The notes under the pieces are model-generated. The model did no database searches and was not told where the DNA came from. It worked only from the letters and a program-made list of their open reading frames with translations. A DNA stretch of 64,000 nucleotides, taken from the NCBI RefSeq assembly GCF_011492945.1, contig NZ_CP045120.1:1-64000 (forward strand), written 5' to 3'. Positions 1 through 64,000 of this stretch are shown one piece after another. Positions within the stretch are counted from its first letter, which is position 1, and each line of letters begins with the position of its first letter. The stretch comes from Rubrobacter tropicus (GTDB lineage Bacteria; Actinomycetota; Rubrobacteria; Rubrobacterales; Rubrobacteraceae). Made by a program: the position numbers and the translations under genes.

Positions 1-2
1 TG

Positions 3-908
3 ACGGACGGCGTCGTCCAGGAGACGGACGGCTCTTCGGCGAGCCACTACTCCGAGGTCGGCGGCTACAACATCATGGTCAAGGCCACCGAGTCCGTCGG
101 CCCCATCGAGGAGGGGGACCTCCTCTACTACGCCCACATGAAGCCGCCAGGCCCCTCCGTGGAGCCCGGCCAGGAGGTCTCGGCGGGCGACCAGATCGGC
201 GCCGTGGGCAGCACCGGCTACGGCCCCGAGGTCACCGAGGGCGAGATGGAGCAACACTTGCACTTCGGCTGGTACACCAACTCCGACAGCCGCGCCGAGA
301 CGGACGCGGGGGCGATGAACCCCTACCCGCTCCTCGAGTGGCTCAAGGAGAACGGCGGCACGGCGGACAACTCCGACGATCTCGCGCCCTCTCCCACCGA
401 CGCGCCGGCCTACTGCACGAGCCCCCTGGCCCGCCTCTTCGGCTTCTTCACCGGCGGCGGGGGCGACTCCTCCGGCACGGAGACACCCCCCTCCGGCGGG
501 GGTTCCCCGGACGGGGGCTCGACCTCGGGGAGCGGCGACGGCCAGGCGGCGGTAGAGGAAGCCAAGAAGTACCTCGGCGTCCCTTACGTTTTGGCCGGCC
601 CGGAGGGGTGCATCCCGGGTGAGCAGATGGACTGCACCTGCCTTACCACGACGGCTTTCGAGCAGTTCGGCGTGACGCTGCCGGACGACCCGGGGCAGGT
701 CCCCAGCTACGGCGAGAAGGTCACGGGCGAGCCGCAGGCCGGAGACATACACGTTTGGGGGGATCCGGGCGACGGCACCGGGGGCCACGTCGCCATAGAC
801 ATGGGGGACGGCAACATCATCCACGCAAACATGGTGACGATGGACGTGGCGATCGCGCCCATGTACGACTCCCCGGACTACCTCGGCGCCTGGAGGATAG
901 TCGAATGA
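3..908 (+). CDS. M23 peptidase + NlpC/P60 wall hydrolase, 5' end outside the window
   Basis: The gene enters the window already open, so its start is not visible. The first ~90 visible residues are the end of an M23 (LytM-type) metallopeptidase, with the YAHM strand, the GSTG turn and the zinc-ligand motif HLHFGW. A Gly/Ser-rich linker follows. An NlpC/P60 domain then fills roughly visible residues 185-301, with its nucleophile in DCTCLT and its His in GGHVAIDMG. In Gram-positive conjugation systems such two-domain hydrolases cut peptidoglycan to make room for the transfer channel. The VirB8-like and VirB6-like genes just downstream suggest that role here. This role is inference from family and context. 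Confidence 0.88.
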   Translation, partial: TDGVVQETDGSSASHYSEVGGYNIMVKATESVGPIEEGDLLYYAHMKPPGPSVEPGQEVSAGDQIGAVGSTGYGPEVTEGEMEQHLHFGWYTNSDSRAETDAGAMNPYPLLEWLKENGGTADNSDDLAPSPTDAPAYCTSPLARLFGFFTGGGGDSSGTETPPSGGGSPDGGSTSGSGDGQAAVEEAKKYLGVPYVLAGPEGCIPGEQMDCTCLTTTAFEQFGVTLPDDPGQVPSYGEKVTGEPQAGDIHVWGDPGDGTGGHVAIDMGDGNIIHANMVTMDVAIAPMYDSPDYLGAWRIVE

Positions 909-966
909 CCCCACGCCCCACGAACCTCCGCGAACGCGACCGCGCAAACTACTCCGAAAGGCGGCG

Positions 967-1863
967 ATGATGGACCCCTTCTCACCCCGCGGTATGCCCC
1001 GCAGGCCAGGCTCGGCCCCGCGCCGCAGCAAGAGCTGGATCCTGCTCGTCTTCCTGGCGCTGCTGCTGATCGTGGGCTACGCCCTCGCGGTGGCGTGGAT
1101 CGGCGGCGGGCGCGCCGGCGAGGCCGGCCAGGGCAACTCCCCGGCCGCCGAGCAGGGCCGCGCCGACGCCAAGGGCGGCGGGCAGGGTGGTGGCGGCGAA
1201 GGCGCCGCCGACGAACGGCGTGGCGAGGGCGACGGCCGGGACCTGCCGCTCACCGCCCCCGGCGACGACGACCGCGGGGAGCCGAACCCGGACGGCGCTG
1301 CCACGCACGAGCACGAGAAGGACGTCTTCGTCTACGAGCCCGAGGGCTCCGATAGGGGACCCGGACCCGGCGGTGCCGAGGGCGAACCCGGAGCCCACGA
1401 CCCCTTGGGCAGGGGCACGGACGGCCCCGTGCTCAGCGAGACCCAGCTGGAGCGCGCCGAGCTCGCGGTCTCCAACTACGTCACCGCCGTCTACGGCTAC
1501 ACCGGGGACGATTTCAACGAGTACCAGAAGAAAGTGGGCGAGGCCGTCGTCTTCCCCGGCTTTTTCTCCACGCCTGGCGCGGAGCACGTGCGCGAGGTCC
1601 AGCGCCAGATCGAGCAGTCCCCCGATGGTGTCACCAACGGCGCGGTCTTGAACGGCTTCACGGCAGAGGAGCAGACCGACGAGCAGATAAAGGGCGTCGC
1701 CTACTTCGAGGTCGGGGACGAGATCGCCTTCAGCGAGACCGCCGCGAGGGGTGTGGAGCTCCGCGGAGAGACGACCCGCTACGCCCAGCCAGTGAACCTG
1801 CAGCTCTACGGCCCGCAGTGGCGCGTGACGGCCGCGGGACAACGACAGGAGGTAACCGATTGA
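967..1863 (+). CDS. VirB8/TcpC-like conjugation channel protein
   Basis: A 298-residue single-pass membrane protein. The basic N-terminus (two Arg-rich patches) precedes one hydrophobic helix at about residues 24-46. A long Gly/Glu-rich disordered segment runs to about 155. The C-terminal ~140 residues form a mixed alpha/beta domain whose layout fits the NTF2-like extracellular domain of VirB8/TcpC. I see no catalytic motif. The start is the first of two ATGs, behind GAAAGGCGG. The stop overlaps the TTG start of the next gene, so the two are coupled. Assignment rests on topology and neighbours rather than a diagnostic motif. Confidence 0.65.
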   Translation: MMDPFSPRGMPRRPGSAPRRSKSWILLVFLALLLIVGYALAVAWIGGGRAGEAGQGNSPAAEQGRADAKGGGQGGGGEGAADERRGEGDGRDLPLTAPGDDDRGEPNPDGAATHEHEKDVFVYEPEGSDRGPGPGGAEGEPGAHDPLGRGTDGPVLSETQLERAELAVSNYVTAVYGYTGDDFNEYQKKVGEAVVFPGFFSTPGAEHVREVQRQIEQSPDGVTNGAVLNGFTAEEQTDEQIKGVAYFEVGDEIAFSETAARGVELRGETTRYAQPVNLQLYGPQWRVTAAGQRQEVTD

Positions 1864-2153
1864 TCCTACTCGACACGATGCTCATGCTCTTGCAGGCCGG
1901 CGACGCCTGGGACCGCGGCGGGTCCTCCCGCCAGGACGTCTGGGGGCCCATCATCACCTGGCTGCGGGCCATCGTGCTCTCGGCGGCGGGGCTCGGCATG
2001 ATCCTCGGCGTCGTCCACAAGCTCATCGGGGACGACGACTCCGACCGCGAGACCTTCTGGAACCGCATCATCGGCGCGTCGGTAACGGGCCTGCTCGTGG
2101 GCCTCCTCGCGGAGCCGTTCGTGGACGTGATGCGTGTCGCGTTCGGGATGTGA
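1860..2153 (+). CDS. Small two-helix membrane protein of the conjugation locus
   Basis: About 97 residues if started at the TTG that overlaps the upstream stop (TTGA). A strong AGGAGG lies 8 bases before it, which decides the start against a longer upstream reading. Two hydrophobic helices (around residues 30-50 and 70-90) are separated by a charged DDDSDRE loop. Size, two-helix form and position between VirB8-like and VirB6-like genes resemble VirB2/TrbC-type pilin or TcpD-type proteins, but no sequence signature confirms this. Confidence 0.6.
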   Translation: MILLDTMLMLLQAGDAWDRGGSSRQDVWGPIITWLRAIVLSAAGLGMILGVVHKLIGDDDSDRETFWNRIIGASVTGLLVGLLAEPFVDVMRVAFGM

Positions 2154-2232
2154 CCTCCTGACCATGAGCCCCCTACGAAGAACCCCGGCCGACACGAGAG
2201 AGACAACGGAAAACGACAGAAGGAGAGAAGCC

Positions 2233-2514
2233 GTGCAGAACTACAGGGAAAGCAGCCACCCGCACGCTGAGGCGAGCCGCGACGCGGCGCGTCCCCTCGA
2301 GGGCTCCGGGGTCACCCCCCGCCAGCTCTTCGGCGTGGTCCTCGCCGCCGTCCTGGTGGCGATACTTCTCAGCCTCTTCTCGCTCCTCGGGGCGCGCCTG
2401 TACCCGGGTGGGGGAGACTGTGTCCTCACCGACAACGCCGGCTGCGTCGAGACCGGCTCGGCCGGGCTCTCCGACGCGATCGGCGCCGGCGTGGATGTGA
2501 GGAAAGGAATCTGA
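2233..2514 (+). CDS. Small single-pass membrane protein of the conjugation locus
   Basis: About 93 residues from a GTG start behind AAGGAGAG. The same frame is open to 2134, but only the GTG has a good ribosome site. A polar N-terminus of ~35 residues is followed by one strong hydrophobic helix (GVVLAAVLVAILLSLFSLLG). The short C-terminus has two Cys (GDCVLTDNAGCVE) that could form a disulfide outside the cell. It ends 3 bases before the VirB6-like gene. No family is recognised; co-transcription with transfer genes is the only clue to function. Confidence 0.6.
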   Translation: MQNYRESSHPHAEASRDAARPLEGSGVTPRQLFGVVLAAVLVAILLSLFSLLGARLYPGGGDCVLTDNAGCVETGSAGLSDAIGAGVDVRKGI

Positions 2515-2517
2515 GGC

Positions 2518-3624
2518 ATGCGTAGACCGCCGGACAATCCGTTGAATCCACCGTCGCGCCGCGCGGCGCCATGCCTGCTGGCGCTCCTCGTGGCGTTAAT
2601 GACCGTGCTGTGGGCGCCCGCGGCGCTCGCGGACGAACCCGCCCCCGGCATGGACCCCGACACGTTCAACGGCGGCATGGACGGCGGGGACGAGCCGAAA
2701 GAGGAAACCTCCATGCAGGGAACCTCCGAAGAGGAGGACTCGGAGGGCGGCCTCGTCTCGGGAATAGCAGAGGACGTCTTTAACACCATCACGAATAACA
2801 TCGTCGAGAAGACGGCCGACGCGGCGGCCGGCTGGGCGGAGGACTTTCTCACGGACGGGGCTTTCAGCCTTCCCGCGCCCGAGGGCGAGATAAAGACCTT
2901 CTACGACCAGGTCAGCGGCGTTGTCCAGCCCGGCGCGATCGCGCTCTTGCTCCTCACGGGGCTGATGCTCACGCTGCGGGGGGCCAACTACAACACCTCC
3001 TACGCCACCCAGAACGCGCTGCCGAAGATCGTCTTCTTCTTCGCTGCGCTGGCCTTCTTCCCCGAGGTCATGGGAATGATAAGCGACGTGACAAGGAACC
3101 TGGCCGACGCCCTCGTCGACCCCTCCCAGCTCTCCGACGCCTACGTCCGCCTCGTCGAGGCGCAGGTGAAGAACGGCGGCTTGTTGGGCGGCTTGATCGT
3201 GCTGATCGCCGCGGTGATGCTGCTCTTCCTGTTCGCCATCTCGATCTTCAAGAGCTTCCTCTTCGGCGTCCTCTTCATAGCCGGTCCGCTCGCCATGTTC
3301 GTCTACCCCATCCCGACGCTCTCGGGGCTCACCGCCCAGTGGTTCAAAGGCACCGTCGCCTGCAGCGCCATACCGCTCTTGTGGGCCATCGAGGCCTCGA
3401 TAGGGAGCGCCCTCATAAGCGCCCCCGAGATGATGTTCGGCGAAGGGTACTCCAACAACTTTATCGTGCCCGTGCTCGTGCTCGTGCTCAGCTGGGTGAT
3501 GATAAAGACGCCCTTCAAGGTCTTCGAGTGGTGCTTCTACGGCTACTCCGCGGGAAGCGGTCTCGTAAGCCACGTCGCCAGGGCCGGCGCCACGAGGTTT
3601 GCCACCGGCGCCTTCGGCAGATAG
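2518..3624 (+). CDS. Polytopic VirB6/TrbL-like conjugation channel protein
   Basis: A 368-residue protein with an export signal (hydrophobic stretch ending ALADEP near residue 40), an acidic region to ~130, and then at least five membrane helices. This arrangement, with a signal or soluble N-terminus and a helical bundle at the C-terminal half, is typical of the VirB6/TrbL inner-membrane channel component. The gene follows its neighbour by 3 bases. A stem-loop 50 bases past its stop closes the unit. Family assignment is from topology and context. Confidence 0.65.
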   Translation: MRRPPDNPLNPPSRRAAPCLLALLVALMTVLWAPAALADEPAPGMDPDTFNGGMDGGDEPKEETSMQGTSEEEDSEGGLVSGIAEDVFNTITNNIVEKTADAAAGWAEDFLTDGAFSLPAPEGEIKTFYDQVSGVVQPGAIALLLLTGLMLTLRGANYNTSYATQNALPKIVFFFAALAFFPEVMGMISDVTRNLADALVDPSQLSDAYVRLVEAQVKNGGLLGGLIVLIAAVMLLFLFAISIFKSFLFGVLFIAGPLAMFVYPIPTLSGLTAQWFKGTVACSAIPLLWAIEASIGSALISAPEMMFGEGYSNNFIVPVLVLVLSWVMIKTPFKVFEWCFYGYSAGSGLVSHVARAGATRFATGAFGR

Positions 3625-3674
3625 CGAAGCCCGCGTGCGTCCGCGTCTCACACCCGTACCACCCACTCCCAAGC

Positions 3675-3704
3675 GCCGGGACCCGTCACTATACGGGTCC
3701 CGGC
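3675..3704. terminator. Stem-loop after the conjugation genes
   Basis: A perfect 12-bp stem (GCCGGGACCCGT against ACGGGTCCCGGC) with a 6-base loop CACTAT lies 50 bases beyond the VirB6-like stop. There is no T-run, so it is either a Rho-assisted terminator or an mRNA 3'-end stabiliser. Confidence 0.5.
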
Positions 3705-3728
3705 ACGCCGCGCTCCCGGCCCGTTCCG

Positions 3729-3757
3729 TTGGCAAGGAAACCCCGGTGGCGTATAGT
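3729..3757 (+). promoter_or_regulatory. Sigma-70-type promoter TTGGCA-N17-TATAGT
   Basis: A near-consensus -35 (TTGGCA) and -10 (TATAGT) are separated by exactly 17 bases. They sit just after the stem-loop and ~45 bases before the start at 3804. This suggests a new transcription unit begins here. Confidence 0.5.
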
Positions 3758-3803
3758 GTCCGGCGATGGGCCGCTTGTGACGAGCCTGTCGAACGGAAGC
3801 GTC

Positions 3804-4082
3804 ATGGAAGGCGCGAGCGCGATGGTTTTGCTGGCAACGGACCCGATGCCCGACTACATAGTGAACATCCCGCTGCTGTTTTTCGGCTTCTTCTTGCTGG
3901 TCGTGCTGGTAGTAGCGCTGGCCGGCGCGCGCAAGTCGCGTTCGACCGACGACGCCTACGGGCGCCACACAGGCGAGCGCCCGGGCGAGCGCCGGGGCGA
4001 GCGCTACTCCAGGGACGACGACATCTGGCTGGCCTCCTACTTGAGCGAGGTGCATCGCGGGCAGTACCACGGCAGGCGTTAG
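3804..4082 (+). CDS. Small single-pass membrane protein, unknown function
   Basis: About 92 residues from the first ATG after a promoter-like sequence; in-frame ATGs at 3822 and 3846 are alternatives. One strong membrane helix (IPLLFFGFFLLVVLVVALAG) is followed by a charged tail containing a GERPGERRGERY repeat and ending in a tyrosine/histidine-rich segment. No family is recognised. Position between transfer genes and the RDD-NERD gene suggests an accessory membrane protein. Confidence 0.55.
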   Translation: MEGASAMVLLATDPMPDYIVNIPLLFFGFFLLVVLVVALAGARKSRSTDDAYGRHTGERPGERRGERYSRDDDIWLASYLSEVHRGQYHGRR

Positions 4083-4152
4083 ACCCCTCCGAGATCTCGG
4101 CCCGCGCCGGCACTAGCGCCCGCGCTACTTCTGTCGCGGGGGGACCTGCGGC

Positions 4153-5280
4153 TTGAACGGCCCGACCACAAGCGAAACAGGGCGGCGCGGGCACACCAGG
4201 GAGTCCCTGCTTCCGTACCAGCCCCCCGCCGAGCTCACCACAAGGGCGCTGGCCGCCGGCGTGGACCTCGCCGGCGCCGGCGTCCCCGTAGTGTTGCTCT
4301 TCCCGGCCGACCCGGCAGAAGCGAGAACCGGCCTGCTCGCCCTGGCCTTCGGGGTTGCGCTGGCCTGCTACCACGCCTCCCTGGAGGCGCTCTTCGGAGC
4401 CACGGTCGGCAAGCTCGTCTTCGGGTTGCGGGTGGTGGACGCCCGCACCGGCGCGAAGCCGTCCGCGATCGCGGCGCTGCGGCGCAACCTTCCTCGCGCG
4501 GTGGACGTCGCCCTCGCCTACCTGCCGGGGGCGCTCTCGGCGTGGATCTCCCCGAGCAACAGGTCCGTGGGCGACCGCCTGGCCGGCACCGTCGTCGTCG
4601 CTGCTCGGGCCGGCACCGCGCCTTTCGGCTTCCCCGGGCTCCGGGACCACAGGCGGCGCGCCGAAGAGGAGGCCCGCCGGCGTCGGGAGCACGCCGGGCT
4701 CATGGGCGAGGAGATGGTCGCGGGCGAGTTGGAGCGGCTCGCGCGGCTGGACGGCGACTACTACGTGTGGAACGACCTGGACGGCGGCAGGGGGGTCGGG
4801 AACATTGACCACCTGGTGGTCGGCCCGGGCGGTATCACCATCATCGAGACCAAGGCGAACCGCGGTCTCGTGAGCGTCGGGGGCTTCGGCGTCCCCACCG
4901 TGGACGGGCGGCCCCTGCACCGGGACGTGCTGGAGCAGGTGGACCGCCAGCGGCGGGCGGTCCTGCGGAGGATGGGTCTCGGGGACGTGGACCCCGAGAA
5001 GATCGTGGGCTACGAGTGGCTTATCTGCTTTCCCCGGGGGAGGCTCGACCCGCAGATGAACCCCGCCGTCAGGCGCCGCCTAGCCACCACGCGGGACCTC
5101 AGATGGCGCCTTCGCAACCAGACCCCCACGGCCACGCCCGCCCAACTGCGGGACATGGTGGGCGCCGTCTCGAGGATGTACGGGCGCGGCCCGGACCTCT
5201 CGCCGCCCGGACGGTCCCCCGACGAAGACCCGGGCGTGCAGGCCGGTCCGGAGGGGCGCCCTCGCGGCCGTTGGGCCTGA
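4153..5280 (+). CDS. RDD membrane domain fused to NERD nuclease-like domain
   Basis: A 375-residue protein from a TTG start. Residues ~25-155 form an RDD-type membrane domain with three helices; it contains the family hallmarks GKLVFGLRVVD and RSVGDRLAGT. Residues ~185-305 form a NERD domain, with GEEMVAGEL, the acidic NIDHLVV strand and the ETK triad that matches a PD-(D/E)XK nuclease core. The C-terminus is a proline-rich tail. NERD proteins are thought to act on DNA; tethering one to the membrane next to transfer and replication genes suggests DNA handling at the envelope. The ribosome site is weak, so the exact start is uncertain. Confidence 0.8.
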   Translation: MNGPTTSETGRRGHTRESLLPYQPPAELTTRALAAGVDLAGAGVPVVLLFPADPAEARTGLLALAFGVALACYHASLEALFGATVGKLVFGLRVVDARTGAKPSAIAALRRNLPRAVDVALAYLPGALSAWISPSNRSVGDRLAGTVVVAARAGTAPFGFPGLRDHRRRAEEEARRRREHAGLMGEEMVAGELERLARLDGDYYVWNDLDGGRGVGNIDHLVVGPGGITIIETKANRGLVSVGGFGVPTVDGRPLHRDVLEQVDRQRRAVLRRMGLGDVDPEKIVGYEWLICFPRGRLDPQMNPAVRRRLATTRDLRWRLRNQTPTATPAQLRDMVGAVSRMYGRGPDLSPPGRSPDEDPGVQAGPEGRPRGRWA

Positions 5281-5330
5281 GGGGTGGTGGAGAGGCTGAC
5301 CGCAAGGGTTCGATTCGGGGGGAGGCCAGC

Positions 5331-7658
5331 ATGACCACGGAAAGAGGCGGCGCCGGCCGGCGCCCGCACCGCGACAACCGCTACGACACCGACCTCATAA
5401 ACGGCGAGGCGCTGGCCGTGTGCGACCACTACCTGAGCGATCGCCGGCGCGAGGGGCGCAGGTACGTCTACGTCTGCCCGGACTGCGGAAAGGCGGACTT
5501 CGAGGTGGAGCCGGTCAAGGGGCTGGCGGGGTGCTTCAATCCGGGGTGCCCGATGCCCAGGACGACCAACGCGCTGGGCATCGTATCCCACATGGAGGGT
5601 CTCGAGCCCCAAGGCGTGGACTTTGTCCGCTGCCTGGAGAAGGCCTACGAGATCCTCGGCCTGACAATGACGCCGCCGTCGGCCCGGCCGGCGGACGCCG
5701 GTCGGCCAGAGAACGGGACGCGAAGCTGGGAGAGGGAGGACGGCGCCGCGGTGGCCGCGCCCGAACCAAACGGGTCTTACGATGTACAGGTTCCCCGAGA
5801 GGACGACCCGGGCGGAGAAACTTTTGTAGAGGATCTTCACCCGCCGCGGGGGAGGCGGTGGGTCCGTCAGAACGGGGAGGGCGAAGACCACGAAGGGGCG
5901 CCGGTTAGGCCCGCCCCGCGGGGCGAGCGGGTCTACCCGATAGAGGCCTACTTCGAGGGGCCGGACGGCGAGCAGATCCCGACGGAGGCGGTTATCGTCG
6001 ACGAGGGCCCGGAGATCGCGGAGCTCCCGGCGGCCGTCGTAAGCCCCGGGGGGCCCGCCGCCGAGTACCCGCCGGAAGAGGCCGAGCTTGCCGACGAGCG
6101 GGAGCTCAGGCACGCCGTCTACGAGAGGCTGCTCGCGCTCTGCCCGCTCGAGGAGCGCGACGCGGATTTCTTCGAGGGGCGCGGCCTCGATCGCCGGACG
6201 ATCGACGAGGGGGGGTTCGGCTCCATCTCCTGCCGGAGATCCCGTTGGGTCGCCGAGAGGCTGCGAGAGCTCTTCGGCGACGAGGACCTGCTCACGGTTC
6301 CCGGTTTCTACCGACCGGAGCGTGCGCCTGACCGGATCCGCTTCTCCCTCTACGGTGACTACGCCCTGATCCCCTACCACGACGCCGAAGGGTTCATCAC
6401 CACCGTGGAGGGCCGCCTGATCGGGGAGCCCAAGAACAGCCGGGACAAGAAGTACAAGGCGCTCCTGGGCAGCGGCGTCCACCTCTACGTCCACCCGCGC
6501 TTCGGGCCCGGCGAGGTGGTCGCCTTCTGCGAGGGCGCGATCGGAGCGATGGTGGCGGCGCGCTACGGCGTTCCCATGGCCGCCATCAAGGGGTTCCGCA
6601 ACTACAAGGTCTCAGCCCGAGAGCCCGGCGCCGACCGCGTCCTGCCGGAGCTCGAAGGGGTGGATTTCGCCGGCCGCGAGGTGGTCTACATCCCCGACGT
6701 GGACGTCAAACCGCAGTCGCGGGCGGAGGTGATGGAGGCGGTGCCCGCGGCCTGCGAGTGGCTCGTGAGGCGTCAGGGCGGCGTCCCAAAGGTCGCCCTG
6801 CTCCCCATGGGGGCCAAGGACCTCGACGAGTGGCTGCTGTCGCTGCCCGAGTCGGAGAGAACGGCGCAGGCCGGCGAGCTGCTCGCGGACGCGGTGGACC
6901 TCGGCGCGTGGATCAGCTCCCTCGAAGGTTTCCCCGAAGAGGACCACCCGGTAGAAGACGTCAAGCCGGCGGCCGACACAGCCCCCGAGGCGCGCGCGGC
7001 GGGCACCGCCCGCACCACCCCGCCCGCGGGGGGCAAGCGGGACCTGCTCGGCGACGACGACGCAACGCCGGCCGCCGGCCTCTTCGTCGATCGCCCCAGC
7101 GCATCCGAAATGGAACCGCAGGGGAACGACGGCGCGGACACCCGGGAGCTCAGGTGGGACGGCGGCCGGGTCGGGCCCGGCCGCGCGGAGCGCCCCAACG
7201 GCTCTCACGGCGGTGCTGCTCCCGCCACCCACGACCCGGAGAGGGCGCGGAAGGGGCCGATGCACCCGGCGATGGCGCGGTGGTACGATGTCGCGCGCTA
7301 TACCCCCGAGCAGGTCGCGGACGCCCGCCAGCAGACGGCGATCCGGAAGGTGGCGGGCAACCGCAGGCCGACCGTGAGAGACACCCCCGTGACGCTGCCG
7401 CGGTGGACGCCCGGGGAGGTCCTCCTCGCGTTGGCGGTGGCGCTCGCGACGGCGGTCGGACTCTGCCTCCTGGCCTACGCCATGCGTGCCGGCGGCGGCG
7501 CCCTCGGCGTCGCGGGCGCCCTCATCACGTGGCCGTTCTGGTGGCTGGAGGCGGCGCTCTACGCCTGGGCCGGCGCCCTCGCGGCCCTTTGGGTGGTCGG
7601 CCGGCGGCACCGCGCCAGGGACCGCCAGCTGCGCGCCCACCTCCAGCGCGAAGAGTGA
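5331..7658 (+). CDS. DnaG/TOPRIM primase-like replication protein with C-terminal membrane helices
   Basis: About 775 residues from an ATG behind GGGGGGAGG; the frame is open further upstream but overlaps the NERD gene. A CHC2-like zinc finger lies near residues 49-73 (CPDCGK and CFNPGC). After an acidic linker, a primase-like core leads to a TOPRIM fold at ~390-515, with the metal-binding Glu in FCEGAIGA and the acidic strand YIPDVDV. Near the C-terminus (about residues 700-755) two hydrophobic helices are followed by a basic tail. The combination suggests a plasmid primase anchored to the membrane. I see no helicase Walker motif. The Replic_Relax gene follows 83 bases later. Confidence 0.78.
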   Translation: MTTERGGAGRRPHRDNRYDTDLINGEALAVCDHYLSDRRREGRRYVYVCPDCGKADFEVEPVKGLAGCFNPGCPMPRTTNALGIVSHMEGLEPQGVDFVRCLEKAYEILGLTMTPPSARPADAGRPENGTRSWEREDGAAVAAPEPNGSYDVQVPREDDPGGETFVEDLHPPRGRRWVRQNGEGEDHEGAPVRPAPRGERVYPIEAYFEGPDGEQIPTEAVIVDEGPEIAELPAAVVSPGGPAAEYPPEEAELADERELRHAVYERLLALCPLEERDADFFEGRGLDRRTIDEGGFGSISCRRSRWVAERLRELFGDEDLLTVPGFYRPERAPDRIRFSLYGDYALIPYHDAEGFITTVEGRLIGEPKNSRDKKYKALLGSGVHLYVHPRFGPGEVVAFCEGAIGAMVAARYGVPMAAIKGFRNYKVSAREPGADRVLPELEGVDFAGREVVYIPDVDVKPQSRAEVMEAVPAACEWLVRRQGGVPKVALLPMGAKDLDEWLLSLPESERTAQAGELLADAVDLGAWISSLEGFPEEDHPVEDVKPAADTAPEARAAGTARTTPPAGGKRDLLGDDDATPAAGLFVDRPSASEMEPQGNDGADTRELRWDGGRVGPGRAERPNGSHGGAAPATHDPERARKGPMHPAMARWYDVARYTPEQVADARQQTAIRKVAGNRRPTVRDTPVTLPRWTPGEVLLALAVALATAVGLCLLAYAMRAGGGALGVAGALITWPFWWLEAALYAWAGALAALWVVGRRHRARDRQLRAHLQREE

Positions 7659-7741
7659 AAGGGCCCGGTCCGGGCTCTCCACGAGCAGACGGAGCCCGGC
7701 CGACGACGAGACGTGAAACCCGAGAGAAAGGGAGCCCATCG

Positions 7742-8536
7742 GTGGCGAAGAAGTCGAGCGGCAGGGGCCAGATCACGCCCCGCGACGAGCGCATATTCAG
7801 GGACCTCTACCACACCCGCATCCTGACCACCCGGCAGATCGCAGCGATGCACTTCCCCTCCTACGAGACGGGGCGCCGGAGGCTCTACGACCTCAAGTGG
7901 TCGGGCAAGATCGAAAACCACGTCTTTCGGGCCTCCACCGAGGACTCCCTCGACGAGGACGTGAACGTGTGGATGCTCACCTCCAAGGGCTTCCGGTACG
8001 TGCTCGAAGACCTCGAAAAAGAGAAGCCCGAGAGGTACCCCGACTGGCCCTCCAGGAGGAACGTCCGCCACTACCTCGACGCCAACGAGGTCTACGTCAT
8101 GGCCTCCGGCGCCCTCGACGCCGTGCTCGGGAGCTACCCGGCCTGGGAGTGGAGGGACGAGCGGGGCGCCTCCCGCCGGTGGAACATGGGCGGCAGGGAG
8201 CGCACGCACCGCCCCGACGCCGAGGTCCGTTTCGGGGACACCGTCTACTTCATCGAGCGCGAGACCGCGCGGTCCAGAAAGTCGCCGAACCACTTCGTGA
8301 ACAGGATGGAAGACTACGCCGGCTACATCCGCTACGCCAGGGCGAACGGCGCCGCGGAGAGCTTCAAGGTGATGTGGGCCTGCGACACCGAGAGGGACGA
8401 GAACCACGCCGCCGACGCCGGCGAGAGGTTCGCGGTCCCGACCTACGCCGGCACCCCGAGAGAGGTCTCCCAACGCCTCAAACAGCACGCCCAGGAGAGC
8501 GTTCAGCTCGCGGTCGCATCCGGCGCACGGGGGTAG
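7742..8536 (+). CDS. Replication-relaxation family protein (Replic_Relax-like)
   Basis: About 264 residues from a GTG start behind GAGAAAGGGAG. The N-terminal ~90 residues form a winged helix (TTRQIAAMHFPSYETGRRRL is the recognition region). They are followed by an alpha/beta domain carrying HRPDAEVRFGDTVYFIE and later HFVNRMEDYAGYIR. This order matches the Replic_Relax family found on actinobacterial and Firmicutes plasmids and ICEs, several of which are needed for plasmid replication or relaxation. It follows the primase-like gene and precedes the strand-biased G-rich region, which supports a replication or mobilisation role. Confidence 0.75.
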   Translation: MAKKSSGRGQITPRDERIFRDLYHTRILTTRQIAAMHFPSYETGRRRLYDLKWSGKIENHVFRASTEDSLDEDVNVWMLTSKGFRYVLEDLEKEKPERYPDWPSRRNVRHYLDANEVYVMASGALDAVLGSYPAWEWRDERGASRRWNMGGRERTHRPDAEVRFGDTVYFIERETARSRKSPNHFVNRMEDYAGYIRYARANGAAESFKVMWACDTERDENHAADAGERFAVPTYAGTPREVSQRLKQHAQESVQLAVASGARG

Positions 8537-8753
8537 TCGTGGGCGCCGGCGAGTGCCCTGGGGACCGCCCCACAACCCCTACCCTAACCGCCCCACAGAA
8601 GACCCACTGCCGGCCGAACCGCAAAAACGGCGTGTGCGCGGTCCGGCCGGCATCGGGACGTTGCGGAGGCAAGGATCGAAAGCCCCATAGACAAAGGCTT
8701 GTCGCGGTGGGCCGGGACGTAACAAGCCACGAGGAGCGGAGCGCCCGCGTGGG

Positions 8754-9233
8754 GGGGTTAGGTTTTCGCAAATGTTCCATATGCGGATTTTTGTTGGGTG
8801 TTGCCCCTGGATCTGGCCTTGAGAGGGGCCCTTTGGGTTACGGAGATGGTGCAGCTCTGGGTGGGGGAGAGGGGATGGGTTTGGGGAAGGCGAGGTTGTG
8901 GTGGGGAAGGGTGATCTGGGGGTGGGTTCGATGTTGCGGGTGGGGTGGAGGACTGAGGGTTTTCTGGTGGAGGGAGAGCACCGGGAGTAGGTTGTGCGAG
9001 GTGTCGCAAGGAGATGGTTTGTGGAGAAGGGTATGGGAATACGGAAGGTCTAATCGGGGTGAGTTGGATGGTGGGAGGAGGATGGTGTGAAGACGAGTAG
9101 AGAAGGTTTTGGAGGGAAGATGGGTGGTCGGGCGGTGTTGGTTTGTAGGAATAAAAGTGTAGAGAGAAAAGTGTTGACAACCACGCAGCTAGACAAGGGA
9201 CGAATTGGTAGGGAAGATGGGGGGAGGTCGAGG
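8754..9233 (+). other. Non-coding G-rich, C-poor region (strong strand asymmetry)
   Basis: By hand count, bases 8821-9180 contain about 49 percent G and 7 percent C on this strand, with dozens of GG/GGG runs and several AT-rich patches (near 8770 and 9150). Genes on either side have balanced G and C. Neither strand shows a convincing protein: the long minus-strand frame is just Pro/Ser/Thr repeats from the bias. The region follows the replication-relaxation gene and runs up to the start at 9234. An origin, a transfer locus, or an R-loop/G-quadruplex region is possible. The stretch 8537-8753 before it is also non-coding and C-rich over its first third. Confidence 0.7.
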
Positions 9234-9803
9234 ATGAGGAAGACGGATAGCCCCGGACTCCGATACCCGGGGAGGGAGAAGCCGCCGGACTTGCGAGACG
9301 CCGAACCCCACTCGTACGTGTTCGAGGAGGTCACCCCCGAACGCATGCGCCGGGTGGACCTCCTCGCGGAGGGAGGGTCCGACTCGACCGGCGCGGCGCT
9401 GCCGGACAACAGAGGGCGCGTCTACCGCTACCTCTGTTCCGAGTGCTCGAAGGTCACCGCGGTGCTGGCCCGCCACGCCGGGCACGTGCGCTACGTCGTC
9501 GACTGCGCCCATCCCGGCTGCGCCGGCGAGGCCGTCCAGGAGGACGGGCCGACCGCGCGCGCGGAGGGGCACGCCGCCTCTGGTGGCGAGATCCACGCGG
9601 CCTTCTTCCGCCCCCTGGCGCCCGACGAGGTCGCCGCCTGGGCGGAGGGCGTGGAGGCGGAGGCGCGCCTGTTGGTGGAGGAGCTGGGGGCGGGGGATCC
9701 CGACGACGCGGAGGACCCGACCGGGCTGGCCTTCCGGGACGCGGAGGCCACGCGCCTCATCAACGGCCACCTCCTCATCGAGTACGGTCGGGCGGGCGGC
9801 TGA
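9234..9803 (+). CDS. Putative zinc-ribbon protein, unknown function
   Basis: About 189 residues from an ATG behind GGGGGAGG. The frame is open back to 9087, but that extension lies in the G-rich non-coding region. Cys pairs in YLCSECSKV and CAHPGC, about 28 residues apart, look like a four-Cys zinc ribbon. The C-terminal half is acidic and helical. I do not recognise a family. It lies between replication genes and small orphan genes. Confidence 0.65.
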   Translation: MRKTDSPGLRYPGREKPPDLRDAEPHSYVFEEVTPERMRRVDLLAEGGSDSTGAALPDNRGRVYRYLCSECSKVTAVLARHAGHVRYVVDCAHPGCAGEAVQEDGPTARAEGHAASGGEIHAAFFRPLAPDEVAAWAEGVEAEARLLVEELGAGDPDDAEDPTGLAFRDAEATRLINGHLLIEYGRAGG

Positions 9804-9809
9804 AGCCGC

Positions 9810-9832
9810 GCGGAAGGGGAACCCCCTTCCGC
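9810..9832 (+). terminator. Stem-loop terminator after the zinc-ribbon gene
   Basis: A 10-bp stem (GCGGAAGGGG with CCCCTTCCGC) begins 7 bases after the stop. A T-rich stretch (GTGTGTTTTTCC) follows about 15 bases downstream. The remainder up to 10,144 holds no convincing gene. TTGACT at 10072 could be a -35 for the next gene, but no matching -10 is clear. Confidence 0.5.
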
Positions 9833-10144
9833 ACCATCCCCGGGCGTGTGTTTTTCCGTCTGCACGCTCCCCCAGTCTAACCCCCGCCGGCGGACCGGCT
9901 TCGCCTCAGTAAAGGGCACGCTGCGCGCTCCGGTAGATCTTCCGGACGATCACGCTCGGGCGGGGCTCGACGCCTTCGCGCTCCGGTAGCGACGGGGCAG
10001 CGACCCGCAGCCGCCATTGCGTCCGGAACATCTCCTCTCCGCGCTCCGCTCTACGGCTTCGCCTCCGGCCCTTGACTGTCCGCCTTACCGGGGGTTCTAC
10101 CGACGAGCGTAGTAGACAGGAAGCGGGCCGAGGGAGGTACAGCG

Positions 10145-10438
10145 ATGCTGCGGGGAGACGAGAAGGCGAGGCTGGCGGTCGAGCGGTTCTACCGGACGGA
10201 GGAGCCGGGCACGGAGGCCGTGTGGGCGACCTCGACCCAGGCGTACGTGTTCGCGGTCACCAGGCGCGTCGAGGAGGTCGGGGGGCGCGAGATACCCCTC
10301 CACCGCGGCGAGAGGATCTCCTGGCGGGTGCTGCTCGCCTACGACAAGCCGCGCAAGCGGGACCCGGAGGTCCTCGAGCACCGGAGCTTCGACGCGGCGT
10401 TCGCCTCCCTGCAGAGGCTCTTCCTGGAGGTCTACTAG
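10145..10438 (+). CDS. Hypothetical protein (97 residues)
   Basis: Starts at an ATG behind GAGGGAGGT. The protein is compact and soluble, with a predicted alpha-beta-beta-alpha order (QAYVFAVTRRVEE, then ISWRVLLAYDK) and no Cys or membrane helix. Third-base GC and the clear ribosome site support it as a real gene. No family is recognised. Confidence 0.55.
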   Translation: MLRGDEKARLAVERFYRTEEPGTEAVWATSTQAYVFAVTRRVEEVGGREIPLHRGERISWRVLLAYDKPRKRDPEVLEHRSFDAAFASLQRLFLEVY

Positions 10439-10528
10439 CGTAGGCCTCGGACAGGCCGGTACTCTTCGGGGTCCCGGCCCTATTCGTGTGGACGCCCGGT
10501 GGCGGAGGGAGGAGGTTAGAATGGTGCC

Positions 10529-10975
10529 ATGAGCGTCTTCGATCCGTACGTCGAGAGGTTCGTCCCCGGCCGCGTGATAGACAACACCGGCGGAAACGAC
10601 AACGAGGGGCCGGTCACCAGCGTGGTGGGGGAGACCTTCTACGTCTCCTACGTCGTCTTGCGCGATCCTTCGGATACGGAGGACCCGGACGCCGACCCCG
10701 AGGTGGAGATAATCCACCAGGAGGAGCACGGCACCCCCTACGAGGCCGGGAAGGCCTTCGGGCGGATGCGCGCCCTCGCGCCCGAGAGGAAGAAGGAGCG
10801 CCCGCCCAGCGAAGCTGAGGCCGACCCCATCGAGCGCCTCGCGTGGGAGCAGGATGTCGACCGGGCCAGGATGGACCTGGCGAGGATGCAGGTCGCCATG
10901 GAGAACAACCCCGAGATGAGCGCGGAGGAGATCATCCGCGCCGGGCTCGACCGGCCGCCATCCGATAGGCTCTAG
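10529..10975 (+). CDS. Hypothetical acidic protein behind a three-codon leader ORF
   Basis: A 148-residue protein: a beta-rich first half (TSVVGETFYVSYVVL) and a charged helical C-terminus (DRARMDLARMQVAMENN). The best ribosome site, GGAGGAGG, is 8 bases before a different ATG at 10521, which opens a three-codon ORF (ATG GTG CCA TGA). Its stop overlaps this gene's ATG as ATGA. Translation may therefore start by re-initiation. Function unknown. Confidence 0.6.
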   Translation: MSVFDPYVERFVPGRVIDNTGGNDNEGPVTSVVGETFYVSYVVLRDPSDTEDPDADPEVEIIHQEEHGTPYEAGKAFGRMRALAPERKKERPPSEAEADPIERLAWEQDVDRARMDLARMQVAMENNPEMSAEEIIRAGLDRPPSDRL

Positions 10976-11115
10976 CTCTCCCGTCCGGTCTTTCGGGCGT
11001 TACCCCGCTAGCGGGGTCGGGCTCTCGTGCTCCGGCTTCGCCTGCGCCACCGAGCCTCGTTCCGAGTCTCGGCCCTTCGGGCTTCGATCCCTAACGCGGG
11101 CCGTGGCGACCGCTG

Positions 11116-11138
11116 ATCGACCGGCCGAGCCGGTCGAT
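11116..11138. repeat. Perfect 10-bp inverted repeat, 3-base loop
   Basis: ATCGACCGGC pairs with GCCGGTCGAT around the loop CGA, and is followed by the AT-rich stretch AATAACGCTATT. Confidence 0.6.
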
Positions 11139-11378
11139 AATAACGCTATTCATCCACGTCCCGGCGACGTTGCGGGCGGAGAAAGCCCCGTGGTGGTGGG
11201 GGATCTCCGACCCCCAGACCCCCGGCGATCTTGCGTCCGCTGTCGCGGGTGTCGCGGCGGTCTACCCGGTCCTCAGGGACCGGGCCGGCTACGCCAAGGC
11301 TCCGCCTATACGACCACCGGTAGGCGCCGTGCTACTCGCGGGCCTTCGGCCCATCTCAGGGGGCACGCCTCTTTCTTC

Positions 11379-11635
11379 TCTCTCAATTGGCTTTAATTTT
11401 CGGATGTGTTGGACCCGGACTCCCGCCGGCGAAGTGCGCGTAAAGGCTCTCCGCCGGGCCCGGACGTAAAACTTTTCTTCACGCCAGGAGACCTGGCTAA
11501 AAACTTTTCCTCCGAAGAGATCGGGCGGCAAGCCGCCCGACTAATAGATAGGGGCCCGCTCCGGCCTTGACGCAACCGTTCGTTCCAGGGCCACGTCCCG
11601 TCCCTTGAACAATTAAAGCCTTCGAAATTGAGAGA
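11379..11635. repeat. Long-range inverted repeat framing AT-rich arms
   Basis: The left arm at 11379-11398 reads TCTCTCAATT then GGCTTTAATT. The right arm at 11611-11635 reads AATTAAAGCC, five extra bases, then AATTGAGAGA. The 20 arm bases are fully complementary apart from that 5-base insertion. The arms frame ~210 bases containing the direct-repeat hairpin. The right arm overlaps a small hairpin (GAGAGA/TCTCTC) just before the gene at 11676. Confidence 0.6.
11467..11512. repeat. Hairpin flanked by near-identical direct repeats
   Basis: TAAAACTTTTCTTC (11467-11480) and TAAAAACTTTTCCTC (11498-11512) flank a perfect hairpin GCCAGG-AGA-CCTGGC. A second hairpin, TCGGGCGGC with GCCGCCCGA, follows at 11521-11540. 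Paired AT-rich direct repeats around a palindrome resemble an initiator-binding arrangement. Confidence 0.55.
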
Positions 11636-11675
11636 TCACGGTGGTCTCTCACGGACAACAGAAGGGAGTCGGGGC

Positions 11676-12515
11676 ATGACGAACCAGATGGAGGTCAAGA
11701 CCGAGGTCAAGGAGCAGGTGGAGCAGATCATCGCCGGGAAGATCCTCGTGAAGCTCGCGAAGCTCGGCGCCGCCGAGGAGCGCGCGCTCAAGCAGTCCGT
11801 CGCCGCGGTGCAGGTCCGCCATGGGGACCCCGGGCACGGCTTTGCCCAGGTCCACACGACCACGAAGAGCATCCCCGGACCGGTCGTCGCCACGGTCCTC
11901 GCGAAGCTCGGCAAGCTCGGCCTCGTCCGCAAGATCTCCGTCGCCGGCGAGACCTTCATAGCGCGCCGCGACGCCAGCCGCGAGGAGATCCTCGCCGCCG
12001 TGAAGCTCTCCGTCGGCGAGGCCCGCTACTCCGCCTACGCGGCAACGTCGCCCGGACGCCGCCAGCGCTTCCAGGACGGCGAGACCGGCTTCGTTATGGC
12101 GCAGGCGATGCCCCTCGCCGACCCCGAGGACGAGGTCCACTACTCCGAGCGCGAGGGAGCTATGACCTACGAGGGCTCGGTCGCCGACGCCCCCTTCGGG
12201 GCGGAAATCCCGTCCGATTCCGAGGCCGCCGCCACCCCGGTGAACGTCCGCCGCCGGCTCGTCGTGACGGACGAGGTCCGGGAGAAGATACGCTACCAGG
12301 ACCGGATCGGCCAGGGCGCGCGCAACACCCGCCGCGCCCGCGCCCGCTACCTCAAGACCGACCCCGCGATGCAGCAGTGGCTCGCCCGCAAGGAGATGGA
12401 GGAGAACGCCCGGCGCGAGGAGCGCCGGGCGTTCCGGGCGGACGATCCCGCCTTCAACGCGAACGCCCCGGCGATGTGGCCCGAGCAGGCCTACGAAGAC
12501 CACCGCGACGCCTAG
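11676..12515 (+). CDS. Putative DNA-binding protein, unknown function
   Basis: About 279 residues from an ATG behind GAAGGGAG; the frame is open to 11628 but without a ribosome site. The first ~100 residues look like a helical domain plus a winged helix (VVATVLAKLGKLGLVRKISV followed by a beta wing). The middle is less ordered. The C-terminal ~80 residues are rich in Arg and Glu and probably helical. No family is recognised. Its position directly after the structured region makes it a candidate initiator or regulator acting on that region. A strong terminator follows 20 bases after the stop. Confidence 0.6.
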   Translation: MTNQMEVKTEVKEQVEQIIAGKILVKLAKLGAAEERALKQSVAAVQVRHGDPGHGFAQVHTTTKSIPGPVVATVLAKLGKLGLVRKISVAGETFIARRDASREEILAAVKLSVGEARYSAYAATSPGRRQRFQDGETGFVMAQAMPLADPEDEVHYSEREGAMTYEGSVADAPFGAEIPSDSEAAATPVNVRRRLVVTDEVREKIRYQDRIGQGARNTRRARARYLKTDPAMQQWLARKEMEENARREERRAFRADDPAFNANAPAMWPEQAYEDHRDA

Positions 12516-12534
12516 AGAATCGGAGCTTCCGCGA

Positions 12535-12578
12535 GGAGCCTCGCCAGTCTCCCGGGCTGGCGAGGCTCCCTTTTTTTT
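12535..12578 (+). terminator. Intrinsic terminator
   Basis: A 13-bp stem (GGAGCCTCGCCAG with CTGGCGAGGCTCC), a 9-base loop and then eight T residues give a textbook Rho-independent terminator for the gene ending at 12515. Confidence 0.9.
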
Positions 12579-12668
12579 GTGCTCGCCGCCCGTCCGCGGG
12601 GGTCCGTGGCGGTGCGGCAGGTCCCGGATCACGTCGCCCGGCGCGCGGGCCTTGCCCGGACCGACCTT

Positions 12669-12692
12669 GGTCACACACCCTTCGGGTGTGCC
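12669..12692 (-). repeat. 24-bp palindromic repeat, intergenic copy
   Basis: Read on the minus strand, this 24-mer (GGCACACCCGAAGGG followed by TGTGTGACC) recurs with one mismatch each at 16450-16473 and 16516-16539, both inside a coding region. The core CACACCC..GGGTGTG is self-complementary. The rest of 12579-12778 shows no gene. Confidence 0.7.
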
Positions 12693-12778
12693 ACCGGCCC
12701 GGACCGACCGGCGGCCCTTCGTCGCCTCCGAACGTCTCGCGCAGCGCCGTGGCGAGTAGACGTTTAGCGGGACGCTCC

Positions 12779-12813
12779 GCGGTGTCAAGGGCAAAGGCAG
12801 CCCTTGACACCGC
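12779..12813. repeat. Intergenic stem-loop element, copy 1
   Basis: A perfect 14-bp inverted repeat (GCGGTGTCAAGGGC with GCCCTTGACACCGC) with a 7-base loop, preceded by GACGCTCC and followed by TCTCGCTCTCCCGCTC. Copies 2 and 3 have the same arms or compensated arms and lie before the next two small genes. It may terminate transcription, process the RNA, or be a mobile palindromic unit. Confidence 0.75.
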
Positions 12814-12872
12814 TCTCGCTCTCCCGCTCTCACAGGAGCGGTCTAGGAACACGAACCACGGAGGAGGAGACG

Positions 12873-13307
12873 GTGCTGGAGGCTCGGGTAGATCTCTGGA
12901 AGGCGGAGGCGGACCTCAGGGTGGTGACCACGAACGGTTTCGTGAAGCGTAACGGTGAGGCGGTCATGGGCGCAGGCTGCGCTAGGGAGCTCCGGGACGC
13001 CGTCCCCTCGGCCCCCCGGAAGCTCGGCGCCCTGATCCGGCGCCACGGTAACCGCCCGGTGCGGTTCCTGGCCGTCAACGGCGCCCACGTCGCCTCGCTG
13101 CCGGTGAAGGTCCACTGGAAGCTCGCCGCGGACCTCGACCTCATAGAGGCTTCCGTCCGCTCCCTGGTCCTCATGGCCGACAAGTTCGGCTACACGAACG
13201 TGGTGCTCCCTCGTCCCGGCTGCGGGAACGGACGCCTGAAGTGGGCGGAGGTGCAGGAGAGGATCGAGCCCCTCCTCGACGACCGCTTCACGGTCGTCAC
13301 GAAGTGA
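12873..13307 (+). CDS. Macro-domain-like ADP-ribose-binding protein
   Basis: About 144 residues from a GTG behind GGAGGAGGAGA; the longer open frame upstream runs through the stem-loop element. The order of motifs fits a small phage-type macro domain: VTTNGFVKRNGEAVMGAGCAREL near the N-terminus (broken across the binding loop), the central RFLAVNG strand and the late VVLPRPGCGNGRLKW loop. Macro domains bind or hydrolyse ADP-ribose or its derivatives; phages and plasmids use them against ADP-ribose-based defence or in NAD metabolism. The function here is inference. Confidence 0.7.
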   Translation: MLEARVDLWKAEADLRVVTTNGFVKRNGEAVMGAGCARELRDAVPSAPRKLGALIRRHGNRPVRFLAVNGAHVASLPVKVHWKLAADLDLIEASVRSLVLMADKFGYTNVVLPRPGCGNGRLKWAEVQERIEPLLDDRFTVVTK

Positions 13308-13359
13308 CGGGGATGCCCCGGCGAACCGGTAGGTGGGCCGGTAGGTTGCGGGACGCTCC

Positions 13360-13394
13360 GCGGCGTCAAGGGCAGAAACCTCCCTTGACGCCGC
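13360..13394. repeat. Intergenic stem-loop element, copy 2
   Basis: A 13-bp stem, GCGGCGTCAAGGG with CCCTTGACGCCGC, and a 9-base loop. Compared with copy 1 both arms change together (T to C in the left, A to G in the right), so pairing is preserved. Flanks GACGCTCC and CTCTCGCTCTCCCGCTC are the same as in copy 1. Confidence 0.75.
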
Positions 13395-13484
13395 TCTCGC
13401 TCTCCCGCTCGTGGGACGACCGTCTCGAAAGACGACCGCTCCCGGATGCGGATCCGGGACGTCCCCGACGGAAGGAGCGCGAAG

Positions 13485-13748
13485 TTGACCCGCCACGATT
13501 CGGCCCTGCTCGCCAACACCCCCGAGACCGACCGCGATCCCTACGAGGTGTACGACGTCTACCAGCAGGGCTTTATCACCCACGCGGAGTACATCCTCTT
13601 CCAGATCCGGCGGCAGGACACGACCGGGCACCGCGAGCAGATCTGCAGCATCGTGGGCATCGACCTCGGGGGCCAGACGGACGAGGACCTCGCCCTCGCC
13701 TACCACGGGTTCATGGTCCTCCACTTCGGAAAGCCGTCCGTCCGGTAG
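13485..13748 (+). CDS. Hypothetical small protein (87 residues)
   Basis: The TTG start is chosen because GGAAGGAG lies 9 bases upstream; the frame is open to an ATG at 13446 without such a site. The protein has a Tyr-rich amphipathic segment (DPYEVYDVYQQGFITHAEYI) and a short helical C-terminus. No family recognised. It lies between two copies of the stem-loop element. Confidence 0.55.
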   Translation: MTRHDSALLANTPETDRDPYEVYDVYQQGFITHAEYILFQIRRQDTTGHREQICSIVGIDLGGQTDEDLALAYHGFMVLHFGKPSVR

Positions 13749-13759
13749 CCGAACGCTCC

Positions 13760-13795
13760 GCGGTGTCAAGGGCAAAAAGCACCCCTTGACACCGC
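13760..13795. repeat. Intergenic stem-loop element, copy 3
   Basis: A 13-bp stem, GCGGTGTCAAGGG with CCCTTGACACCGC, and a 10-base loop, preceded by AACGCTCC. The downstream flank CGAGAAAGACGACC also matches the flank of copy 2 (CGAAAGACGACC), so the repeated unit is longer than the hairpin. Confidence 0.75.
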
Positions 13796-13854
13796 TTCCG
13801 CTTATCGGCCCTGCGGGGAGACGTCGAGAAAGACGACCCACGGGAGGAGACGCG

Positions 13855-14010
13855 ATGACCGTAGAGCAGTCGATGGAGCTCGACCGCCAGCAGCACGACC
13901 ACGCGAACGCGAGCGCCAACACCCAGGACGCGCATTACGACGCGGCCTACGAGTTCTACCTCGACCACGGTTTCTGGCCCGTGAACGACGACGAGCTCGC
14001 CGGCTACTAG
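13855..14010 (+). CDS. Hypothetical micro-protein (51 residues)
   Basis: Starts at an ATG behind GGGAGGAGA. It is His/Asp/Tyr-rich (QQHDHANASANTQDAHYD, then FYLDHGFWP) and acidic at the C-terminus. The clear ribosome site and module-like placement after stem-loop copy 3 support a real gene. Function unknown. Confidence 0.5.
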   Translation: MTVEQSMELDRQQHDHANASANTQDAHYDAAYEFYLDHGFWPVNDDELAGY

Positions 14011-14096
14011 GCGAGAGGTCGCCACCGGAAGGAGACACCTCGGAACCGGAGACGCAGCTCCGGGTCCTTTCCGTTCCCCGAGAAAGGAGAAGCTTG

Positions 14097-15893
14097 ATGC
14101 ACGCCCAGTACACGCCCGAAGAGGTCCGCACGCTCCTCGACCAGCACCAGACGCTCGAGTACGGGTCGGCCACGGACGCCGACGTCCTCGACGCCGCCGA
14201 CGTCCTGGAAGGCGTGGACGAGCTCGTCTGCAAGCTCGACCCGGCCGTCCGCCGCAGCGAGTTGCTGCTCTCCAGCCTCCCCGCCGGCGAGCACTTCTAC
14301 GTCCCGGTCGTGCGCAACTGCTCGCGCGGGGCGGGCGTCGCCATCGACCCCGAGGGCACCACGAGCTTCATGGTCACCGGCGGCGAGTTCGGCGACGACT
14401 TCCCCACCTACTTCTCCGCCCGCCAGGCGGTAGCCCACGCGCTGCTGCGCCGGGCGGAGGTCCAGACGCCGGCGGACGGGCAGGGCGACGGTCCGCTCGC
14501 CCGAGGGCTCGCCGCGCTGCTCGGTCCGAGGACCGACGCGCCGGAGATCTCCGCGCCGCCCACCGACGAAGACGCGATCGTCGCCGCGCTCAGGGCGAAC
14601 GGCAACGCCGTCGCCGCCGGCCGCACCGTCGCGGACATCGACCCGGAGGTCCTCGCGACCGTCTACCCGCTCTCCGAGGCGGGTGTGGCGCACCTCTTCG
14701 CCAGCGGAGCTGGCGCCGGCGCCGCCGGGGTCGTGTTCGCCCTGGCGGGCTCCACCGAGGGCGACCGCCGGCGGGCCGTCGAGAGGCTCGCGACGCTCCC
14801 CGGCCGTTCCTACTCCCCCCGCACCTACTCGGTGCTCTTCGAGGGCGGCGAGGCCGGCAGCCACTACTCCGAGGAGGATTGGTTCGGCCACTCCGTCAAG
14901 GAGGCCCCCAAGCCCGAGACGCGCGAGCTCGACGACGCCGGCGAGCGCTTCCGCGCCGCCCGCTTCGTCCGGCCCTCCCACGACCGCCCGCTCGACGTGG
15001 CCGCCATCCGGCGCAGGATCGGCGCCGACGCCTCCACCGCCGCGGTCCGCGAGGTGTCCGAACGGGCCCTGGCCGCCGAGACGCCCTGGGACTCCAAGGC
15101 CGAGCGCGGGCGGATGCAGAAGACCGGGGCGCGCCTGCGCCGGGAGATCTCCGCGGCGCGCGAGGCGAGGAACGGCGGCCCGGTCGAGGTCAGGCCCGCC
15201 GCCGAGCTCGACGCCGACAGGCGGGCCTCCCGCCCCGAGGAGCGCCCGGCCGGGTGGCTCGAGGACCCGAAGCTCCGCTCCGCCGTCGAGCGTCGCCGCA
15301 AAAGCGGCCGGGCGGCCTACGACACCGCCCGCGCGGTCGCGCTCGGGCTCTGCCCCGAGCTTCCTCACAAGCTCCTGCACATCCTCCGCCGCGAAGGGGG
15401 CGAAGCCGGCGCCTCCTCCGAGCAGGCGTTCCTCGCCCGCTGGAGCGCCCTGACGATCTCCGCCGCGGACCCCGAGGCGGCCGTTCGGGCCGCTCTCCGG
15501 ACGCTCGCCGAGGCCGGCAAGGTCCGGCGGGTCCGCTCCCAGAAGACCGGCGAGGTCTTCGTCGCGGCCACTGAGCCACTCGACGAGACCGCCTACCGCC
15601 GCACGTTGAACGGCCTCATCCGAGACGAGAGCTTCGGCATCGTCAACCCCTGGGCCAGCGAAGCTTCCGGCGCCGCCGAGCCCGAGGGCGAGGCCGGCGA
15701 GTGGCGGGAGAACCTGGAGGACCTCGAACCGGGCGAGCTGCACAGGCTCGCCCCCAAGCGGCTGTCCGGCGGCGACGCCTTCGAGCGTTCGCTCCCGGAG
15801 GGCGACACCATCGCCGAGGAATCCGCCCTGGAGGAGATCGCCGCGATAGACGCGGCCGTGGCCGAAGCCGTGGCCGAGCACGACGCCGCCTGA
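14097..15893 (+). CDS. Large hypothetical protein of the element (598 residues)
   Basis: Starts at an ATG behind AAAGGAGA. No known catalytic motif is seen. The first ~120 residues look globular with a YVPVVRNCSRG strand. The middle is Ala/Arg/Glu-rich and helical. Residues ~420-500 read like a winged helix (LPHKLLHILRREGGEAG, then LAEAGKVRRVRSQKTGEVFV). The LAEAG(K/E)xRRV..TGxV(F/Y) pattern recurs in the small gene at 18612, so the two share a domain. A role in element maintenance or regulation is possible but unproven. Confidence 0.6.
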   Translation: MHAQYTPEEVRTLLDQHQTLEYGSATDADVLDAADVLEGVDELVCKLDPAVRRSELLLSSLPAGEHFYVPVVRNCSRGAGVAIDPEGTTSFMVTGGEFGDDFPTYFSARQAVAHALLRRAEVQTPADGQGDGPLARGLAALLGPRTDAPEISAPPTDEDAIVAALRANGNAVAAGRTVADIDPEVLATVYPLSEAGVAHLFASGAGAGAAGVVFALAGSTEGDRRRAVERLATLPGRSYSPRTYSVLFEGGEAGSHYSEEDWFGHSVKEAPKPETRELDDAGERFRAARFVRPSHDRPLDVAAIRRRIGADASTAAVREVSERALAAETPWDSKAERGRMQKTGARLRREISAAREARNGGPVEVRPAAELDADRRASRPEERPAGWLEDPKLRSAVERRRKSGRAAYDTARAVALGLCPELPHKLLHILRREGGEAGASSEQAFLARWSALTISAADPEAAVRAALRTLAEAGKVRRVRSQKTGEVFVAATEPLDETAYRRTLNGLIRDESFGIVNPWASEASGAAEPEGEAGEWRENLEDLEPGELHRLAPKRLSGGDAFERSLPEGDTIAEESALEEIAAIDAAVAEAVAEHDAA

Positions 15894-15972
15894 GCGTCCG
15901 ATCGTCCGCCGCGACCGCCAACGGGTGGGGTCCGGAGAGGACCCCACCCTCGCACGAAAGGAATACCCACGG

Positions 15973-16044
15973 ATGGAGAACACGATCCTGACAAAGCCGG
16001 GCCGGCGCACGGAGGTCGAAGACCCGCACGCCGTTCCCTCTTAG
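15973..16044 (+). CDS. Possible 23-residue peptide
   Basis: A short ORF with an ATG 11 bases after GAAAGGA, in a gap that otherwise holds no gene. The sequence is basic at first and acidic later. Only the ribosome site supports it, so it is tentative. Confidence 0.25.
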   Translation: MENTILTKPGRRTEVEDPHAVPS

Positions 16045-16093
16045 GCCCGCCCACAGCACACAAAACGCGGCGTCCAGCCGCGGGAGGTTAGCC

Positions 16094-16270
16094 ATGACCC
16101 TCGAGGAGATCCTCTCCCTGGAAGAAGACGACCCCTGCCCGGGCTGCCCGGTTTGCAAGCCCCGCCGTTCCCGGCGGCGAGAGCGCCTGCCCAGACACGC
16201 CAGGGGACTGAGCCCCGTTGCTCGGCCACCGCGTCAGACGCACCCCAACCCCGGAAGGAGGAACCCGTGA
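16094..16270 (+). CDS. Cys-rich micro-protein coupled to the next gene
   Basis: A 58-residue ORF: ATG behind GGGAGGTT, acidic N-terminus (MTLEEILSLEEDD), a CPGCPVC metal-binding-like knuckle, then a basic tail. Its TGA overlaps the GTG of the next gene as GTGA, a coupling used throughout this window, which argues that it is translated. It is below usual gene-calling length. A zinc-binding or regulatory peptide is possible. Confidence 0.5.
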   Translation: MTLEEILSLEEDDPCPGCPVCKPRRSRRRERLPRHARGLSPVARPPRQTHPNPGRRNP

Positions 16271-16707
16271 CGGCCCACGCCCACACGCGCCCCGAGCACT
16301 TCTCGGAGACCCGCTGGCCCGCCCGGACCAACGTGGTCGCGCACGACCCGCGGCGAAGCCACTGGCAGGACGTCTCCGTCAGGCCCGAGAACCGCGCGGA
16401 CGGCCTCACCGTGGCGATCTACACCCACGCCCTCCTCCGCGAGGACTTCGACACACCCGAAGGGTGTGTGACCGGCGTCGGGCCCGACCCAGACACCCTC
16501 CCGGATCCGGAAGCCGGCACACCCGAATGGTGTGTGACCCTCGACGTCCCGAACCTCGCCGTCTACCTCGCCCGCCCCTTCGGCCCCGCCGAGGCCCTCT
16601 TCTACACGGAGGCCCTCATGGTCGAAGCGGGCCTGCCCGCCGCCTCCCTGGAAGAGGTCGGCGGCGAACGCTTCTATCCCTTCCTCCCTGCGGTGGGGCG
16701 CGGGTGA
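16267..16707 (+). CDS. Hypothetical protein carrying two copies of a palindromic repeat
   Basis: About 146 residues from a GTG behind GGAAGGAGG. The N- and C-terminal parts look like one alpha/beta domain. The middle is interrupted by two copies of a 24-bp palindromic DNA repeat (16450-16473 and 16516-16539), both read in the same frame as TPEGCVT and TPEWCVT. A third copy is intergenic at 12669. The GTGA overlap with recQ shows coupling. Function unknown. Confidence 0.6.
   Translation: MTAHAHTRPEHFSETRWPARTNVVAHDPRRSHWQDVSVRPENRADGLTVAIYTHALLREDFDTPEGCVTGVGPDPDTLPDPEAGTPEWCVTLDVPNLAVYLARPFGPAEALFYTEALMVEAGLPAASLEEVGGERFYPFLPAVGRG
16450..16473 (+). repeat. 24-bp palindromic repeat inside a coding region, copy A
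   Basis: Matches the minus-strand sequence at 12669-12692 at 23 of 24 positions. It encodes the in-frame peptide DTPEGCVT. Confidence 0.7.
16516..16539 (+). repeat. 24-bp palindromic repeat inside a coding region, copy B
   Basis: Matches the intergenic copy at 23 of 24 positions; the mismatch changes the Gly codon to Trp (GTPEWCVT). It starts 66 bases after copy A, a multiple of three, so both copies keep the frame. Confidence 0.7.
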
Positions 16708-18575
16708 GTGCTCCGGCGAGCGGGTCGGCGGACGCTTCGAACGGCGGCGCGGGAGATCTCCCGCGCCGCCTGCTGCTTAGGGTCTTCGGCCACGAGGACT
16801 TCAGGCCCGGCCAGGAGGACATCATAGCCGCCGCCGTGGCCGGCAGGGACGTCTTGGCCGTCATGCCCACGAGCGGCGGCAAGTCGCTGTGCTACCAGGT
16901 GCCCGCCCTGATGGGCGAGGGCCTTACCGTGGTGGTCTCGCCGCTCGTCTCCCTGATAAAGGACCAGATCGACGCGCTGCGCGCCCGCGTCGAGGCCTCC
17001 GACGAGGGGGTCCCGGCCGGGGCCGTGGCCGCCCTGCACTCGAGCCTCTCCGTCTCCGAGCGCCGCGCCGTCGAGCGGCGCGTCCTCTCCGGGGAGGCGA
17101 AGATCCTCTACCTCGCGCCCGAGAGGTTGCGCTCGCTGGAGATCGTCTTGCTCCTCCGACGCGCCGGTGGCGGGGCCGGGGTCTCGCTCGTCGTCGTGGA
17201 CGAGGCGCACTGCACCTCCGAGTGGGGGCATTCCTTCAGGCCGGAGTACCTGTTCCTGAGGACGGCCATACGGGACCTCGGCTCGCGCGGGAGCCGGCCC
17301 CCGATCATGGCGCTGACGGCCACGGCGGACCCCAGGGTCCGCGGGGACATCGTGGAGCTCCTGGGGCTCAGGGAGCCGGAGGTCATCAGGACCGGCTTCG
17401 ACCGCCCCAACCTGCGCTACCGCGTGCGGTGGGTGGCCGAGGACGGCCGCCTCCACACGGTCGTCCGGGCGCTCAACGAAGGCGAGGCGCCGGCGATCGT
17501 CTACGCCCACACGAGGAGCCGGTGCGAGGAGCTCGCCTCCGCGCTCTCCTCGCGCGGCATCCGGGCCGAGGCCTACCACGCCGGGATGGGCCCCGCCGAG
17601 CGCGACGCGGTCCAGGGCCGCTTCATGGACGACGAGCTGCCCGTCATAGTCGCCACCGTGGCCTTCGGCATGGGCGTGGACAAGCCGAACGTGAGGACCG
17701 TCGTACACGCGAAGGTTCCGGACTCCATCCCCGCCTACGTCCAGGAGGCCGGCCGCGCGGGGAGGGACGGGCGCCCCGCCTTCTCCACCGTGCTGTTCTC
17801 CCCGGAGGAGCTCGAACACCGCAAGGACCTCGCCCGCACGAACCTCACCGCCCCGGAGGACGCGAAGGCTTTCTTGGACGCCCTCAAAAAGATCGGCGTC
17901 CCGGAGAAGGCCGGGCCGAACGCCGGCAAGCTCCGCGCCAACCCGAACCCCCAGGACCTCTCGCGCCTGGGCGACGTCGGCGGCGGGGCCGCGGCGGACG
18001 TGCTGCGCGCGCTGGAGGCGATGGGCCGGGTCAGGCGCGGCTACAACCTGTGGGCCGAGATCCGGATAAAGCGGCTTCCCCCCGACGCCTCCTCGGCCGC
18101 GCCGCCAGACGACGGGAGCGCTGGCGCCGGGGTCCTGCGCGCGCTCGCGCGACGGGGGACCGGTTCCCGCGTGCCGTTGGTGGACCTCGCCCGGGAGGTC
18201 GGGGCCTCGCCGGCCGCCGTCCAGGCCTCGCTCACGCGGCTCATCCGCTCCGGAAGGATCGAGGCCGCGCCGAAGGGCCGGATCGCGGACCTGCTCGTCA
18301 AGCCCGCGCCCCTCGGCCGCCGCGAGCTCGCGGACCTCGGGGCCCGTTTCGAGCACCGCTCGGAACAGGAGGCCCGGCACCTGGAGGAGGTCGCCGCCTA
18401 CGCCTCCCTCACGACCTGCCGGCGCGCGAGGCTGCTCTCCCACTTCGGAGACGAGGCCGCCGAGCTTGTCGCCCCCTGCGACGGCTGCGACGTCTGCCGG
18501 AAGCGATCGGTCCCGTCGCTGCTCAGGCGGTTCTTCGGCGGCCTGGCGGACGCCTTCGCCCCGGCCGGGACCTGA
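16704..18575 (+). CDS. recQ: ATP-dependent DNA helicase RecQ
   Basis: About 623 residues from a GTG that overlaps the upstream stop. All RecQ helicase motifs are present: MPTSGGKSLCYQVPA (motif I), VVDEAHCTSEWGHSFRPEY (II and the RecQ loop), ALTATA (III) and QEAGRAGRDG (VI). The zinc-binding region keeps one Cys in TCRRARLLSHFGDE and three in APCDGCDVC. A winged-helix segment lies between the motor and that region, inserted ahead of the Cys cluster rather than after it. No HRDC domain is visible. Size is close to E. coli RecQ. RecQ unwinds DNA 3'-5'; on a conjugative element it may help replication or processing of transferred DNA. Confidence 0.93.
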   Translation: MSAPASGSADASNGGAGDLPRRLLLRVFGHEDFRPGQEDIIAAAVAGRDVLAVMPTSGGKSLCYQVPALMGEGLTVVVSPLVSLIKDQIDALRARVEASDEGVPAGAVAALHSSLSVSERRAVERRVLSGEAKILYLAPERLRSLEIVLLLRRAGGGAGVSLVVVDEAHCTSEWGHSFRPEYLFLRTAIRDLGSRGSRPPIMALTATADPRVRGDIVELLGLREPEVIRTGFDRPNLRYRVRWVAEDGRLHTVVRALNEGEAPAIVYAHTRSRCEELASALSSRGIRAEAYHAGMGPAERDAVQGRFMDDELPVIVATVAFGMGVDKPNVRTVVHAKVPDSIPAYVQEAGRAGRDGRPAFSTVLFSPEELEHRKDLARTNLTAPEDAKAFLDALKKIGVPEKAGPNAGKLRANPNPQDLSRLGDVGGGAAADVLRALEAMGRVRRGYNLWAEIRIKRLPPDASSAAPPDDGSAGAGVLRALARRGTGSRVPLVDLAREVGASPAAVQASLTRLIRSGRIEAAPKGRIADLLVKPAPLGRRELADLGARFEHRSEQEARHLEEVAAYASLTTCRRARLLSHFGDEAAELVAPCDGCDVCRKRSVPSLLRRFFGGLADAFAPAGT

Positions 18576-18611
18576 TCCCCGCACAACGCACGACCGAACG
18601 CAGGAGAAGCC

Positions 18612-19028
18612 GTGGACGACGAACGCAGCCACCCGGAGGATCGCTCCCAACCCCCAGGAGGGCGCTCGCGGAGCCCGGGAGTCTCCGACGCCGTGGAAGC
18701 CAGGATGCAGGCCTACCTCCTCTTCACGGCCCGCGGCGCCCCCGAAGACGAGGCCTTCCAGGCGGCGCTCGGCCGCTCTATCGATCGCTACATGGACTCC
18801 CTGGACCCGGAGGCCGGACTCCGCCTGCTCCTGGGGTTCTACCCGCCGGGTTCTCGCATACCGGAGGAGCGGATGCTCCCGGAAGATCCCGAAGAGCTCG
18901 CGGCCACCCGCGAGGCGGCCAAACGCCTCGCCGAGGCCGGAGAGATCCGGCGCGTGAGCGACACCGCCACCGGCCGGGTGTACTGGCTGCGCACCGAGGT
19001 TCGCGCCGGAGAACGGCAGACGGACTGA
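18612..19028 (+). CDS. Hypothetical winged-helix-like protein
   Basis: A 138-residue protein from a GTG behind CAGGAGA, 36 bases after recQ. The C-terminal half (LAEAGEIRRVSDTATGRVYW) resembles the wing of a winged helix and parallels a segment of the 598-residue protein at 14097. The N-terminus is polar and disordered. A role in DNA binding with recQ and ssb is inferred from context only. Confidence 0.55.
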   Translation: MDDERSHPEDRSQPPGGRSRSPGVSDAVEARMQAYLLFTARGAPEDEAFQAALGRSIDRYMDSLDPEAGLRLLLGFYPPGSRIPEERMLPEDPEELAATREAAKRLAEAGEIRRVSDTATGRVYWLRTEVRAGERQTD

Positions 19029-19360
19029 CCGAAAGACGGGCGGACCACCTCGCCCGCCGTCGCACCTAAATAGGTGCGAACGACGACGGGCTAGAGCCCT
19101 GAACGGAAGGAGCAAGAGGATGTAGAGGACGGCAGACAACCACGCCACAGCGCACGGGCCCGGCGCACCGGGCCACCCCGCAAGACCGGACCCAAGACCG
19201 CGGTAGGTCAGGAGGCCCGGGCAAGACCCAGAGGACCCTACGGTCCCCCTCAGAAAAACGAGGGGACCGCGAAGGTCCTCGACCGTAAACGCGCGACCGA
19301 CAGCTCCGCTGGAGTAGGTGGCGCACGGCTGGGGGGCTTTCCCCCGGAAAGGAGCGGGAC
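19029..19360 (+). other. Structured leader region upstream of ssb
   Basis: No conventional gene is visible in these 330 bases. Hairpins are CGCACCTA-AA-TAGGTGCG at 19061-19078 and CGGTCCCC... with GGGGACCG at 19241-19269. At 19120 a strong ribosome site (GGAAGGAG, 9 bases upstream) precedes a start codon followed at once by a stop (ATGTAG). This may be an ssb leader with translational control. Confidence 0.45.
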
Positions 19361-19840
19361 GTGGTTTCGTACAATCGCGTAGTTCTCGCCGGCAACATCA
19401 CGAGAGATCCGGAGCTCCGGTTCACCCAGGCGGGCATCCCCGTCTGCAACTTCGGGCTCGCCCAGAACAAGGTCCGCGGCGACAAGGAGCACACCAACTT
19501 CTTCGACGTCTCCGCGTGGCGGGAGCTCGGCGAGACCGTCGCCAACTACAAGAAGAAGGGCGACCCCATCCTCCTCGAGGGCCGTCTGGAGTACCGTACC
19601 TGGGAAGACCCGGAGACCGGCAAGACCCGCTCGAAGCACGAGGTCGTCGCGGACAACATTCAGTTCCTCGGCGGCGGCAAGAACGGCTCCGGCGGTGGCT
19701 CCGGCGGTGGCTCCGGCGAGCAGGGCACCAAGCGCGGCAGCGGCGGGCGCCAGGAGGCGGATAGCGCCCCCGAAGATCTGGAAGACATCCCCTTTCGCGC
19801 GGTCAACGCCAAGCGCCTGAACGTCGAGGGCATCCTCTAG
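19361..19840 (+). CDS. ssb: Single-stranded DNA-binding protein
   Basis: A 159-residue SSB from a GTG behind AAAGGAG. The OB fold covers residues ~1-105 (NRVVLAGNITRDPELRFT, then FFDVSAWRELGETVANYKKKG and WEDPETGKTRSKHEVVADNI). A Gly/Ser-rich linker follows. The partner-binding tip, normally DDDIPF at the very end, is here EDLEDIPF followed by 14 more residues (RAVNAKRLNVEGIL). SSB coats single strands during replication and transfer. The displaced tip is unusual and could change partner binding. Confidence 0.93.
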   Translation: MVSYNRVVLAGNITRDPELRFTQAGIPVCNFGLAQNKVRGDKEHTNFFDVSAWRELGETVANYKKKGDPILLEGRLEYRTWEDPETGKTRSKHEVVADNIQFLGGGKNGSGGGSGGGSGEQGTKRGSGGRQEADSAPEDLEDIPFRAVNAKRLNVEGIL

Positions 19841-19860
19841 TCGGGAGGTGATCCCATCTA

Positions 19861-19929
19861 CCCCGCCCGGTATCGCCGGGCGGGGTTCCCGGGGGGCGGA
19901 GGTCCGCGAGGACCTCCGCCCCTTTTTTT
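19861..19929 (+). terminator. Tandem terminators after ssb
   Basis: A first hairpin CCCCGCCCGG-TATCG-CCGGGCGGGG is followed at once by a 13-bp stem (GGGGCGGAGGTCC with GGACCTCCGCCCC, loop GCGA) and seven T residues. The second is a classic intrinsic terminator. The stretch to 20,102 holds no gene. Confidence 0.92.
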
Positions 19930-20102
19930 GTCCCGCGTTCACGCGTCTTTCGTCGGGGCCTCGGCCCGGACACCCGCGGGGGGCCACTCTTGGCGGCGTC
20001 GCGCAGCTGCGCGGTCAACGATGCCGAAGACGCCTGCGCCGGGTCCTCCGGTCCCTCCTTCTGGCGATGGAGCCGGAGGCCAGACACGGAAGGGAGGCGA
20101 TC

Positions 20103-20399
20103 ATGTCCGAGCACGCCCACGATGACCCCTACGCGCGGGTCTTCGATATGGAAGCAGACGACTTCGACGACTACTACGCCCACGAGGACCTCGTAGAGCG
20201 CGCCGAGTTCGGTTACGAGGCCTTTGGCTGCTTCTTCCCGTCCCAGTGCTGCATGCCCGGCCCGCACTACCCCTCCGACTGCGTGAGCGTCGAGGTGATG
20301 GAGGACCTCTTCGCGGAAGCGGAGCTCGAGGCCGAGGCCGCCGGAGCCCTGGACCCCGTCGACCGCCTGATGGCCGACTCGGAGGAGGGACCCTTTTGA
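20103..20399 (+). CDS. Acidic hypothetical protein (98 residues)
   Basis: The ATG is behind GGAAGGGAGG. The protein is very acidic (DMEADDFDDYYAHEDL) with three Cys in the middle (GCFFPSQCCMPGPHYPSDC), and has no membrane helix. It overlaps the next gene by one base (TGATG). An acidic DNA-mimic or metal-binding protein are guesses; no family recognised. Confidence 0.55.
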   Translation: MSEHAHDDPYARVFDMEADDFDDYYAHEDLVERAEFGYEAFGCFFPSQCCMPGPHYPSDCVSVEVMEDLFAEAELEAEAAGALDPVDRLMADSEEGPF

Positions 20400-21013
20400 T
20401 GACCCTGCTGATCGTCGCGTCCCTGGCCGTGGCGCCCGCCCTCGGGGTCCCGGCACTGCGCCGGCGCGTCGTCCGCGCGATCGTTCGCGCCCGAAAGAGG
20501 CTCGCGGAGAGGGCGCGGCTGCGGCTCGCCGCGGCGCTCCTGGACCTCGGCAACCACCTCATGCTCTGCGACGAGGAACGCCGCGCCAGGCGCCTCAGGG
20601 GGCTCCTGGAGAAGGCCCGGCGCCGGGGAAGCGACCCGGAGGACGTGCTGCGCCGCTTCGGCGGCTCGCGGACCGACGACGTCAAAGAGGGGGTGCCTAC
20701 AGCTCGCGCTGGGCGTCGCCGTCGGCGCCGAGAACGTCGGCCAGGAGAAGGTGGACCTCGACCACGACTACCGCGCCCTGACCGTCGCCACCCACGAGAC
20801 CGGACCCGCCACGCAAACGACGCGACGACCGACGCGGCGGGCCCATGTGCCCGCCGCCATCATAGGATCATCACCGCCAACAGGCTAACCACGGCCACAA
20901 AGATCGCGCCGATGCGCAAGAGACCGGCGGTTATGCTCCAGCCCTTCGGCAGCAGCTCGGCGGCGAACTGCAGGGCGAACATCGCCCCGAGGACGACGAG
21001 CCAGGGGTTGTAG
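20399..21013 (+). CDS. Membrane-associated basic protein, probably frameshifted near 20,690
   Basis: Starts at an ATG overlapping the previous stop, behind GGAGGAGGG. The first ~98 residues look genuine: a hydrophobic N-terminus, then an Arg/Leu-rich helical segment (LLDLGNHLMLCDEERRARR). After the run of five G at 20,689-20,693 this frame becomes Arg/Pro repeats. The +1 frame instead reads QLALGVAVGAENVG and DLDHDYRALTVATHE and stops at 20,888, which looks more like protein. One extra G, real or from assembly, would explain this. The listed end is the uninterrupted frame. Confidence 0.45.
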   Translation: MTLLIVASLAVAPALGVPALRRRVVRAIVRARKRLAERARLRLAAALLDLGNHLMLCDEERRARRLRGLLEKARRRGSDPEDVLRRFGGSRTDDVKEGVPTARAGRRRRRRERRPGEGGPRPRLPRPDRRHPRDRTRHANDATTDAAGPCARRHHRIITANRLTTATKIAPMRKRPAVMLQPFGSSSAANCRANIAPRTTSQGL

Positions 21014-21168
21014 GAGGGCCCGGCGCCCGCCCCGGAGGCGAACAGACCGGCCACGACCATCAGGCACCCGACCGCCACGCCCACGCCGCCCAGCACGAAC
21101 CACGACCGTTCGGCCATGCCGCCGGCCCGCGGCTCCCTGAAAAGCGCCCTACGCAATCCCGCCATCAT
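20860..21168 (-). CDS. Three-helix membrane protein, unknown function
   Basis: A 102-residue protein with three hydrophobic segments (around residues 25-45, 52-70 and 78-100), a pattern like small actinobacterial integral membrane proteins. It reads opposite to the preceding genes and overlaps the end of the uncertain gene at 20,399. Two ATGs (21168 and 21165) are possible starts. No family recognised. This is the first gene after the element backbone. Bases 21,169-21,367 beyond its start hold no visible gene. Confidence 0.6.
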   Translation of the reverse strand: MMAGLRRALFREPRAGGMAERSWFVLGGVGVAVGCLMVVAGLFASGAGAGPSYNPWLVVLGAMFALQFAAELLPKGWSITAGLLRIGAIFVAVVSLLAVMIL

Positions 21169-21367
21169 CTCGCCCCTACGCTACCACCGAAGCCGGAACA
21201 CGGCAGGACTCCCGCGCCCGATCTCGCAAGCCTCTGGGCGAGCATCTTCCCCAACGCTTGGCGTCTCGAGCCGACAAAGATTCCGAACAGACGACCGGAG
21301 TAGACCCGCGCCGGACGGCTTTCGCCGTAGTGCGCGCCGAGAAGCGCGACGGCGCAGGGGCGGGCCG

Positions 21368-21631
21368 CTATTCCGCGTCCTCCACCCGAGGCCTCTTCTC
21401 CTCTACGCTCGCGAGCCTCGCCGCCCAGGCAAAGGCGTTCCACGGGATCAAGGAGTGCGACGTTTCTTCGTAAGTCGTACCTTCGCGCTCCTCCGTGGTC
21501 TTGTACTCGACCACCAACCCTTCGGGCACCACGTCGAGGAGCACGAAAACGTGTGGCCCCGCTGGCTCCGAAGGCCATTGCACCGTGATCTCCTCGCCTA
21601 CCCACGCCCGCGGAGCCTTCCCTCCGTCCAC
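21368..21631 (-). CDS. Hypothetical small protein (87 residues)
   Basis: The GTG at 21631 is chosen because GGGGAGGG lies 6 bases upstream; the open frame extends to 21841 but that part looks random. A beta-rich core (EEITVQWP, then PHVFVLLDVVPEGLVVEYKTTEE) is followed by a helix. No family recognised. Bases 21,632-21,885 between it and the cadmium operon contain no visible gene. Confidence 0.5.
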   Translation of the reverse strand: MDGGKAPRAWVGEEITVQWPSEPAGPHVFVLLDVVPEGLVVEYKTTEEREGTTYEETSHSLIPWNAFAWAARLASVEEKRPRVEDAE

Positions 21632-21885
21632 ATCGCCCTCCCCGGTCGCCCTCCCGCGTCGCCGCGCCTTGCCCTCAGCCTGCTCGCCCGACAACCGACA
21701 GAGCCGGCTATCGATCGGCCCCCTCAAGGGCAGCAAACAAGCGTAGCCAATTCCTTCGTGGGGCGCAAACGGTCGTGGTCGCCGCATGATCCGAGCAGCA
21801 TCCAACCGCCGAACGTGACCGCCAGCCCGTCGCGCGGCCAACCCGCCTCGTCTTGTCTCGCGCGCCCGAACCTGCTACCATCGAA

Positions 21886-21909
21886 CTCAACGTATCGACG
21901 ACCGTTGAG
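21886..21909. promoter_or_regulatory. Inverted-repeat operator of the cad operon
   Basis: CTCAACG at 21886 and CGTTGAG at 21903 form a perfect 7-10-7 inverted repeat ending 8 bases before the repressor's ATG. Position and symmetry fit autoregulation by the ArsR protein encoded next. Confidence 0.6.
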
Positions 21910-21917
21910 GTGTACGG

Positions 21918-22319
21918 ATGACGAACGACCGCTGCGACCTGATCTGCATCGACGCCCCGCGCGCGGAGGCGATCCGCGGTAGGCTGCTCGACGGCGAGAC
22001 CGCCTACGGCGCCGCGGAGCGCGCCAAGGCGCTCTCGGACCCCACGCGCCTGACGCTGGCCGCCGCCCTGCGGGAGGCGGACGCCGAGGGCGGCGAGCTG
22101 TGCGTGTGCGACCTGGCCTGGATCGCCGGCCGCGCCCAGAACCTCGTTTCGCACCACATGAGGACCCTCCGCTCGCTCGGCGTGGTCCGCTCCCGCCGGA
22201 GCGGCAAGATGGTCATGTACTCGCTCACGGGCGAGGGGCTCTCGCTCCTCGGCGCCGTGCTGGACGAGGCCCCGCGGGCGAAGCCGGCGGGTACCCCCGT
22301 TCGGGGGGCGATGGCGTGA
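21918..22319 (+). CDS. cadC: CadC/CmtR-type ArsR-family metal-responsive repressor
   Basis: A 133-residue winged-helix repressor. The N-terminal Cys pair (CDLICID) and the CVC motif at the start of the DNA-binding helix region (ELCVCDLAWIAGRAQNLVSHH) are the metal-sensing ligands of CadC-type Cd/Pb/Zn sensors. The wing reads VVRSRRSGKMVMYSL. Metal binding should release it from the inverted repeat just upstream. It overlaps the ATPase gene as GTGA, so repressor and pump are translated together. Sensor class is well supported; which metal it senses in vivo is inferred. Confidence 0.85.
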   Translation: MTNDRCDLICIDAPRAEAIRGRLLDGETAYGAAERAKALSDPTRLTLAAALREADAEGGELCVCDLAWIAGRAQNLVSHHMRTLRSLGVVRSRRSGKMVMYSLTGEGLSLLGAVLDEAPRAKPAGTPVRGAMA

Positions 22320-24598
22320 GCCGCCCGAAGAGGATGCTGCCGGTCCTGGGCCAGGCCCCCGAGGAGCCGAAGCCCGCGGAGCAGCAAGCGACGCCCGAGG
22401 GGACCGACGGCTGCACGGACGACTGCTGCTCGGGCGCGGCGGATACTCCCGCCACGCCGACCACTCGGGAGGCCAATCCCGAGGCGTCGGACGGTGCCCC
22501 CGTAGGCACCCTGGAGAGGACCGTCGTGCGGGTCGAGGGGATGGACTGCGCGAGCTGCGCGGCCACCGTGGAGAGGCGCGTCTTCGCCCTGCCCGGCGTG
22601 TCCAAGGCGACCGTGAACTTCGCCGCCGGCCGGCTGGACGCCGAGCACGGGCCCGGCGTCTCGGTGGGGGACCTCGAGGGGGCGGTCAGGGCCGCCGGCT
22701 ACGGGGTGGCCAAGGCCGACGAGGCCGAAAGACCGCCCTTCTGGCGCACCCCGAGGGCGATCTCCGTCTTCGCCTCGGCGTCGCTGTTCCTGGTCGGCCT
22801 CGCGCTCTCCTTCGCCGGCGCGCCCGGGACGGTGCGGGCGGCGGTGTACCTCGCCGCGATCGCCGTGGGCGGGCTGCCGATCTTCCGGGCCGCCGTGGCG
22901 GGCCTGAGGGCGCGGCACCTGGACATGAACGTGCTCATGAGCGCGGCCACGATCGGCGCGGTCGGCATCGGCGAGTGGGCGGAGGCGGCCTCCGTCGTGG
23001 TGCTCTTCGCCGCCGGCAACGCGCTCCAGGTCTACGCCATAGACCGCACGCGCGGGGCGGTGCGGGCGCTGGTGCGCCTCGCTCCGAACGAGGCCCTCGT
23101 CAGGAGGGGCGCCTCCGAGGTCGTCGTCCCCGCGGGCGAGGTCGGGGTGGGCGACACGGTGATCGTCAGGCCCGGCGAGAGGCTGGCGGTGGACGGCGAG
23201 GTCGTCGAGGGCTCCTCGGCGGTGGACGAGGCCCCGGTCACGGGAGAGAGCGTGCCCGTGGAGAAGGGGGCGGGCGACGCCGTCTACTCCGGCTCCCTCA
23301 ACGGCCAGGGCGGGTTGGTAGTCCGGGCGACCAAGCGGGCCGGGGATTCGATGCTGCAGAGGATCGCGCGGCTCGTGGAGGAGGCGCAGGCGAAGAAGGC
23401 CCCGGCCGAGCAGTTCGTGGACCGCTTCTCCCGGGTCTACACCCCGATCGTGGTCGCGGCGGCCGTCCTGCTCGCCGCGGTGCCCCCCCTGCTCGGGGCC
23501 GGCTTCGGGGAGTGGTTCTACAGGGCGCTGGCGCTGCTCATCATCGCCTGCCCGTGCGCGCTCGTGATCTCCACGCCCGTCACGGTGGTCTCCGGGATAG
23601 GGGCCGCCTCCAGGCGCGGCATCCTGGTGAAGGGCGGGGCGGCGCTGGAGGCGGCCGGACGTCTCAAGGCGCTGGCATTCGACAAGACGGGGACGCTCAC
23701 GGAAGGTCGCCCGGTGGTCTCGCGCGTCTCCCCCCTGGGCGGGCGCGACGAGGTCGAGGTGCTGCGGGTCGCGGCGGCGCTCGAGCGCCGCTCGGAGCAC
23801 CCGTTGGCGCACGCGATCCTGACCGCGGCGGGCGGGGCCGAGCTGCCCCCGGTCGCGGGCTTTCGGTCGGTCGCGGGCAGGGGCGCCGAGGGCGAGGTGG
23901 ACGGCGAGCGGTACCTGATCGGGAGCCCCCGCCTCTTCGCCGAGAGGGGGATAGCCCTCGACGGGGCGGGCGAGGCGCTCGCCGGGGTCGAGCGGGCGGG
24001 GGAGACGCCGGTCGTCCTGGGCGACGAGGGCGGACCGCTCGCGGTCTTCGGGCTCGCCGACTCCCTGCGCCCCGACGCGAAGGCGACCGTAGGGGCCCTG
24101 CGCGCGGCGGGCGTGGAGGAATTGGTGATGCTCACCGGGGACGCCGAGGCGCCGGCGCGCCGCGTGGCCGAGGAGCTCGGGATCGGCTACAGGGCGAGGC
24201 TCCTGCCCGAGCAGAAGATCGGGGCGGTGCGCGAACTCGTCGCCGAGCACGGCTCGGCGGGCATGGTCGGCGACGGCGTCAACGACGCCCCGGCGCTGGC
24301 CGCCTCCTCCGTGGGCTTCGCGATGGGCGCGGCGGGCACCGACGTGGCCCTGGAGACCGCCGACGTCGCGCTCATGCAGGACGACCTGCCCAAGCTCGCG
24401 GAGGCCGTGAGGCTCTCGCGGGCGGCGGAAGGGATCATCAAGCAGAACGTGGCCGTCTCTATCCTGATAAAGGGCGTCTTCGTGCTGCTCGCCCCCTTCG
24501 GGCTCGTCGCCCTCTGGCTCGCCGTACTCGCCGACATGGGCACCTCCATAGCCGTCACCCTCAACGGCCTGAGGCTCTTCCGCAAGAGGGGCGCCTAG
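22316..24598 (+). CDS. cadA: CadA/ZntA-type heavy-metal P-type ATPase
   Basis: About 760 residues from a GTG coupled to the repressor. An extra Cys-rich N-terminus (DGCTDDCCSG) precedes one heavy-metal-associated domain with GMDCASC near residue 76. The P1B core is complete: the CPC membrane motif (IIACPCALVIS, ~411), the phosphorylation site DKTGTLTEG (~455), the HP dipeptide (SEHPLAHAI) and GDGVNDAPAL (~652). CPC with this layout and the CadC-like partner points to Zn2+/Cd2+/Pb2+ export across the membrane rather than copper. Copper ATPases usually carry different signatures in the last helices. Exact substrate range needs testing. Confidence 0.92.
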   Translation: MSRPKRMLPVLGQAPEEPKPAEQQATPEGTDGCTDDCCSGAADTPATPTTREANPEASDGAPVGTLERTVVRVEGMDCASCAATVERRVFALPGVSKATVNFAAGRLDAEHGPGVSVGDLEGAVRAAGYGVAKADEAERPPFWRTPRAISVFASASLFLVGLALSFAGAPGTVRAAVYLAAIAVGGLPIFRAAVAGLRARHLDMNVLMSAATIGAVGIGEWAEAASVVVLFAAGNALQVYAIDRTRGAVRALVRLAPNEALVRRGASEVVVPAGEVGVGDTVIVRPGERLAVDGEVVEGSSAVDEAPVTGESVPVEKGAGDAVYSGSLNGQGGLVVRATKRAGDSMLQRIARLVEEAQAKKAPAEQFVDRFSRVYTPIVVAAAVLLAAVPPLLGAGFGEWFYRALALLIIACPCALVISTPVTVVSGIGAASRRGILVKGGAALEAAGRLKALAFDKTGTLTEGRPVVSRVSPLGGRDEVEVLRVAAALERRSEHPLAHAILTAAGGAELPPVAGFRSVAGRGAEGEVDGERYLIGSPRLFAERGIALDGAGEALAGVERAGETPVVLGDEGGPLAVFGLADSLRPDAKATVGALRAAGVEELVMLTGDAEAPARRVAEELGIGYRARLLPEQKIGAVRELVAEHGSAGMVGDGVNDAPALAASSVGFAMGAAGTDVALETADVALMQDDLPKLAEAVRLSRAAEGIIKQNVAVSILIKGVFVLLAPFGLVALWLAVLADMGTSIAVTLNGLRLFRKRGA

Positions 24599-24689
24599 AG
24601 GCCGTGGGGGCCTCCGCGATGCCGCCGGTGATCCCGTGGCAGGGGTGGGAGACCCTGGGCGAGGCCCGCGAGGGCGGGGAGGCGCGAGG

Positions 24690-25022
24690 GTGAGGGTGGA
24701 ACTGCTGTACTTCGGGGGCTGCCCCGGTTACCGCAAGGCCGAGCGGGCCCTGAGGATCGCGCTCTCGGAGGAAGGCATGCCGGGCGGCTCCGCGCCGGAG
24801 CTGGTCGCGGTCGACACCGACGAGGAGGCCGAGAGGCTCCGGTTCCCCGGCAGCCCGACAATACGCGTGGACGGCGAGGACCTGTTCCCGGAGGGGCTCG
24901 GCCAGAGGGCGAGCTGGCACATCGGGTGCAGGGTCTACCGGGCGCCCGAGGGCCTCGAGGACCACCCATCGGCGGAGATGATCCGGACGAGGTTACTCCG
25001 GAAACAGGGCGAAAGGGGTTGA
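24690..25022 (+). CDS. Thioredoxin-fold protein of the metal operon
   Basis: About 110 residues from a GTG behind GGGGAGG. It begins with a beta strand (VELLYFGGCPGYRKAERAL) whose single Cys lies where thioredoxins have CxxC. The later cis-Pro region reads FPGSPTIRVDGEDLF, and another Cys is in WHIGCRVYRAP. This matches small thioredoxin-like proteins often annotated beside mercury or heavy-metal genes. It is not a full CxxC oxidoreductase. A short ORF of 24 codons from an ATG at 24619 ends GTGA-overlapping this start. Confidence 0.7.
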   Translation: MRVELLYFGGCPGYRKAERALRIALSEEGMPGGSAPELVAVDTDEEAERLRFPGSPTIRVDGEDLFPEGLGQRASWHIGCRVYRAPEGLEDHPSAEMIRTRLLRKQGERG

Positions 25023-25026
25023 CCGC

Positions 25027-25176
25027 ATGAGGAAGAGCGACCTGCTGGACGGCTTGGACGACCGATCGGGACCCGACCCGCCCCCGAGACCCCGATCCGG
25101 GTCGGCCGCGTGGAAACTCGCCTGGGCGGTGGTGGGGGCCGTCTTCTTCTTCGTTTTGGTCCACGTCCTGACCTGA
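25027..25176 (+). CDS. Single-helix micro-protein of the cad operon (49 residues)
   Basis: Starts 5 bases after the previous stop, with GAAAGGGG upstream. A charged, proline-rich N-terminus is followed by a C-terminal membrane helix (WAVVGAVFFFVLVHVL). Position suggests a small accessory subunit of the metal ATPase or an envelope protein; this is inference. Confidence 0.5.
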   Translation: MRKSDLLDGLDDRSGPDPPPRPRSGSAAWKLAWAVVGAVFFFVLVHVLT

Positions 25177-25228
25177 TCGCGGGGGAAGCGGCGGGCGGAC
25201 CGGTCAGACGGCGCCCGCGCCGCGCGGT

Positions 25229-25930
25229 CTACCCCATGCCATACCCCACGGGTTCGACGAAGATCGAGGCCGCCAGCGCGGGGCCCAGCGTGTGGAAGAC
25301 GCCGTCCTTGTCCTCCACGGTGACCACGCCGTCCAGGACGCGGACCTCCTGGACCCGAAGCTCTTCCCCCGGGACCAGCCCCCGCTCCCCCAGGTGGGCC
25401 AGGACGCCGGCGTCCTCGCTCACGCGGCAGACGCGGACGCGTTCTCCCACCGCGGACTCGCCCAGGGGCCTAAGGTCCTCCGGCGCCAGCGACAGGTCCG
25501 CGGACGGGATGGGGTCGCCGTGCGGGTCGTGGTCGGGGTGCCCCAGCAGCTCCGCGAGCCGTTCCGTGAACCTGTCGGAGACGGCGTGCTCGAGCTTCTC
25601 CGCCTCCTCGTGCACCTCCTCCCACGAGTAGCCTAAGTGGTCCAGCAGGAAGGTCTCTATCAGGCGATGGCGGCGCACCAGCCGCAGCGCCTCCGACAGC
25701 CCCTCCTCGGTGAGCGAGGCCCCCCGGTAGCGTTCGTACTCGACGAGCCCCATCCCCCGCAAACGCGCGAACATGTTCGTGACAGAGGCCGGGTTGACGG
25801 AGAGCCGCTCGGCCACGTCCTTCGTGGAGGCCGCCCCCCCTTCCGCAGATTCCCATATGGCCTTCAGGTAATCGCCAACCGACGACGAGGGGGACCGGGG
25901 TATCGTGGCGCCATCCATCGTGGCGTCCAT
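25229..25930 (-). CDS. mntR: MntR/DtxR-family manganese-dependent repressor
   Basis: About 233 residues from an ATG at 25930 (a second ATG is at 25918; the open frame to 25990 is longer but crosses the operator). The N-terminal winged helix contains STKDVAERLSVNPASVTNMF. The dimerisation domain has the metal-ligand region (RHRLIETFLLDHLGYSWEEVHEEAE and HAVSDRF, broken here). The C-terminal ~75 residues form a FeoA/SH3-like domain as in DtxR, which the short Bacillus MntR lacks. It is divergent from mntH and shares a TTAGTCG half-site with that operator, so it should repress mntH when Mn2+ is plentiful. Confidence 0.87.
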   Translation of the reverse strand: MDATMDGATIPRSPSSSVGDYLKAIWESAEGGAASTKDVAERLSVNPASVTNMFARLRGMGLVEYERYRGASLTEEGLSEALRLVRRHRLIETFLLDHLGYSWEEVHEEAEKLEHAVSDRFTERLAELLGHPDHDPHGDPIPSADLSLAPEDLRPLGESAVGERVRVCRVSEDAGVLAHLGERGLVPGEELRVQEVRVLDGVVTVEDKDGVFHTLGPALAASIFVEPVGYGMG

Positions 25931-25931
25931 G

Positions 25932-26013
25932 TTAGTCGACGAAAACCCGCGAAACAAGGGCAGAAAAACCTTGACTTTTGTGGAGGCCAAGTATTACTGT
26001 TAGCCGCGACTAA
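25932..26013. promoter_or_regulatory. mntR-mntH intergenic promoter and operator
   Basis: Reading toward mntH: TTGACT at 25971, then TATTAC at 25992 (15-base spacer), then the imperfect palindrome TTAGCCGCGACTAA at 26000-26013 covering the likely transcription start. On the mntR side, TTAGTCG at 25932 abuts the mntR start codon and equals half of the palindrome. This layout fits Mn-dependent repression of both genes. Confidence 0.6.
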
Positions 26014-26094
26014 ATCTCTAAAGCGGAGAGGCCCGCCATCAGCGAACACACCCCGGATACCGACGGCAACGGCAACGCGATAGTCGAGAGCGTC

Positions 26095-27363
<1,269 letters not shown>

Positions 27364-27439
27364 CATCCCAAGCGGCGCGGGCCAAGATATAGCCCTTTTG
27401 CGTGATGCCGCGGCGCCGTGGCGCGTCTATCATGCGGCC

Positions 27440-27808
27440 ATGGCAGGGTGCCGCCACGCGCTGCTCGTCTTTCTCGCGGTCCTCGTGACCGCGTTCGTGG
27501 CGCTGCACCCCGCGCTGGGCGCTCCCGGTGGGGATGAACGCAACGCGCCCCCGCACGCGGCTCAGGCGCACGGTTGCGCCTCGGTGGATCCCTCGGGGAC
27601 GGCCGTAGTGGTCTCGGCCGCGGCGTTCGCGCTCGGCTCCTCGCGGCGGCCCCCCTTCGGCCGCCTGCTCGATCAGACGCACCCCTCACCGGATCCCGAA
27701 CCTCCCCGCCTCCCGCGAGCCGGTAGCCGACCGGCACCGAATCTGGCGCCCCGCAGTACCCGGGTACGACCCGGGACAGCGACGAACGGCCGGTGGGGCG
27801 TCCCGTAG
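27440..27808 (+). CDS. Small exported His/Pro-rich protein, paralogue 1
   Basis: Start ATG with no ribosome site; TATCAT at 27428-27433 is 6 bases before it, which suggests a leaderless mRNA. The product (~122 residues) has a signal-like helix (LLVFLAVLVTAFVALHPALGAPGG), a His/Cys patch (PPHAAQAHGCASVD) and a proline-rich tail. Paralogues at 30565 and 56004 share the same design. All three sit next to copper or redox genes, so a role in metal handling is plausible. The next gene, ycnI-like, starts 34 bases downstream. Confidence 0.55.
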   Translation: MAGCRHALLVFLAVLVTAFVALHPALGAPGGDERNAPPHAAQAHGCASVDPSGTAVVVSAAAFALGSSRRPPFGRLLDQTHPSPDPEPPRLPRAGSRPAPNLAPRSTRVRPGTATNGRWGVP

Positions 27809-27842
27809 GGTTGGCGCGACACGAGGGAGAGGAGCACGAAGC

Positions 27843-28516
27843 ATGGGGACGAAGACTTCGGGGACGGCGGCCCGGCGCGCGACGGCGGTTGCGCTCGCGG
27901 TCGCGCTGACGGTGCTGGCCGCCGCGGGGACCGCGTGGGCCCACGTCGAGGTCTCGCCGGCCGAGGTCCGGCCGGGCAGCGCGCAGGAGTTGACCGTGGA
28001 GGCCGCCGGGGAGCAGAGCGAGCCGGCCGTCGAGGTGCGCCTCGTGGTGCCGGAAGGCTTCGAGGTCACGGACGTCTCTTCGCCTTCCGGCTGGAGCGGA
28101 AAGCTCAGGGGCGGCTCCGTCGTGTGGTCCGGCGGGGAGATAGCCGAGGGCGGCATTGCCGAGTTCCCGTTCGGCGCCCGCGCCCCGGAGGAGGCGGGCG
28201 AGTTCCGCTGGAAGGGGTTCGTGACGTACGAAGGCGGCGACGTGGTCGCGTGGACGGGTGGGCCCGGCACGGAGAGGCCGGCCTCCGTGGTCACGGTCGC
28301 GGCGGGCGGCGGGCAGGCCGGGGACGCCGGCGGGGGAGGCCACCACGAGGAGGGGGGCGCTTCCGGCGGCGAGGGCGGTGGTGAGGAAGGCCACCATGGC
28401 GCGGCGGACGACGACCTGCCCGAGACCGGGGGGATGAACCCCGCCCTCGCGCTCGGGGCGGCGGCCGTCCTCGTCCTGGCCTCCGCGATGGCCGTGCGGC
28501 GGGGACCCGGGCGTGA
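27843..28516 (+). CDS. YcnI-like copper protein with LPETG anchor; stop codon lost by frameshift
   Basis: The protein has a signal peptide ending AHVEVSPAEVRPG, with the mature N-terminal His typical of YcnI Cu(II) binding. A YcnI domain follows (RLVVPEGFEVTDVSSPSGWSG, broken here). Then come a Gly/His-rich linker and a sortase signal: LPETG, a hydrophobic helix and RR. The natural end should be TGA at 28514-28516, overlapping the copC-like GTG. The YcnI frame misses this stop by one base and runs nonsensically to 29396. The indel probably lies in the G/C runs at 28499-28512. YcnI and CopC-like pairs handle copper outside the cell. Confidence 0.7.
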
Positions 28517-29049
28517 GGAGGCCGCCCCGCCGCGCGACGCAGCTCGCGGCTCTGGTCGCGGCCTCGGCGCTGTGGGCGCTTTCCTTCGGCGGCCCCGCCC
28601 TCGCCCACGCGGGCCTGGAGGGTGCCTCCCCCGAGGACGACGAGACCGTACCCCGCCCGCCGCAGGAGGTGCGCCTCACGTTCAACGAGCCCGTCAGGGC
28701 CGAGTTCGAACCCGTGGAGGTCTATGCGCCCGGGGGCGAGCGGGCAGACACGGGCGACGCGGGGGTGGACCCCGACGACCCGGCCGTCGTGGCGGTGGCC
28801 CTGAAGGACGGTCTGCCAGCCGGCGACTACAGGGTCGAGTGGCGCGTGACCTCCGCCGACGGGGACCCGATCGACGGCGAGTACCGGTTCACCGCGCAAG
28901 AGGCGGGAGAGGCCGCCCCGCCCCGGCAAGCGGACGGGCAAGCGGCCGGGGCATCTGGCCCGGGGGCCGGGCCACTGGCCCCGCTCATCGGCGGAGCCGT
29001 CGTCGTGGCGCTCGCCGCGGGGGCCGCCGTCTACACGCGCAGGCGCTGA
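28513..29049 (+). CDS. CopC-like copper-binding protein
   Basis: A 178-residue exported protein from a GTG start. The mature N-terminus is HAGLEGASPEDDETV, so the amino-terminal His needed for Cu(II) binding is kept. PPQEVRLTFNEPV and the later DGDPIDGEYRF complete the CopC domain (~residues 32-125). A Pro/Gly-rich linker and one C-terminal membrane helix with a basic end anchor it. It is membrane-anchored but not fused to a CopD domain. Coupling to the YcnI-like gene suggests joint copper handling. Confidence 0.85.
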   Translation: MRRPPRRATQLAALVAASALWALSFGGPALAHAGLEGASPEDDETVPRPPQEVRLTFNEPVRAEFEPVEVYAPGGERADTGDAGVDPDDPAVVAVALKDGLPAGDYRVEWRVTSADGDPIDGEYRFTAQEAGEAAPPRQADGQAAGASGPGAGPLAPLIGGAVVVALAAGAAVYTRRR

Positions 29050-29164
29050 GCGTCCCTAGCCCAAACTGGCTAGGCAAAGATCGTCCGCATTCGCGATGCC
29101 GGCGACGGCCCGACGCGCGATCATCGGGTGGCAGCACTCGAGAGAGCCTGAAAGGACGCGCCAG

Positions 29165-29806
29165 ATGCCCGTATCCCAAGTCGCCCCTCCAGAGACGGCG
29201 GCCCCCGTACTCGCCGAGAATCCCAGAGGCCCCGGCAGGCTCCGTGAGGCCGCCGGGAGCGTACTGCTTCTCGCGGCTGTCGTGGGCGCCCTCGCCGCGG
29301 GCGGCTGGGGCCTTCTGTCCCACGCGGGCGTCCAGGAGGCGGCCCCTGCCGCCATGGGGGAGGCCGTCTCGGCGGGAGACGGGCAGCTCGTGGTAGACCG
29401 CTTCGCACCGGAGCACATGGCGCCGATGAAGATGGGCGGCTTCGCCAAGCACGGCATGAACATGGCGATGCCCCAGAACATGGACATGGCGCCCGAGGGC
29501 ATGGAGCGGTACACGGTGGACGTCACGCTCGCCGCGGGGGAGGGGGGCGACCTCAAGTTCTCCGAAAAAGACTTCCGCTTCGGGGGCGAGGGCATGGCCG
29601 AGGTCGGCCCACACCGCAGCACCCTCGGCTCCGGGTCGGTGCCCGCGGGCGGCGTCGTGTCGGGGACCATAAACGTCCAGGTCCCCGAGGAGGCCGAGAA
29701 CCTCACGCTCAGCTTCGACGGCGGGCAACCGGTTGCCCTGGATGCCGGCGGCGGCGACGCGGAGGGCGAAGCGGGCCGCGAAGACGGCGGTTCGCACGGC
29801 CACTAG
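29165..29806 (+). CDS. Membrane-anchored Met/His-rich protein, putative copper binding
   Basis: The second in-frame ATG (29165) is chosen because GAAAGGA lies 9 bases upstream. About 213 residues: an N-terminal membrane anchor (~residues 30-52), then a Met/His-dense stretch (HMAPMKMGGFAKHGMNMAMP followed by QNMDMAPEGM). The C-terminal beta domain ends in HGH. Met-rich segments bind Cu(I) in the oxidising periplasm-like space. Position after ycnI and copC homologues supports a copper role. Bases 29,050-29,164 contain a small CCTAGC/GCTAGG inverted repeat but no gene. Confidence 0.65.
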   Translation: MPVSQVAPPETAAPVLAENPRGPGRLREAAGSVLLLAAVVGALAAGGWGLLSHAGVQEAAPAAMGEAVSAGDGQLVVDRFAPEHMAPMKMGGFAKHGMNMAMPQNMDMAPEGMERYTVDVTLAAGEGGDLKFSEKDFRFGGEGMAEVGPHRSTLGSGSVPAGGVVSGTINVQVPEEAENLTLSFDGGQPVALDAGGGDAEGEAGREDGGSHGH

Positions 29807-29859
29807 CGGGCGCGAACACCCCCAGCAAACGCGGACGATCCCGGCGAGAGGAGAACCGC

Positions 29860-29925
29860 ATGAGGGCCGGGATCGGGGGTGTCCCGACGAGGGCGGCGGT
29901 GGTTTCGGGCCCGGCGAGGCTCTGA
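29860..29925 (+). CDS. Possible 21-residue peptide
   Basis: An ATG 8 bases after GAGAGGAG opens 21 codons rich in Gly, Ala and Val. It may be a real micro-protein or the relic start of a lost gene, since the neighbouring sequence shows decay. Only the ribosome site supports it. Confidence 0.2.
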   Translation: MRAGIGGVPTRAAVVSGPARL

Positions 29926-29937
29926 GCGCGCGACCCT

Positions 29938-30234
29938 CTAGGCGAGCACCCGGGCGAGTCCCCTCCAGCGCATCTGGCGGTAGCGGTAGTAGAGCTGCGC
30001 GAAGAGCCAGATAAGCGGCGTCAGCGCCCCCGCGCGGATCTCGACCTCGTCGGTGTACAGGTACCTCTTCTCGGATACCGGCTCGACCTTGATGCGGTGG
30101 TTCCACGTCCTGACGGCGCCGCCGTGCTCGTTGGTTAACGCCTCGCGCTTCTCCTCGTCGACGTTTACCACGAAGATGTGGTGCTCCGGGGTGGGGATCA
30201 GGTGGAAAAAGAACAACCTGGTGCTCACCTCCAT
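29938..30234 (-). pseudogene. Truncated SRPBCC-like protein
   Basis: From the ATG at 30234 about 98 residues remain, including FFFHLIPTPEHHIFVVNVDE and a C-terminal helix (LTPLIWLFAQLYYRYRQMRW) that resembles the second half of SRPBCC lipid-binding domains. The first half is missing; upstream sequence belongs to an unrelated TetR remnant on the other strand. I therefore treat it as a fragment. A short intact gene cannot be ruled out. Confidence 0.5.
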
Positions 30235-30421
30235 GCCGGCGGCACCGTCGGGAGTAGAACGAGAGGACCTCGGGCTCGCGGCGTTCTTGGTCCTCCCCGG
30301 CGTCGAATCCACGATCCACGCGGCAGTGGTCGACCGACCGGGGTGCGTAACAGACGGGAGGTTGGCGGACGAGCTGACCGCGCTGGTGCTCGGCTACCTG
30401 TCGCCCGGAGGGGGCCGCTGA
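30233..30421 (+). pseudogene. C-terminal remnant of a TetR-family regulator
   Basis: The frame encodes EDLGLAAFLVLPGVESTIHA followed by DRPGCVTDGRLADELTALVL, the last ~60 residues typical of a TetR ligand-binding domain. No DNA-binding domain is present; sequence before it belongs to the SRPBCC fragment on the minus strand. It marks a deletion or rearrangement junction near 30,235. The adjacent stretch 30,422-30,550 holds no gene. Confidence 0.5.
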
Positions 30422-30564
30422 TCCAGACCCTGCGACCACGTCCAATTCCTTGCCGTGGGTTTACGCATTCCTGCTACGCGCCACGATTGCGCATCACGGG
30501 TCTTCGGGCCCGCCGGGGCCTTGGGATCCGCAACCCCCCCGCGCGGCCTGTATAATCCGGGGCC

Positions 30565-30933
30565 GTGATGTCCTTCGCACCAGCCTCGTCCGCGCGGGTG
30601 CCGTCAGTCCGGCGGTCCGCGATGCGCTCTGCCATGCGCGCGCTGCTGGTTCTCCTGGTGGTCGCGATCGCGGCGTTCTCGAGCTCCGACCCGTACCTGG
30701 AGGGGTTGGGCCTGTGCGGGCACGGGGGGTGCCCGGAGGCCTCCCACGTCTCCCACGTGGGGTCGTCCGGAGCCTGCCTGGCCGCGGTCCTGGTGGCAGC
30801 GGCGGTCGCCGGCCCGGCCTTCTTCGCCGCCCTGGCCCTCGGTAGGGCCGGCCGCGAGCGGAGGCCCGCCGAAACCTTCCTCCCGCCCGACCCGCCCCCG
30901 CCGCGGGTTCTTCTGGCTCTCCCGAGCCGCTAA
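30565..30933 (+). CDS. Small exported Cys/His-rich protein, paralogue 2
   Basis: GTG (30565) and ATG (30568) are adjacent. A perfect TATAAT at 30551-30556 ends 8 bases before the GTG, so the mRNA is probably leaderless. The ~122-residue product has a membrane helix (LLVLLVVAIAAFS), a Cys/His loop (LCGHGGCPEASHVSHVGSSG, then a third Cys), a second helix and the ending RPAETFLPPDPPPPR. The paralogue at 56004 has the same order (GPGECPQAAHAG, then EAYLPPDPWPPR). A metal-binding envelope protein is likely but unproven. Confidence 0.6.
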   Translation: MMSFAPASSARVPSVRRSAMRSAMRALLVLLVVAIAAFSSSDPYLEGLGLCGHGGCPEASHVSHVGSSGACLAAVLVAAAVAGPAFFAALALGRAGRERRPAETFLPPDPPPPRVLLALPSR

Positions 30934-31052
30934 CCGAAGTTACCCAGCAAGGCAAGGCATGCCGCCGGCGAGGCCGCGGCGCGCGTTCGCAGCTTCGCTC
31001 GCGCTCGCCCCGGCACCGGCCGGCAGCCGAAAAGCGGAAACAGAGGTGCGCA

Positions 31053-31670
31053 TTGGGCAACAGGCGCGACGACCCGGGCGCCCGCGGGGGCGCCCAGGGT
31101 CGCACAACGACAAGCGTAAGAAAGGAGCGCTCCTGGGCGCCGTGGATCGCGGGGGCGGTGTGCGTGGCCCTCGTCGCGGGCTTCGTGGCGCTCGCGGTCT
31201 TGGACAGCCGCCAACGGGCGGCGAGCTCCCCGCCCGCGAGCGTGGAGGAGCCCGACGTGGGCCCCGGCGGGCGGCACACGGCAGCCGACGTGGACTACGG
31301 GCAGACCCCGCCGGCCGGGGGCGAGCACAACCCCGTCTGGCAGAACTCCGGCTTCTACGACGCGCCCGTAAGGGACGAGAACGCCGTGCACACCCTGGAG
31401 CACGGGGCCGTCTGGATCACCTACAGTCCCGACCTGCCGCAGGACCAACGGGACCAGATCCGGCAGCTCGTCGAGGGCCAGACCTGCATGCTCGCGAGCC
31501 CCTACCCGAACATCCCGTCCCCGGTCGTGGCCTCCGCCTGGGGCAAGCAACTCGCCCTCGAGGACGCTAGCGGCGAGGACCTCGAGCGGTTCGTCCGCGC
31601 GTACCGCCAGGGGCCCGATACCCCCGAGCCCGGCGCCACCTGCACCGGCGGCACCGCCGACACGCTGTGA
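31053..31670 (+). CDS. DUF3105 membrane-anchored protein
   Basis: A 205-residue protein from a TTG behind CAGAGGTG. One N-terminal helix (residues ~30-50) anchors an extracellular DUF3105 domain, recognised by DVDYGQTPPAGGEHNPVWQN, followed by GFYDAPVRDENAVHTLEHGA and VWITYSP. The conserved His residues hint at metal binding. The family often accompanies DUF305 genes, as here: the next gene starts inside its stop (GTGA). Biochemical function of the family is unknown to me. Bases 30,934-31,052 are non-coding. Confidence 0.82.
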   Translation: MGNRRDDPGARGGAQGRTTTSVRKERSWAPWIAGAVCVALVAGFVALAVLDSRQRAASSPPASVEEPDVGPGGRHTAADVDYGQTPPAGGEHNPVWQNSGFYDAPVRDENAVHTLEHGAVWITYSPDLPQDQRDQIRQLVEGQTCMLASPYPNIPSPVVASAWGKQLALEDASGEDLERFVRAYRQGPDTPEPGATCTGGTADTL

Positions 31671-32329
31671 CGGGCGCGAAGGCCGCAACGGGCACGGGGT
31701 ACCCCGTCCTGGCGCTATCCGCAGCCGCGGTGCTCCTCGGGGCGCTCTCGCTGTGGCTCTACGTCTCCGGGCAACCGCCGGCAGACGATTCCGCCGAGGC
31801 CGGGTTCGCAAGGGACATGAGCGTGCATCACGCGCAAGCGGTGGAGATGGCCGAGATCGTGCGGGACAAGACCGAGAGCGACGAGATCCGGGTGCTCGCC
31901 TCGGACGTAGCGCTGACCCAGCAGGGCCAGATCGGGCAGATGCAGGGCTGGCTCGACGTGTGGGGCCTCCCGGCTACCGGGACGGAGCCCGCCATGGCCT
32001 GGATGGGGATGCCCACGCAAGGACGCATGCCCGGCATGGCCTCGCCCGAGGAGATAGGGCGCCTCAACGACTCCCCGCCCGCGGAGGCCGACAGGCTCTT
32101 CTTGCGGCTCATGATCCCGCACCACAGGGCGTCCCTCGGCATGACCCAGGCCGTCCTCGATGAGACCGACCGCCCAGAGGTGGGGGAGCTCGCACGCGCG
32201 ATCCAGGCCTCCCAGAAGGCCGAGATCGCCACGATGGAGGACATGCTCCGTGCCAGGGGTGGCGAGGCCCCGGTCGGGGGACCGGGTGAAGGCGCGGAAC
32301 CCATGCCGGGCATGGGGCACGGCAAGTGA
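31667..32329 (+). CDS. DUF305 protein, copy 1
   Basis: A 220-residue membrane-anchored protein coupled to the DUF3105 gene. The DUF305 (ferritin-like bundle) domain spans ~45-200 with its two signature halves: FARDMSVHHAQAVEMAEIV and RLMIPHHRASLGMTQAVL, each with a paired His. The middle and C-terminus are Met/His-rich (MAWMGMPTQGRMPGM, MPGMGHGK). Family members turn up near copper and other metal genes. Context here (copC, ycnI, Met-rich proteins) fits copper binding. Confidence 0.87.
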   Translation: MTGAKAATGTGYPVLALSAAAVLLGALSLWLYVSGQPPADDSAEAGFARDMSVHHAQAVEMAEIVRDKTESDEIRVLASDVALTQQGQIGQMQGWLDVWGLPATGTEPAMAWMGMPTQGRMPGMASPEEIGRLNDSPPAEADRLFLRLMIPHHRASLGMTQAVLDETDRPEVGELARAIQASQKAEIATMEDMLRARGGEAPVGGPGEGAEPMPGMGHGK

Positions 32330-32381
32330 TGGCCCGCGCCTGCGCCCGTCGCGCCGGTCGGCAGCGGATAACGGGGGGACC

Positions 32382-32915
32382 ATGAGCGGTCCCCCGAATG
32401 CGGTCCGGGATACGGTCGTGCCCTTGGCCGGCGCGGGCCTGATCCTCGCCGTCGCCCTCGCCCACCTGGGGACGATCCACGAGCGCTTCGAGGAGGCGTC
32501 CTACCTTGGGACGCTGGCCGGGTTGGGCGTGGCGGGCTCCGCCGCGGCGGCCTTGGGCATCATCAGGGAGCGGCGGTGGGGGTGGGCCCTGGGCGCGGCG
32601 ATCGCCGGGGCCTCGCTCCTGTCCTACCTCCTGCCTTGGGCCGCCGGGGCGTCCGGGACGGATGGTGGGGGTCTGGGCGGGCTGCTTGAGCCCGTGGGCG
32701 TCCTCGCCGGCACCCTGGAGGCGCTCTTCCTGTTGCTCTGGGCCTGGAACCACTTCGCGGGCTTCGGGGGGAGGGGCCTCCTCTTGAGCACGGCGGCGGT
32801 GCTCGCGGCGGCGGGCCTCGCAACGGCGCTCATTTTCGTCGGGTTCGGCGGGTCCGAGGCGCCCCACGGCCCTGCGCTAGGAACGGAGCCCGCGCCGGGG
32901 GCGAAGCGTGGGTAG
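32382..32915 (+). CDS. Five-helix membrane protein, unknown function
   Basis: A 177-residue integral membrane protein from an ATG behind GGGGGGAC. Hydrophobic segments lie near residues 12-30, 40-60, 68-88, 105-125 and 132-152. It overlaps the first sortase gene by 8 bases, so it probably belongs to the same transcript. It resembles small DoxX-like or hypothetical actinobacterial membrane proteins only in topology. Confidence 0.65.
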   Translation: MSGPPNAVRDTVVPLAGAGLILAVALAHLGTIHERFEEASYLGTLAGLGVAGSAAAALGIIRERRWGWALGAAIAGASLLSYLLPWAAGASGTDGGGLGGLLEPVGVLAGTLEALFLLLWAWNHFAGFGGRGLLLSTAAVLAAAGLATALIFVGFGGSEAPHGPALGTEPAPGAKRG

Positions 32916-33735
32916 AAGGTCGAGAACGCGAACGTTCAGGAGGCGCCGCCGCAGGGCGAGCTTCGCGCTGCTCGTGACGCTGGCCGTCGCGGTCCTGGGA
33001 GCGCTGGCGTTCGCCGACCCGGATCCCGGCGACTGGCAGGCGGTCGCATCGCAAGGAGCGCGGACCGATGACGCCGTCCCAAGGGCCGAGACCCCGCGCC
33101 TCGCCCCCGGCGCACCGGACGCCCCGAGGACGGGCGAGGATGCCGGGCGGGCGGCAGCAGCGAAAGGGGAGGCCGAGGCAGCGGAGCCGCCCGAACCCTC
33201 CGGTGACGACGAGGGCGACGAGCCCAAGGAGGAGCGGAAAGAGCCGGAGCGGGCCGCCGGTCCGCCGCCGGTCCCCGATCCCCCGACGAACGACCTGTGG
33301 ATGTCCGTCCCGAAGATGGGCCTCTACGACGACTACGTCGCCAACTCCGACTCGGAGGCGGCGATGGACCGGGGCGCCATCAAGCTCACCTCGACGGGCT
33401 TCCCGTGGCAGGAGGGCGCCAACACCTACATCGCCGCGCACAGGATCGGGTACCCGGGCACCGAGAGCGACTACCAGTTCTACGACCTCCCGAACCTGGC
33501 CTTGGGGGACAGGATCTACCTCGGCGACGTAAACGGCACCACCTACACCTACGAGGTGACCGGCTTCAAGGAGGTGCTGCCCAGCGAGACCTGGGTCACG
33601 GCGCCCAAGGCCGGGCGGGACATGATCTCGCTCCAGACCTGCATCGAGGACTACGGCGACTACTGGACGATGGGCCCGAACTGGTACGTCCGCTACGTCG
33701 TCCAGGCCGAACGGGTTTCGGTGGACCCCGCGTGA
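32908..33735 (+). CDS. Sortase 1 (class D/E-like transpeptidase)
   Basis: A 275-residue type II membrane protein: Arg-rich N-terminus, one helix (~residues 18-35), a long acidic linker to ~130, then the sortase barrel. Catalytic residues appear as His178 (YIAAHRIGYPGTESDYQFY), Cys245 (SLQTC) and an Arg in WYVRYVVQAERV. Sortases cleave a wall-sorting motif and attach the protein to the cell surface. The partial gene at 63441 is its closest relative in this window. It overlaps sortase 2 as GTGA. The substrate is unknown; the only LPxTG signal I see here is on the YcnI-like protein. Confidence 0.9.
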   Translation: MGRRSRTRTFRRRRRRASFALLVTLAVAVLGALAFADPDPGDWQAVASQGARTDDAVPRAETPRLAPGAPDAPRTGEDAGRAAAAKGEAEAAEPPEPSGDDEGDEPKEERKEPERAAGPPPVPDPPTNDLWMSVPKMGLYDDYVANSDSEAAMDRGAIKLTSTGFPWQEGANTYIAAHRIGYPGTESDYQFYDLPNLALGDRIYLGDVNGTTYTYEVTGFKEVLPSETWVTAPKAGRDMISLQTCIEDYGDYWTMGPNWYVRYVVQAERVSVDPA

Positions 33736-34541
33736 ACGGCCACGACGACATCGCGGCCAGGATCGCCGCTGGGGACCGGCGAGGCGGGCGGGGGACAGGG
33801 ATCAGACGCGCGCTCCTCTGGGTGCTCAGCCCCGTCATGGTGCTCGCCGGGGTGGCGCTCATCGCCTCGTTCTTTCTCGCCGGCCGCCTGGACAGCACGG
33901 CGACCAACTCGGAAGACCCGGGCGGCTTCAACGTGCCCCGCCTGGAGACGACCACCGGGGGTGGCGAGGAGACCAGCCAGGCCGGTCCGCAGGACACGAC
34001 CCTCAAGCTGACGGTGCCCTCCATGAGCCGCATCGAGGACGACGAGATCCCGTCCACCGACGGCGGCGACGAGGCCTCCCTCAAAAAGTACGCCGCCATC
34101 CACCTCGAAGGGACGGGCTTCCCGTGGCAGGAGGAGGCCAACGTCTACATCGCAGGCCACCGCTTGGGCTACCCCAACACCGAGAGCTGGCTCACCTTCT
34201 GGGACATGAACAAGGTCGGCGTCGGAGACGAGATCTTCGTCACCGACTCCGACGGCACCGAATACACCTACAAGGTCTTCAAGGAGCTCACCGTCGGCCC
34301 CTCGGACACCTCCGTCACCAGCACCGAACCGGGCAAAAACATCCTCACCCTCCAGACCTGCACCCTCCCCGATTACTCCAAGCGCCTCATCGTGCAGGCC
34401 GAGCTCGTCCAGACCGTCGACGCGCGAGGCGGGCCATCCGGCCGGGAACGCACGGAGGCCGACCGGGGGAGATCTCCGCAGCGAACACCACGAGCCGAGG
34501 AAGGGAGGGCGGTGGCATGGCAGCTCCCAGAAAGCGCGTAG
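33732..34541 (+). CDS. Sortase 2
   Basis: About 269 residues from a GTG coupled to sortase 1. The anchor helix is at ~28-50. The barrel holds His143 (YIAGHRLGYPNTES), Cys210 (LTLQTCTLPDYSKR) and the Arg that follows. The tail after the catalytic core is ~50 residues longer than in sortase 3 and basic, and it overlaps the next gene; the natural stop may have been lost. Nearly the same protein is encoded at 60998. It may process a different substrate than sortase 1, but no evidence in the sequence settles this. Confidence 0.9.
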   Translation: MNGHDDIAARIAAGDRRGGRGTGIRRALLWVLSPVMVLAGVALIASFFLAGRLDSTATNSEDPGGFNVPRLETTTGGGEETSQAGPQDTTLKLTVPSMSRIEDDEIPSTDGGDEASLKKYAAIHLEGTGFPWQEEANVYIAGHRLGYPNTESWLTFWDMNKVGVGDEIFVTDSDGTEYTYKVFKELTVGPSDTSVTSTEPGKNILTLQTCTLPDYSKRLIVQAELVQTVDARGGPSGRERTEADRGRSPQRTPRAEEGRAVAWQLPESA

Positions 34542-34975
34542 CGCTGAAGCCGCACGCGGGGCGGATAGAGGAGTGGGTAAGGGCGGGCAGGACGGACGAG
34601 TGGATAGCCGACGCGCTCGGGACGAGCCCCTCCTCCGTGCAGTCTTTCCGCTCCCGCAATGGCATCCACCGCACCGGGCCCGTGGAGCCCGCGAGCGTCT
34701 TCTGCGGCGTCCTCGACCACGGCGAGCGCGACGGGTGGGGGCTCTGGCTCGACCCTTCGATCGTCGAGGACCCGATCTGGCGCGAGCACTGGGCGGGGGT
34801 GGAGTCCGTGACCGTGAAGGTCGCGGAAGACTCCGTGGTGCTGGAGGCCGTCGGGGGCGCTTCCAACGTCGCCGCACAACCGCCGCGCGCGACCGCGGAG
34901 AGCCGCGGCGGGGAACCGGTGCGATCGCCCGACCCGGAGTTCATCCGGCGGCCCGGAGGGCGAGGCGGGGAGTGA
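34517..34975 (+). CDS. Helix-turn-helix protein inside the sortase operon
   Basis: A 152-residue protein from an ATG behind AAGGGAGGG. Residues ~12-45 form a homeodomain-like helix-turn-helix (RIEEWVRAGRTDEWIADALG then SPSSVQSFRSRNGI). The middle is a small alpha/beta region and the C-terminus is polar. It overlaps sortase 3 as GTGA. Similar short HTH proteins occur in Rubrobacter-like genomes as hypothetical genes. It may regulate this operon; that is inference. Confidence 0.6.
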   Translation: MAAPRKRVALKPHAGRIEEWVRAGRTDEWIADALGTSPSSVQSFRSRNGIHRTGPVEPASVFCGVLDHGERDGWGLWLDPSIVEDPIWREHWAGVESVTVKVAEDSVVLEAVGGASNVAAQPPRATAESRGGEPVRSPDPEFIRRPGGRGGE

Positions 34976-35658
34976 CGAAGAACGGCGGCGCATCGGAGCG
35001 GGACCGGTGGACCACCGCCACCCGCGCGACGGGAGGGTCTCGGCCGAGACCGCGGCGGAAGCCCGCCCGTCGGAGGTGGCGCCTGGCCCTCCCGCTGTTG
35101 GGGTTCCTGCTGGTGGCCTTCTCGGTGGCCGTAGGGCTCGACCAGTTGCGGGTGCCGGTAGACGGCACCGCCACGGCGGCGGCGGCGCCGGAAGACAGGG
35201 GCCTCAAGCTCACGGTGCCGCGGATGGAGAGGGTGCGGGATCTGCCCGTCTTCGACGCCGCCGCCGCGGACGAGTCCGCGCTGCGGGGCGGCGCGCTCCA
35301 CGTAAAGGACACGGGCTTCCCGTGGCAGGAGGAGGCCAACGTGTACATCGCCGGCCACCGCTTGGGCTACCCGCGCACCAGGAGCTTCCTCGTCTTCTGG
35401 GACCTCAACAAGTTGCGGCGCGGGGACGGGGTGGTGCTCGAGGACTCCGGGGGGACGCGCTACGTCTACAGGGTCTTCGACAGGCTGGTGGTCCCGCCGG
35501 ACCGGGTCTCCGCCACCGAACCCATGGAGGGCAGGAACATAGTGAGCCTGCAGACCTGCACCCTGCCCGACTACCGGGAGCGCCTGATAGTCCGCGCGGA
35601 GTTGGCCCGCACCGTGGAGCCCACGGAGGGACGCGGCCCGCGCGCCGAAAAGAGCTAG
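34972..35658 (+). CDS. Sortase 3
   Basis: A 228-residue sortase from a GTG coupled to the HTH gene. The anchor helix is at ~38-58. Catalytic His129 lies in YIAGHRLGYPRTRS, Cys196 in VSLQTCTLPDYRER with the Arg just after. It is the most compact of the three tandem sortases. The VanW gene begins 24 bases on. Having three sortases with no adjacent classical substrate is unusual; a VanW or membrane sulfatase could be processed, or the substrates may be elsewhere. Confidence 0.9.
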   Translation: MTKNGGASERDRWTTATRATGGSRPRPRRKPARRRWRLALPLLGFLLVAFSVAVGLDQLRVPVDGTATAAAAPEDRGLKLTVPRMERVRDLPVFDAAAADESALRGGALHVKDTGFPWQEEANVYIAGHRLGYPRTRSFLVFWDLNKLRRGDGVVLEDSGGTRYVYRVFDRLVVPPDRVSATEPMEGRNIVSLQTCTLPDYRERLIVRAELARTVEPTEGRGPRAEKS

Positions 35659-35681
35659 GAAAAGACCACGGAGGATGATTC

Positions 35682-37484
35682 TTGGCATCTAGAGACGGCA
35701 AGACGACGGTGAGCAGCGAGACCCGGAGGCGCCGGGCAGCCCCGCGCGGCACGCCCGCCCGAAGGACCAGCGGCGGCAGGCGCGGGAGCTCCGCCGGAGG
35801 CATCGCCGGGGCGCTCGCACCAGCCCTCATAGTCCTGTGCGCCCTCGTGGCCGTGCTGGTGGCCGCCGATCACCTCGCGAACGCCGGCAAGGTCCACCGC
35901 GGGGTATCCGCCGGCAGCTTGTACCTCGGGGGGAAGACCCCCGAAGAGGCGAAGAGCCTCCTCGAGGCGCGGCGACCTGGCGACACACGGGAGGTTCGCC
36001 TCGTCGGCGGGCCGCGCGGCACCACGCTAGACCTCGGGGAGTCGGCCGCGGACCTCGACGCCGCGCGGACGGCGGAGCGCGCCTACGCCGTGGGGCGCAC
36101 GGGCGGGTTCTTCGAGCGCCTGGGCGACCGGGCGGACGCGGCCGTCGGAGCGGCCTCGGTCGAGCCCGCCGTGTCCTACGACCGGGGAGCGGTGCGCGAG
36201 GCGGTCGAGGGGCTGGCCGCCGAGACGGACCGAAAGCCCCATCCGGCCTCCGTCTCCGTCCGCGACGGCGAGGCCGAGGTCGCGCCCTCCCGCGAGGGCT
36301 ACGCGCTCGACGTGCCGGCGACGGCCCGGAACGTGGGGCGCGCCCTAGAAGATCTACGCGGCCAGGCTCCGATGGCCGGCGAGATCCTAGAACCCGAGGT
36401 ATCGACGCCCGAGGCCGAGAAGGCCGCGGCGGAGGCGAGCCGGGCGATGTCCCGGGCCGTCGCGCTGACGCAGGGCGAGCGGCGCTGGGAGCTCTCGCGG
36501 GCCGAGATAGGGCGCACGATGGACTTCGCAACCGAGGGCGGCGCACTACGCGTCTCCCTGGACCGGGAGACGCTCAGGGAGAACCTTGGCGACGTCTACG
36601 CCGCGCTCGAGGAGGAGCCGCGCGAGGCCTCCTACCGGGTCGACGGCGCCGAGGTCTCCGTCGTGCCCGCGAGCGAGGGAAGGCAGATAAACGAGGAGAA
36701 ACTCTTCGGGGCCATCGAGGAGAGGCTCATTGGTGCCGGAAGCCGGAGGGAGTACGAGGTGCCCGTCGGCGTCGCGAGGCCCCAGCTGACCACCGCCGAG
36801 GCCGAAGCGATGAGGCCGACGCAGAAGCTCGGCTCCTACCGCACCAACTACTCCATAGTCCAGGACTCGGGCGCCAGGGTGGAAAACCTGGCGATCTCCT
36901 CGAGCGCCGTGAGCGGCACGCTCCTGGCGCCGGGAGAGACGTTCTCGATGAACGGCACCGTCTCCGGCCTCGACTACAACGCCACCAAGGTGATCGTGGA
37001 CGGCCAGGAGACCCTCGCCGACGGCGGCGGCCTCTGCCAGGTCACCTCGACCCTCTACAACGCCGTCAACGAGGCGGGCCTCGACGTCGTGGAGCGCTCC
37101 CCCCACTACTCGCAGCTCCCGTACATAAGGCCGGGCCTCGACGCGACGGTATGGTTCGGCGACGAGCAGGGAAGAGGCGCCCTCGACATGAAGTTCGAGA
37201 ACACCTCGGACGGTTACGTGCTCCTCAGGGAGTACGTGGCAGACGACGGCTACATCTACGCCGAGGTATGGGGCGTCCCCGACGACGTCACGGTCCAGAC
37301 GTGGTCCGAGCCCGTCTACAGGAACGCCGACTCGGCCGAGTGGGTCACCTACCAGACCTTCAGGGAGGGCGGAAAGATCGTCTACGACGGGGTGCTCCAC
37401 AGGGACACCTACGAGGCGCTCAAAGACAAGAAGGGCAAACCCATCCCGGCCGACACCGTGCCCGTGGCCCCCGTCGACCCATGA
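35682..37484 (+). CDS. VanW family protein with PG-binding repeats (VanW-1)
   Basis: A 600-residue membrane-anchored protein from a TTG behind GGAGGAT. The helix at ~45-67 is followed by two peptidoglycan-binding-4-like repeats (VSAGSLYLGGKTPEEAKSLL and a later copy). The VanW domain is at ~385-510 (KLGSYRTNYS, APGETFSMNGTVSG, DGGGLCQVTSTLYNAV and PHYSQLPYIRPGLDATVWFG). The C-terminal tail ends PIPADTVPVAP. VanW occurs in some vancomycin-resistance loci and in wall-associated proteins, but its activity is unknown. The first half has the YoaR-like architecture. A frameshifted relative lies at 61620. Confidence 0.88.
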   Translation: MASRDGKTTVSSETRRRRAAPRGTPARRTSGGRRGSSAGGIAGALAPALIVLCALVAVLVAADHLANAGKVHRGVSAGSLYLGGKTPEEAKSLLEARRPGDTREVRLVGGPRGTTLDLGESAADLDAARTAERAYAVGRTGGFFERLGDRADAAVGAASVEPAVSYDRGAVREAVEGLAAETDRKPHPASVSVRDGEAEVAPSREGYALDVPATARNVGRALEDLRGQAPMAGEILEPEVSTPEAEKAAAEASRAMSRAVALTQGERRWELSRAEIGRTMDFATEGGALRVSLDRETLRENLGDVYAALEEEPREASYRVDGAEVSVVPASEGRQINEEKLFGAIEERLIGAGSRREYEVPVGVARPQLTTAEAEAMRPTQKLGSYRTNYSIVQDSGARVENLAISSSAVSGTLLAPGETFSMNGTVSGLDYNATKVIVDGQETLADGGGLCQVTSTLYNAVNEAGLDVVERSPHYSQLPYIRPGLDATVWFGDEQGRGALDMKFENTSDGYVLLREYVADDGYIYAEVWGVPDDVTVQTWSEPVYRNADSAEWVTYQTFREGGKIVYDGVLHRDTYEALKDKKGKPIPADTVPVAPVDP

Positions 37485-38614
37485 GCGCCGGGAGGGCACG
37501 CAAACGCCCGGCGAGGGGCGCGGTGGGGGAGACGAAGGTCTCCGTGCTCGAGCTCTCGGGGCACCCCGAGCTCCTGGCCGGCGTGAACGAGCTGCGCGCC
37601 CGCGTCTACCCGGACCACCCGGAGGCCCGCGACGCCCGGCGCCACGCGGAGGTCTGGGGCTGGCTCGGCCGCCACCCCCTGGCCCGCGAAATGCGCCGCT
37701 GGGTGCTGGCGACGGGGGAGGGCCAGGTCGTCGGGCACCTGGCCTCGCTGCCGCAGCGCTACCGGATAGCGGGCAAGCGCGTGGTCGCCCACACCACTGC
37801 GGACTACCAGGTGCTCCCCGGCTACGGCTTCCACGCCGTCTCCCTGATGCGCCGCTTCTTCCGGACGGCGGAGAATTGCGTGTCGGCCGACCAGGTGGCC
37901 GGGGCGATGGCCGTTCAAAGGCGATTCGGGGCCGAGGTGGCGGGATCTTTGCGCTACGAGGCCAAGCTGCTCGACCCCTCGCGCATCCCGAGGGTGCCCG
38001 CACCGCTCCGCCCGCTCCTGGCCCCCGCGCGCTGGGGGCTGCGGGCGCTCGATGCGACCCTGCCAAGCGTGTTCGGCAGGGGCCCGAAGGTGGACGTCCT
38101 CGACGGGTTCGACGCCTCTTTCGACGACCTCTTCGAGCGCGTGGCGGCCTCCGTGCCCTGCGCGCCGGAGAGGGACGCCGCTTTCCTGAGGTGGCGCTAC
38201 GGCACCGGCTCGCCTCCGTACCCCGTCACCGTCCTCGGCGTCAGGGAGGCGGGAAGTGCTTCGGGCACCCTACTCGGCTACGCCGTGTTGCGGGTGGGGG
38301 ACGACGGCCAGAACGGCTACGTGCTCGACCTGACGGCGAGCCCGGGGCGCGACGACGTGGCGTGGTCGCTCTTGCGGGAAGCGGTCCGGTTCTTCGGGCG
38401 GGCGGGCGTCTACGTGGTCCGCTACCGCTTCGCGACGTCGCCCACCTCGCCCCAACCTCGCGACCTCAGGGGCTTGGGCTTCTTCTCCCGGCCCCGTCGC
38501 GCCCACACGCTGATGGTCAGGTTCGCCGACCGCGGCCTGCACGAGACGGCCCTCGACGCGGCCAACTGGTCCTACACCACGGGCGACGGGGAGGCCGGCT
38601 TTTGGGTCAGTTGA
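37481..38614 (+). CDS. GNAT-like acyltransferase
   Basis: A 377-residue cytosolic protein whose start overlaps the VanW-1 stop (ATGA). It looks like a two-lobed GNAT protein: lobe one has ELRARVYPDHPEA, QVVGHLASLPQRY and DYQVLPGYGFHAVSLMRRFF; lobe two has FLRWRYGTG, GYAVLRVGDDGQNGYVLDL and a long C-terminal lobe. Similar proteins modify small molecules or cell-surface sugars and can act like FemAB transferases. Its place between two VanW genes suggests modification of a wall component or surface glycan. Substrate is unknown. Confidence 0.7.
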   Translation: MSAGRARKRPARGAVGETKVSVLELSGHPELLAGVNELRARVYPDHPEARDARRHAEVWGWLGRHPLAREMRRWVLATGEGQVVGHLASLPQRYRIAGKRVVAHTTADYQVLPGYGFHAVSLMRRFFRTAENCVSADQVAGAMAVQRRFGAEVAGSLRYEAKLLDPSRIPRVPAPLRPLLAPARWGLRALDATLPSVFGRGPKVDVLDGFDASFDDLFERVAASVPCAPERDAAFLRWRYGTGSPPYPVTVLGVREAGSASGTLLGYAVLRVGDDGQNGYVLDLTASPGRDDVAWSLLREAVRFFGRAGVYVVRYRFATSPTSPQPRDLRGLGFFSRPRRAHTLMVRFADRGLHETALDAANWSYTTGDGEAGFWVS

Positions 38615-38779
38615 CGGCTCGTGGAGACTTGCCAAGGGAAGCGGCGTCCGGGGCGCGAAAACGGGCGGTCAGACCCTCGCGCCCGCGTGTGCCTCGCAGA
38701 AGAAACGACGGGTCGCGAGCCATGGACCTCGCCGCGACGGCAGCAACAAAGACACAGACCACCAGAGGGGAGAGCGCGC

Positions 38780-40225
38780 ATGCTCGAATACGATAGGCGA
38801 GGCGGGGGACACTCGACCGCACGGGGAGGGCCGCCCCGCGGTCGCAGCACCCGCTACGCCCGCAGCCGCCGCTCGCGCTACGCCAGGCGGCGGGGTGTCG
38901 CCCTGGTGGTCGGCATCGCCTGCCTGCTCTTCGCCGGCTTCGCGCTCGCGGACCTCCTGGCCGGAGACGGCGGCATCCAGCGCGGCGTCCGCATAGGCGA
39001 CGTCAGCGTCGGCGGGATGTCGCAGAACGAGGCCCTGGCCGCCGTGCAAAAGAATGCCGCAGACACGTTCCAGGAGATCTCCTTCGGAGAGGGACCCGAG
39101 GCCGTCTCCGTGCCCGCGGACGAGCTCGGCGTGAGGGTCAACGCCGAGGCCGCCGTGGACGAGGCATACGCCCTCGGCCGGACTGGCGGCCCCTTCGCCC
39201 GCGTCTCGGACACCATAGGCTCCTACTTCGGCGTCACGCAGGTCGAGCTTAGAGCTGGCTACGACAGGGAAGCCGCCAGGGCCACCGTCGACGGGATCGC
39301 CGCGGACTTCAACCGCGAGCCCAAGGACGCGACCTTCAGCGTCGCCGACGGCGGCGACGTCGTGGTCGAGGAGGCCGAGAACGGCCGGACGCTCGACGAG
39401 GGGGCCACGCTGAAGAACCTCGAAGGAGCGCTCCAGAACATGAGCGGGCGGGTGCCGCTGGCCGAGGCGCCGGCGCCGGAGCCCGAGGTCACGACCGCCG
39501 AGATCCAGAAGAGCAAGCCCGAACAGGCGATCGGGGAGTACCAGACGGACTTCCTCTGGGACTCGAACCCGAACCGCCAGGAGAACATGAAGCTCGCGGC
39601 GGGCGCGGTGAACAACACGGTGCTCAAACCGGGTGAGACCTTCTCCTTCAACGACCTGACCTCCTCCCTCGATTACAAGGAGGCCAAGACCTTCTCAGAC
39701 GGCGGCGTGGGCGTGGACAACGGGGGCGGGCTCTGCCAGGTCTCATCTACGCTGTACATGGCCGCCCAGTACGCCGGGCTGGAGATCGTGGAGCGGGAAC
39801 CCCACTATGCGGTCCTGCCTTACATCAAGCCGGGCTTCGACGCGACGGTGTGGTTCGGCGACGAGTACGGCAACGGGGCCATCGACATGCGGTTCAAGAA
39901 CAACACCGGGTCCCCGATAATCGTCCGCGAGTGGGTGGACGAGAAGGGCTTTTTGAACGCCCAGATCCTCGGCCAGCCGACCGGCAAGAAGGTCCAGATG
40001 AGGACGGAGAAGATCTTCGAGGACACCGCCCGCGGCATCCGGTGGGACACCTATAAGACCGTCACCGAGAACGGCGAGGTGACGCAGGATGGCCGCATCC
40101 ACACCTACACCTACTCGTACAACCCGCCGGCGCCGGAGGGCGGACCGCACTACGAGACCTCCGCCCCGAGAGTCTCGGGTTGGAACGACCCGGGCAACAC
40201 CACCGGTTGGGCGGACGTGGAGTGA
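38780..40225 (+). CDS. VanW family protein (VanW-2)
   Basis: About 481 residues from an ATG behind AGAGGGGAGAG. Membrane helix at ~40-60, two peptidoglycan-binding-4-like segments (RIGDVSVGGMSQNEALAAVQ and later), then the VanW domain at ~255-385 (IGEYQTDFLWDSNPNRQEN, DGGVGVDNGGGLCQVSSTLY and PGFDATVWFGDE). The end NTTGWADVE is shared with the short VanW gene at 59900. The spacer 38,615-38,779 before it holds no gene. A GTGA overlap couples it to the LtaS-like gene, tying wall-surface proteins to a polymer-modifying enzyme. Confidence 0.88.
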   Translation: MLEYDRRGGGHSTARGGPPRGRSTRYARSRRSRYARRRGVALVVGIACLLFAGFALADLLAGDGGIQRGVRIGDVSVGGMSQNEALAAVQKNAADTFQEISFGEGPEAVSVPADELGVRVNAEAAVDEAYALGRTGGPFARVSDTIGSYFGVTQVELRAGYDREAARATVDGIAADFNREPKDATFSVADGGDVVVEEAENGRTLDEGATLKNLEGALQNMSGRVPLAEAPAPEPEVTTAEIQKSKPEQAIGEYQTDFLWDSNPNRQENMKLAAGAVNNTVLKPGETFSFNDLTSSLDYKEAKTFSDGGVGVDNGGGLCQVSSTLYMAAQYAGLEIVEREPHYAVLPYIKPGFDATVWFGDEYGNGAIDMRFKNNTGSPIIVREWVDEKGFLNAQILGQPTGKKVQMRTEKIFEDTARGIRWDTYKTVTENGEVTQDGRIHTYTYSYNPPAPEGGPHYETSAPRVSGWNDPGNTTGWADVE

Positions 40226-42147
40226 GCGGAAGGGACCAAGGGGGGAGGTCCGGGGGACTCCGGTTACTCTCGCGGCTTTTGAGCCGCCGGGAATGGGCGT
40301 ACGTGCTCGCCCTACTGGTCCCCTTCGTCGGGCTCAACCTGGCCCTGAAGGCCTCCCGCGCCTCCGCGCTCGGGAGCGGGGGAGCCGGGTACACGGGTTT
40401 TTTGGCCCCGGACCTGCTCTTCTGCGCCGGGTACGCGCTGCTCTGGGTGGGGCTGTTTGCCGCCTTCCGGAGCGGGTGGGGACGCTGGTGCGTGGTCGTG
40501 CTTTTCCACGCCTCCGCTGTGGTGGTGGCCTTGCTCACCGTCGCGGCCTACAGGTTCTTCGCGGTTACCGGCTCGAGGCTCGACCTCGACACGGTGCTCT
40601 ACTTCCTCTCCTCCCCGGGCGAGGTGGCGCCCGTGGTCGCCAGCGAGGCCTCGCCCGTGCTCTTCGCCGCGGTCGCGGCGGCCCTCCTCTACGCGCTGCT
40701 CGGGCCCGGCCTGCTGGCTTGGGCCGTCGGCGGGGGCGGGTCTTCGCGCCCGAACCCGCGCCCGACCTGGCGCGCGCCCGCGGTAGCCGGCCTGTGGGCG
40801 CTGGTCTTCGTCTCGCTCTCCGCCCTGGTCGGCGCCGCCCGCGGGCCATCCGACGGGATGCTCTCCGGAAGTCCCCCGGTGGAGCTGGTCGCGGCGGAGG
40901 TCGGGCACCTGGGCGCCGCCCGGACCTACGGGGTCGACGCCGCGCGCGTGCGCGAGAACCTGCCGACGGCCACGAGCCTGAAGCCGACGCCCGGCGCCGA
41001 GAAGCGCAACGTCGTGCTGATCTCGCTCGAGTCCACCCGCGCCCGCTCCGTCACCCCCTACAACCGGAACCTAAAGACCACGCCGTTCCTGGACGGGCTC
41101 TCCGGAGAGAGCATCCTCGCCGAGCGGGCCTACGCGGTCACGCCGCACACCACGAACGCCCTCACGGCGACCGTCTGCGGCATAGATCCCCCCGACCGGG
41201 AGGAGACCGAGTCTTTGGGCGATCGTATCCCCTCCCGCTGCCTCCCGGAGCTGCTCGACGACCAGGGCTACAAGTCAGCCTTCTTCCAGTCGGTCAAGGA
41301 GGATTTCGAGCGCCGTCCGCAGGTGGCGAAGAACATGGGCTACGAGGACTTCTACTCCCTGGAGGACATGAACACCACGGGCTTCGAGCGGGCCAACTAC
41401 TTCGGCTACGAGGACGATGCCATGCTGGGGCCGAGTCGGGAGTGGCTGGAGCAGAACGGCGAGAAGCCGTTCTTCGCCACCTACAACACGATCACGCCGC
41501 ACCACCAGTACCTCGCCCCGGAAGGGCGCCACGGGCGGAAAGACTTCGCCGAGGACGACCAGCTGAACCGCTACCAGAACTCCGTGCGCTACCTGGACTT
41601 CTTCGTAGAGAACCTGATCCGGCAGTACAAGGAGATGGGGCTCTACGAGGACACCGTCTTCGTCATCCAGGGAGACCACGGCGAGGCCTTCGGCGAGCAC
41701 GGCCGCTACCAGCACGACAACGTGATCTGGGAGGAGGGTATAAGGATCCCGCTGATGGTCCTCGACCCCTCGCGCCCCGCGTCGCGGGTCAAGGCGCCGG
41801 TCAACCAGCTCGACGTCCTGCCCACGGTGGCGGACCTGCTCGGCTACAGAATCGAGGGCGGCGAGTACCCCGGGCGCTCGATTGTCGACCCGTTGCCGGA
41901 GGATCGCGCCATCAAGGCGAGCTGCTGGTACGAGAACGAATGCGTCGCGAGCGTGAAAGGTGACGAGAAGTACGTCTACCACTACGGCGCGAGGCCGGAG
42001 GAGCTCTATGACCTCTCCGAAGATCCCTCGGAGAAGAACAACGTAGCCGCAGACGCGCCGCCCGGGTACCTGAAGGCCCGTCGGGAGGAGCTCCTCCGGT
42101 GGCGCGCGGAGGTCGAGGCGGCTTACGGGGAGGGGCCGGGCTCGTGA
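40222..42147 (+). CDS. LtaS-like membrane sulfatase / phosphoglycerol transferase
   Basis: About 641 residues from a GTG coupled to VanW-2. Five membrane helices fill residues ~25-215. The extracellular sulfatase-fold domain starts near 270 (NVVLISLESTRARSVTPYNR) and has AVTPHTTNALTATVCG, whose Thr lies where LtaS-type enzymes have their nucleophile. Further along are GDHGEAFGEHGRYQHDN and EEGIRIPLMVLD. LtaS-type enzymes move phosphoglycerol onto lipoteichoic acid or similar polymers. Whether this makes a polymer or removes a group is not visible. It precedes a true sulfatase and an arylsulfotransferase. Confidence 0.85.
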   Translation: MSGRDQGGRSGGLRLLSRLLSRREWAYVLALLVPFVGLNLALKASRASALGSGGAGYTGFLAPDLLFCAGYALLWVGLFAAFRSGWGRWCVVVLFHASAVVVALLTVAAYRFFAVTGSRLDLDTVLYFLSSPGEVAPVVASEASPVLFAAVAAALLYALLGPGLLAWAVGGGGSSRPNPRPTWRAPAVAGLWALVFVSLSALVGAARGPSDGMLSGSPPVELVAAEVGHLGAARTYGVDAARVRENLPTATSLKPTPGAEKRNVVLISLESTRARSVTPYNRNLKTTPFLDGLSGESILAERAYAVTPHTTNALTATVCGIDPPDREETESLGDRIPSRCLPELLDDQGYKSAFFQSVKEDFERRPQVAKNMGYEDFYSLEDMNTTGFERANYFGYEDDAMLGPSREWLEQNGEKPFFATYNTITPHHQYLAPEGRHGRKDFAEDDQLNRYQNSVRYLDFFVENLIRQYKEMGLYEDTVFVIQGDHGEAFGEHGRYQHDNVIWEEGIRIPLMVLDPSRPASRVKAPVNQLDVLPTVADLLGYRIEGGEYPGRSIVDPLPEDRAIKASCWYENECVASVKGDEKYVYHYGARPEELYDLSEDPSEKNNVAADAPPGYLKARREELLRWRAEVEAAYGEGPGS

Positions 42148-43787
42148 GGGGTACGGTCCCCCGCGCGGCCGACCCTGTCCGCGCGGCGTACCTGGTACTC
42201 GTCTCCCTGCTGCTGGCCTCGTGCCTCCCGAGCGCCGAGGGGCAGCAGCCCGAGCCCGAGAAGGCGGAGCAGGACCGCCCGAATGTCGTCCTGGTCGTCA
42301 CGGACGACCTCGCCGCGCGCGACCTGAACCCGCAGACCCTAAAGGCCATGCCGAACATCCGGTCCCTCGCGGAGGGGGGCACCACCTTCGAGAACGCGTT
42401 CGTGACGGACTCCCTGTGCTGTCCCTCCCGGACCACGATCCTGCGCGGCCAGTACGCCCACAACCACCAGGTCCTCACCAACGCCCCGCCTCTGGGCGGG
42501 GCCGAGAAGTTCCGCGTCTCCGGCGGCGACGCCTCGACGGTGGCGACCTGGCTGCAGGAGGACGGCTACAGGACCTCGTTCTTCGGCAAGTACCTCAACG
42601 GCTACTTCGGGGACTACGTCCCGCCCGGCTGGGACGAGTGGTACGGCGTCTCCGGCAACTTCCTTAGCAACAGCCTCAACGAGAACGGCGCGATCATCGA
42701 CTACGACCCGGAGAGATACCACCTCGACGACGTGCTCGCCGACAAGGCCTCGGGCTACGTGCGGCGCACGGCCGGGGCCGACCCGCCCTTCTTCACGAGC
42801 GACCGCCCGTTCCTGATGTGGCTCGGCACCAAGGCCCCCCACCAGCCGGCCACCCCCGCCCCCCGCCACGAGGACGCCTTCGGGGACGCCGAGCTCCCGC
42901 GACCGCCCTCCTTCGACGAGGCCGACGTCTCTGACAAGCCGGGGTGGGTGAGGGACAACGTGCCGCTCGGGTCGGACCAGGTGGCCTACATGGAGGAGCT
43001 CAACCGCGACCGCATGCGGTCCATGCTCGCGGTCGACGACATGGTGGGCGACCTCCTCGACGCCCTCAGGGAGAGCAACGAACTCGACAACACCTACGTC
43101 GTCTTCACCTCCGACAACGGCTTCCACATGGGAGAGCACCGCCTGGGCGCCGGCAAGTGGACGGCCTACGAAGAAGACATCAGGGTGCCCCTGATCGTGC
43201 GCGGCCCCGGAGTCCCAGAGGGAAAGACGCTCCCGCACATGGTCCTCAACAACGATATCGCCCCGACCATCGCCGACCTCGCCGAGGTCGATCCCCCGGA
43301 CTTCGTTGATGGCCGCTCCGTGGTCCCCCTGCTCGACGACACCCCGACGCCCGAGAAGGACTGGCGCCAGCGGTTCCTCGTCGAGGCGGTCGCCGAGAGG
43401 GGCGCCGTCCCGAGGCCGCCGTTCGTCGACGAGAGCCGGGTCGTTCCCCTGGTCACCGGCGATCCGTTGCCCAGGGACTGGCGCAAGACCTCCGCCGGCA
43501 GGGCCGAGTCGGGCGAGAACTGGGGCCGCCCCTGGCTAAAGGCCTTAAGAACAAAGGACTACCTCTTCGTCGAGTACAAGACCGGCGAGCACGAGCTGTA
43601 TGACCTGAGAAAGGACCCCTACGAGTTGAACAACATCTACGAGAGCGCCCCACCGGACCTCCTCGAGCGCCTGAACGCCCAGCTCGACTCCCTGCGCCAG
43701 TGCGAGAGGGAAAACTGCAGGACCGCGGAAGACGGCCGGTCCACGAGGCCGGCGGGCGCCGCTTCGAGAGAGCAGGGAACTGGGTGA
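42144..43787 (+). CDS. Formylglycine-dependent sulfatase (lipoprotein)
   Basis: About 547 residues from a GTG coupled to the LtaS-like gene. The N-terminus is a lipoprotein signal (VSLLLASC lipobox). The type I sulfatase signature CCPSRTTIL, with Cys92 to be converted to formylglycine, is intact. VVVTDDLAARDLN supplies metal ligands, and SDNGFHMGEHRLGAGKW matches the second signature. It should hydrolyse sulfate esters at the cell surface. The activating enzyme (FGE) is not in the window. It is coupled to an arylsulfotransferase, which runs the reverse kind of chemistry. Confidence 0.9.
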   Translation: MRGTVPRAADPVRAAYLVLVSLLLASCLPSAEGQQPEPEKAEQDRPNVVLVVTDDLAARDLNPQTLKAMPNIRSLAEGGTTFENAFVTDSLCCPSRTTILRGQYAHNHQVLTNAPPLGGAEKFRVSGGDASTVATWLQEDGYRTSFFGKYLNGYFGDYVPPGWDEWYGVSGNFLSNSLNENGAIIDYDPERYHLDDVLADKASGYVRRTAGADPPFFTSDRPFLMWLGTKAPHQPATPAPRHEDAFGDAELPRPPSFDEADVSDKPGWVRDNVPLGSDQVAYMEELNRDRMRSMLAVDDMVGDLLDALRESNELDNTYVVFTSDNGFHMGEHRLGAGKWTAYEEDIRVPLIVRGPGVPEGKTLPHMVLNNDIAPTIADLAEVDPPDFVDGRSVVPLLDDTPTPEKDWRQRFLVEAVAERGAVPRPPFVDESRVVPLVTGDPLPRDWRKTSAGRAESGENWGRPWLKALRTKDYLFVEYKTGEHELYDLRKDPYELNNIYESAPPDLLERLNAQLDSLRQCERENCRTAEDGRSTRPAGAASREQGTG

Positions 43788-45343
43788 GCAAGACGGCCGG
43801 GCTCGACGCGTCTTCGGGCGGCGGCGAGGAACAGGACGCCGCGCGGACGCGCAAGCATTTTTTGGTCACGGCGGGCGGGGGGGCCCTGCTCGCGCTCTCC
43901 GGCCTCGCCGGTTTGGGACTCGTCGCTCGCGCGCCGGACGCGAACATCCGTGCGGGCGCCTCGCCGGCGCAGACGGGGCGGACGTGGGTCTTCCGCTCCC
44001 GCCCGGACCTACGGCCGCCCCCGGTCGAGGTGACAACGCCTGCCGGTGGGGCGTATCCGGGCTACGTCTTCGCCGCGGCGAAGAACGGCCCCGGCGAGGC
44101 GCACCCCTCTCAGGACGGGCCGATGATCCTGGACAACGAAGGCCGTCCCGTCTGGCTGTGGCCCGTGCGCGAAGAAGCGCGGGACGCGATGGACTTCAAG
44201 GCGCAGAGCTACCGGGGGAAGCCCGTCATCACCTGGTGGGAGGGCGTGCACGGGGGTTTCGGGCGGGGCGAGTACGTGATCTTCGACGACTCCTATCGCG
44301 AGGTGGCCCGGGTGCGGGCGGGCAACGGCTACGAGGGCGACCACCACGAGTTCCTGATTACCGCCCGCGACACAGCCCTGCTCGTCATCTACGGCCCGGC
44401 GCGCAGGGATCTCTCCGCTGTGGGAGGGGCCCCGGACGGGGCGGTGCTCGAAGGGGTGATCCAGGAGATAGACGTAGCTTCGGGCGAGGTCCTCTTCGAG
44501 TGGCACAGCCTGGAGCACGTGGACGTCTCCGAGTCCTACCGGCGGCCTCGGCCCGACCAGCGGGAGGCCTTCGACTACTTCCACATAAACTCCGTGGACG
44601 TCGACAAGGACGAGAACCTCATCGTCTCCGCCCGCAGGACCTCGGCCGTCTACAAGATCGACCGCCGGTCAGGCGAGGTCATCTGGCGCCTGGGCGGCAA
44701 GAGGAGCGACTTCGAGATGGGGGAGGGCGCCCGCTTCGCCTTCCAGCACGACGCCCGCCGCCACCCCGACGGCACCATCACCCTCTTCGACAACCGCGGC
44801 GAGGACATGCGAGAGCCTTCCCGGGCCGTCGCCCTCACGCTCGACGAGGGCGCAATGAAGGCGACGCTTGCCAGGGAGTACGTGCACCCCGACCGGTTCT
44901 TCGCCATCTTTCAGGGCAACGTCCAGGCGCTGCCGGGCGGCAACGTATTCGTCGGCTGGGGCAGCGCGCCGTACCTGTCCGAGTTCTCGCGCGAGGGGAA
45001 GCTGCTCTTCGACGCCCGCTTCCCCAGCGAGGCCGAGTCCTACAGGGCCTTTCGCTTCCCGTGGAAGGGCCTCCCGAAGGACCGGCCCGCGGTCGCCGCC
45101 GGACCCCGGAGCGAGGACCGTACCACCCTCTACGTCAGCTGGAACGGCGCCACGGAGGTCGCCGCATGGGAGGTGCTCGCGGGCCCCGCACCGGACCGGC
45201 TGGAGCCGCTGGGCTCGGCACCGCGAAGGGGCTTCGAGACCGCCATAACCTTCACCACCCCGGAGCCCTACGTCGCCGTTAGCGCCAAAGACCGCTCCGG
45301 GCTGACGCTCGCCACCTCGGAGGCGGTCCGGCTCGGGAGATGA
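43784..45343 (+). CDS. Arylsulfotransferase (ASST) family protein
   Basis: About 519 residues from a GTG coupled to the sulfatase. A short N-terminal helix (LLALSGLAGLGLVA) probably anchors or exports it. The rest is a beta-propeller with the ASST pattern: repeated strands ending in W (VITWWEGVHGG), DHHEFLITARDTALLVIYG, SGEVLFEWHSLEHVDV, FDYFHINSVDVDKDENLIVS, GEVIWRLGG and FAFQHDARRHPDGTITLFDN. The conserved His in HHEF/HINS/QHDAR form the family's active site. ASST moves sulfate between phenolic compounds without PAPS. Pairing with a sulfatase suggests sulfate turnover on a surface or external compound. Confidence 0.85.
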   Translation: MSKTAGLDASSGGGEEQDAARTRKHFLVTAGGGALLALSGLAGLGLVARAPDANIRAGASPAQTGRTWVFRSRPDLRPPPVEVTTPAGGAYPGYVFAAAKNGPGEAHPSQDGPMILDNEGRPVWLWPVREEARDAMDFKAQSYRGKPVITWWEGVHGGFGRGEYVIFDDSYREVARVRAGNGYEGDHHEFLITARDTALLVIYGPARRDLSAVGGAPDGAVLEGVIQEIDVASGEVLFEWHSLEHVDVSESYRRPRPDQREAFDYFHINSVDVDKDENLIVSARRTSAVYKIDRRSGEVIWRLGGKRSDFEMGEGARFAFQHDARRHPDGTITLFDNRGEDMREPSRAVALTLDEGAMKATLAREYVHPDRFFAIFQGNVQALPGGNVFVGWGSAPYLSEFSREGKLLFDARFPSEAESYRAFRFPWKGLPKDRPAVAAGPRSEDRTTLYVSWNGATEVAAWEVLAGPAPDRLEPLGSAPRRGFETAITFTTPEPYVAVSAKDRSGLTLATSEAVRLGR

Positions 45344-45471
45344 GGGGGCGGCCAGGATCGACCTCGCGTCCGCACGGCCTCGCGACGAGAAACGCGCCAC
45401 TCGCGTTTGCTCCTCATTTGGTGCAAGGGCTGGCCGCGCCGCCACCCGGATACGTCTTCCCGAAACCGTAC

Positions 45472-46293
45472 CTACGCCAGCAGCGCGACCGCGACTACGG
45501 CGGCGAGGGCGAAACGGTAGATGGCGAAGACCGTGAGACCGTGGTGCCTCAGGAAGCCGAGGAGGAACCTGATGGCCAGGTACCCCACGGCGGCGGACGA
45601 CGCGATGCCCAGCCCGAAGATCACCGCTTCGTGGGCGTCCATTCCTCCGACTATCGCCTTGGCCAAGCTGAACCCGGCGGCGATAGCGATGATGGGCACG
45701 CTCATCAGGAACGAGAAGCGGGCCGCCTCCTCCCGCCTCAAGCCCAGAAAGAGCCCCATCGCGATGGTAGCCCCCGAGCGCGAGACGCCGGGCACCAGCG
45801 CCGACGCCTGCGCCAGCCCTACGGCGAGCGCACCGGTAAAGCCAAGCTTCTCCATTCCGCGGTCCTTGCCCCCCGCGGCCTCGGCGACGAGAAACAGCGC
45901 CCCGACCAGCACGAGGTTAAAGACCACCACCCAAGGCGAGCGCACCGTGGGGCCGGCCAGGACGTCCTCGAAGAAGAAGCCGAAGATCCCGGCCGGCACT
46001 GTCGCCGCCAGGATAAGGAAGGCCATGCGCCGGTCGGGGTCCTCCGCGGCGCCGGCGCGTCGCGCGGGGCGGAGCAGGGCCCGGGCCATCCCGAGGAAGT
46101 CCCTCCAGAAAAAAGAGACCACGGCAAGGAGCGTGCCCGACTGTATCGCCGCGTCGAAGGGCAGCCCGAAGCGTTCCTGGTCCACGCCGAGGAATTGCTG
46201 GGCCAGAAGGAGGTGGCCGGAGCTGGAGACGGGGAGGAACTCCGTCAGCCCCTGCACCACGCCGAGCAGCGCCGCTTGCAGCAGTTCGAGCAC
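45472..46293 (-). CDS. uppP: Undecaprenyl-diphosphatase UppP (BacA)
   Basis: 273 residues from a GTG at 46293, matching the usual UppP length; the longer open frame adds an unlikely Arg/Pro-rich leader. Signature motifs EFLPVSSSGHLLLAQ near the N-terminus and PGVSRSGATIAMGLFLGL are intact, within ~8 membrane helices. UppP recycles undecaprenyl diphosphate, the lipid carrier of wall polymers, and gives bacitracin resistance. It faces the surface-modification operon tail to tail; the 128-base gap 45,344-45,471 has no gene. It could supply lipid carrier for the same surface pathway. Confidence 0.93.
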   Translation of the reverse strand: MLELLQAALLGVVQGLTEFLPVSSSGHLLLAQQFLGVDQERFGLPFDAAIQSGTLLAVVSFFWRDFLGMARALLRPARRAGAAEDPDRRMAFLILAATVPAGIFGFFFEDVLAGPTVRSPWVVVFNLVLVGALFLVAEAAGGKDRGMEKLGFTGALAVGLAQASALVPGVSRSGATIAMGLFLGLRREEAARFSFLMSVPIIAIAAGFSLAKAIVGGMDAHEAVIFGLGIASSAAVGYLAIRFLLGFLRHHGLTVFAIYRFALAAVVAVALLA

Positions 46294-46339
46294 GCGGGGT
46301 AGTTTAACCTTTGCGGGCGGGAGACGCGGTCTTCGGGGA

Positions 46340-46363
46340 GGCGCGGTCCGGCCGGACCGCGCC
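46340..46363. repeat. 24-bp perfect palindrome between uppP and phosphatase
   Basis: GGCGCGGTCCGG is followed immediately by its complement CCGGACCGCGCC. It lies 96 bases downstream of the phosphatase stop and upstream of the uppP start, so it may act as a terminator for one gene or an operator for the other. The remainder of 46,294-46,459 has no gene. Confidence 0.55.
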
Positions 46364-46459
46364 CCGCTTCGTCGCCTGCTCGGGCGAGGAAGCATGTCCA
46401 TGCCCGCGGGTGCTTCGGCCAAGCCGCCGAGGGCGAGGCGGGTTGCCTGAGGGGGCGGG

Positions 46460-47677
46460 TCAGCCCGCCGCGTCGAGCCCCATCGCCCCCATCATCGCCC
46501 CGTGGATGCGGGTGTTCTCGTAGGCGCCCTCCAGCTGGTCGGCGCCGGGGCCCATCGCGGTGAGCGGGACGTCCACGGCGGTGTGGTCCGACGTGCTGCA
46601 GTCGAGCACAAACTCCTGGTCGGCGGAGCCCGCGACCTCGAACGGCCCGTCGTCGCCCCCCTCGGCGCCGCCCCCTTCGGCGGGGGCCTCGACGCTCAGC
46701 CCGCAGGTCTCGTGGTCCCCGACCACGATCAGCAGCGTGTCGCCTTCTTCCTCGGCGAAGTCTCTCGCCACCCGCACGGACCGGTCCAGCGCCTTCCCCG
46801 CGCGCAGCATCTCGCCCGCGTTCCTAGCGTGCCCCATCGCGTCGATGGCCTCCTCCTCGACCAACAAGAAGAAGCCCTGGCGGTCCTGGGAGAGGACGGA
46901 TATGGCCTTTCGGGTCATCTCCGGCAAGGGGACTGAGGGCGCGTAGGAGCCGCCCCCGCTCTCGGAGTCGGCCTCGTACATGGCCTCCTCGGCGAAGAGC
47001 CCGAGAAGCCTCGACCCCCCGCCGGCACCGCGGTTCTCCAGGCCGGCCCGCCCGTCGACGTAGGCGTAGCCCCGCTCCCGGGCGCGTTCGGTCAGGTCGT
47101 CGGGCTCCCCTTCGGCGGCCTTCCAGAAGCGGCGCCCACCGCCCAAGATCACGTCGAGCTCGCCGCCCCGGAGGTACTGGCGCGCGATCTCCCGGTGCAG
47201 GCCGCGGTCCTCGACGTGCGCCGCGAAGGCCGCCGGGGTGGCGTCGGTCACCTGGCTGGTCGTAACGATGCCGGTCGCCTTGCCGGCGGCGGCTGCCCGC
47301 TCGAGCACGGTGGGGACCGGGTTGCCCACGGCGTCGACACCCGCCCGGCCGTTGTGGGTCTTCGCGCCCGAGGCCATCGCGGTCGCCGCGGCGGCCGAGT
47401 CCGTGACCGGTGAGACGCGCTCGGCTGAGTTCGTCCCGACACGCCCCTGGACGGGCAGGGCGTCCATGGTCAGGGTCCCGTGGGCGCCGGCCTCCGCGAG
47501 CTGTATCGCGTCGCGCTGGGCCGCCCCCATCCCGTCGCCAACTATCAGGATGACGTTCCGGGCCTCACCGGAGCCCGGGAGGATCCCGCACCCGGCGGGG
47601 ATTGCGAGCATGGCGGCGACGCCAGCGGCGATCGCGAGCGGGCATCCGACTTGGCTCCGGACGCCGTGGTCGTGCAC
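46460..47677 (-). CDS. Alkaline phosphatase (PhoA family, lipoprotein-like)
   Basis: About 405 residues from a GTG at 47677; an ATG at 47611 lies too close to the lipobox, and the frame to 48217 looks random. A hydrophobic lead ends in AIPAGC, a lipobox. Metal-site motifs are VILIVGDGMGAAQRDA, the nucleophile Ser in VTDSAAAATAMASGAKT, EEEAIDAMGHARN, VVGDHETCG and SDHTAVDVPL. It releases phosphate from esters outside the cell. No PHO-type box is obvious in front of it. The 5' end is the least certain part. Confidence 0.87.
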   Translation of the reverse strand: MHDHGVRSQVGCPLAIAAGVAAMLAIPAGCGILPGSGEARNVILIVGDGMGAAQRDAIQLAEAGAHGTLTMDALPVQGRVGTNSAERVSPVTDSAAAATAMASGAKTHNGRAGVDAVGNPVPTVLERAAAAGKATGIVTTSQVTDATPAAFAAHVEDRGLHREIARQYLRGGELDVILGGGRRFWKAAEGEPDDLTERARERGYAYVDGRAGLENRGAGGGSRLLGLFAEEAMYEADSESGGGSYAPSVPLPEMTRKAISVLSQDRQGFFLLVEEEAIDAMGHARNAGEMLRAGKALDRSVRVARDFAEEEGDTLLIVVGDHETCGLSVEAPAEGGGAEGGDDGPFEVAGSADQEFVLDCSTSDHTAVDVPLTAMGPGADQLEGAYENTRIHGAMMGAMGLDAAG

Positions 47678-47944
47678 GACGCACCCGCGCGTCGCGCGAT
47701 CCCGCAGGCGCAGGAAACGCGAGATCCGCACGAGGTCCACGGCGACCTGCAACGCGCCGCGGAGCGCGCAGGCGCGCACGCCTCCATGCCCCTGTAGTTC
47801 CGACTTCACAGTGTGGGCAAGCATAGGCGGCCCCGACGCGGGCCGCATCAGGCGGATGGGCCAACGTTGCCTGGTCCCATCGTGCCAAAAACGGGCGGAC
47901 CGTGGCGCGAACCCCGCAGTGCGCCCTCGCCGACCATGCCACTG

Positions 47945-47968
47945 TACAATGCGTCCCATGCATGGGAC
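47945..47968 (+). promoter_or_regulatory. Leaderless promoter and palindromic operator of the ArsR gene
   Basis: TACAAT (-10) at 47945-47950 ends 7 bases before the ATG at 47958, so transcription should begin at or next to the start codon. A perfect 16-bp palindrome, GTCCCATGCATGGGAC (47953-47968), is centred on the start codon. Autorepression by the encoded ArsR protein is a natural reading. The remaining 47,678-47,944 has no gene. Confidence 0.6.
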
Positions 47969-48296
47969 CCGCCGCACCCGCCCGGCCGAGGCCGGGCCGG
48001 CAGACGCGCACATCGCGCCCGAGATTCGCGAGGCCAGCGAGCTCCTCAAGGTGCTGGGCGATCTCACCCGGATGCGCCTGCTCTGCGCCCTGCTCCGGGA
48101 GGGGGAGCTCTCGGTCGGCGGCCTGCAGGCCGCCCTCGGCATGAGCCAGTCGGCCGTCTCCCACCAGCTCAGGGTTCTGCGCGATGCCCGCCTCGTCGGC
48201 TTCGAGAGGTCTGGCAAGACGGTCCGCTACTCGCTGGCGGACGACCACGTCCGCGACCTGCTCCGGGTCGTCCTCGAACACGCCCGACACGACTGA
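47958..48296 (+). CDS. ArsR/SmtB-family metal-sensing repressor
   Basis: A 112-residue winged-helix repressor. The recognition helix region is LSVGGLQAALGMSQSAVSHQL, with the wing GFERSGKTVRYSL. It lacks the CVC motif of CadC. His/Asp residues near the C-terminal helix (DDHVRDLLRVVLEHARHD) match the alpha-5 zinc site of CzrA/SmtB-type sensors. No ribosome site precedes it, consistent with a leaderless mRNA. The downstream promoter (48323) has a TTCATATGAA palindrome typical of this class, so it probably controls the exporter operon. Confidence 0.85.
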   Translation: MHGTRRTRPAEAGPADAHIAPEIREASELLKVLGDLTRMRLLCALLREGELSVGGLQAALGMSQSAVSHQLRVLRDARLVGFERSGKTVRYSLADDHVRDLLRVVLEHARHD

Positions 48297-48322
48297 AGGC
48301 GACCCCCTGAGGTCCCGACCTC

Positions 48323-48363
48323 TTGACACCCCGTCCCAACACATGTATATTTGTTCATATGAA
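48323..48363 (+). promoter_or_regulatory. Promoter with ArsR-type operator before the exporter operon
   Basis: TTGACA at 48323 and TATATT at 48346 are separated by exactly 17 bases. The palindrome TTCATATGAA at 48354-48363 covers the expected transcription start. AT-rich TGTTCATATGAA sequences are known sites of SmtB/CzrA-type repressors. This is the most AT-rich point in the neighbourhood. Confidence 0.75.
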
Positions 48364-48399
48364 TTACGAATCATACTATGGGCGTGGGGGAGGTAGGTC

Positions 48400-49047
48400 G
48401 TGACGATCGCCTCGCTCGTGCTACTGGCGCTCTACCTGGCGCTCGCCTTCGGCGGGCGGACGCTCGTGCAGCTCCGCTCTACGGGCTCGACGGGCTTCAA
48501 GGGGATAAGCGGGCGCCCGTTTTCCGCGGAGTGGGCCGGGGGCGTGCTCTTCGTCGCCGCCGTGGTGCTCTTCCTCGCCGCGCCGCTGCTGGCCCTGGCG
48601 GGGGCGGCGGAACCCATCGCCGCCCTGGACGGGCCGCTCGGGCACGCTCTGGGCTTCGTGCTGTTCTTTGCGGGCCTGACGGGCACCCTCGTGGCTCAAT
48701 GGGCGATGGGCCGGTCGTGGCGCATAGGGGTCGATGAAAAGGAGAAGACCGAGCTCGTCACCGCGGGCCCTTTCGCGCTCGTGCGCAACCCGATCTTCTC
48801 GGCGATGGTGCCGGCATTCGCGGGCCTCGCGCTGCTGGTCCCGAACGCCGCGTCCCTGTTGGGGGCGGCGGCGCTGGTCGCGGCGGTGGAGATACAGGTG
48901 CGGCTCGTAGAGGAGCCGTACCTGCTCCGCGCGCACGGCGCCCGCTACGCCGGCTACGCGTCGAGGGTGGGGCGCTTCGTGCCGGGCGTGGGGCTTCTGA
49001 GGGCCGCTGGGGTCCGCCCGCCGCGGGCGCGGGGTGGGTTGCGTTGA
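48400..49047 (+). CDS. Isoprenylcysteine methyltransferase-like (ICMT/PEMT) membrane protein
   Basis: A 215-residue membrane protein from a GTG behind GGGGGAGG. Five or six helices are followed by the ICMT-type signature: TAGPFALVRNPIFSAM and later EEPYLLRAHGARYAGYASRV. This family includes phospholipid and isoprenylcysteine methyltransferases; bacterial members often sit in metal-export operons as NnrU-like or ICMT-like genes of unknown substrate. The promoter upstream is shared with the CDF exporter, so it is likely induced by metal. Confidence 0.83.
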   Translation: MTIASLVLLALYLALAFGGRTLVQLRSTGSTGFKGISGRPFSAEWAGGVLFVAAVVLFLAAPLLALAGAAEPIAALDGPLGHALGFVLFFAGLTGTLVAQWAMGRSWRIGVDEKEKTELVTAGPFALVRNPIFSAMVPAFAGLALLVPNAASLLGAAALVAAVEIQVRLVEEPYLLRAHGARYAGYASRVGRFVPGVGLLRAAGVRPPRARGGLR

Positions 49048-49078
49048 TTAACCCCGGGCGATACGGGGAGAGCTGACG

Positions 49079-50122
49079 ATGGCGCATTCGCACCCCCACG
49101 AAGACCACCGCCACCCCCACTCGGACGAGCAGCACGGGCACGGCGGGCGCCCGCAAAACGGCGGCGGGGGGCATTCGCACGATGGGCACTCCCACGGCAA
49201 CGCTGACAGGCGGGCGCTCGCGGTCGTCTTCGGCCTGACGACGACCTTCCTCGTCGTCGAGGTGATCGGCGGCCTCCTAACCGGCTCCCTGGCGCTACTG
49301 GCGGACGCCGGGCACATGGCCTCGGACTCCGCCTCCATCGGGCTCGCGCTCTTCGCCTTCTGGCTCTCGGCCAAGCCCGCAACCCCCAACAGGAGCTTCG
49401 GCTACAAGCGGGCCGAGATCCTGGCGGCCCTCTTCAACGGCATGACGCTCGTGGCGATCTCTATCTGGATCTTCGTCGAGGCCTATAGGCGCCTGCAGGA
49501 GCCGCCGGAGATCCTGGGCGGCTGGATGCTCGCCGTCGCCGTGTTGGGGCTCGTCATCAACGCGGCGGGGGCCGCGATCCTGATGCGCTCGGGGGGCGAG
49601 AGCCTGAACCTCCAGGGGGCCTTGAGGCACGTGATCGCGGACGTTATGGGATCGGTGGGCGCCATAGCCGCCTCCCTCGTCATCATCCTCACGGGGTGGG
49701 TGTACGCCGACCCGATCATCAGCGCCCTAATCGGCCTGTTGGTCCTGGGCTCCTCGTGGAAGCTGCTCAAGGAGTCGGTGAACGTCCTCCTGGAGCAGGC
49801 CCCGCGGGGCATCGACGCCGAGGCGGTGGGAAGGAAGATGGTCGAGGTGGAGGGCGTCGTGGAGGTGCACGACCTCCACGTCTGGACCATCACGAGCGGC
49901 TTCCCGGCGCTGGCCGCCCACGTCCTCGTCGGCAACGAGGTGGACTGCCACGAGCGCCGCCGGGAGATCGAGAAGGTGCTCTCCGGGGAGTTCGGCATAG
50001 AGCACACGACGCTGCAGGTGGACCACGTGGGCGACCACGGACCCGAGGGCGAAGGGAGGCGCCTCGAGTTCCTCCCGCGCGGCGAGGAGGGGGGCGCGGC
50101 ACCGTTCCGGCCGGGCCATTGA
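49079..50122 (+). CDS. czcD: CDF-family Zn2+/Cd2+ exporter (CzcD-like)
   Basis: A 347-residue cation diffusion facilitator. The cytoplasmic N-terminus is very His-rich (HSHPHEDHRHPHSDEQHGHG, with more His later). Six membrane helices carry metal-site pairs in DAGHMASDS (helix 2) and HVIADVMGS (helix 5), the Zn/Cd-type pattern. The C-terminal domain (DLHVWTITSGFPALAAHVLV) is the metallochaperone-like fold. It exports Zn2+ or Cd2+ in exchange for protons. It overlaps the next gene as TTGA, and should be controlled by the ArsR repressor upstream. Confidence 0.93.
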   Translation: MAHSHPHEDHRHPHSDEQHGHGGRPQNGGGGHSHDGHSHGNADRRALAVVFGLTTTFLVVEVIGGLLTGSLALLADAGHMASDSASIGLALFAFWLSAKPATPNRSFGYKRAEILAALFNGMTLVAISIWIFVEAYRRLQEPPEILGGWMLAVAVLGLVINAAGAAILMRSGGESLNLQGALRHVIADVMGSVGAIAASLVIILTGWVYADPIISALIGLLVLGSSWKLLKESVNVLLEQAPRGIDAEAVGRKMVEVEGVVEVHDLHVWTITSGFPALAAHVLVGNEVDCHERRREIEKVLSGEFGIEHTTLQVDHVGDHGPEGEGRRLEFLPRGEEGGAAPFRPGH

Positions 50123-50457
50123 GCGAAACCCCCGAGCGCCTTCTTATCCCGGCCGCCGGACCGGCTAGCGGCACCCTGCCGGTTGCCCTGCCGTTCGCCA
50201 GCCTCGCCATGGTGGCCTTCTTCGGCGCGCTGGTGGTGCTATCCCTGCTGGTCGCCAGCGGCCGGATCCGGCTTCCCAAACGCTTGTCGGGCACGCTGCT
50301 CTTCCTCGCCGGCCTGGCACTCGCGTCCGTCGCGTTCGCCGCCCCGGTGTTCCCACTTGCCTCGCTCCCGCCGGGGCCTCGGTGGCCGCTGGCGCGAGAT
50401 CGGCACCGGATCTTCACCGGCGGTTCACGGCTTCTTCACAACGCCAGCCTACACTGA
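50119..50457 (+). CDS. Two-helix membrane protein coupled to czcD
   Basis: A 112-residue protein from a TTG overlapping the czcD stop. Two hydrophobic segments (ASLAMVAFFGALVVLSLLVA and LLFLAGLALASVAFAAP) are separated by a basic loop. The C-terminal ~25 residues overlap the TTCAC promoter boxes of the next gene and may be incidental. No family recognised. Confidence 0.5.
   Translation: MSETPERLLIPAAGPASGTLPVALPFASLAMVAFFGALVVLSLLVASGRIRLPKRLSGTLLFLAGLALASVAFAAPVFPLASLPPGPRWPLARDRHRIFTGGSRLLHNASLH
50413..50455 (+). promoter_or_regulatory. Triple TTCAC promoter (response-regulator type), copy 1
   Basis: TTCAC occurs at 50413, 50424 and 50435, an exact 11-bp period (one helical turn). TACACT follows at 50450, leaving a 10-base gap. 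OmpR/PhoP-type regulators bind such direct repeats in place of a -35 element. The same design recurs at 53002. The GGATCTTCAC start is identical in both. Confidence 0.75.
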
Positions 50458-50481
50458 TCGCACAGGCAAACTTTAGAGGAG

Positions 50482-51258
50482 ATGATGATCGTGAAGACCA
50501 TAAACGCGGAGAGCGGCGACGCCGGGGGCGGCGGGCTGAGGTCGAAGCTTCTGGCGGGCGGGCTGGCCGTCGCCGCGCTGATCGCGGTGGGGGCCGGCGG
50601 GATAGCCTACGCGCACGGCGACGACCAGGAGGGCTCTATGATGGGTGGGGGCGGCCCGGGCTCCATGATGGAGAACGGCGGGACGGGCTCGATGATGGAC
50701 GGCGGCATGATGGGCGGCGATGAGACGCGGGCGATGGGCTCCTTCGAGCAGGACAAGCCGTTCGATCTGCAGTTCATCGACCAGATGATCATGCACCACG
50801 AGGGCGCGATCATGTCCTCCGAGCACATGATCTCCGACTCGAAGCGGCCCGAGCTCCGGAAGCTCGCCGAGAGCATCCAGCGGAGCCAGGCCGAGCAGGT
50901 CGAGCGGATGCAAGACATGCGCAAGGACTGGTACCCCGACGCCGGGCGGACCTTCGGCATGATGGACCCGAGCCAGATGGACGGGATGATGGGCGACGGG
51001 ATGATGAATGAGATGATGGAAGGGATGATGGGCGGCTCCATGCGGGAGACGATGGGCGCCGACGCGACAGACGAGATGTTCCTCGAGATGATGATCCCGC
51101 ACCACCAGATGGCCGTCGAGATGTCCGAGAAGGCGCTCGAGGAGGCCGACCATCCCGAACTGAAGGACCTCGCCCAGAAGATCGAAGACGAGCAGTCGGC
51201 CCAGATAGAGCTGATGAAGGGCTACCTGGACGAGATCGAGGCCGCATCCAAGAGCTAA
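50482..51258 (+). CDS. DUF305 protein, copy 2 (exported, Met-rich)
   Basis: A 258-residue exported protein with a ribosome site TAGAGGAG. After a signal helix ending AYAHGDD, a run of Met/Gly ([22 protein letters not shown]) leads into the DUF305 bundle: [20 protein letters not shown] and [20 protein letters not shown]. Many Met ([20 protein letters not shown]) fill the loop between the halves. Copper or silver binding is a strong guess. The triple TTCAC promoter suggests control by the two-component system at 54103. It differs from copy 1 in its two Met-dense loops. Confidence 0.88.
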
Positions 51259-51270
51259 CGATCCCCGACC

Positions 51271-51303
51271 GGGGGCGGCGCATTTCGTCGCCCCCAATCT
51301 TTG
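51271..51303 (+). terminator. Terminator after the DUF305 gene
   Basis: GGGGGCG pairs with CGCCCCC around an 11-base loop, followed by AATCTTT. The stem starts 12 bases after the stop. Confidence 0.7.
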
Positions 51304-51350
51304 GGAAACGGACAGGCCGGAAACTCAGGACGCAAAGGAGAGCAGAAAAA

Positions 51351-52226
51351 ATGGCGAATACCGAGCAGCAGATAGAGCAGAAGGGCTACGCCCACCTGGA
51401 GGCGCTCGTGAGCACCGACTGGGTCGCCGAGCACCTGAACGACCTCGAGAACGTGCGCATCGTGGAGAGCGACGAGGACGTCCTGCTCTACGAGGTGGGG
51501 CACATCCCGAACGCGGTCAAGATCGACTGGGTCGAGGACCTGAACGACCCGCTGGTGCGCGACTACCTCGACCCCGAGAAGTTCGCCCGCTTGATGTCAG
51601 AGAAGGGCATCGGCCCGGACACGAAGGTCGTCTTCTACGGGGACAAGAACAACTGGTGGGCCACCTACGCCCTGTGGGTCTTCCGCCTCTTCGGCCACGA
51701 CAACGTCGCCGTCATGGACGGCGGGCGCGTCAAGTGGGAGGCCGAGGGCCGCGAGATGACCCAGGAGGTCCCCTCGGTGCCGCAGGCGCAGTACCCGACC
51801 CCGACCCGCGACGACTCGGTTATCCGGGCCTTCAAGGCCGACGTCGAGCAGCACCTGCAGGCCAACGGCTCGATGATCGACGTCAGGAGCCCAGGCGAGT
51901 ACTCGGGCGAGCTGCTCCACATGCCGGACTACCCGCAGGAGGGCGCCTTGCGGGGCGGGCACATCCCTGGTGCTGCGAACGTGCCGTGGGCGCGGGCCGC
52001 TAGGGAGGACGGCACCTTCAAGAGCGCCGACGAGCTCAAGGAGATTTACGAGGGGGAGGCCGGCCTCTCCGGCGACTCCGAGGTCGTGGCCTACTGCCGC
52101 ATCGGGGAGCGCTCGAGCCACACCTGGTTCGTGCTCAGCTACCTGCTCGGCTACGACAGCGTCCGCAACTACGACGGCTCCTGGACGGAGTGGGGCAACT
52201 CCGTGGGCGCCCCCATCGAGCGCTAG
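51351..52226 (+). CDS. Thiosulfate sulfurtransferase (tandem rhodanese)
   Basis: A 291-residue protein behind AAAGGAGAG. Two rhodanese domains: an inactive N-terminal one ([17 protein letters not shown], with the active-site loop FYGDKNN lacking Cys) and a catalytic C-terminal one ([15 protein letters not shown], then the loop YCRIGERSS with the active Cys). Length and order match actinobacterial CysA/SseA enzymes, which move sulfane sulfur from thiosulfate to cyanide or thiols. Its role here, amid metal and thiol-redox genes, may be sulfide or thiol homeostasis. Confidence 0.92.
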
Positions 52227-52379
52227 AGACCGCAAGCGTTGGACCGTAAACAGCGCGTAGCCTATCTCGTGGACCACTTCGGGAACCCCCGCCACAAGGG
52301 GGTTCCCGAGGGGGCGGGCAGGGGGACGGAGATAGGGTCTTCGCTTTGGCGCTCCCGCGCGCCGGGAGAGGCGGTAACG

Positions 52380-52865
52380 ATGTTGGCAGGCGCGCCCAGA
52401 ACCAACGCCACGCGGCCGGCACGCCGGTCGGCACGCCCGTCGAGGTACTGGACGGTGGCGAATCGCCGCTTCGGCAAAATCGGGGTGCTGACGGAGGACC
52501 CCGACGGTCGCGGGGAGGGGCTTCCGGTCTTCCGCTTTCAGGAAGAGGCGGAGATGTTCCTCTGGCTCCGGGGGTTGGGGGGCGGCTGGGAGGTCCGGGA
52601 GACCACGGCCGGGGAACTCGTCTCCCTGCTCTACGGACCTTGCGCACACGTTGGGCGGGTGATCCTCGATCCCCAGCCGAGGATCGAGGCCGGTGGGAAC
52701 GCCGAGCCCGAGAGCGTGAACCGGAAAAGATTCGTAACGACCGTCGTGGGGGCCCGGAGCTTCTCCGCCTTCCCCGGCCCGGTCGTGGCCGCCGCGGCGA
52801 TGGCGACCGGATCCGCCCCCGCTGTCTCGGGCGCCCTCGGGGCGCGCCGCTTTTGGCCCCGGTAG
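52380..52865 (+). CDS. Hypothetical protein (161 residues)
   Basis: The ATG at 52380 is chosen because GGGAGAGG is 8 bases upstream; the open frame begins at 52239 but lacks support. A small alpha/beta domain (KIGVLTEDPDGRGEGLPVFR, FQEEAEMFLWLRGLGG and WEVRETTAGELVSLLYGPCA) is followed by a less ordered Ala-rich C-terminus. No family recognised. Bases 52,866-53,001 after it are non-coding. Confidence 0.5.
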   Translation: MLAGAPRTNATRPARRSARPSRYWTVANRRFGKIGVLTEDPDGRGEGLPVFRFQEEAEMFLWLRGLGGGWEVRETTAGELVSLLYGPCAHVGRVILDPQPRIEAGGNAEPESVNRKRFVTTVVGARSFSAFPGPVVAAAAMATGSAPAVSGALGARRFWPR

Positions 52866-53001
52866 AACTTGCCGGGTGCGTGGTTGCCAACAATGGCGCA
52901 TGGGCGGCCCGGAGAAGGAGCTCGCCGGCGCGGCGGCCGTCGGGCGCGGTCCGGGCCCCCAGCCACGAGCCCCGCCACCGGATCCGTATGCGCATCGGAT
53001 C

Positions 53002-53044
53002 TTCACGCCCCCTTCACCGCTTCTTCACGACCGCGGGCTATCCT
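53002..53044 (+). promoter_or_regulatory. Triple TTCAC promoter (response-regulator type), copy 2
   Basis: TTCAC at 53002, 53013 and 53024 (11-bp period), then 10 bases, then TATCCT at 53039. Geometry is identical to copy 1. It drives the SHOCT gene pair and possibly the two-component genes that follow. Confidence 0.75.
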
Positions 53045-53172
53045 TTGCGCAGGAACGTTGGGCGGGTTCCGCCGGCCCCTTCGGGATCGAGGCTCGACCA
53101 GGGCTCACCCGGGGCAACGGTCTTGTGCGCCGGCGACGAGAAACGATGCCGATCGGGAGAGGTGGCGCTACG

Positions 53173-53652
53173 ATGATGGGTGGATTTGACGGCATGATGG
53201 ACGGCAACATGATGTGGGGTTGGGGTGCTTACGGCCTCGCCGGGGGGTTAACGAACGTGCTGCTCTTGATCGGCCTCCTGGGATTCGCGGCCTGGATCTC
53301 GTTCAGGGTGCTCGCCGACAACCGGCGCCGGAGAAGCGTATCCTACGCGCCCCGAGCGTCACCGGCCGAGGAGGTTCTCCGCGAACGCTTCGCCCGCGGC
53401 GAGATAGGCGCCGACGATCACGCCAGATGCCCGATGACCCTACAGAGGAACTTGCCCGTGGCACCCACGATGACTACTAGGGGCGCCGGCCGGGAGGCAA
53501 GCGCGGACGACCGTATCCACCCCCGGCGGTCCGTGCGGACGGCCCAACCTGAGGGGGTTATGCCCGTGATGACCGGGGCGGCGGCGCGAACGCTGCCCCG
53601 GTTAGTGCCCCGTTTGAGCATTGAGGCGAGGGGAGGCGGTGGCAAGCGATGA
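53173..53652 (+). CDS. SHOCT-domain membrane protein, copy 1 (altered C-terminus)
   Basis: About 159 residues; the ATG at 53173 follows GGGAGAGGTGG, while ATG at 53146 is an alternative. A Met/Gly start (MMGGFDGMMDGNMMWGWG) and one helix (VLLLIGLLGFAAWISFRVL) precede a SHOCT motif, SPAEEVLRERFARGEIGADD. The usual Tyr/Phe after it is His, and the domain is followed by ~75 residues without family likeness. The normal stop may have been lost. Its end overlaps SHOCT copy 2 as ATGA. SHOCT domains are short oligomerisation segments of membrane proteins. Confidence 0.65.
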   Translation: MMGGFDGMMDGNMMWGWGAYGLAGGLTNVLLLIGLLGFAAWISFRVLADNRRRRSVSYAPRASPAEEVLRERFARGEIGADDHARCPMTLQRNLPVAPTMTTRGAGREASADDRIHPRRSVRTAQPEGVMPVMTGAAARTLPRLVPRLSIEARGGGGKR

Positions 53653-53939
53653 TGGGCGGATGCGGCGTCCTCGGTCTCCTGGCGGGGCTGGTCGGCGTAC
53701 TGCTCTTCGCCGGCTTGCTTGGTGTGGTCGTCTTGGCCGCCATCGGCATCCTGCCCGCCCGGGGCGCTTTGAGCGGCCGTACCCAACCCCGGACCGACCC
53801 GGCCGAAGAGACCCTGCGGGGGCGCTTCGCCCGGGGAGAGGTGGGCGCAGAGGAGTTCGGGAAGGCGCTCGGGATCTTGCGCGGGGAGCCGGCGCACGGC
53901 GATTACGAGGATTTCGTTCGGGAGGCCGGGGAGCGGTGA
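53649..53939 (+). CDS. SHOCT-domain membrane protein, copy 2
   Basis: A 96-residue protein: one long helix (GLLAGLVGVLLFAGLLGVVV) and an intact SHOCT motif (DPAEETLRGRFARGEVGAEEF, written in part) near the C-terminus. Translationally coupled to copy 1. Likely a small oligomerising membrane protein; function unknown. The 160 bases to the response regulator hold no gene. Confidence 0.75.
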   Translation: MMGGCGVLGLLAGLVGVLLFAGLLGVVVLAAIGILPARGALSGRTQPRTDPAEETLRGRFARGEVGAEEFGKALGILRGEPAHGDYEDFVREAGER

Positions 53940-54102
53940 TTAGCGCCCCGCGCACGGCCTGCCCGGCACGCACCGTACCCTCCGCGCGCCCCTCGCCCGG
54001 GTCTCGAGGGCGCGGGGGCGAAGGTCGCATCCTCTGGGGCGGGCTTCGCGCCGGCCCTCTGGCCGCCTGCCGGCCAGAGGCGCGCGGCAGGGGGGGGCGA
54101 GG

Positions 54103-54819
54103 ATGAGCAGGCGCAAGATCCTGGTGGTGGACGACGAGCCCAAGCTGGTGAGGGTCGTGCGCGAGTACCTCGAGCACGACGGCTACCGGGTGGTCAGCGC
54201 CGGCGACGGGCGGGTGGCGCTCGAGCGGTTCCGCCAGGAGCGGCCCGACCTCGTCGTGCTCGACGTCATGCTTCCCGAGCTCGACGGGCTCGAGGTCTGC
54301 CGCCGCATCCGGCGGGATTCCGCGGTGCCGATCATCATGCTCACCGCCCGCGCCGAGGAGGTCGACGAGCTGATAGGGCTCGAGCTCGGCGCCGACGACT
54401 ACGTCGCCAAGCCGTTCAGCCCGCGCACCCTCCTGGCCCGCGTCCGCTCGGTGCTGCGGCGGGCCGTCCCCGCGGAGGAGTACGGAGCCGAAGGGGCCTC
54501 AGAGGCGCCGTTGTCGGTGGGGCCGCTGCGGGTGGACCCCTCCCGCCACGAGGCGACGTGGGACGGCGTGCCCCTGGCGCTCACCCCGACCGAGTTCCGG
54601 CTGCTCTCGGCCCTCGCCCGCAGGCCCGGGAGGGTCTTCGGGAGGCTGGAGCTGCTGGAGCGCATACAGGGCGAGGCCTACGCCGGCTACGAGCGCACGG
54701 TCGACGCCCACGTCAAGAACCTGCGCAAAAAGCTCGCGGGCGCGGGCGGGGACGGGGCCGCCGAGAGCGTCGCCACCGTGCCGGGCGTCGGCTACAAGCT
54801 GGAGGCGGGGCGTGCGTAG
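54103..54819 (+). CDS. OmpR-family response regulator
   Basis: A 238-residue regulator behind GGGGGGCGAGG. The receiver domain has VVDDEP, the phospho-acceptor Asp in LVVLDVMLPELDG and Lys in DDYVAKPF. The OmpR winged helix at the C-terminus has LTPTEFRLLSALARRPGRVF, ERTVDAHVKNLRKKL and VPGVGYKLE. It overlaps the kinase by 8 bases. The two TTCAC-repeat promoters upstream are good candidate targets, since OmpR-family dimers bind direct repeats with one-turn spacing. Confidence 0.93.
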   Translation: MSRRKILVVDDEPKLVRVVREYLEHDGYRVVSAGDGRVALERFRQERPDLVVLDVMLPELDGLEVCRRIRRDSAVPIIMLTARAEEVDELIGLELGADDYVAKPFSPRTLLARVRSVLRRAVPAEEYGAEGASEAPLSVGPLRVDPSRHEATWDGVPLALTPTEFRLLSALARRPGRVFGRLELLERIQGEAYAGYERTVDAHVKNLRKKLAGAGGDGAAESVATVPGVGYKLEAGRA

Positions 54820-56017
54820 CCTGCGCGCGAAGCTGCTGCTCGCGTTCTTGGGGGTGACCCTCGTGGCCGTGGGCGTGCTCGGCCTGCTGGTGGGCCGGTC
54901 CGCGAGCGGCGCGTTCGAGGACTACCTCGTCGGCCGCCAGACCGGGAACCTGGGCGAGATGGGACGCATGATGGACGAGATGATGGGGCCGGAGGCCAGC
55001 CGGCAGATGGTCGAGGAGGTGATCGGGCCGGCCGAGCGGGCGTACCTGGAGGCCATCGCCGGCTCCCTGTGGGTGGCCGGCGGTCTGGCCGTCCTGGCGG
55101 CGGTCGGGGTGGGCCTCTTGCTCGCCCGGCAGATCTCCGGCCCGCTGCGGGACCTGACGGCCGCCGCCCGTCGGGTGGCCGGCGGCGACCTGGAAGGGCG
55201 CGTCCCGGTCCGCTCGCGCGACGAGCTTGGGGAGCTTGCCGCGGCCTTCAACTCGATGGCCGAGGCGGTCGGCCGCCAGCAGGCGCTCAGGCGCCGGATG
55301 GCCGCCGACGTCGCCCACGAGCTGCGCACGCCTTTGGCGGTCATCCAGGCGGACCTCGAGGCGATGCTCGACGGGGTCCGTCCGCTCTCGGCCGAGGCCG
55401 TGGCCGACGTTCACGGGGAGACGCGTCTGCTCTCCCGGCTGATCGACGACCTGCGCGACCTCTCGCTGGCGGAGACCGGGCAGCTGCCCCTGCGCAGGGA
55501 GCCGACGGGCCTCGGCGAGCTGGCGCGCACGAGCGCCGCGCGCTTCGCCCCGCGCGCCGAGGAGAGGGGCGTCGGACTGGAGGTCGAGGCGGCGGGGGAC
55601 CTCCCGCGTGCCGACGTCGACCCAGACCGGATCTCCCAGGTCTTGGGCAACCTCCTGGAGAACGCGCTGCGCCACACGCCGCCGGGCGGGAGGGTAACGC
55701 TGCGGGTCGGGCCGGCCTCGCGGCCGGCGACGCTCGAGGCGACGGTCAGCGACACCGGTTCGGGGATCCCGTCCGAGCACCTGCCGAACGTCTTCGAGCA
55801 CTTCTACCGCGCCGACGGCGCGAGGTCGCGGAGAGACGGCGGAAGCGGCATCGGGCTCGCGGTCGTCAAGCAGCTGGTCGAGGCGCACGGCGGCCGGGTG
55901 TGGGCGGAGAGCGCGCCGGGGCAGGGGTCGACCTTCGGCCTCTCGCTGCCCGCCGCCCCCCCATCGGACGCCCAACCCGCCAACCACGACAAGGAATCGC
56001 AAAATGGCCGCGTGTAG
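54812..56017 (+). CDS. Sensor histidine kinase with short Met-rich sensor loop
   Basis: A 401-residue kinase from a GTG inside the regulator's end. Two membrane helices (~8-28 and 85-105) bracket a ~55-residue external loop with Met clusters (GEMGRMMDEMMGPEASRQM). HAMP follows (~106-158), the phospho-acceptor His is in VAHELRTPLAVIQADLE, and the ATP lid has NLLENALRHT, DTGSGIP and GGSGIGLAVVKQLVEAHGG. Met clusters outside the membrane suggest Cu(I)/Ag(I) sensing rather than phosphate, but this is inference. Its end overlaps the next small gene. Confidence 0.92.
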   Translation: MRSLRAKLLLAFLGVTLVAVGVLGLLVGRSASGAFEDYLVGRQTGNLGEMGRMMDEMMGPEASRQMVEEVIGPAERAYLEAIAGSLWVAGGLAVLAAVGVGLLLARQISGPLRDLTAAARRVAGGDLEGRVPVRSRDELGELAAAFNSMAEAVGRQQALRRRMAADVAHELRTPLAVIQADLEAMLDGVRPLSAEAVADVHGETRLLSRLIDDLRDLSLAETGQLPLRREPTGLGELARTSAARFAPRAEERGVGLEVEAAGDLPRADVDPDRISQVLGNLLENALRHTPPGGRVTLRVGPASRPATLEATVSDTGSGIPSEHLPNVFEHFYRADGARSRRDGGSGIGLAVVKQLVEAHGGRVWAESAPGQGSTFGLSLPAAPPSDAQPANHDKESQNGRV

Positions 56018-56345
56018 CGGGCTTCGCCCGGCCGCCTTGCCCTTGCGGCGCCGCGCGTGCCTGGTCTTGCTCGCGGTCCTCGTCGCCGCGTTCGTGACGC
56101 TCTACCCGTCCTTAGGGGTCGCGCACGACTCCTGCGGACCCGGGGAATGCCCGCAGGCCGCGCACGCGGGCGTCGTGGACTCGGGGTGCCTCGGGGCGCC
56201 CTGCGCGGCCGCCGTGCTCGCGGCGCCCTACGCGGTGTCCGTCCTTGGCGCTCTCTCTAGCCGCCGTCCCTTCCTGGAACCGCGCCCCGACGAGGCGTAC
56301 CTGCCTCCCGACCCCTGGCCTCCGAGACCCTCACCCGGCCGGTAA
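56004..56345 (+). CDS. Small exported Cys/His-rich protein, paralogue 3
   Basis: A 113-residue protein starting inside the kinase's end. A signal-like helix (LVLLAVLVAAFVTLYPSLG), then HDSCGPGECPQAAHAG with two Cys and two His, a further Cys pair (SGCLGAPC), a second helix and the proline-rich end EAYLPPDPWPPR. Paralogues at 27440 and 30565 have the same order. Coupling to the kinase makes it a plausible periplasm-side metal sensor partner or carrier. Confidence 0.65.
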   Translation: MAACSGLRPAALPLRRRACLVLLAVLVAAFVTLYPSLGVAHDSCGPGECPQAAHAGVVDSGCLGAPCAAAVLAAPYAVSVLGALSSRRPFLEPRPDEAYLPPDPWPPRPSPGR

Positions 56346-56536
56346 CCGACCGCTCCGTCCAGGAGCGGTAGCTCCGGAGAGGCTCGCCGTCGAACGCCGG
56401 GCGCACCGGCGTGCTCGCCGGGGACGGATCGTATCGTCCTCTGGCCGCTCGCTTCGCCCGGGTGGGATGACCGTCGCAGCGCGCGGACCTTTCGGGGCCT
56501 GCCGCCTCGTCGGGGCGTCCCGCAACCGGAGACGGC

Positions 56537-56573
56537 GGGCGCAAAACCGAGGGCGCAAAACCGAGGGCGCAAA
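56537..56573 (+). repeat. 14-bp tandem repeat before the thiol-redox operon
   Basis: GGGCGCAAAACCGA is repeated twice in full and then in part (37 bases). It lies ~60 bases before the next gene's start. The rest of 56,346-56,632 has no gene. Confidence 0.7.
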
Positions 56574-56632
56574 GCGCGCGAGCCGCGCGTGGCGCGCCAG
56601 TTCACGCCTTATTTTCTTGGGAGGACTACGCA

Positions 56633-57031
56633 ATGAAGATGTTGAAGATGTGTCTCAATTGGAAGGTGATCGCCGGTTTGGCGGCGCTGGGGGTAGGAAC
56701 CTACGTCGTTGCCCCGAACCTTGCGGCGGCGGCCCTCCCGCTCCTGCTGCTCGCGATCTGCCCGCTGTCGATGGTGCTCATGATGTGGGGCATGCAGCGG
56801 GGCGGGGGCGCGGAAGGCCGGGCGCCGCGAGAGGTAAACGAGGCGGACGCCGGCCTGACGCGCGAAGAGCACCTCGCCCGGCTGCGGACCGAGCAGGCGG
56901 ACCTGGCCGGCCGGATCGGCGAGCTCGAGCGGGACGAGCCGCGGGCGGGCGACCGCGAGCGCCGGGGCGCGCACGGCGCCGCGGACCGCACGGCGGACCA
57001 CACCGCGGACGCCGAGGGGGGCATCCGGTAG
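56633..57031 (+). CDS. Membrane protein starting the thiol-redox operon (DUF2933-like)
   Basis: A 132-residue protein behind TTGGGAGGAC. Two close helices (WKVIAGLAALGVGTYVVAP and LPLLLLAICPLSMVLMMWGM) with one Cys, followed by a charged helical tail. The pattern resembles DUF2933-type small membrane proteins found in metal-resistance operons. Its stop abuts the CcdA-like gene. Confidence 0.65.
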   Translation: MKMLKMCLNWKVIAGLAALGVGTYVVAPNLAAAALPLLLLAICPLSMVLMMWGMQRGGGAEGRAPREVNEADAGLTREEHLARLRTEQADLAGRIGELERDEPRAGDRERRGAHGAADRTADHTADAEGGIR

Positions 57032-57994
57032 ATGGACAGCAGCAGCAGCAGCATCTTCTTCGGCGGCTCGGTGATAGCGGCGACCGTGGCGGGCGTGATC
57101 GCCCTGTTCGCCCCCTGCTGCATCTCCGTGATGCTCCCCGCCTATTTCGCCAGCTCCTTCAAGAACCGCGGCGTGCTCGTCGCGATGACCTTCCTGTTCG
57201 CCGCCGGCATAGCGACGGTCATCCTCCCGCTCGCCATGGGGGCGTCGGTCCTGCGCCAGCTGTTCACGACCCAGCACACCCCGATCTACGTCGCCGGCGG
57301 CCTCCTCATGCTGGGCCTGGGGGCGTACACCCTGCTCGGCGGCGAGCTGCACATCCCGGTGCCGGGCCGCAGGGCCGGCGGGAAGGGCGGGCCCTTGAGC
57401 GTCTACACCATGGGCGTCTTCTCGGGCGTGGCCAGCTCGTGCTGCGCGCCGGTTTTGGCCGGCGTGATCGCCCTCTCCAGCGTCGCGTCCTCGTTCGGGC
57501 TCGCCCTGGGCCTTGGGGCCTCGTACGTGTTCGGGATGGTCGCCCCGCTTTTCTTGATCTCGCTCCTCTGGGAGCGTTTCGACTGGGGCAAGAGCCGCCT
57601 GTTCAGGCCCAGGACCTTCTCCTACCGGATCGGGCCCCTGCCGGAGCGCACGATCACGGGGACGAGCCTCGCCAGCGGCCTCCTGCTCGTCCTCATGGCG
57701 GTTGCCACGCTGTACGTGGGGCTCGCATACGACTCGATGCCGGCCTCCAGCGGCTGGCAGGCGAACCTCTCCGCCGACCTCGAGCACTACGGCCGCGTGG
57801 TCACGGAGGCCCTCTCGTGGGTGCCGGGATGGGCCGGCGGCGCCCTCCTGTTGGCCGCCGCGGCGCTCCTCGCGTGGCGCGCGCTCCGGCAGGTGAGCCC
57901 CGACGAGACGGCGCCGTCAGAGCAACGCGAAGAACACGAAGAATCCAAAGAACAAGAAGAGAAGGAGGAGACCATTGAGTACAGGGACGCCTAA
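57032..57994 (+). CDS. CcdA/DsbD-like thiol-transfer membrane protein
   Basis: A 320-residue protein starting directly after the previous stop. About seven helices; the Cys pairs FAPCCISVMLPAYFASSF and SSCCAPVLAG occupy the positions of the two membrane Cys of CcdA/DsbD, which pass reducing power outward. The double-Cys arrangement (CC in both) is not the usual one. The C-terminus is a Glu/Lys-rich tail. Electron supply to external thioredoxin-like partners (the next two genes) is the likely job. Confidence 0.82.
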   Translation: MDSSSSSIFFGGSVIAATVAGVIALFAPCCISVMLPAYFASSFKNRGVLVAMTFLFAAGIATVILPLAMGASVLRQLFTTQHTPIYVAGGLLMLGLGAYTLLGGELHIPVPGRRAGGKGGPLSVYTMGVFSGVASSCCAPVLAGVIALSSVASSFGLALGLGASYVFGMVAPLFLISLLWERFDWGKSRLFRPRTFSYRIGPLPERTITGTSLASGLLLVLMAVATLYVGLAYDSMPASSGWQANLSADLEHYGRVVTEALSWVPGWAGGALLLAAAALLAWRALRQVSPDETAPSEQREEHEESKEQEEKEETIEYRDA

Positions 57995-58682
57995 GACCAG
58001 CGACAAGGCCAAGAAGACCACGCCCAAGAAGCCCAAGACCGTCCGGAGGGGCCCAGGCTTAGGCCTCGTGCTCGTCTTCGCCGCGATACTGCTGCCGGCG
58101 GTCGCCGGCCTCGGGGCCATCTTCGTCCTCAGCGCCCCCGAGCAGCCGGCCTCGGCGGGCGGCCAGGCGGGCAGGTACCCCATTCAGGTCGGCGACCCCG
58201 GCCCGGGCGAGGAGGCCCCGCCCATGAAGCTCGAGTCGGCCCAGGGCGACACCTTCGACCTCTCCCAAAAGCGCGGCGAGACCGTGCTCCTGTACTTCCA
58301 GGAGGGGCTCGGCTGCCAGCCGTGCTGGGACCAGATCAGGGACATAGAGGCCAACATGGGCGGGTTCGAGGAGCTCGGCATAGACGAGGTCGCAAGCATC
58401 ACGAACAACCCCCCCGACGCCCTGGAGCAGAAGGTCGAGGACGAGGGCATCTCCACGCCCGTTCTGACCGACCCGAACCTCGCCGCCTCGAAGACCTACG
58501 ACACCAACAGCTACGGGATGATGGGGGGGTCCACCAACGGCCACACGTTCATCGTCGTCGGGCCCGACGGCGAGATAAGGTGGCGGGCGGACTACGGCGG
58601 CGCCCCGGACTACACGATGTACGTGCCGGCCCCGGACCTCCTCGCGGACATGCGCGCGGGGCTCGAGAAGGGGTCGTCGTAG
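57975..58682 (+). CDS. Redoxin (thiol peroxidase/TlpA-like), membrane-anchored
   Basis: A 235-residue protein from a TTG behind AGGAGGAG, inside the end of the CcdA-like gene. One anchor helix (~28-50) then a redoxin domain: VLLYFQEGLGCQPCWDQI with a CxxC active site, then STPVLTDPNLAASKTYDTNS and TFIVVGPDGEIRWRADYGG. It probably reduces disulfides or peroxides outside the membrane, using electrons from the CcdA-like protein. Confidence 0.83.
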   Translation: MSTGTPKTSDKAKKTTPKKPKTVRRGPGLGLVLVFAAILLPAVAGLGAIFVLSAPEQPASAGGQAGRYPIQVGDPGPGEEAPPMKLESAQGDTFDLSQKRGETVLLYFQEGLGCQPCWDQIRDIEANMGGFEELGIDEVASITNNPPDALEQKVEDEGISTPVLTDPNLAASKTYDTNSYGMMGGSTNGHTFIVVGPDGEIRWRADYGGAPDYTMYVPAPDLLADMRAGLEKGSS

Positions 58683-58966
58683 TGGTGGAGGTGACGCTCC
58701 TTACCCAGGAGCACTGCGCGTTCTGCGAGCAGGCCAAGGAGGTGCTCGGGCGCCTCTCGGGCGAGTACCCGATCTCGGTGAGGGAGCTCGACTTGGCCAC
58801 GCCCGAGGGCCAGGAGCTCGCCTGGCACGGCGGGGTTATGTTCCCGCCGGGGATCTTCGTCGCCGGCGTGCCCTTCTCCTACGGCCGGCCCTCGGAAAAG
58901 AAGCTCCGGAGCGAGCTCGAACGGCGGCTGGCCCAAAGGGAGGCCCGGGGGGAGGATAAGCGTTGA
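58682..58966 (+). CDS. Glutaredoxin-like thiol protein
   Basis: A 94-residue protein; GTG at 58682 overlaps the previous stop, GTG at 58685 is an alternative. TLLTQEHCAFCEQAKEVL holds the CxxC site, and GGVMFPPGIFVAGVPFSYG the cis-Pro strand. It lacks an export signal, so it may be cytosolic or work at the membrane's inner face, handing electrons to the CcdA-like protein. It is coupled to lgt by TTGA. Confidence 0.82.
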   Translation: MVEVTLLTQEHCAFCEQAKEVLGRLSGEYPISVRELDLATPEGQELAWHGGVMFPPGIFVAGVPFSYGRPSEKKLRSELERRLAQREARGEDKR

Positions 58967-59814
58967 ACGGCATCGAGATCGGCGTAAACCCCATGATCGG
59001 CCACTTCGGGCCCTTCATGCCGACCTGGTACGGGCTGCTCGTCGCGCTGGCGGTCGCCGCCGGCTGGTGGCTCGGGGTGCGCGAGGCCCGCAGGCGGGGC
59101 CTCGACACCGAGAAGATGCGGTCGATGATCCTCTGGGGCCTGCTCGGCGGCGTGATCGGCGCGCGGCTCTTCCACGTGGTGGACCGCTGGGACCTCTACG
59201 CGGGCGAGCCCGCGCGGGCCCTGTACGTGTGGGAGGGCGGGCTGGCCGTCTACGGCGGCCTGATCGGGGGCGTCCTCGCCGGCCTCGTCTACGCGCGGCT
59301 GGCCGGCCTCCCGTTCTGGAAGACGGCGGACGCGGCGGCCCCGGGCCTGATCCTGGGCCAGGGCCTCGGGCGCCTGGCCTGCATCCCGAACGGCGACGCC
59401 ACGGGCGCCCCCGCGGACGTCCCGTGGGCCTTCGTCTACACCAACCCGGCGTCCATGGTCCCCCCGGAGCTGCTCGGCGAGCCCCTCCACCCCTACCCCG
59501 TTTACGAGCTGCTCTTCGACCTCGCGCTCCTGGGGCTGTTGTGGTCCTTGCGCGGCGTCTACAAGACCGACGGGCTGCTCTTCGTCACCTACGCCGGGGT
59601 CTACGCCGCCGGGCGCTTCCTGCTCACGTTCTTCCGGACGGAGCAGGTCTGGTTCTTCGGCCTGCAGGAGGCCCAGGCGGTCTCCCTCGCGGTGCTGGTG
59701 ATCCTCGTCCCGCTTCTCGCCTGGCGGTTGCGGGCCAGGGGGACGGCCGCTTCCGGGCGGGGCGGCGGCCGCGATCTAAAGAACGCGGCCCCCAAGGGAG
59801 GGTCCGCGGGATGA
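58963..59814 (+). CDS. lgt: Prolipoprotein diacylglyceryl transferase Lgt family
   Basis: A 283-residue polytopic protein from a TTG overlapping the glutaredoxin stop. The family signature appears as GQGLGRLACIPNGDATG; canonical Lgt has GRxGNFxNGE here, so the signature is divergent (Ala-Cys replacing Asn-Phe, Asp replacing Glu). Conserved GGLAVYGGLIGG and YELLFDLALL fit Lgt. It adds diacylglycerol to lipobox Cys of prolipoproteins. Since a chromosomal lgt is essential, this may be a second copy serving local lipoproteins such as the sulfatase or phosphatase. Confidence 0.88.
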   Translation: MNGIEIGVNPMIGHFGPFMPTWYGLLVALAVAAGWWLGVREARRRGLDTEKMRSMILWGLLGGVIGARLFHVVDRWDLYAGEPARALYVWEGGLAVYGGLIGGVLAGLVYARLAGLPFWKTADAAAPGLILGQGLGRLACIPNGDATGAPADVPWAFVYTNPASMVPPELLGEPLHPYPVYELLFDLALLGLLWSLRGVYKTDGLLFVTYAGVYAAGRFLLTFFRTEQVWFFGLQEAQAVSLAVLVILVPLLAWRLRARGTAASGRGGGRDLKNAAPKGGSAG

Positions 59815-59894
59815 ACGCGCCGCGGATGCGCCACGACCAGAAACCGGCGACGGCCCCGGCAAGATCACCGAATCCACACCAAGCGGGGGGGTAA
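59811..59894 (+). CDS. Possible coupled micro-protein (27 residues)
   Basis: The ATG overlaps the lgt stop (ATGA) and follows AAGGGAGG. The peptide is polar with basic residues and prolines (MNAPRMRHDQKPATAPARSP). Coupling and ribosome site suggest translation; function unknown. The VanW gene starts 5 bases later. Confidence 0.35.
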   Translation: MNAPRMRHDQKPATAPARSPNPHQAGG

Positions 59895-59899
59895 CCACC

Positions 59900-60904
59900 T
59901 TGAGAGAGGCACGCACAAAGAAGAGAAGCAGGGCCCGCGCCGTCCGCGGGCGCCAGAACAAATCGCTGGGCCTGGCGGCGGCCGCCTCCGCCCTGCTCGT
60001 CGCGGCGGCCGCGGCGGTCTACCTGGCGGGCGGCGGCGCCTTGGGGACGACCCTGGGGACGGCCCCGGCGGGCCCCGAGCGGCCGCCGGCCGGCGGAGGT
60101 GGCGGGGAGAAGGCCGCGGTCGGCCCCGCAGAGCGCGCCGGCGCCGGGGAGGGTCCGAAGGGGGCGGACCCCGGCGAGGAGGCCGGCGGGCAAGAGGAGA
60201 TGGAGGTCCTCGGGGAGTACCAGACGGACTTCCTGTGGGATTCCAACCCGAGCCGCAAGGGCAACATGAACCTGGCCGCGGGCGCCGTCGACGGGACCGT
60301 GCTGGAGCCGGGGGAGGTCTTCTCCTTCAACGACCTGACCCGGGGCCTCGACTACGAGGCCGCCAAGACCTTCTCCGACGGGGGGGTAGGCTACGCCAAC
60401 GGCGGGGGGCTGTGCCAGGTCTCCTCGACGCTCCACATGGCGGCCCAGTACGCCGGGCTCGAGATCGTCGAGCGCAACCCCCACTACGCCGTGCTGCCGT
60501 ACATAAGGCCCGGCTTCGACGCCACCGTGTGGTTCGGGGGAGACGGAATCCCCGAGCTCGACATGAGGTTCGAGAACACCACCGGCGGGGACGTCCTGGT
60601 CCGGGAGTGGGTGGACGAGAAGGGCTTCCTCAACGCCCGGATACTCGGCGAGGAGCCCACCGGCAAAGAGGTCGAGATGCGCTCGGAGAAGGTCTTCGAG
60701 GATCCCGCGCGGGGCATCAAGTGGGCCACCTACAAGAAGGTGACCAAAGACGGCGAGGTGCTCTTCGACGGCCTGCTGCACACGGACGTCTACGGCTACA
60801 ACCCGCCGGTCCCCGAAGGGATGCCGCACTACGAAACCAACAAGCCGCGGGTCGGCGGCTGGCCCGACCCCACCAACACCACCGGTTGGGCGGAAACCGA
60901 ATAG
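59900..60904 (+). CDS. VanW family protein, short form (VanW-2 relative)
   Basis: A 334-residue protein from a TTG behind GGGGGGGTAACC. An anchor helix (~25-45) leads through a Gly/Glu linker straight into the VanW domain (LGEYQTDFLWDSNPSRKGN, DGGVGYANGGGLCQVSSTLH and PGFDATVWFGGD). The peptidoglycan-binding repeats of VanW-2 (38780) are missing. Its end NTTGWAETE matches VanW-2, so it is the reduced counterpart in a second sortase/VanW block. Confidence 0.87.
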   Translation: MREARTKKRSRARAVRGRQNKSLGLAAAASALLVAAAAAVYLAGGGALGTTLGTAPAGPERPPAGGGGGEKAAVGPAERAGAGEGPKGADPGEEAGGQEEMEVLGEYQTDFLWDSNPSRKGNMNLAAGAVDGTVLEPGEVFSFNDLTRGLDYEAAKTFSDGGVGYANGGGLCQVSSTLHMAAQYAGLEIVERNPHYAVLPYIRPGFDATVWFGGDGIPELDMRFENTTGGDVLVREWVDEKGFLNARILGEEPTGKEVEMRSEKVFEDPARGIKWATYKKVTKDGEVLFDGLLHTDVYGYNPPVPEGMPHYETNKPRVGGWPDPTNTTGWAETE

Positions 60905-60997
60905 GACCGGGGAGCAACGGGAGCGTTCTGCCGGTTGGGTCTGGCCCACGGCGCGCCCACGGACCGACCCCGGGAAGGGGTCAGGAGGTAACCTAGA

Positions 60998-61627
60998 TTG
61001 CGGACAAAGAGCATCATCCAGAGGCTCGGGAGCGTGCTCCTCGTGGGGACGGGCCTGGCGCTCGTTGCGTTCTTCTTTGTGGGCCTAAGCGATACCGGAG
61101 CCAAAAACGGTGAGGACCCCGGGGGCTTCGGCGTCCCCAAGGTCGGGGCCCGGCAAGAACCCGAAAAGGGGACAACCGAAGGCCCCGGGGACGAGACCCT
61201 GACCCTCACGATCCCGAAAATGGACCGGATCGAGGACGACGCCGTGCCCGACGCGGCCGGCGACGACGAGGCCGCGCTCAAGGAGCACGCCGCCATCCAC
61301 CTCGAGGGGACGGGGTTCCCCTGGGAGGACGGGGCGAACGTCTACCTGGCGGGCCACAGGCTCGGCTACCCGGGCACGGACAGCTTCCTGGCCTTCTGGG
61401 ACCAGAACGCGCTCGAGAAGGGCGACGAGATCTTCGTCACCGACTCGGAGGGCACGGAGTACACCTACAGGGTCTACGAGGAGTTCGTGACGGGGCCCAC
61501 CGATCTCTCCGTGACGAAGCCCGTACCCGGCAAGGACGTTCTAACGCTCCAGACCTGCACCCTCCCCGACTACGAGAAGCGCCTGATCACCCGGGCCGAG
61601 CTCGTAGAGGAGGCCCAGGTTGCTTAG
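60998..61627 (+). CDS. Sortase 4 (sortase-2 relative)
   Basis: A 209-residue sortase from a TTG behind AGGAGGTAAC. Anchor helix at ~10-30; catalytic His120 in YLAGHRLGYPGTDS and Cys187 in LTLQTCTLPDYEKR with the Arg after it. Compared with sortase 2 it lacks the long basic C-terminus, which supports that extension being abnormal there. The frameshifted VanW gene starts within its last codons. Confidence 0.9.
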   Translation: MRTKSIIQRLGSVLLVGTGLALVAFFFVGLSDTGAKNGEDPGGFGVPKVGARQEPEKGTTEGPGDETLTLTIPKMDRIEDDAVPDAAGDDEAALKEHAAIHLEGTGFPWEDGANVYLAGHRLGYPGTDSFLAFWDQNALEKGDEIFVTDSEGTEYTYRVYEEFVTGPTDLSVTKPVPGKDVLTLQTCTLPDYEKRLITRAELVEEAQVA

Positions 61628-63417
61628 GTCCTGGCGAAGACCGTCTGCCGGGAGGGCTATGCAGGGAAAAGGGCTCCCCAGCCGCGGCAAGGGGCGCGGG
61701 CGGGGCGGTCGCAGCGTCGGCGGGGCGGTGATCGTCCTCTGCGCCCTCGTCGCCGCGCTGGTGGCGCTGGACTACTGGTCGAACGCCGGCGCCGTCTACC
61801 GGGGCGTCGAGGTCGGCGGCGTGCCGCTCGGCGGCAAGACCCCCCAAGAGGCCCGCCGGGCGCTCGAGGAGCGCGCCTCCGGGGCGCCGGGGGAGGTCCG
61901 GCTCACCGGCCCCGGGGGCGGCCTCGTCCTCGACAAGGAGGAGATGGGTTTCCGCCCCGCCGTCGCGGCGAGCGTGGGGGAAGCCTACGGCGTGGGCCGC
62001 GGGGCAGCATACCCCGGCGCCTCGACGAGCGGCTGGGGGCCGCCTTCGGCGCCGTCCGGATACCGCTAGAGGTCGAGTACGCCCCGAGGCCGTCCGGACG
62101 GCGGCGGAGGAGGCCGCAAAGAGGGCAAACGGGCAACCCCGGGACGCCTCCGTCGCCGTGGCCGGGGGAGAGGTGGGGGTCCAAGAGGCCCGGGAAGGCT
62201 TCCGGACCGACGTTCCACGCACCGTAGAAAACGTCGAGGAGGCCCTCGAAAACCTCGGCGGGGAGGCGGCGGTTGTCGGGGAGGAGCTCGGGCCCCGGAT
62301 CACCACGCGGGCGGCCGAGCGGGCGGCCGATGAGGCCCGGGCCGCCGTGTCCGGGCCGGTCGTGCTGGCCGCCGAAGGGCGGGAGTGGACGCTCACCCCG
62401 GCGGAGGTCGGCGGGGCCCTGACCTTCGCGCCCGGCGGGGGCGAGATCCGGGCGGGCCTGGACGAGGAGAGGCTGAGGGCCGCGCTCGGCGACGTCTTCT
62501 CCGCGCTGACTGTGGAGCCGGTGGAGGCCGGGTTCGACGTGGGCGGGTCCGTGGAGGGGTCCGTGGAGGGGTCCGCGGCCGGGGTCGGCGTCACGGTCAC
62601 GCCGGGAAGGGAGGGCCGGAGGATCGAAGAGGAGGAGCTCTTGGGCGCCATGCGGGGCGGCCTCTTCGAGGGCAGGCGGGAGTACCGGGTGCCCGTGGCG
62701 ACGGTCGAGCCGGGCCTGACGACCGCCGAGGCCGGGCGGATGAAGCCGACCGAGCTGCTGGGCTCCTACCGCACCGACTACACCTTGAGTTCCGACAAGA
62801 GCGACGAGCGGATGGAGAACCTGAGTATGTCCTCCGGCGCGGTCGACGGGACGGTGCTGGCCCCGGGGGAAGTCTTCTCCATGAACGAGAAAGTTTCGGG
62901 CCTCGACTACAACGCGTCGAAGGTCATCGTGGACGGCCGGGAGACCACGGCCGACGGCGGGGGCCTGTGCCAGGTCACCTCGACCCTCTACAACGCGGTC
63001 AACGAGGCCGGCCTCGACGTCACGGAGCGCTCCCCCCACTACGCGCAGCTTCCCTACATAAGGCCGGGGCTCGACGCCACCGTTTGGTTCGGCGGCCCGA
63101 ACGGGGAGGGCGAGCTGGACATGGAGTTCGAGAACACCACCGACGCCTACGTGCTGGTCAGGCAGTACGTGGCGGAGAGCGGCTACGTCTACGCCGAGAT
63201 CTGGGGCCAGCCCAACGGCACGAAAGTACGGACGTGGTCCGAACCCGTCTACAGGAACGCCGACTCGGCCGAGTGGGTCACCTACCAGACGGTGAAGAAG
63301 GACGGCGAGGTCCTCTACGACGGGGTGCTCCACAGGGACACCTACGGAGCCCTCAAGGACGAGAAGGGCCGGCCCATCCCGGCCGACACCGTGCCCGTGG
63401 CGCCCACCAACCCCTAA
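61620..63417 (+). pseudogene. VanW-1 relative interrupted by two frameshifts
   Basis: A TTG behind AGAGGAGG opens a frame homologous to VanW-1 (membrane helix, GVEVGGVPLGGKTPQEARRAL) that stops at 62069. Homology continues in the second frame (RRLDERLGAAFGAV, EVEYAP, about 62015-62085) and then in the third (EAVRTAAEEAAKRANGQPRD) to the end at 63417. The latter part holds an intact VanW domain (LLGSYRTDYT, DGGGLCQVTSTLYNAV) and the tail PIPADTVPVAP. Two one-base losses fit. Either the gene is decaying or the assembly has errors in G/C-rich runs. Confidence 0.8.
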
Positions 63418-63440
63418 CGAGAGGAGACCGACGACAGCCT

Positions 63441-64000
63441 ATGGCTTTCACGAAGAAGAGATCGCGGTACGTGGCCGGGCGCGCCTTCGGGCGGGATCCG
63501 GGGAAGAAGGGTGTTTTCAGGAGACGTCCCAGGAGGGGCCTCTTCGCCTCCCTCGCCCTGGCGCTGCTGCTCCTGAGCGGGATCGGGGCTGCCGCGGTCT
63601 CCGGTGCCCCCCCCTCGGGCTCGAACGACGGCCCCGTTCAGAGGGTCGACGCCCCCGCCGTGGCGGGCGCCCCCGAGCCGGTCGTGGACCTCGAGGCCAG
63701 GGAAGAGGCCGAGCGCGCGAGGGCAGAGAAGGCCGCCGAGGAGCAGGCGGCCAAGGAGGAGGCCGCCGAAAAAGAGGCCGCCGCACCGCCGGCCCCCGAA
63801 GATCCGACGATGTACCTCACGGTCCCGAGGCTCGGCGTCTACGGTCACACGGTGAGGAACGACGACTCGCAGCGCGCGCTGGACTTGGGCGCCATAAAGG
63901 TGCCGGAGACCGGCTTCCCGTGGGAGAAGCCCTCCACCAACACGTACATAGCGGGCCACCGCGTCGGCTGGCCGGGCACCGAGAGCCACTACCAGTTCTA
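63441..64000 (+). CDS. Sortase 5 (sortase-1 relative), cut by the window edge
   Basis: The ATG is 16 bases after GAGGAGACCG and the frame is still open at 64000. An anchor helix (LFASLALALLLLSGIGAAAV) and a long Ala/Glu linker (EEAERARAEKAAEEQAAKEE) precede the sortase barrel. His173 is visible (YIAGHRVGWPGTESHYQF); the Cys and Arg lie beyond the edge. It is closest to sortase 1 by the GTESxYQF motif. Confidence 0.85.
   Translation, partial: MAFTKKRSRYVAGRAFGRDPGKKGVFRRRPRRGLFASLALALLLLSGIGAAAVSGAPPSGSNDGPVQRVDAPAVAGAPEPVVDLEAREEAERARAEKAAEEQAAKEEAAEKEAAAPPAPEDPTMYLTVPRLGVYGHTVRNDDSQRALDLGAIKVPETGFPWEKPSTNTYIAGHRVGWPGTESHYQF

Follow-up and report, generated by a model that had tools for sequence, protein, structure and literature searches.

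A strand-biased G-rich, C-poor tract beside a MOB_C-type relaxase candidate in Rubrobacter tropicus and related plasmids

We found that a stretch of about 500 bp in a 205,328-bp contig of Rubrobacter tropicus (contig C2, G000:C2) is strongly enriched in G and depleted of C on the plus strand, and that it lies just past a gene for a candidate MOB_C-type relaxase. On balance, we take this tract to belong to a MOB_C-type conjugation or mobilisation module, in which it would form the far side of the origin of transfer (oriT) and open the leading region, a reading based on the relaxase neighbour and on the recurrence of the bias at the same place in related plasmids. Among the roles suggested in an earlier note on the letters of this DNA, a transfer leading region fits these two observations best. 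The window referred to below is the whole stretch of DNA analysed, namely the first 64 kb of the contig, and its relevant features are as follows.

2518 to 3624, plus strand: conjugation membrane protein resembling TrbL/VirB6, with a weak Pfam match and a homologue in R. marinus
5016 to 7658, plus strand: gene for a primase-like protein (DUF3854), lying upstream of the relaxase gene
7742 to 8536, plus strand: Replic_Relax (PF13814) protein, MOB_C-type relaxase candidate, with a predicted winged helix and PD-(D/E)XK nuclease domain (Pfam, alignment, model)
8564 to 8574 and 8587 to 8597, plus strand: direct repeats ACCGCCCCACA, 23 bp apart, candidate relaxase binding site (relatives have similar repeats in this position)
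8603 to 8657: imperfect inverted repeat, arms of 27 nt, 78% complementary
8683 to 8694, plus strand: CCCCATAGACAA, candidate nic-region motif (mismatches: one in R. marinus, two in G012, three in G011)
8696 to 8728, plus strand: 7-bp perfect inverted repeat GGCTTGT/ACAAGCC with a loop of 19, directly after the motif (8.75% of random places match it)
8749 to 9250, plus strand: G-rich, C-poor tract found by skew scan (composition kept in relatives, sequence not)
9234 to 9803, plus strand: first gene past the tract, 189 aa, no assigned function (relative on the R. marinus plasmid)
19361 to 19840, plus strand: ssb, single-strand binding protein gene, on the far side of the tract

Composition and folding of the tract

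The computed base content of positions 8821 to 9180 was 20.8% A, 7.2% C, 49.2% G and 22.8% T, giving a skew of 0.744 and reproducing the earlier hand count of about 49% G and 7% C with a skew of about 0.74; over 8754 to 9233 the skew was 0.657. The maximum-scoring segment ran from 8749 to 9250, with no second one on either strand of the window. The bias had been described as unlike anything else in the window, and indeed the 300-bp skew peaked at 0.79 at the tract but did not exceed 0.29 in size elsewhere in the window; it reached at most 0.40 in the rest of the contig (z = 8.0 for the tract) and 0.45 in an 812-kb sample of the chromosome. The description of the stretch as non-coding, for which a conserved protein was the proposed counter-evidence, also stood: codon periodicity was looked for and was absent, the only ORF (140 aa, minus strand) had no Pfam match, and an Rfam search of the whole window gave no match. 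The lack of periodicity and of a Pfam match disfavours a protein hidden in the tract.

When treated as single-stranded DNA with DNA parameters, the two strands of the tract gave -0.054 and -0.037 kcal/nt, compared with -0.248 +/- 0.035 for 60 random segments, and weak folding in the same direction was found in 5/5 tracts, those of the relatives described below being included. In a folding scan of the contig comprising 514 windows, with the tract window counted twice, the tract was the least folded (-0.047), followed by a runner-up at -0.141. The tract is the least self-pairing and most skewed stretch of the 205-kb contig. Because the coding strand is nearly without C and its partner nearly without G, neither separated strand should fold back; the unfoldedness follows from composition, which does not by itself make it the selected trait, although we infer that it may be. 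The G-quadruplexes that the plus strand had been thought able to form are not favoured, since GGG counts were below the dinucleotide-shuffled expectation in 5/5 tracts and G-runs are not enriched beyond composition, although these plasmids are poor in G-runs overall, random windows of them averaging z -0.72.

The same composition bears on three other explanations of the bias. R-loop opening, in which G-rich RNA of the relaxase operon would stay paired to the C-rich template and so expose the coding strand, unpaired, to nicking or priming, could also account for it: the orientation is right in all five tracts and the hybrid-minus-duplex energy favours the gene-strand transcript over the antisense one in 5/5. 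R-loop propensity, though, ranked within the top 0.5-1.7% when four of the tracts were set against random segments and within the top 11% for the fifth, which is far less extreme than the unfoldedness, and G-runs are not enriched; the R-loops of the earlier note are therefore upheld as to a high propensity but not as to an extreme one, and we consider this explanation improbable. Rho-based insulation could explain the bias as well, a loading site on the minus strand blocking antisense or convergent transcription into oriT and the relaxase gene. As the earlier note had remarked, the minus-strand RNA is C-rich and G-poor, and it is weakly folded; moreover, the next gene is convergent in R. radiotolerans. 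Nothing specific to Rho emerged beyond this, since the YC density is as composition predicts and no comparable tract occurs in the 812 kb of chromosome, and no convergent gene lies directly downstream in the window or in the R. marinus plasmid, making a Rho site distinctly improbable.

A mutational footprint, by which C would be lost through deamination from a strand that is often single here, agrees with the identity of the base lost and with a location plausibly next to a nick. With C set aside, however, the G/T/A shares of the window tract were 0.51/0.26/0.23 versus 0.54/0.23/0.23 in the background, and the A share was low in three other tracts. Replacement of C by G, T and A in nearly background proportion, and not by T alone, argues against a simple C-to-T change and led us to reject deamination as the sole cause; as the limits of the 500-bp tract in the window are also sharp, we regard a footprint as highly improbable.

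The neighbouring relaxase candidate and the DNA between it and the tract

The flanking gene, which the earlier note had called a replication-relaxation gene in placing the tract next to replication genes, is by family and model a candidate MOB_C-type relaxase gene rather than a replication gene. The window protein matched PF13814 with an E value of 3.6e-16 (60.2 bits, against a cut-off of 25.3), whereas among its relatives L096 and L095 exceeded this cut-off, L094 and L027 fell short of it, and L035 gave no match. P158-D159 and E172 are invariant in 6/6 aligned plasmid-type proteins, with R/K at 179 according to the alignment, and P-D-A followed by E-R-x-T is common to the six. An AlphaFold model (pLDDT 84.1, pTM 0.81) divides the window protein into two halves. 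One is a winged helix whose nearest matches are MarR-type regulators (Z at most 10.8 over 80 residues, rmsd 3.5), the VIA-align rows spanning residues 9-97 almost only, so that the nuclease half is not covered by them. The second half matched Cdn1 (E 3.6e-4), FokI and the nicking enzyme Nt.BspD6I in Foldseek, which we take to be PD-(D/E)XK enzymes; as the TM-scores normalised to the query were at most 0.36, the fold match supports the domain type only. The relaxase families PF03432, PF08751, PF03389 and PF02486 had no match in the genome of the window.

These features resemble those of MOB_C modules such as pAD1 TraX and CloDF13 MobC. In the accessible text of PMC5357655, PF13814 is listed as Rel_PF13814/MobC and is recognised by CONJscan, placing the window protein in the same Pfam family as the MobC-type relaxases; its PD-(D/E)XK-type motif and predicted fold agree with the relationship between MOB_C relaxases and PD-(D/E)XK restriction enzymes stated in the available part of a review (PMC12857230). 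The same part reports that pAD1 TraX binds five direct repeats located 70-120 bp from nic. Here, too, direct repeats lie close to the relaxase gene, beginning 28 bp past its stop in the window and recurring in the relatives. Their spacing is mostly 11-12 bp or about double: G012 has three copies (24 and 12 apart), G005 copies 11 and 60 apart, G011 copies 39, 11 and 11 apart, and R. marinus a 17-bp perfect inverted repeat together with direct repeats 22 apart. In the window, a weak candidate motif for the nic region starts 86-119 bp past the repeats. The motif, CCSCATARACAA, follows the repeats in three plasmids, has more mismatches in G011 and is absent from G005; its 11-base core is present as a single copy in the replicon of the window. 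An equal score was obtained in 3/25 shuffled sets, and the motif is therefore a lead only. One base past it, in both the window and R. marinus, is the 7-bp stem, although 6.5-9% of random places are as good. What sets these loci apart from the MOB_C modules described in that part of the review is the long strand-biased tract beside the repeats; for CloDF13, no skew island was found in the record scanned, in which mobC is unannotated.

Vegetative replication is better placed elsewhere on the contig. A replication initiator (181.9-183.3 kb) and ParA (178.4-179.0 kb), homologues of R. marinus and R. radiotolerans proteins, lie together on the window contig, and repeat arrays spaced about 22 bp apart adjoin the repA/trfA initiator in all four replicons searched. 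Repeats of this spacing occur upstream of the RepA-like initiator at G000:C2:183451-183880 (L008:19451-19880), outside the window, and this array is probably the true replication origin of the contig. The repeats near the tract resemble an iteron-type oriV of RepA/TrfA plasmids in lying beside a gene for a DNA-binding protein, but differ from it in their mostly 11-12-bp spacing and in having no initiator near. Because the initiator, ParA and 22-bp iterons are about 32-42 kb from the tract, we rejected the tract as oriV, contrary to the origin proposed in the earlier note. The cumulative GC skew gave no consistent answer as an origin marker, the tract lying close to its minimum in two contigs, close to its maximum in another and at neither extreme in two more. 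A vegetative origin or single-strand initiation site at the tract would agree with the two minima and with the primase and SSB genes close by; nevertheless, the iteron arrays accompany RepA/TrfA and ParA at that distance in the replicons examined, and the tract persists where primase and ssb are absent, so that we give this alternative very little credence.

Recurrence among relatives and the conjugation module

Eleven matches to the relaxase were found in 8/39 genomes of the class. Six are plasmid-type (the window, the R. marinus plasmid, G012:C3, G005:C322, G011:C7 and G017:C33), putatively so for G005, whose contig covers 15 kb of a metagenome-assembled genome; the five chromosomal-type proteins form their own clade. 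A G-rich, C-poor tract past the relaxase on its coding strand was present in 5/6 plasmid-type and 0/5 chromosomal-type loci, with lengths of 250-500 bp. Five full contigs were scanned, four of them independent, and in each the tract was the top-skew 300-bp window, at 0.79, 0.52, 0.50, 0.50 and 0.76, the weaker ones being those of R. marinus (0.52) and R. radiotolerans/G012 (0.50), and it started 236-1068 bp past the relaxase stop; G011 has an extra short gene-like stretch in between. R. radiotolerans plasmid 1 was not counted separately, being the same stretch as G012:C3. This relaxase and tract stretch lies at about 100 kb in NZ_CP007515.1 and about 127 kb in G012:C3, in plasmids of 191 and 236 kb, which suggests shared descent. 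A first contig scan for relatives returned none and a second, with alignment, returned three; when plasmids were searched by tblastn with a further actinobacterial Replic_Relax protein, 3 records matched.

The tracts are kept in composition, not in sequence: compared with 41 genomes, the window tract had a match in its own genome only, and tract-to-tract matches were 11-18 bp only. Absence of the bias from related elements had been named as evidence against a function; it is present in five of the six plasmid-type loci but missing from one, the 42.5-kb metagenome-assembled contig G017 (L095), which has an R. marinus-type relaxase and direct repeats and is the clearest result against a strict relaxase-tract rule. 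Among other PF13814 loci of the phylum (matches with a given locus and enough downstream DNA, L057 with 105 bases downstream being dropped), 24/25 were without a tract and one, the low-GC L053, reached 0.45. The same hosts have two other contigs with PF03432 (MOBP-type) relaxases (G012:C1:1353-1697 and G011:C23:31727-31921), and neither contig has a tract, the top windows being -0.36 and 0.35; we accordingly rejected a host-wide feature of relaxase loci. The five chromosomal-type Replic_Relax proteins in Rubrobacteraceae (L015, L017, L018, L021 and L022) have a KPDAH motif and no tract, and are possibly a resident or domesticated family.

The replicon of the window also carries a VirB4 homologue (C2 194274-198443) and a coupling-protein homologue (C2 192008-193426), the combination by which a conjugative plasmid is recognised. 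Genes for the coupling protein, VirB4, TrbL-like protein, RDD protein, primase, relaxase and SSB are shared with R. marinus and G011 (partly with G005), and the tract sits between relaxase and ssb in this shared set. In the R. radiotolerans plasmid, the relaxase and tract are kept while queries for the type IV secretion system (T4SS), primase and ssb gave no match, as expected of a mobilisable plasmid. Within the conjugation cluster of the window, 4153-5277 encodes an RDD membrane domain fused to a NERD nuclease-related domain, and on the far side of the tract are genes for a Macro-domain protein (12840-13304) and a RecQ-type helicase (16686-18572). In R. marinus, G005 and G011, a DUF4417 gene, possibly a leading-region gene, lies near the tract (loci L034:10516-11226, L026 near 12070-12678 and G011:C7 54261-54938); in the window contig its position is 136 kb.

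According to the accessible part of PMC11541004, ssb is a common component of the leading regions of known plasmids, whose early genes use folded single-strand promoters, Frpo being a folded hairpin with promoter elements. The tract is like the Frpo/ssi leading regions of F-like plasmids in being noncoding DNA beside a (here candidate) oriT with ssb on the same side, but is unlike Frpo in being unfolded and without a promoter-like site. A single-strand promoter of the Frpo/ssi type was rejected on the lack of a stable hairpin (fold z 0.05), the zero promoter-like sites at 8500-9400 and the position of the region as the least folded.

Possible mechanism and significance

If the tract does belong to an oriT, the winged helix of the relaxase may bind the short repeats and its nuclease domain may nick near the conserved CATARACAA-like motif, so that the coding strand, which runs into the tract, would exit first, toward ssb. 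With strands that do not fold, the opened region would stay available for unwinding, for loading of SSB/helicase or the coupling protein, and for passage through the T4SS, a mechanism that we advance tentatively, as possible rather than probable. A wider proposal, which we hold to be doubtful, is that MOB_C oriTs carry a composition-coded, non-folding launch strip, a few hundred bases whose sole conserved property is one strand without C, from which DNA would reach the coupling protein with no relaxase covalently attached.

PF13814-family relaxases and oriT repeats were already known, and the new part is the strand-biased tract of non-conserved sequence beside them; among titles and abstracts, subscription papers being largely outside reach, we found no long strand-biased tract without sequence conservation beside an oriT. 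The accessible text of PMC12857230 states that no covalent protein-DNA intermediate was observed for pAD1 TraX, which leaves the transfer of DNA from MOB_C relaxases to the secretion system to be explained, and a single-strand feature next to the relaxase that is conserved independently of sequence would be a concrete, testable element in this step. The tract may also provide a way to spot transfer origins missed by typing tools, for example in the R. marinus and R. radiotolerans plasmids, both of which PLSDB types as "non-mobilizable".

Follow-up and report, generated by a model that had tools for sequence, protein, structure and literature searches.

A run of ten intact genes on a 205-kb plasmid replicon of Rubrobacter tropicus (Rubrobacteraceae; NZ_CP045120.1) is read, with confidence standing at about even, as the envelope half of a metal-homeostasis island, a composite of core cell-wall paralogues packed for co-expression. 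The window, meaning the whole stretch of 64,000 nucleotides that was analysed, contains the run and the surrounding island, the latter overlooked in the original prediction. The features are as follows.

31053-31670, + strand: DUF3105 protein, upstream island member (PF11303, E 6e-46; 4-nt overlap with DUF305)
31667-32329, + strand: DUF305 protein, CopM-like family (PF03713, E 2e-47)
32418-32915, + strand: small membrane protein (8-nt overlap with srtA start; no Pfam match)
32908-33735, + strand: sortase 1, srtA (PF04203, E 1e-22; motifs AAHR and LQTC; GTG start at 32908 or 32974)
33732-34541, + strand: sortase 2, srtB (PF04203, E 9e-25; TIGR01076 above cut-off)
34517-34975, + strand: HTH protein, hth (weak HTH_28 Pfam match, E 0.09)
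34972-35658, + strand: sortase 3, srtC (PF04203, E 1.5e-25)
35682-37484, + strand: VanW-1 (TM anchor, PG_binding_4, VanW domain; Cys452 in GGGLCQ, conserved His)
37481-38614, + strand: putative tandem-GNAT acyltransferase, gnat (weak Pfam match, E 0.007; no TM segment; NMT/Eis-like predicted fold)
38780-40225, + strand: VanW-2 (TM anchor, PG_binding_4, VanW domain; Cys319, His342)
40222-42147, + strand: LtaS-like membrane phosphotransferase (PF00884, E 2e-49; five TM segments; sulfatase-fold domain; Thr310 at the nucleophile position)
42144-43787, + strand: lipoprotein-type sulfatase (PF00884, E 9e-53; lipobox LASC; CCPSR formylglycine motif at residue 92)
43784-45343, + strand: PAPS-independent arylsulfotransferase, ASST (PF14269, E 2e-57; solved homologue 9kf6, E 4e-123)
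45472-46422, - strand: UppP/BacA undecaprenyl-diphosphatase, convergent with the run (PF02673, E 2e-78; TIGR00753 above cut-off)
46460-47779, - strand: alkaline phosphatase (PF00245, E 1e-71)
47958-48296, + strand: ArsR-family metal regulator (PF01022)
48400-49047, + strand: PEMT/ICMT-type methyltransferase (76% identity to the R. marinus plasmid copy)
49079-50122, + strand: CDF cation efflux protein (80% identity to the R. marinus plasmid copy)
59900-63998, + strand: incomplete, decayed second version of the set (piece of vanW2, sortase, split vanW1, start of srtA; hth next at C2:64789)

Gene content and packing

All ten open reading frames were confirmed on the + strand at 32908-45343. The domains named in the original prediction scored above Pfam cut-offs for eight of the ten genes, while the HTH and GNAT proteins gave weak matches; for GNAT, structure prediction adds support. 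Wherever a check was possible, the expected catalytic residues are intact. The gene overlaps had also been named correctly, being exactly the six 4-nt overlaps (GTGA/ATGA) found: srtA/srtB (33732-33735), hth/srtC (34972-34975), vanW1/gnat (37481-37484), vanW2/ltaS (40222-40225), ltaS/sulfatase (42144-42147) and sulfatase/ASST (43784-43787). An overlap of this kind is possible at 6/9 junctions in the run versus 6/46 in the rest of the window (Fisher p 0.002), which makes the run more densely packed than its local background.

The coupling is interrupted by a 25-nt overlap of hth with srtB, a 23-nt gap between srtC and vanW1, and a 165-nt gap between gnat and vanW2 (38615-38779). Upstream of 32908 the run extends into the co-directional DUF3105, DUF305 and small membrane genes directly 5'. 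The claim of a ten-gene coupled operon at 32908-45343 consequently holds for the ten genes and their dense packing, but not for continuous coupling or for the 5' boundary. No + strand terminator was found between run genes and no sigma-70-like site was recognised in the promoter scan; the organism may use another consensus. The ten genes are probably co-expressed, and a single operon, which would have to span the 165-nt gap, is plausible. Neither Rfam nor tRNA scanning of the window gave a match.

Linkage across the Rubrobacteraceae

Twenty-three genomes of the family, many of them fragmented assemblies, were surveyed using gene maps from a simple codon-usage gene caller, which were verified with BLAST and Pfam; gene starts should be taken as approximate in flanking loci. 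Among these genomes, the ten-gene set in run order was present only on the R. tropicus 205-kb replicon. Its sub-blocks have separate conserved homes in core chromosomes: UppP-PheA-HTH-VanW1 for hth, LtaS-like-Lgt-PBP-sortase for ltaS and sortase, and VanW1-FemAB-PLP decarboxylase-ligase-ACP-GNAT-VanW2-MurJ for gnat and vanW2. The plasmid hth is a shortened paralogue of a core gene, which carries an extra C-terminal cold-shock domain (CSD). The order srtB-hth-srtC-gnat recurs on the R. tropicus chromosome (hth 80%), and srtA-srtB-gnat-vanW2 is present in another species (G008). Linkage was counted for hth with vanW (13/25 vs 0.5 expected), gnat with vanW (17/23 vs 0.5), ltaS with sortase (9/42 vs 1.3) and LtaS-like genes with nearby DUF305/DUF3105 (7/42 vs 1.4, simulated p 0.0004). 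The expected values for all linkage counts, including that of ASST with sulfatase below, treat genes as placed at random, without regard to contig ends or to common ancestry of the genomes, so p-values are indicative only.

The closest comparable island found lies at 113.9-138.5 kb on plasmid NZ_CP045122.1 of R. marinus SCSIO 52915. It shares CDF (80% identity), methyltransferase (76%), ArsR (67%), DUF305 (65%), UppP (61%), DUF3105 (55%), VanW1-like (55%), LtaS-like (53%) and VanW2-like (52%) genes, as well as a sortase, but differs in order, lacks hth, gnat, sulfatase and ASST, and carries PBP2, transglutaminase and trypsin-like genes. A second locus on the same plasmid (54-72 kb) reads sortase-VanW-LtaS-like-DUF305-ArsR-CDF, and a further genome (G013) has two LtaS-like genes with VanW1, DUF3105, DUF305, ArsR and CDF. 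When the run was compared with plasmids by Megablast, the sole match was the LtaS-like gene of R. marinus. Literature searches turned up no publication describing an operon of this kind. Rubrobacteraceae plasmids thus bring metal-efflux genes together with duplicated enzymes of peptidoglycan and the cell surface, which the papers searched do not describe.

Recombination among paralogues on the plasmid could also have assembled the run fortuitously, leaving genes that are perhaps co-transcribed but functionally unrelated and are kept or decaying at random. This explanation fits the derivation of the sub-blocks from different core loci, the difference between plasmid and chromosomal order, and the decayed second copy on the replicon (59900-65200). 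It was judged somewhat unlikely, given that the sortase, two VanW, UppP, LtaS-like, DUF305 and CDF content is found again on the plasmid of R. marinus, counted as another genus, that linkage is above chance, and that ten intact frames with catalytic residues are packed more tightly than their surroundings.

Sulfatase and arylsulfotransferase

A single pathway of all ten genes, built on the original prediction, would have the LtaS-like enzyme make a surface polymer, ASST add and the sulfatase remove sulfate, and VanW proteins and sortases place or anchor the product. Such a pathway was considered improbable, although the 4-nt overlaps couple vanW2 through ltaS and sulfatase to ASST, and 7/36 ASST genes have a related sulfatase within 12 kb versus about 1 expected (full sulfatase list). 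The R. tropicus chromosome keeps the same families, with homologues of all ten genes scattered and rearranged within 33 kb; there, however, about 10 kb separates ASST from sulfatase, the two are on opposite strands, and ltaS opposes vanW. This chromosomal stretch counts against the island reading and, since it holds all ten homologues, would allow a shared function to which ASST and sulfatase also belong.

The proposed check, a search for conserved co-occurrence of sortase, VanW, LtaS-like, sulfatase and ASST genes, did not bear out the single pathway. Outside R. tropicus, none of 30 ASST genes in the family survey had an LtaS-like, VanW, sortase, GNAT or HTH gene within 12 kb; as the assemblies of many relatives are fragmented, this missing linkage is partly assembly-limited. 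In R. marinus, the homologous plasmid island has neither sulfatase nor ASST. Unlinked homologues elsewhere had been named in advance as fatal to the idea, which fails on its own terms because of these two results; within the limits set by fragmented assemblies, one ten-gene pathway conserved in independent genomes was not found.

The more restricted claim, that a sulfatase adjoins a PAPS-independent sulfotransferase, was upheld; taken alone, the pairing has modest comparative support from the proximity count. The sulfatase carries the type I (formylglycine) motif C/S-x-P-S/A-R in PF00884, as CCPSR, and FGE-family genes are present in the R. tropicus genome. In EcAST, the sulfated catalytic His is His436. 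Like the arylsulfate sulfotransferases represented by EcAST and the solved homologue 9kf6, the ASST has ASST domains (PF14269 and PF05935 above cut-off; Pfam arylsulfotransferase domain 195 bits vs 27) and keeps the HxN and QHD motifs, which are shared with 9kf6 in a strong match over 447 aa. Export of both enzymes is predicted, from the sulfatase lipobox and the ASST TM segment.

Within an otherwise unrelated operon, the two enzymes might form a unit that scavenges or detoxifies external aryl sulfates, as their predicted export, the sulfatase-fold genes adjoining ASST at several loci, and the aryl sulfate donors taken by ASSTs (PMC13426309) would allow. This was judged quite improbable: sulfatases adjoining ASST elsewhere are mostly of other subfamilies, and chromosomal sulfatase orthologues (70-78% identity) adjoin a UDP-sulfoquinovose-synthase-like gene and a glycosyltransferase, which indicates a sugar substrate. 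Under the island reading, the lipoprotein sulfatase and ASST, gained only in the R. tropicus lineage, would work on sulfate esters on the outer side of the membrane, a side activity that is probably separate.

Envelope enzymes and metal stress

Both VanW proteins display features of VanW-type L,D-transpeptidases, namely the VanW domain Cys and His, a membrane anchor and a PG4 domain. Cys319 and His342 of VanW-2 are invariant in 17 homologues, and a PDB sequence search with VanW-2 found no relative. The same TM anchor, PG_binding_4 and VanW domains and conserved Cys and His occur in LdtCd4 and LdtCd5, the VanW-type L,D-transpeptidases of Clostridioides difficile (PMC12729407), whereas VanW-1 and VanW-2 stand in another gene setting. 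Some VanW proteins are without L,D-transpeptidase activity (PMC12729407). By analogy, the two proteins are probable L,D-transpeptidases, a better reading than the suggested role in placing a product; tethered to the membrane with their PG-binding domains, they would probably introduce L,D (3-3) cross-links into peptidoglycan. A glycopeptide-resistance module, as suggested by the VanW name and domain and by automated annotation of resistance genes on the plasmid of R. marinus, is highly improbable given scores of 42.2 (VanW-1) and 60.2 bits (VanW-2) against the 365-bit cut-off of the resistance-associated vanW-gen NCBIfam model, and no vanHAX-type gene recognised among annotated genes of the run or flanks.

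The LtaS-like protein has the traits of the LtaS-type phosphoglycerol transferase superfamily (five TM segments and a sulfatase fold in which Thr occupies the nucleophile position and the CxPSR motif is absent), and its nearest solved structures are 3lxq, 4uop and 4uoo. It resembles LtaS/LtaP (lipoteichoic acid synthase/primase; 4uoo, 4uop) in this architecture and in the Glu270, Thr310 and Asp485-His486 positions, but scored far under the LtaS equivalog cut-off (90.5 vs 970 bits). The enzyme would transfer a phospho-alcohol onto an anionic surface polymer, and UppP would recycle the undecaprenyl carrier.

Sortase domains with His, Cys and Arg were found, and class C and class E models reached at best 52.6 bits against a cut-off of 160. 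The three sortases would anchor surface proteins. An LPxTG substrate scan of C2:1-104000 under a strict tail rule found none. One LPETGG sequence occurs at 27843-28511, where the reading frame continues past it.

Metal stress is the candidate setting, and the link of DUF305 to copper comes from CopM of Synechocystis (PMC4335983). The island might go further and act as a metal-tolerance device protecting the wall, its spare Cys-dependent enzymes (three sortases, two VanW), carrier phosphatase and anionic-polymer enzyme joining metal efflux to keep wall assembly going when copper or other thiophilic metals block housekeeping enzymes; this extension is rather unlikely. Copper reportedly inhibits L,D-transpeptidases (Peters et al. 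2018, PNAS, cited in PMC12729407). The run offers a test case for the idea that mobile elements come with wall-maintenance enzymes of their own to withstand metal stress.

The GNAT protein gave an AlphaFold model (pLDDT 88) with Z about 20 to N-myristoyltransferases and Eis, and no Pfam match to a FemAB domain. The predicted fold is nearest to N-myristoyltransferase/Eis-type tandem GNATs, and for this reason a working model of GNAT as a FemX enzyme was set aside. The enzyme probably acylates a cytoplasmic wall precursor, with the carrier supplied by the chromosomal ACP-ligase-decarboxylase cassette. That cassette, in the gnat/vanW2 home, is closely related to the exosortase-A-associated ligase/decarboxylase/ACP trio (TIGR03098 and TIGR03099, 567 and 418 bits), but falls just under the curated cut-offs (592 and 478), has FemAB, VanW and MurJ as neighbours, and is missing from the plasmid run. 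The conserved chromosomal locus sets this unexplained trio in a peptidoglycan context.

Gene packing and enzyme integrity

The window covers the first 64 kb of C2, a 205,328-bp contig in a 4.58-Mb genome of two contigs. We infer that this small replicon, which carries the ten-gene run, is a plasmid, given that it forms a small contig of its own.

32908–45343, forward strand: srtA, srtB, hth, srtC, vanW1, gnat, vanW2, ltaS, sulfatase, ASST (three sortases, an HTH protein, two VanW proteins, a GNAT protein, an LtaS-like protein, a sulfatase and an ASST).

The original prediction of ten genes joined by overlaps was accurate and well described: 4-nt overlaps occur at 6/9 junctions of the run compared with 6/46 in the rest of the window (p 0.002). 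The packing is broken by 165 nt between gnat and vanW2 and extends upstream of the run to DUF3105–DUF305 and a small membrane gene.

The His, Cys and Arg motifs are all present in the sortases of the run. Each of VanW-1 and VanW-2 combines a single TM segment with a PG_binding_4 domain and a VanW domain; the Cys and His of the latter are invariant across 17 homologues. In the LtaS-like protein, which has five TM segments, Glu270, Thr310 and Asp485-His486 occupy LtaP/LtaS-equivalent positions, whose roles are known for LtaS. Since it has these residues and the formylglycine motif is absent from it, the protein should, judging from its sequence, be a phosphotransferase. The sulfatase carries a CCPSR motif together with a lipobox, and the genome also encodes three members of the formylglycine-generating-enzyme family. 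The HxN and QHD motifs of ASST are kept, and the protein strongly matches the solved sulfotransferase 9kf6 (E 4e-123). The predicted GNAT structure (mean pLDDT 88; 27 sequences in the model input) shows a two-domain GNAT fold devoid of TM segments and resembling N-myristoyltransferase and Eis (Z about 20); homologue searching placed this family in Rubrobacteraceae and a few Chloroflexota only.

Chromosomal homes and further copies

Gene families of the run are housed in three core chromosomal loci.

Core chromosomal loci and their gene content
Core locus 1: UppP, chorismate mutase/prephenate dehydratase, HTH protein, histidine phosphatase, VanW1; eleven genera, by position
Core locus 2: VanW1, FemAB, PLP decarboxylase, AMP ligase, ACP, GNAT, VanW2, class-A-beta-lactamase-like gene, MurJ
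Core locus 3: LtaS-like, Lgt, penicillin-binding protein, sortase; several genera (segments L211, L212, L213, L214, L216)

Linkage was observed for hth–vanW (13/25), gnat–vanW (17/23) and ltaS–sortase (9/42), far in excess of the chance expectation of 0.5–1.3. The core HTH protein (segment L147:6937-7539 and relatives) has an extra C-terminal cold-shock domain, which is missing from the HTH copies of the plasmid and the chromosomal island. Core locus 2, in which FemAB is optional, is conserved in Rubrobacteraceae and partly in Chloroflexota; it lies at L110:6844-18285 on the same chromosome and also in segments L168-L191. In this peptidoglycan setting, its decarboxylase and ligase are closely related to the exosortase-A-associated families TIGR03099/TIGR03098. 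The ligase/decarboxylase/ACP trio beside FemAB, VanW and MurJ may be more worthy of attention than the run itself.

Homologues of all ten families were also located at 3.882–3.915 Mb of the same chromosome, where their order is rearranged and both strands are used.

Blocks of the chromosomal copy
Block a: srtB-hth-srtC-gnat; plasmid order kept, vanW1 missing
Block b: ASST, then srtA, sulfatase, Lgt, sortase, vanW2, srtC, srtB, DUF305, gnat, ltaS, heparan-N-acetyltransferase-like gene, vanW1

A decayed third set at 59900-65200 of the plasmid (59900-63998 in the window plus segment L127:1-1166) consists of a vanW2 piece, a sortase, vanW1 split in two frames, the start of srtA, and hth. Another species (genome G008) has srtA-srtB-gnat-vanW2, two more sortases, Lgt and DUF305 across two short contigs; both contig ends cut vanW2, and the contigs presumably join into one locus. 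The paralogue load of genome G000 is very high (23 matches to sortases, 15 VanW match rows, and 18 matches of LtaS-like or sulfatase-fold type).

Linkage of ASST and the sulfatase in relatives

Homologue positions were obtained from single-protein searches of 36 to 60 relatives, and about 80 gene neighbourhoods were read. Conserved co-occurrence of the set, the check attached to the original prediction, was not borne out, as ASST was linked with LtaS-like, VanW, sortase, GNAT or HTH genes in its own genome only; elsewhere, 0/30 ASST genes had any of these within 12 kb, and many were isolated within housekeeping chromosome regions. The proposed role therefore holds in part: surface remodelling by the run is likely, whereas one sulfate-centred pathway for the whole set is not. 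ASST–sulfatase proximity exceeded expectation (7/36, about 1 expected), though the cases came mostly from two genomes and mostly from other sulfatase subfamilies. The closest relatives of the run's own sulfatase have as neighbours, in five genomes or more, a UDP-sulfoquinovose-synthase-like gene (scoring 340 bits, under the cut-off of 575) along with a GT2 enzyme and further membrane genes. Chromosomal sulfatase orthologues adjoining this synthase-like gene and a DUF2304-GT2 glycosyltransferase occur in segments L161:7157-13038, L162, L163, L205 and L209.

The metal-handling island and a possible role

The run is flanked on the plasmid by genes for a DtxR-type regulator, Nramp, DUF1775, CopC, DUF3105, DUF305, UppP, alkaline phosphatase, ArsR, a methyltransferase and a CDF efflux protein. 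The R. marinus plasmid NZ_CP045122.1 (263,859 bp) similarly carries ArsR, methyltransferase, VanW, UppP, sortase, VanW, LtaS-like, DUF3105, DUF305 and CDF within 25 kb (52-80% identity), and at another locus sortase, VanW, LtaS-like, DUF305, ArsR and CDF. In a third genus, two LtaS-like genes accompany VanW1, DUF3105, DUF305, ArsR, CDF and a P-type ATPase. Given this recurrence and the proximity of LtaS-like genes to DUF305/DUF3105 (7/42, 1.4 expected), what recurs is a combination of metal-handling genes with envelope enzymes, in which hth, gnat, sulfatase and ASST are optional. The island is a composite made from known parts.

When expressed, the plasmid would most likely equip the cell with an additional set of envelope enzymes. 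Sortases would fix exported proteins to the surface, and VanW enzymes would introduce L,D cross-links, which C. difficile VanW proteins are reported to form (PMC12729407). GNAT would acylate a cytoplasmic precursor, probably drawing on a carrier protein that the chromosomal ligase/decarboxylase/ACP trio produces. The LtaS-like enzyme would put phosphate-bearing groups, which could bind metals, on a surface polymer; UppP would recycle the lipid carrier, and the sulfatase and ASST would work on external sulfate esters. The neighbouring genes suggest a metal-related role for the run; that the kit keeps wall assembly going when metals poison cysteine enzymes is a speculative and rather improbable extension.

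The DUF1775 copper-type protein (27843-28511) has an LPETGG anchor sequence and a hydrophobic stretch. Its frame meets a first stop only at 29396, overlapping CopC at 28513, which may reflect a frameshift.
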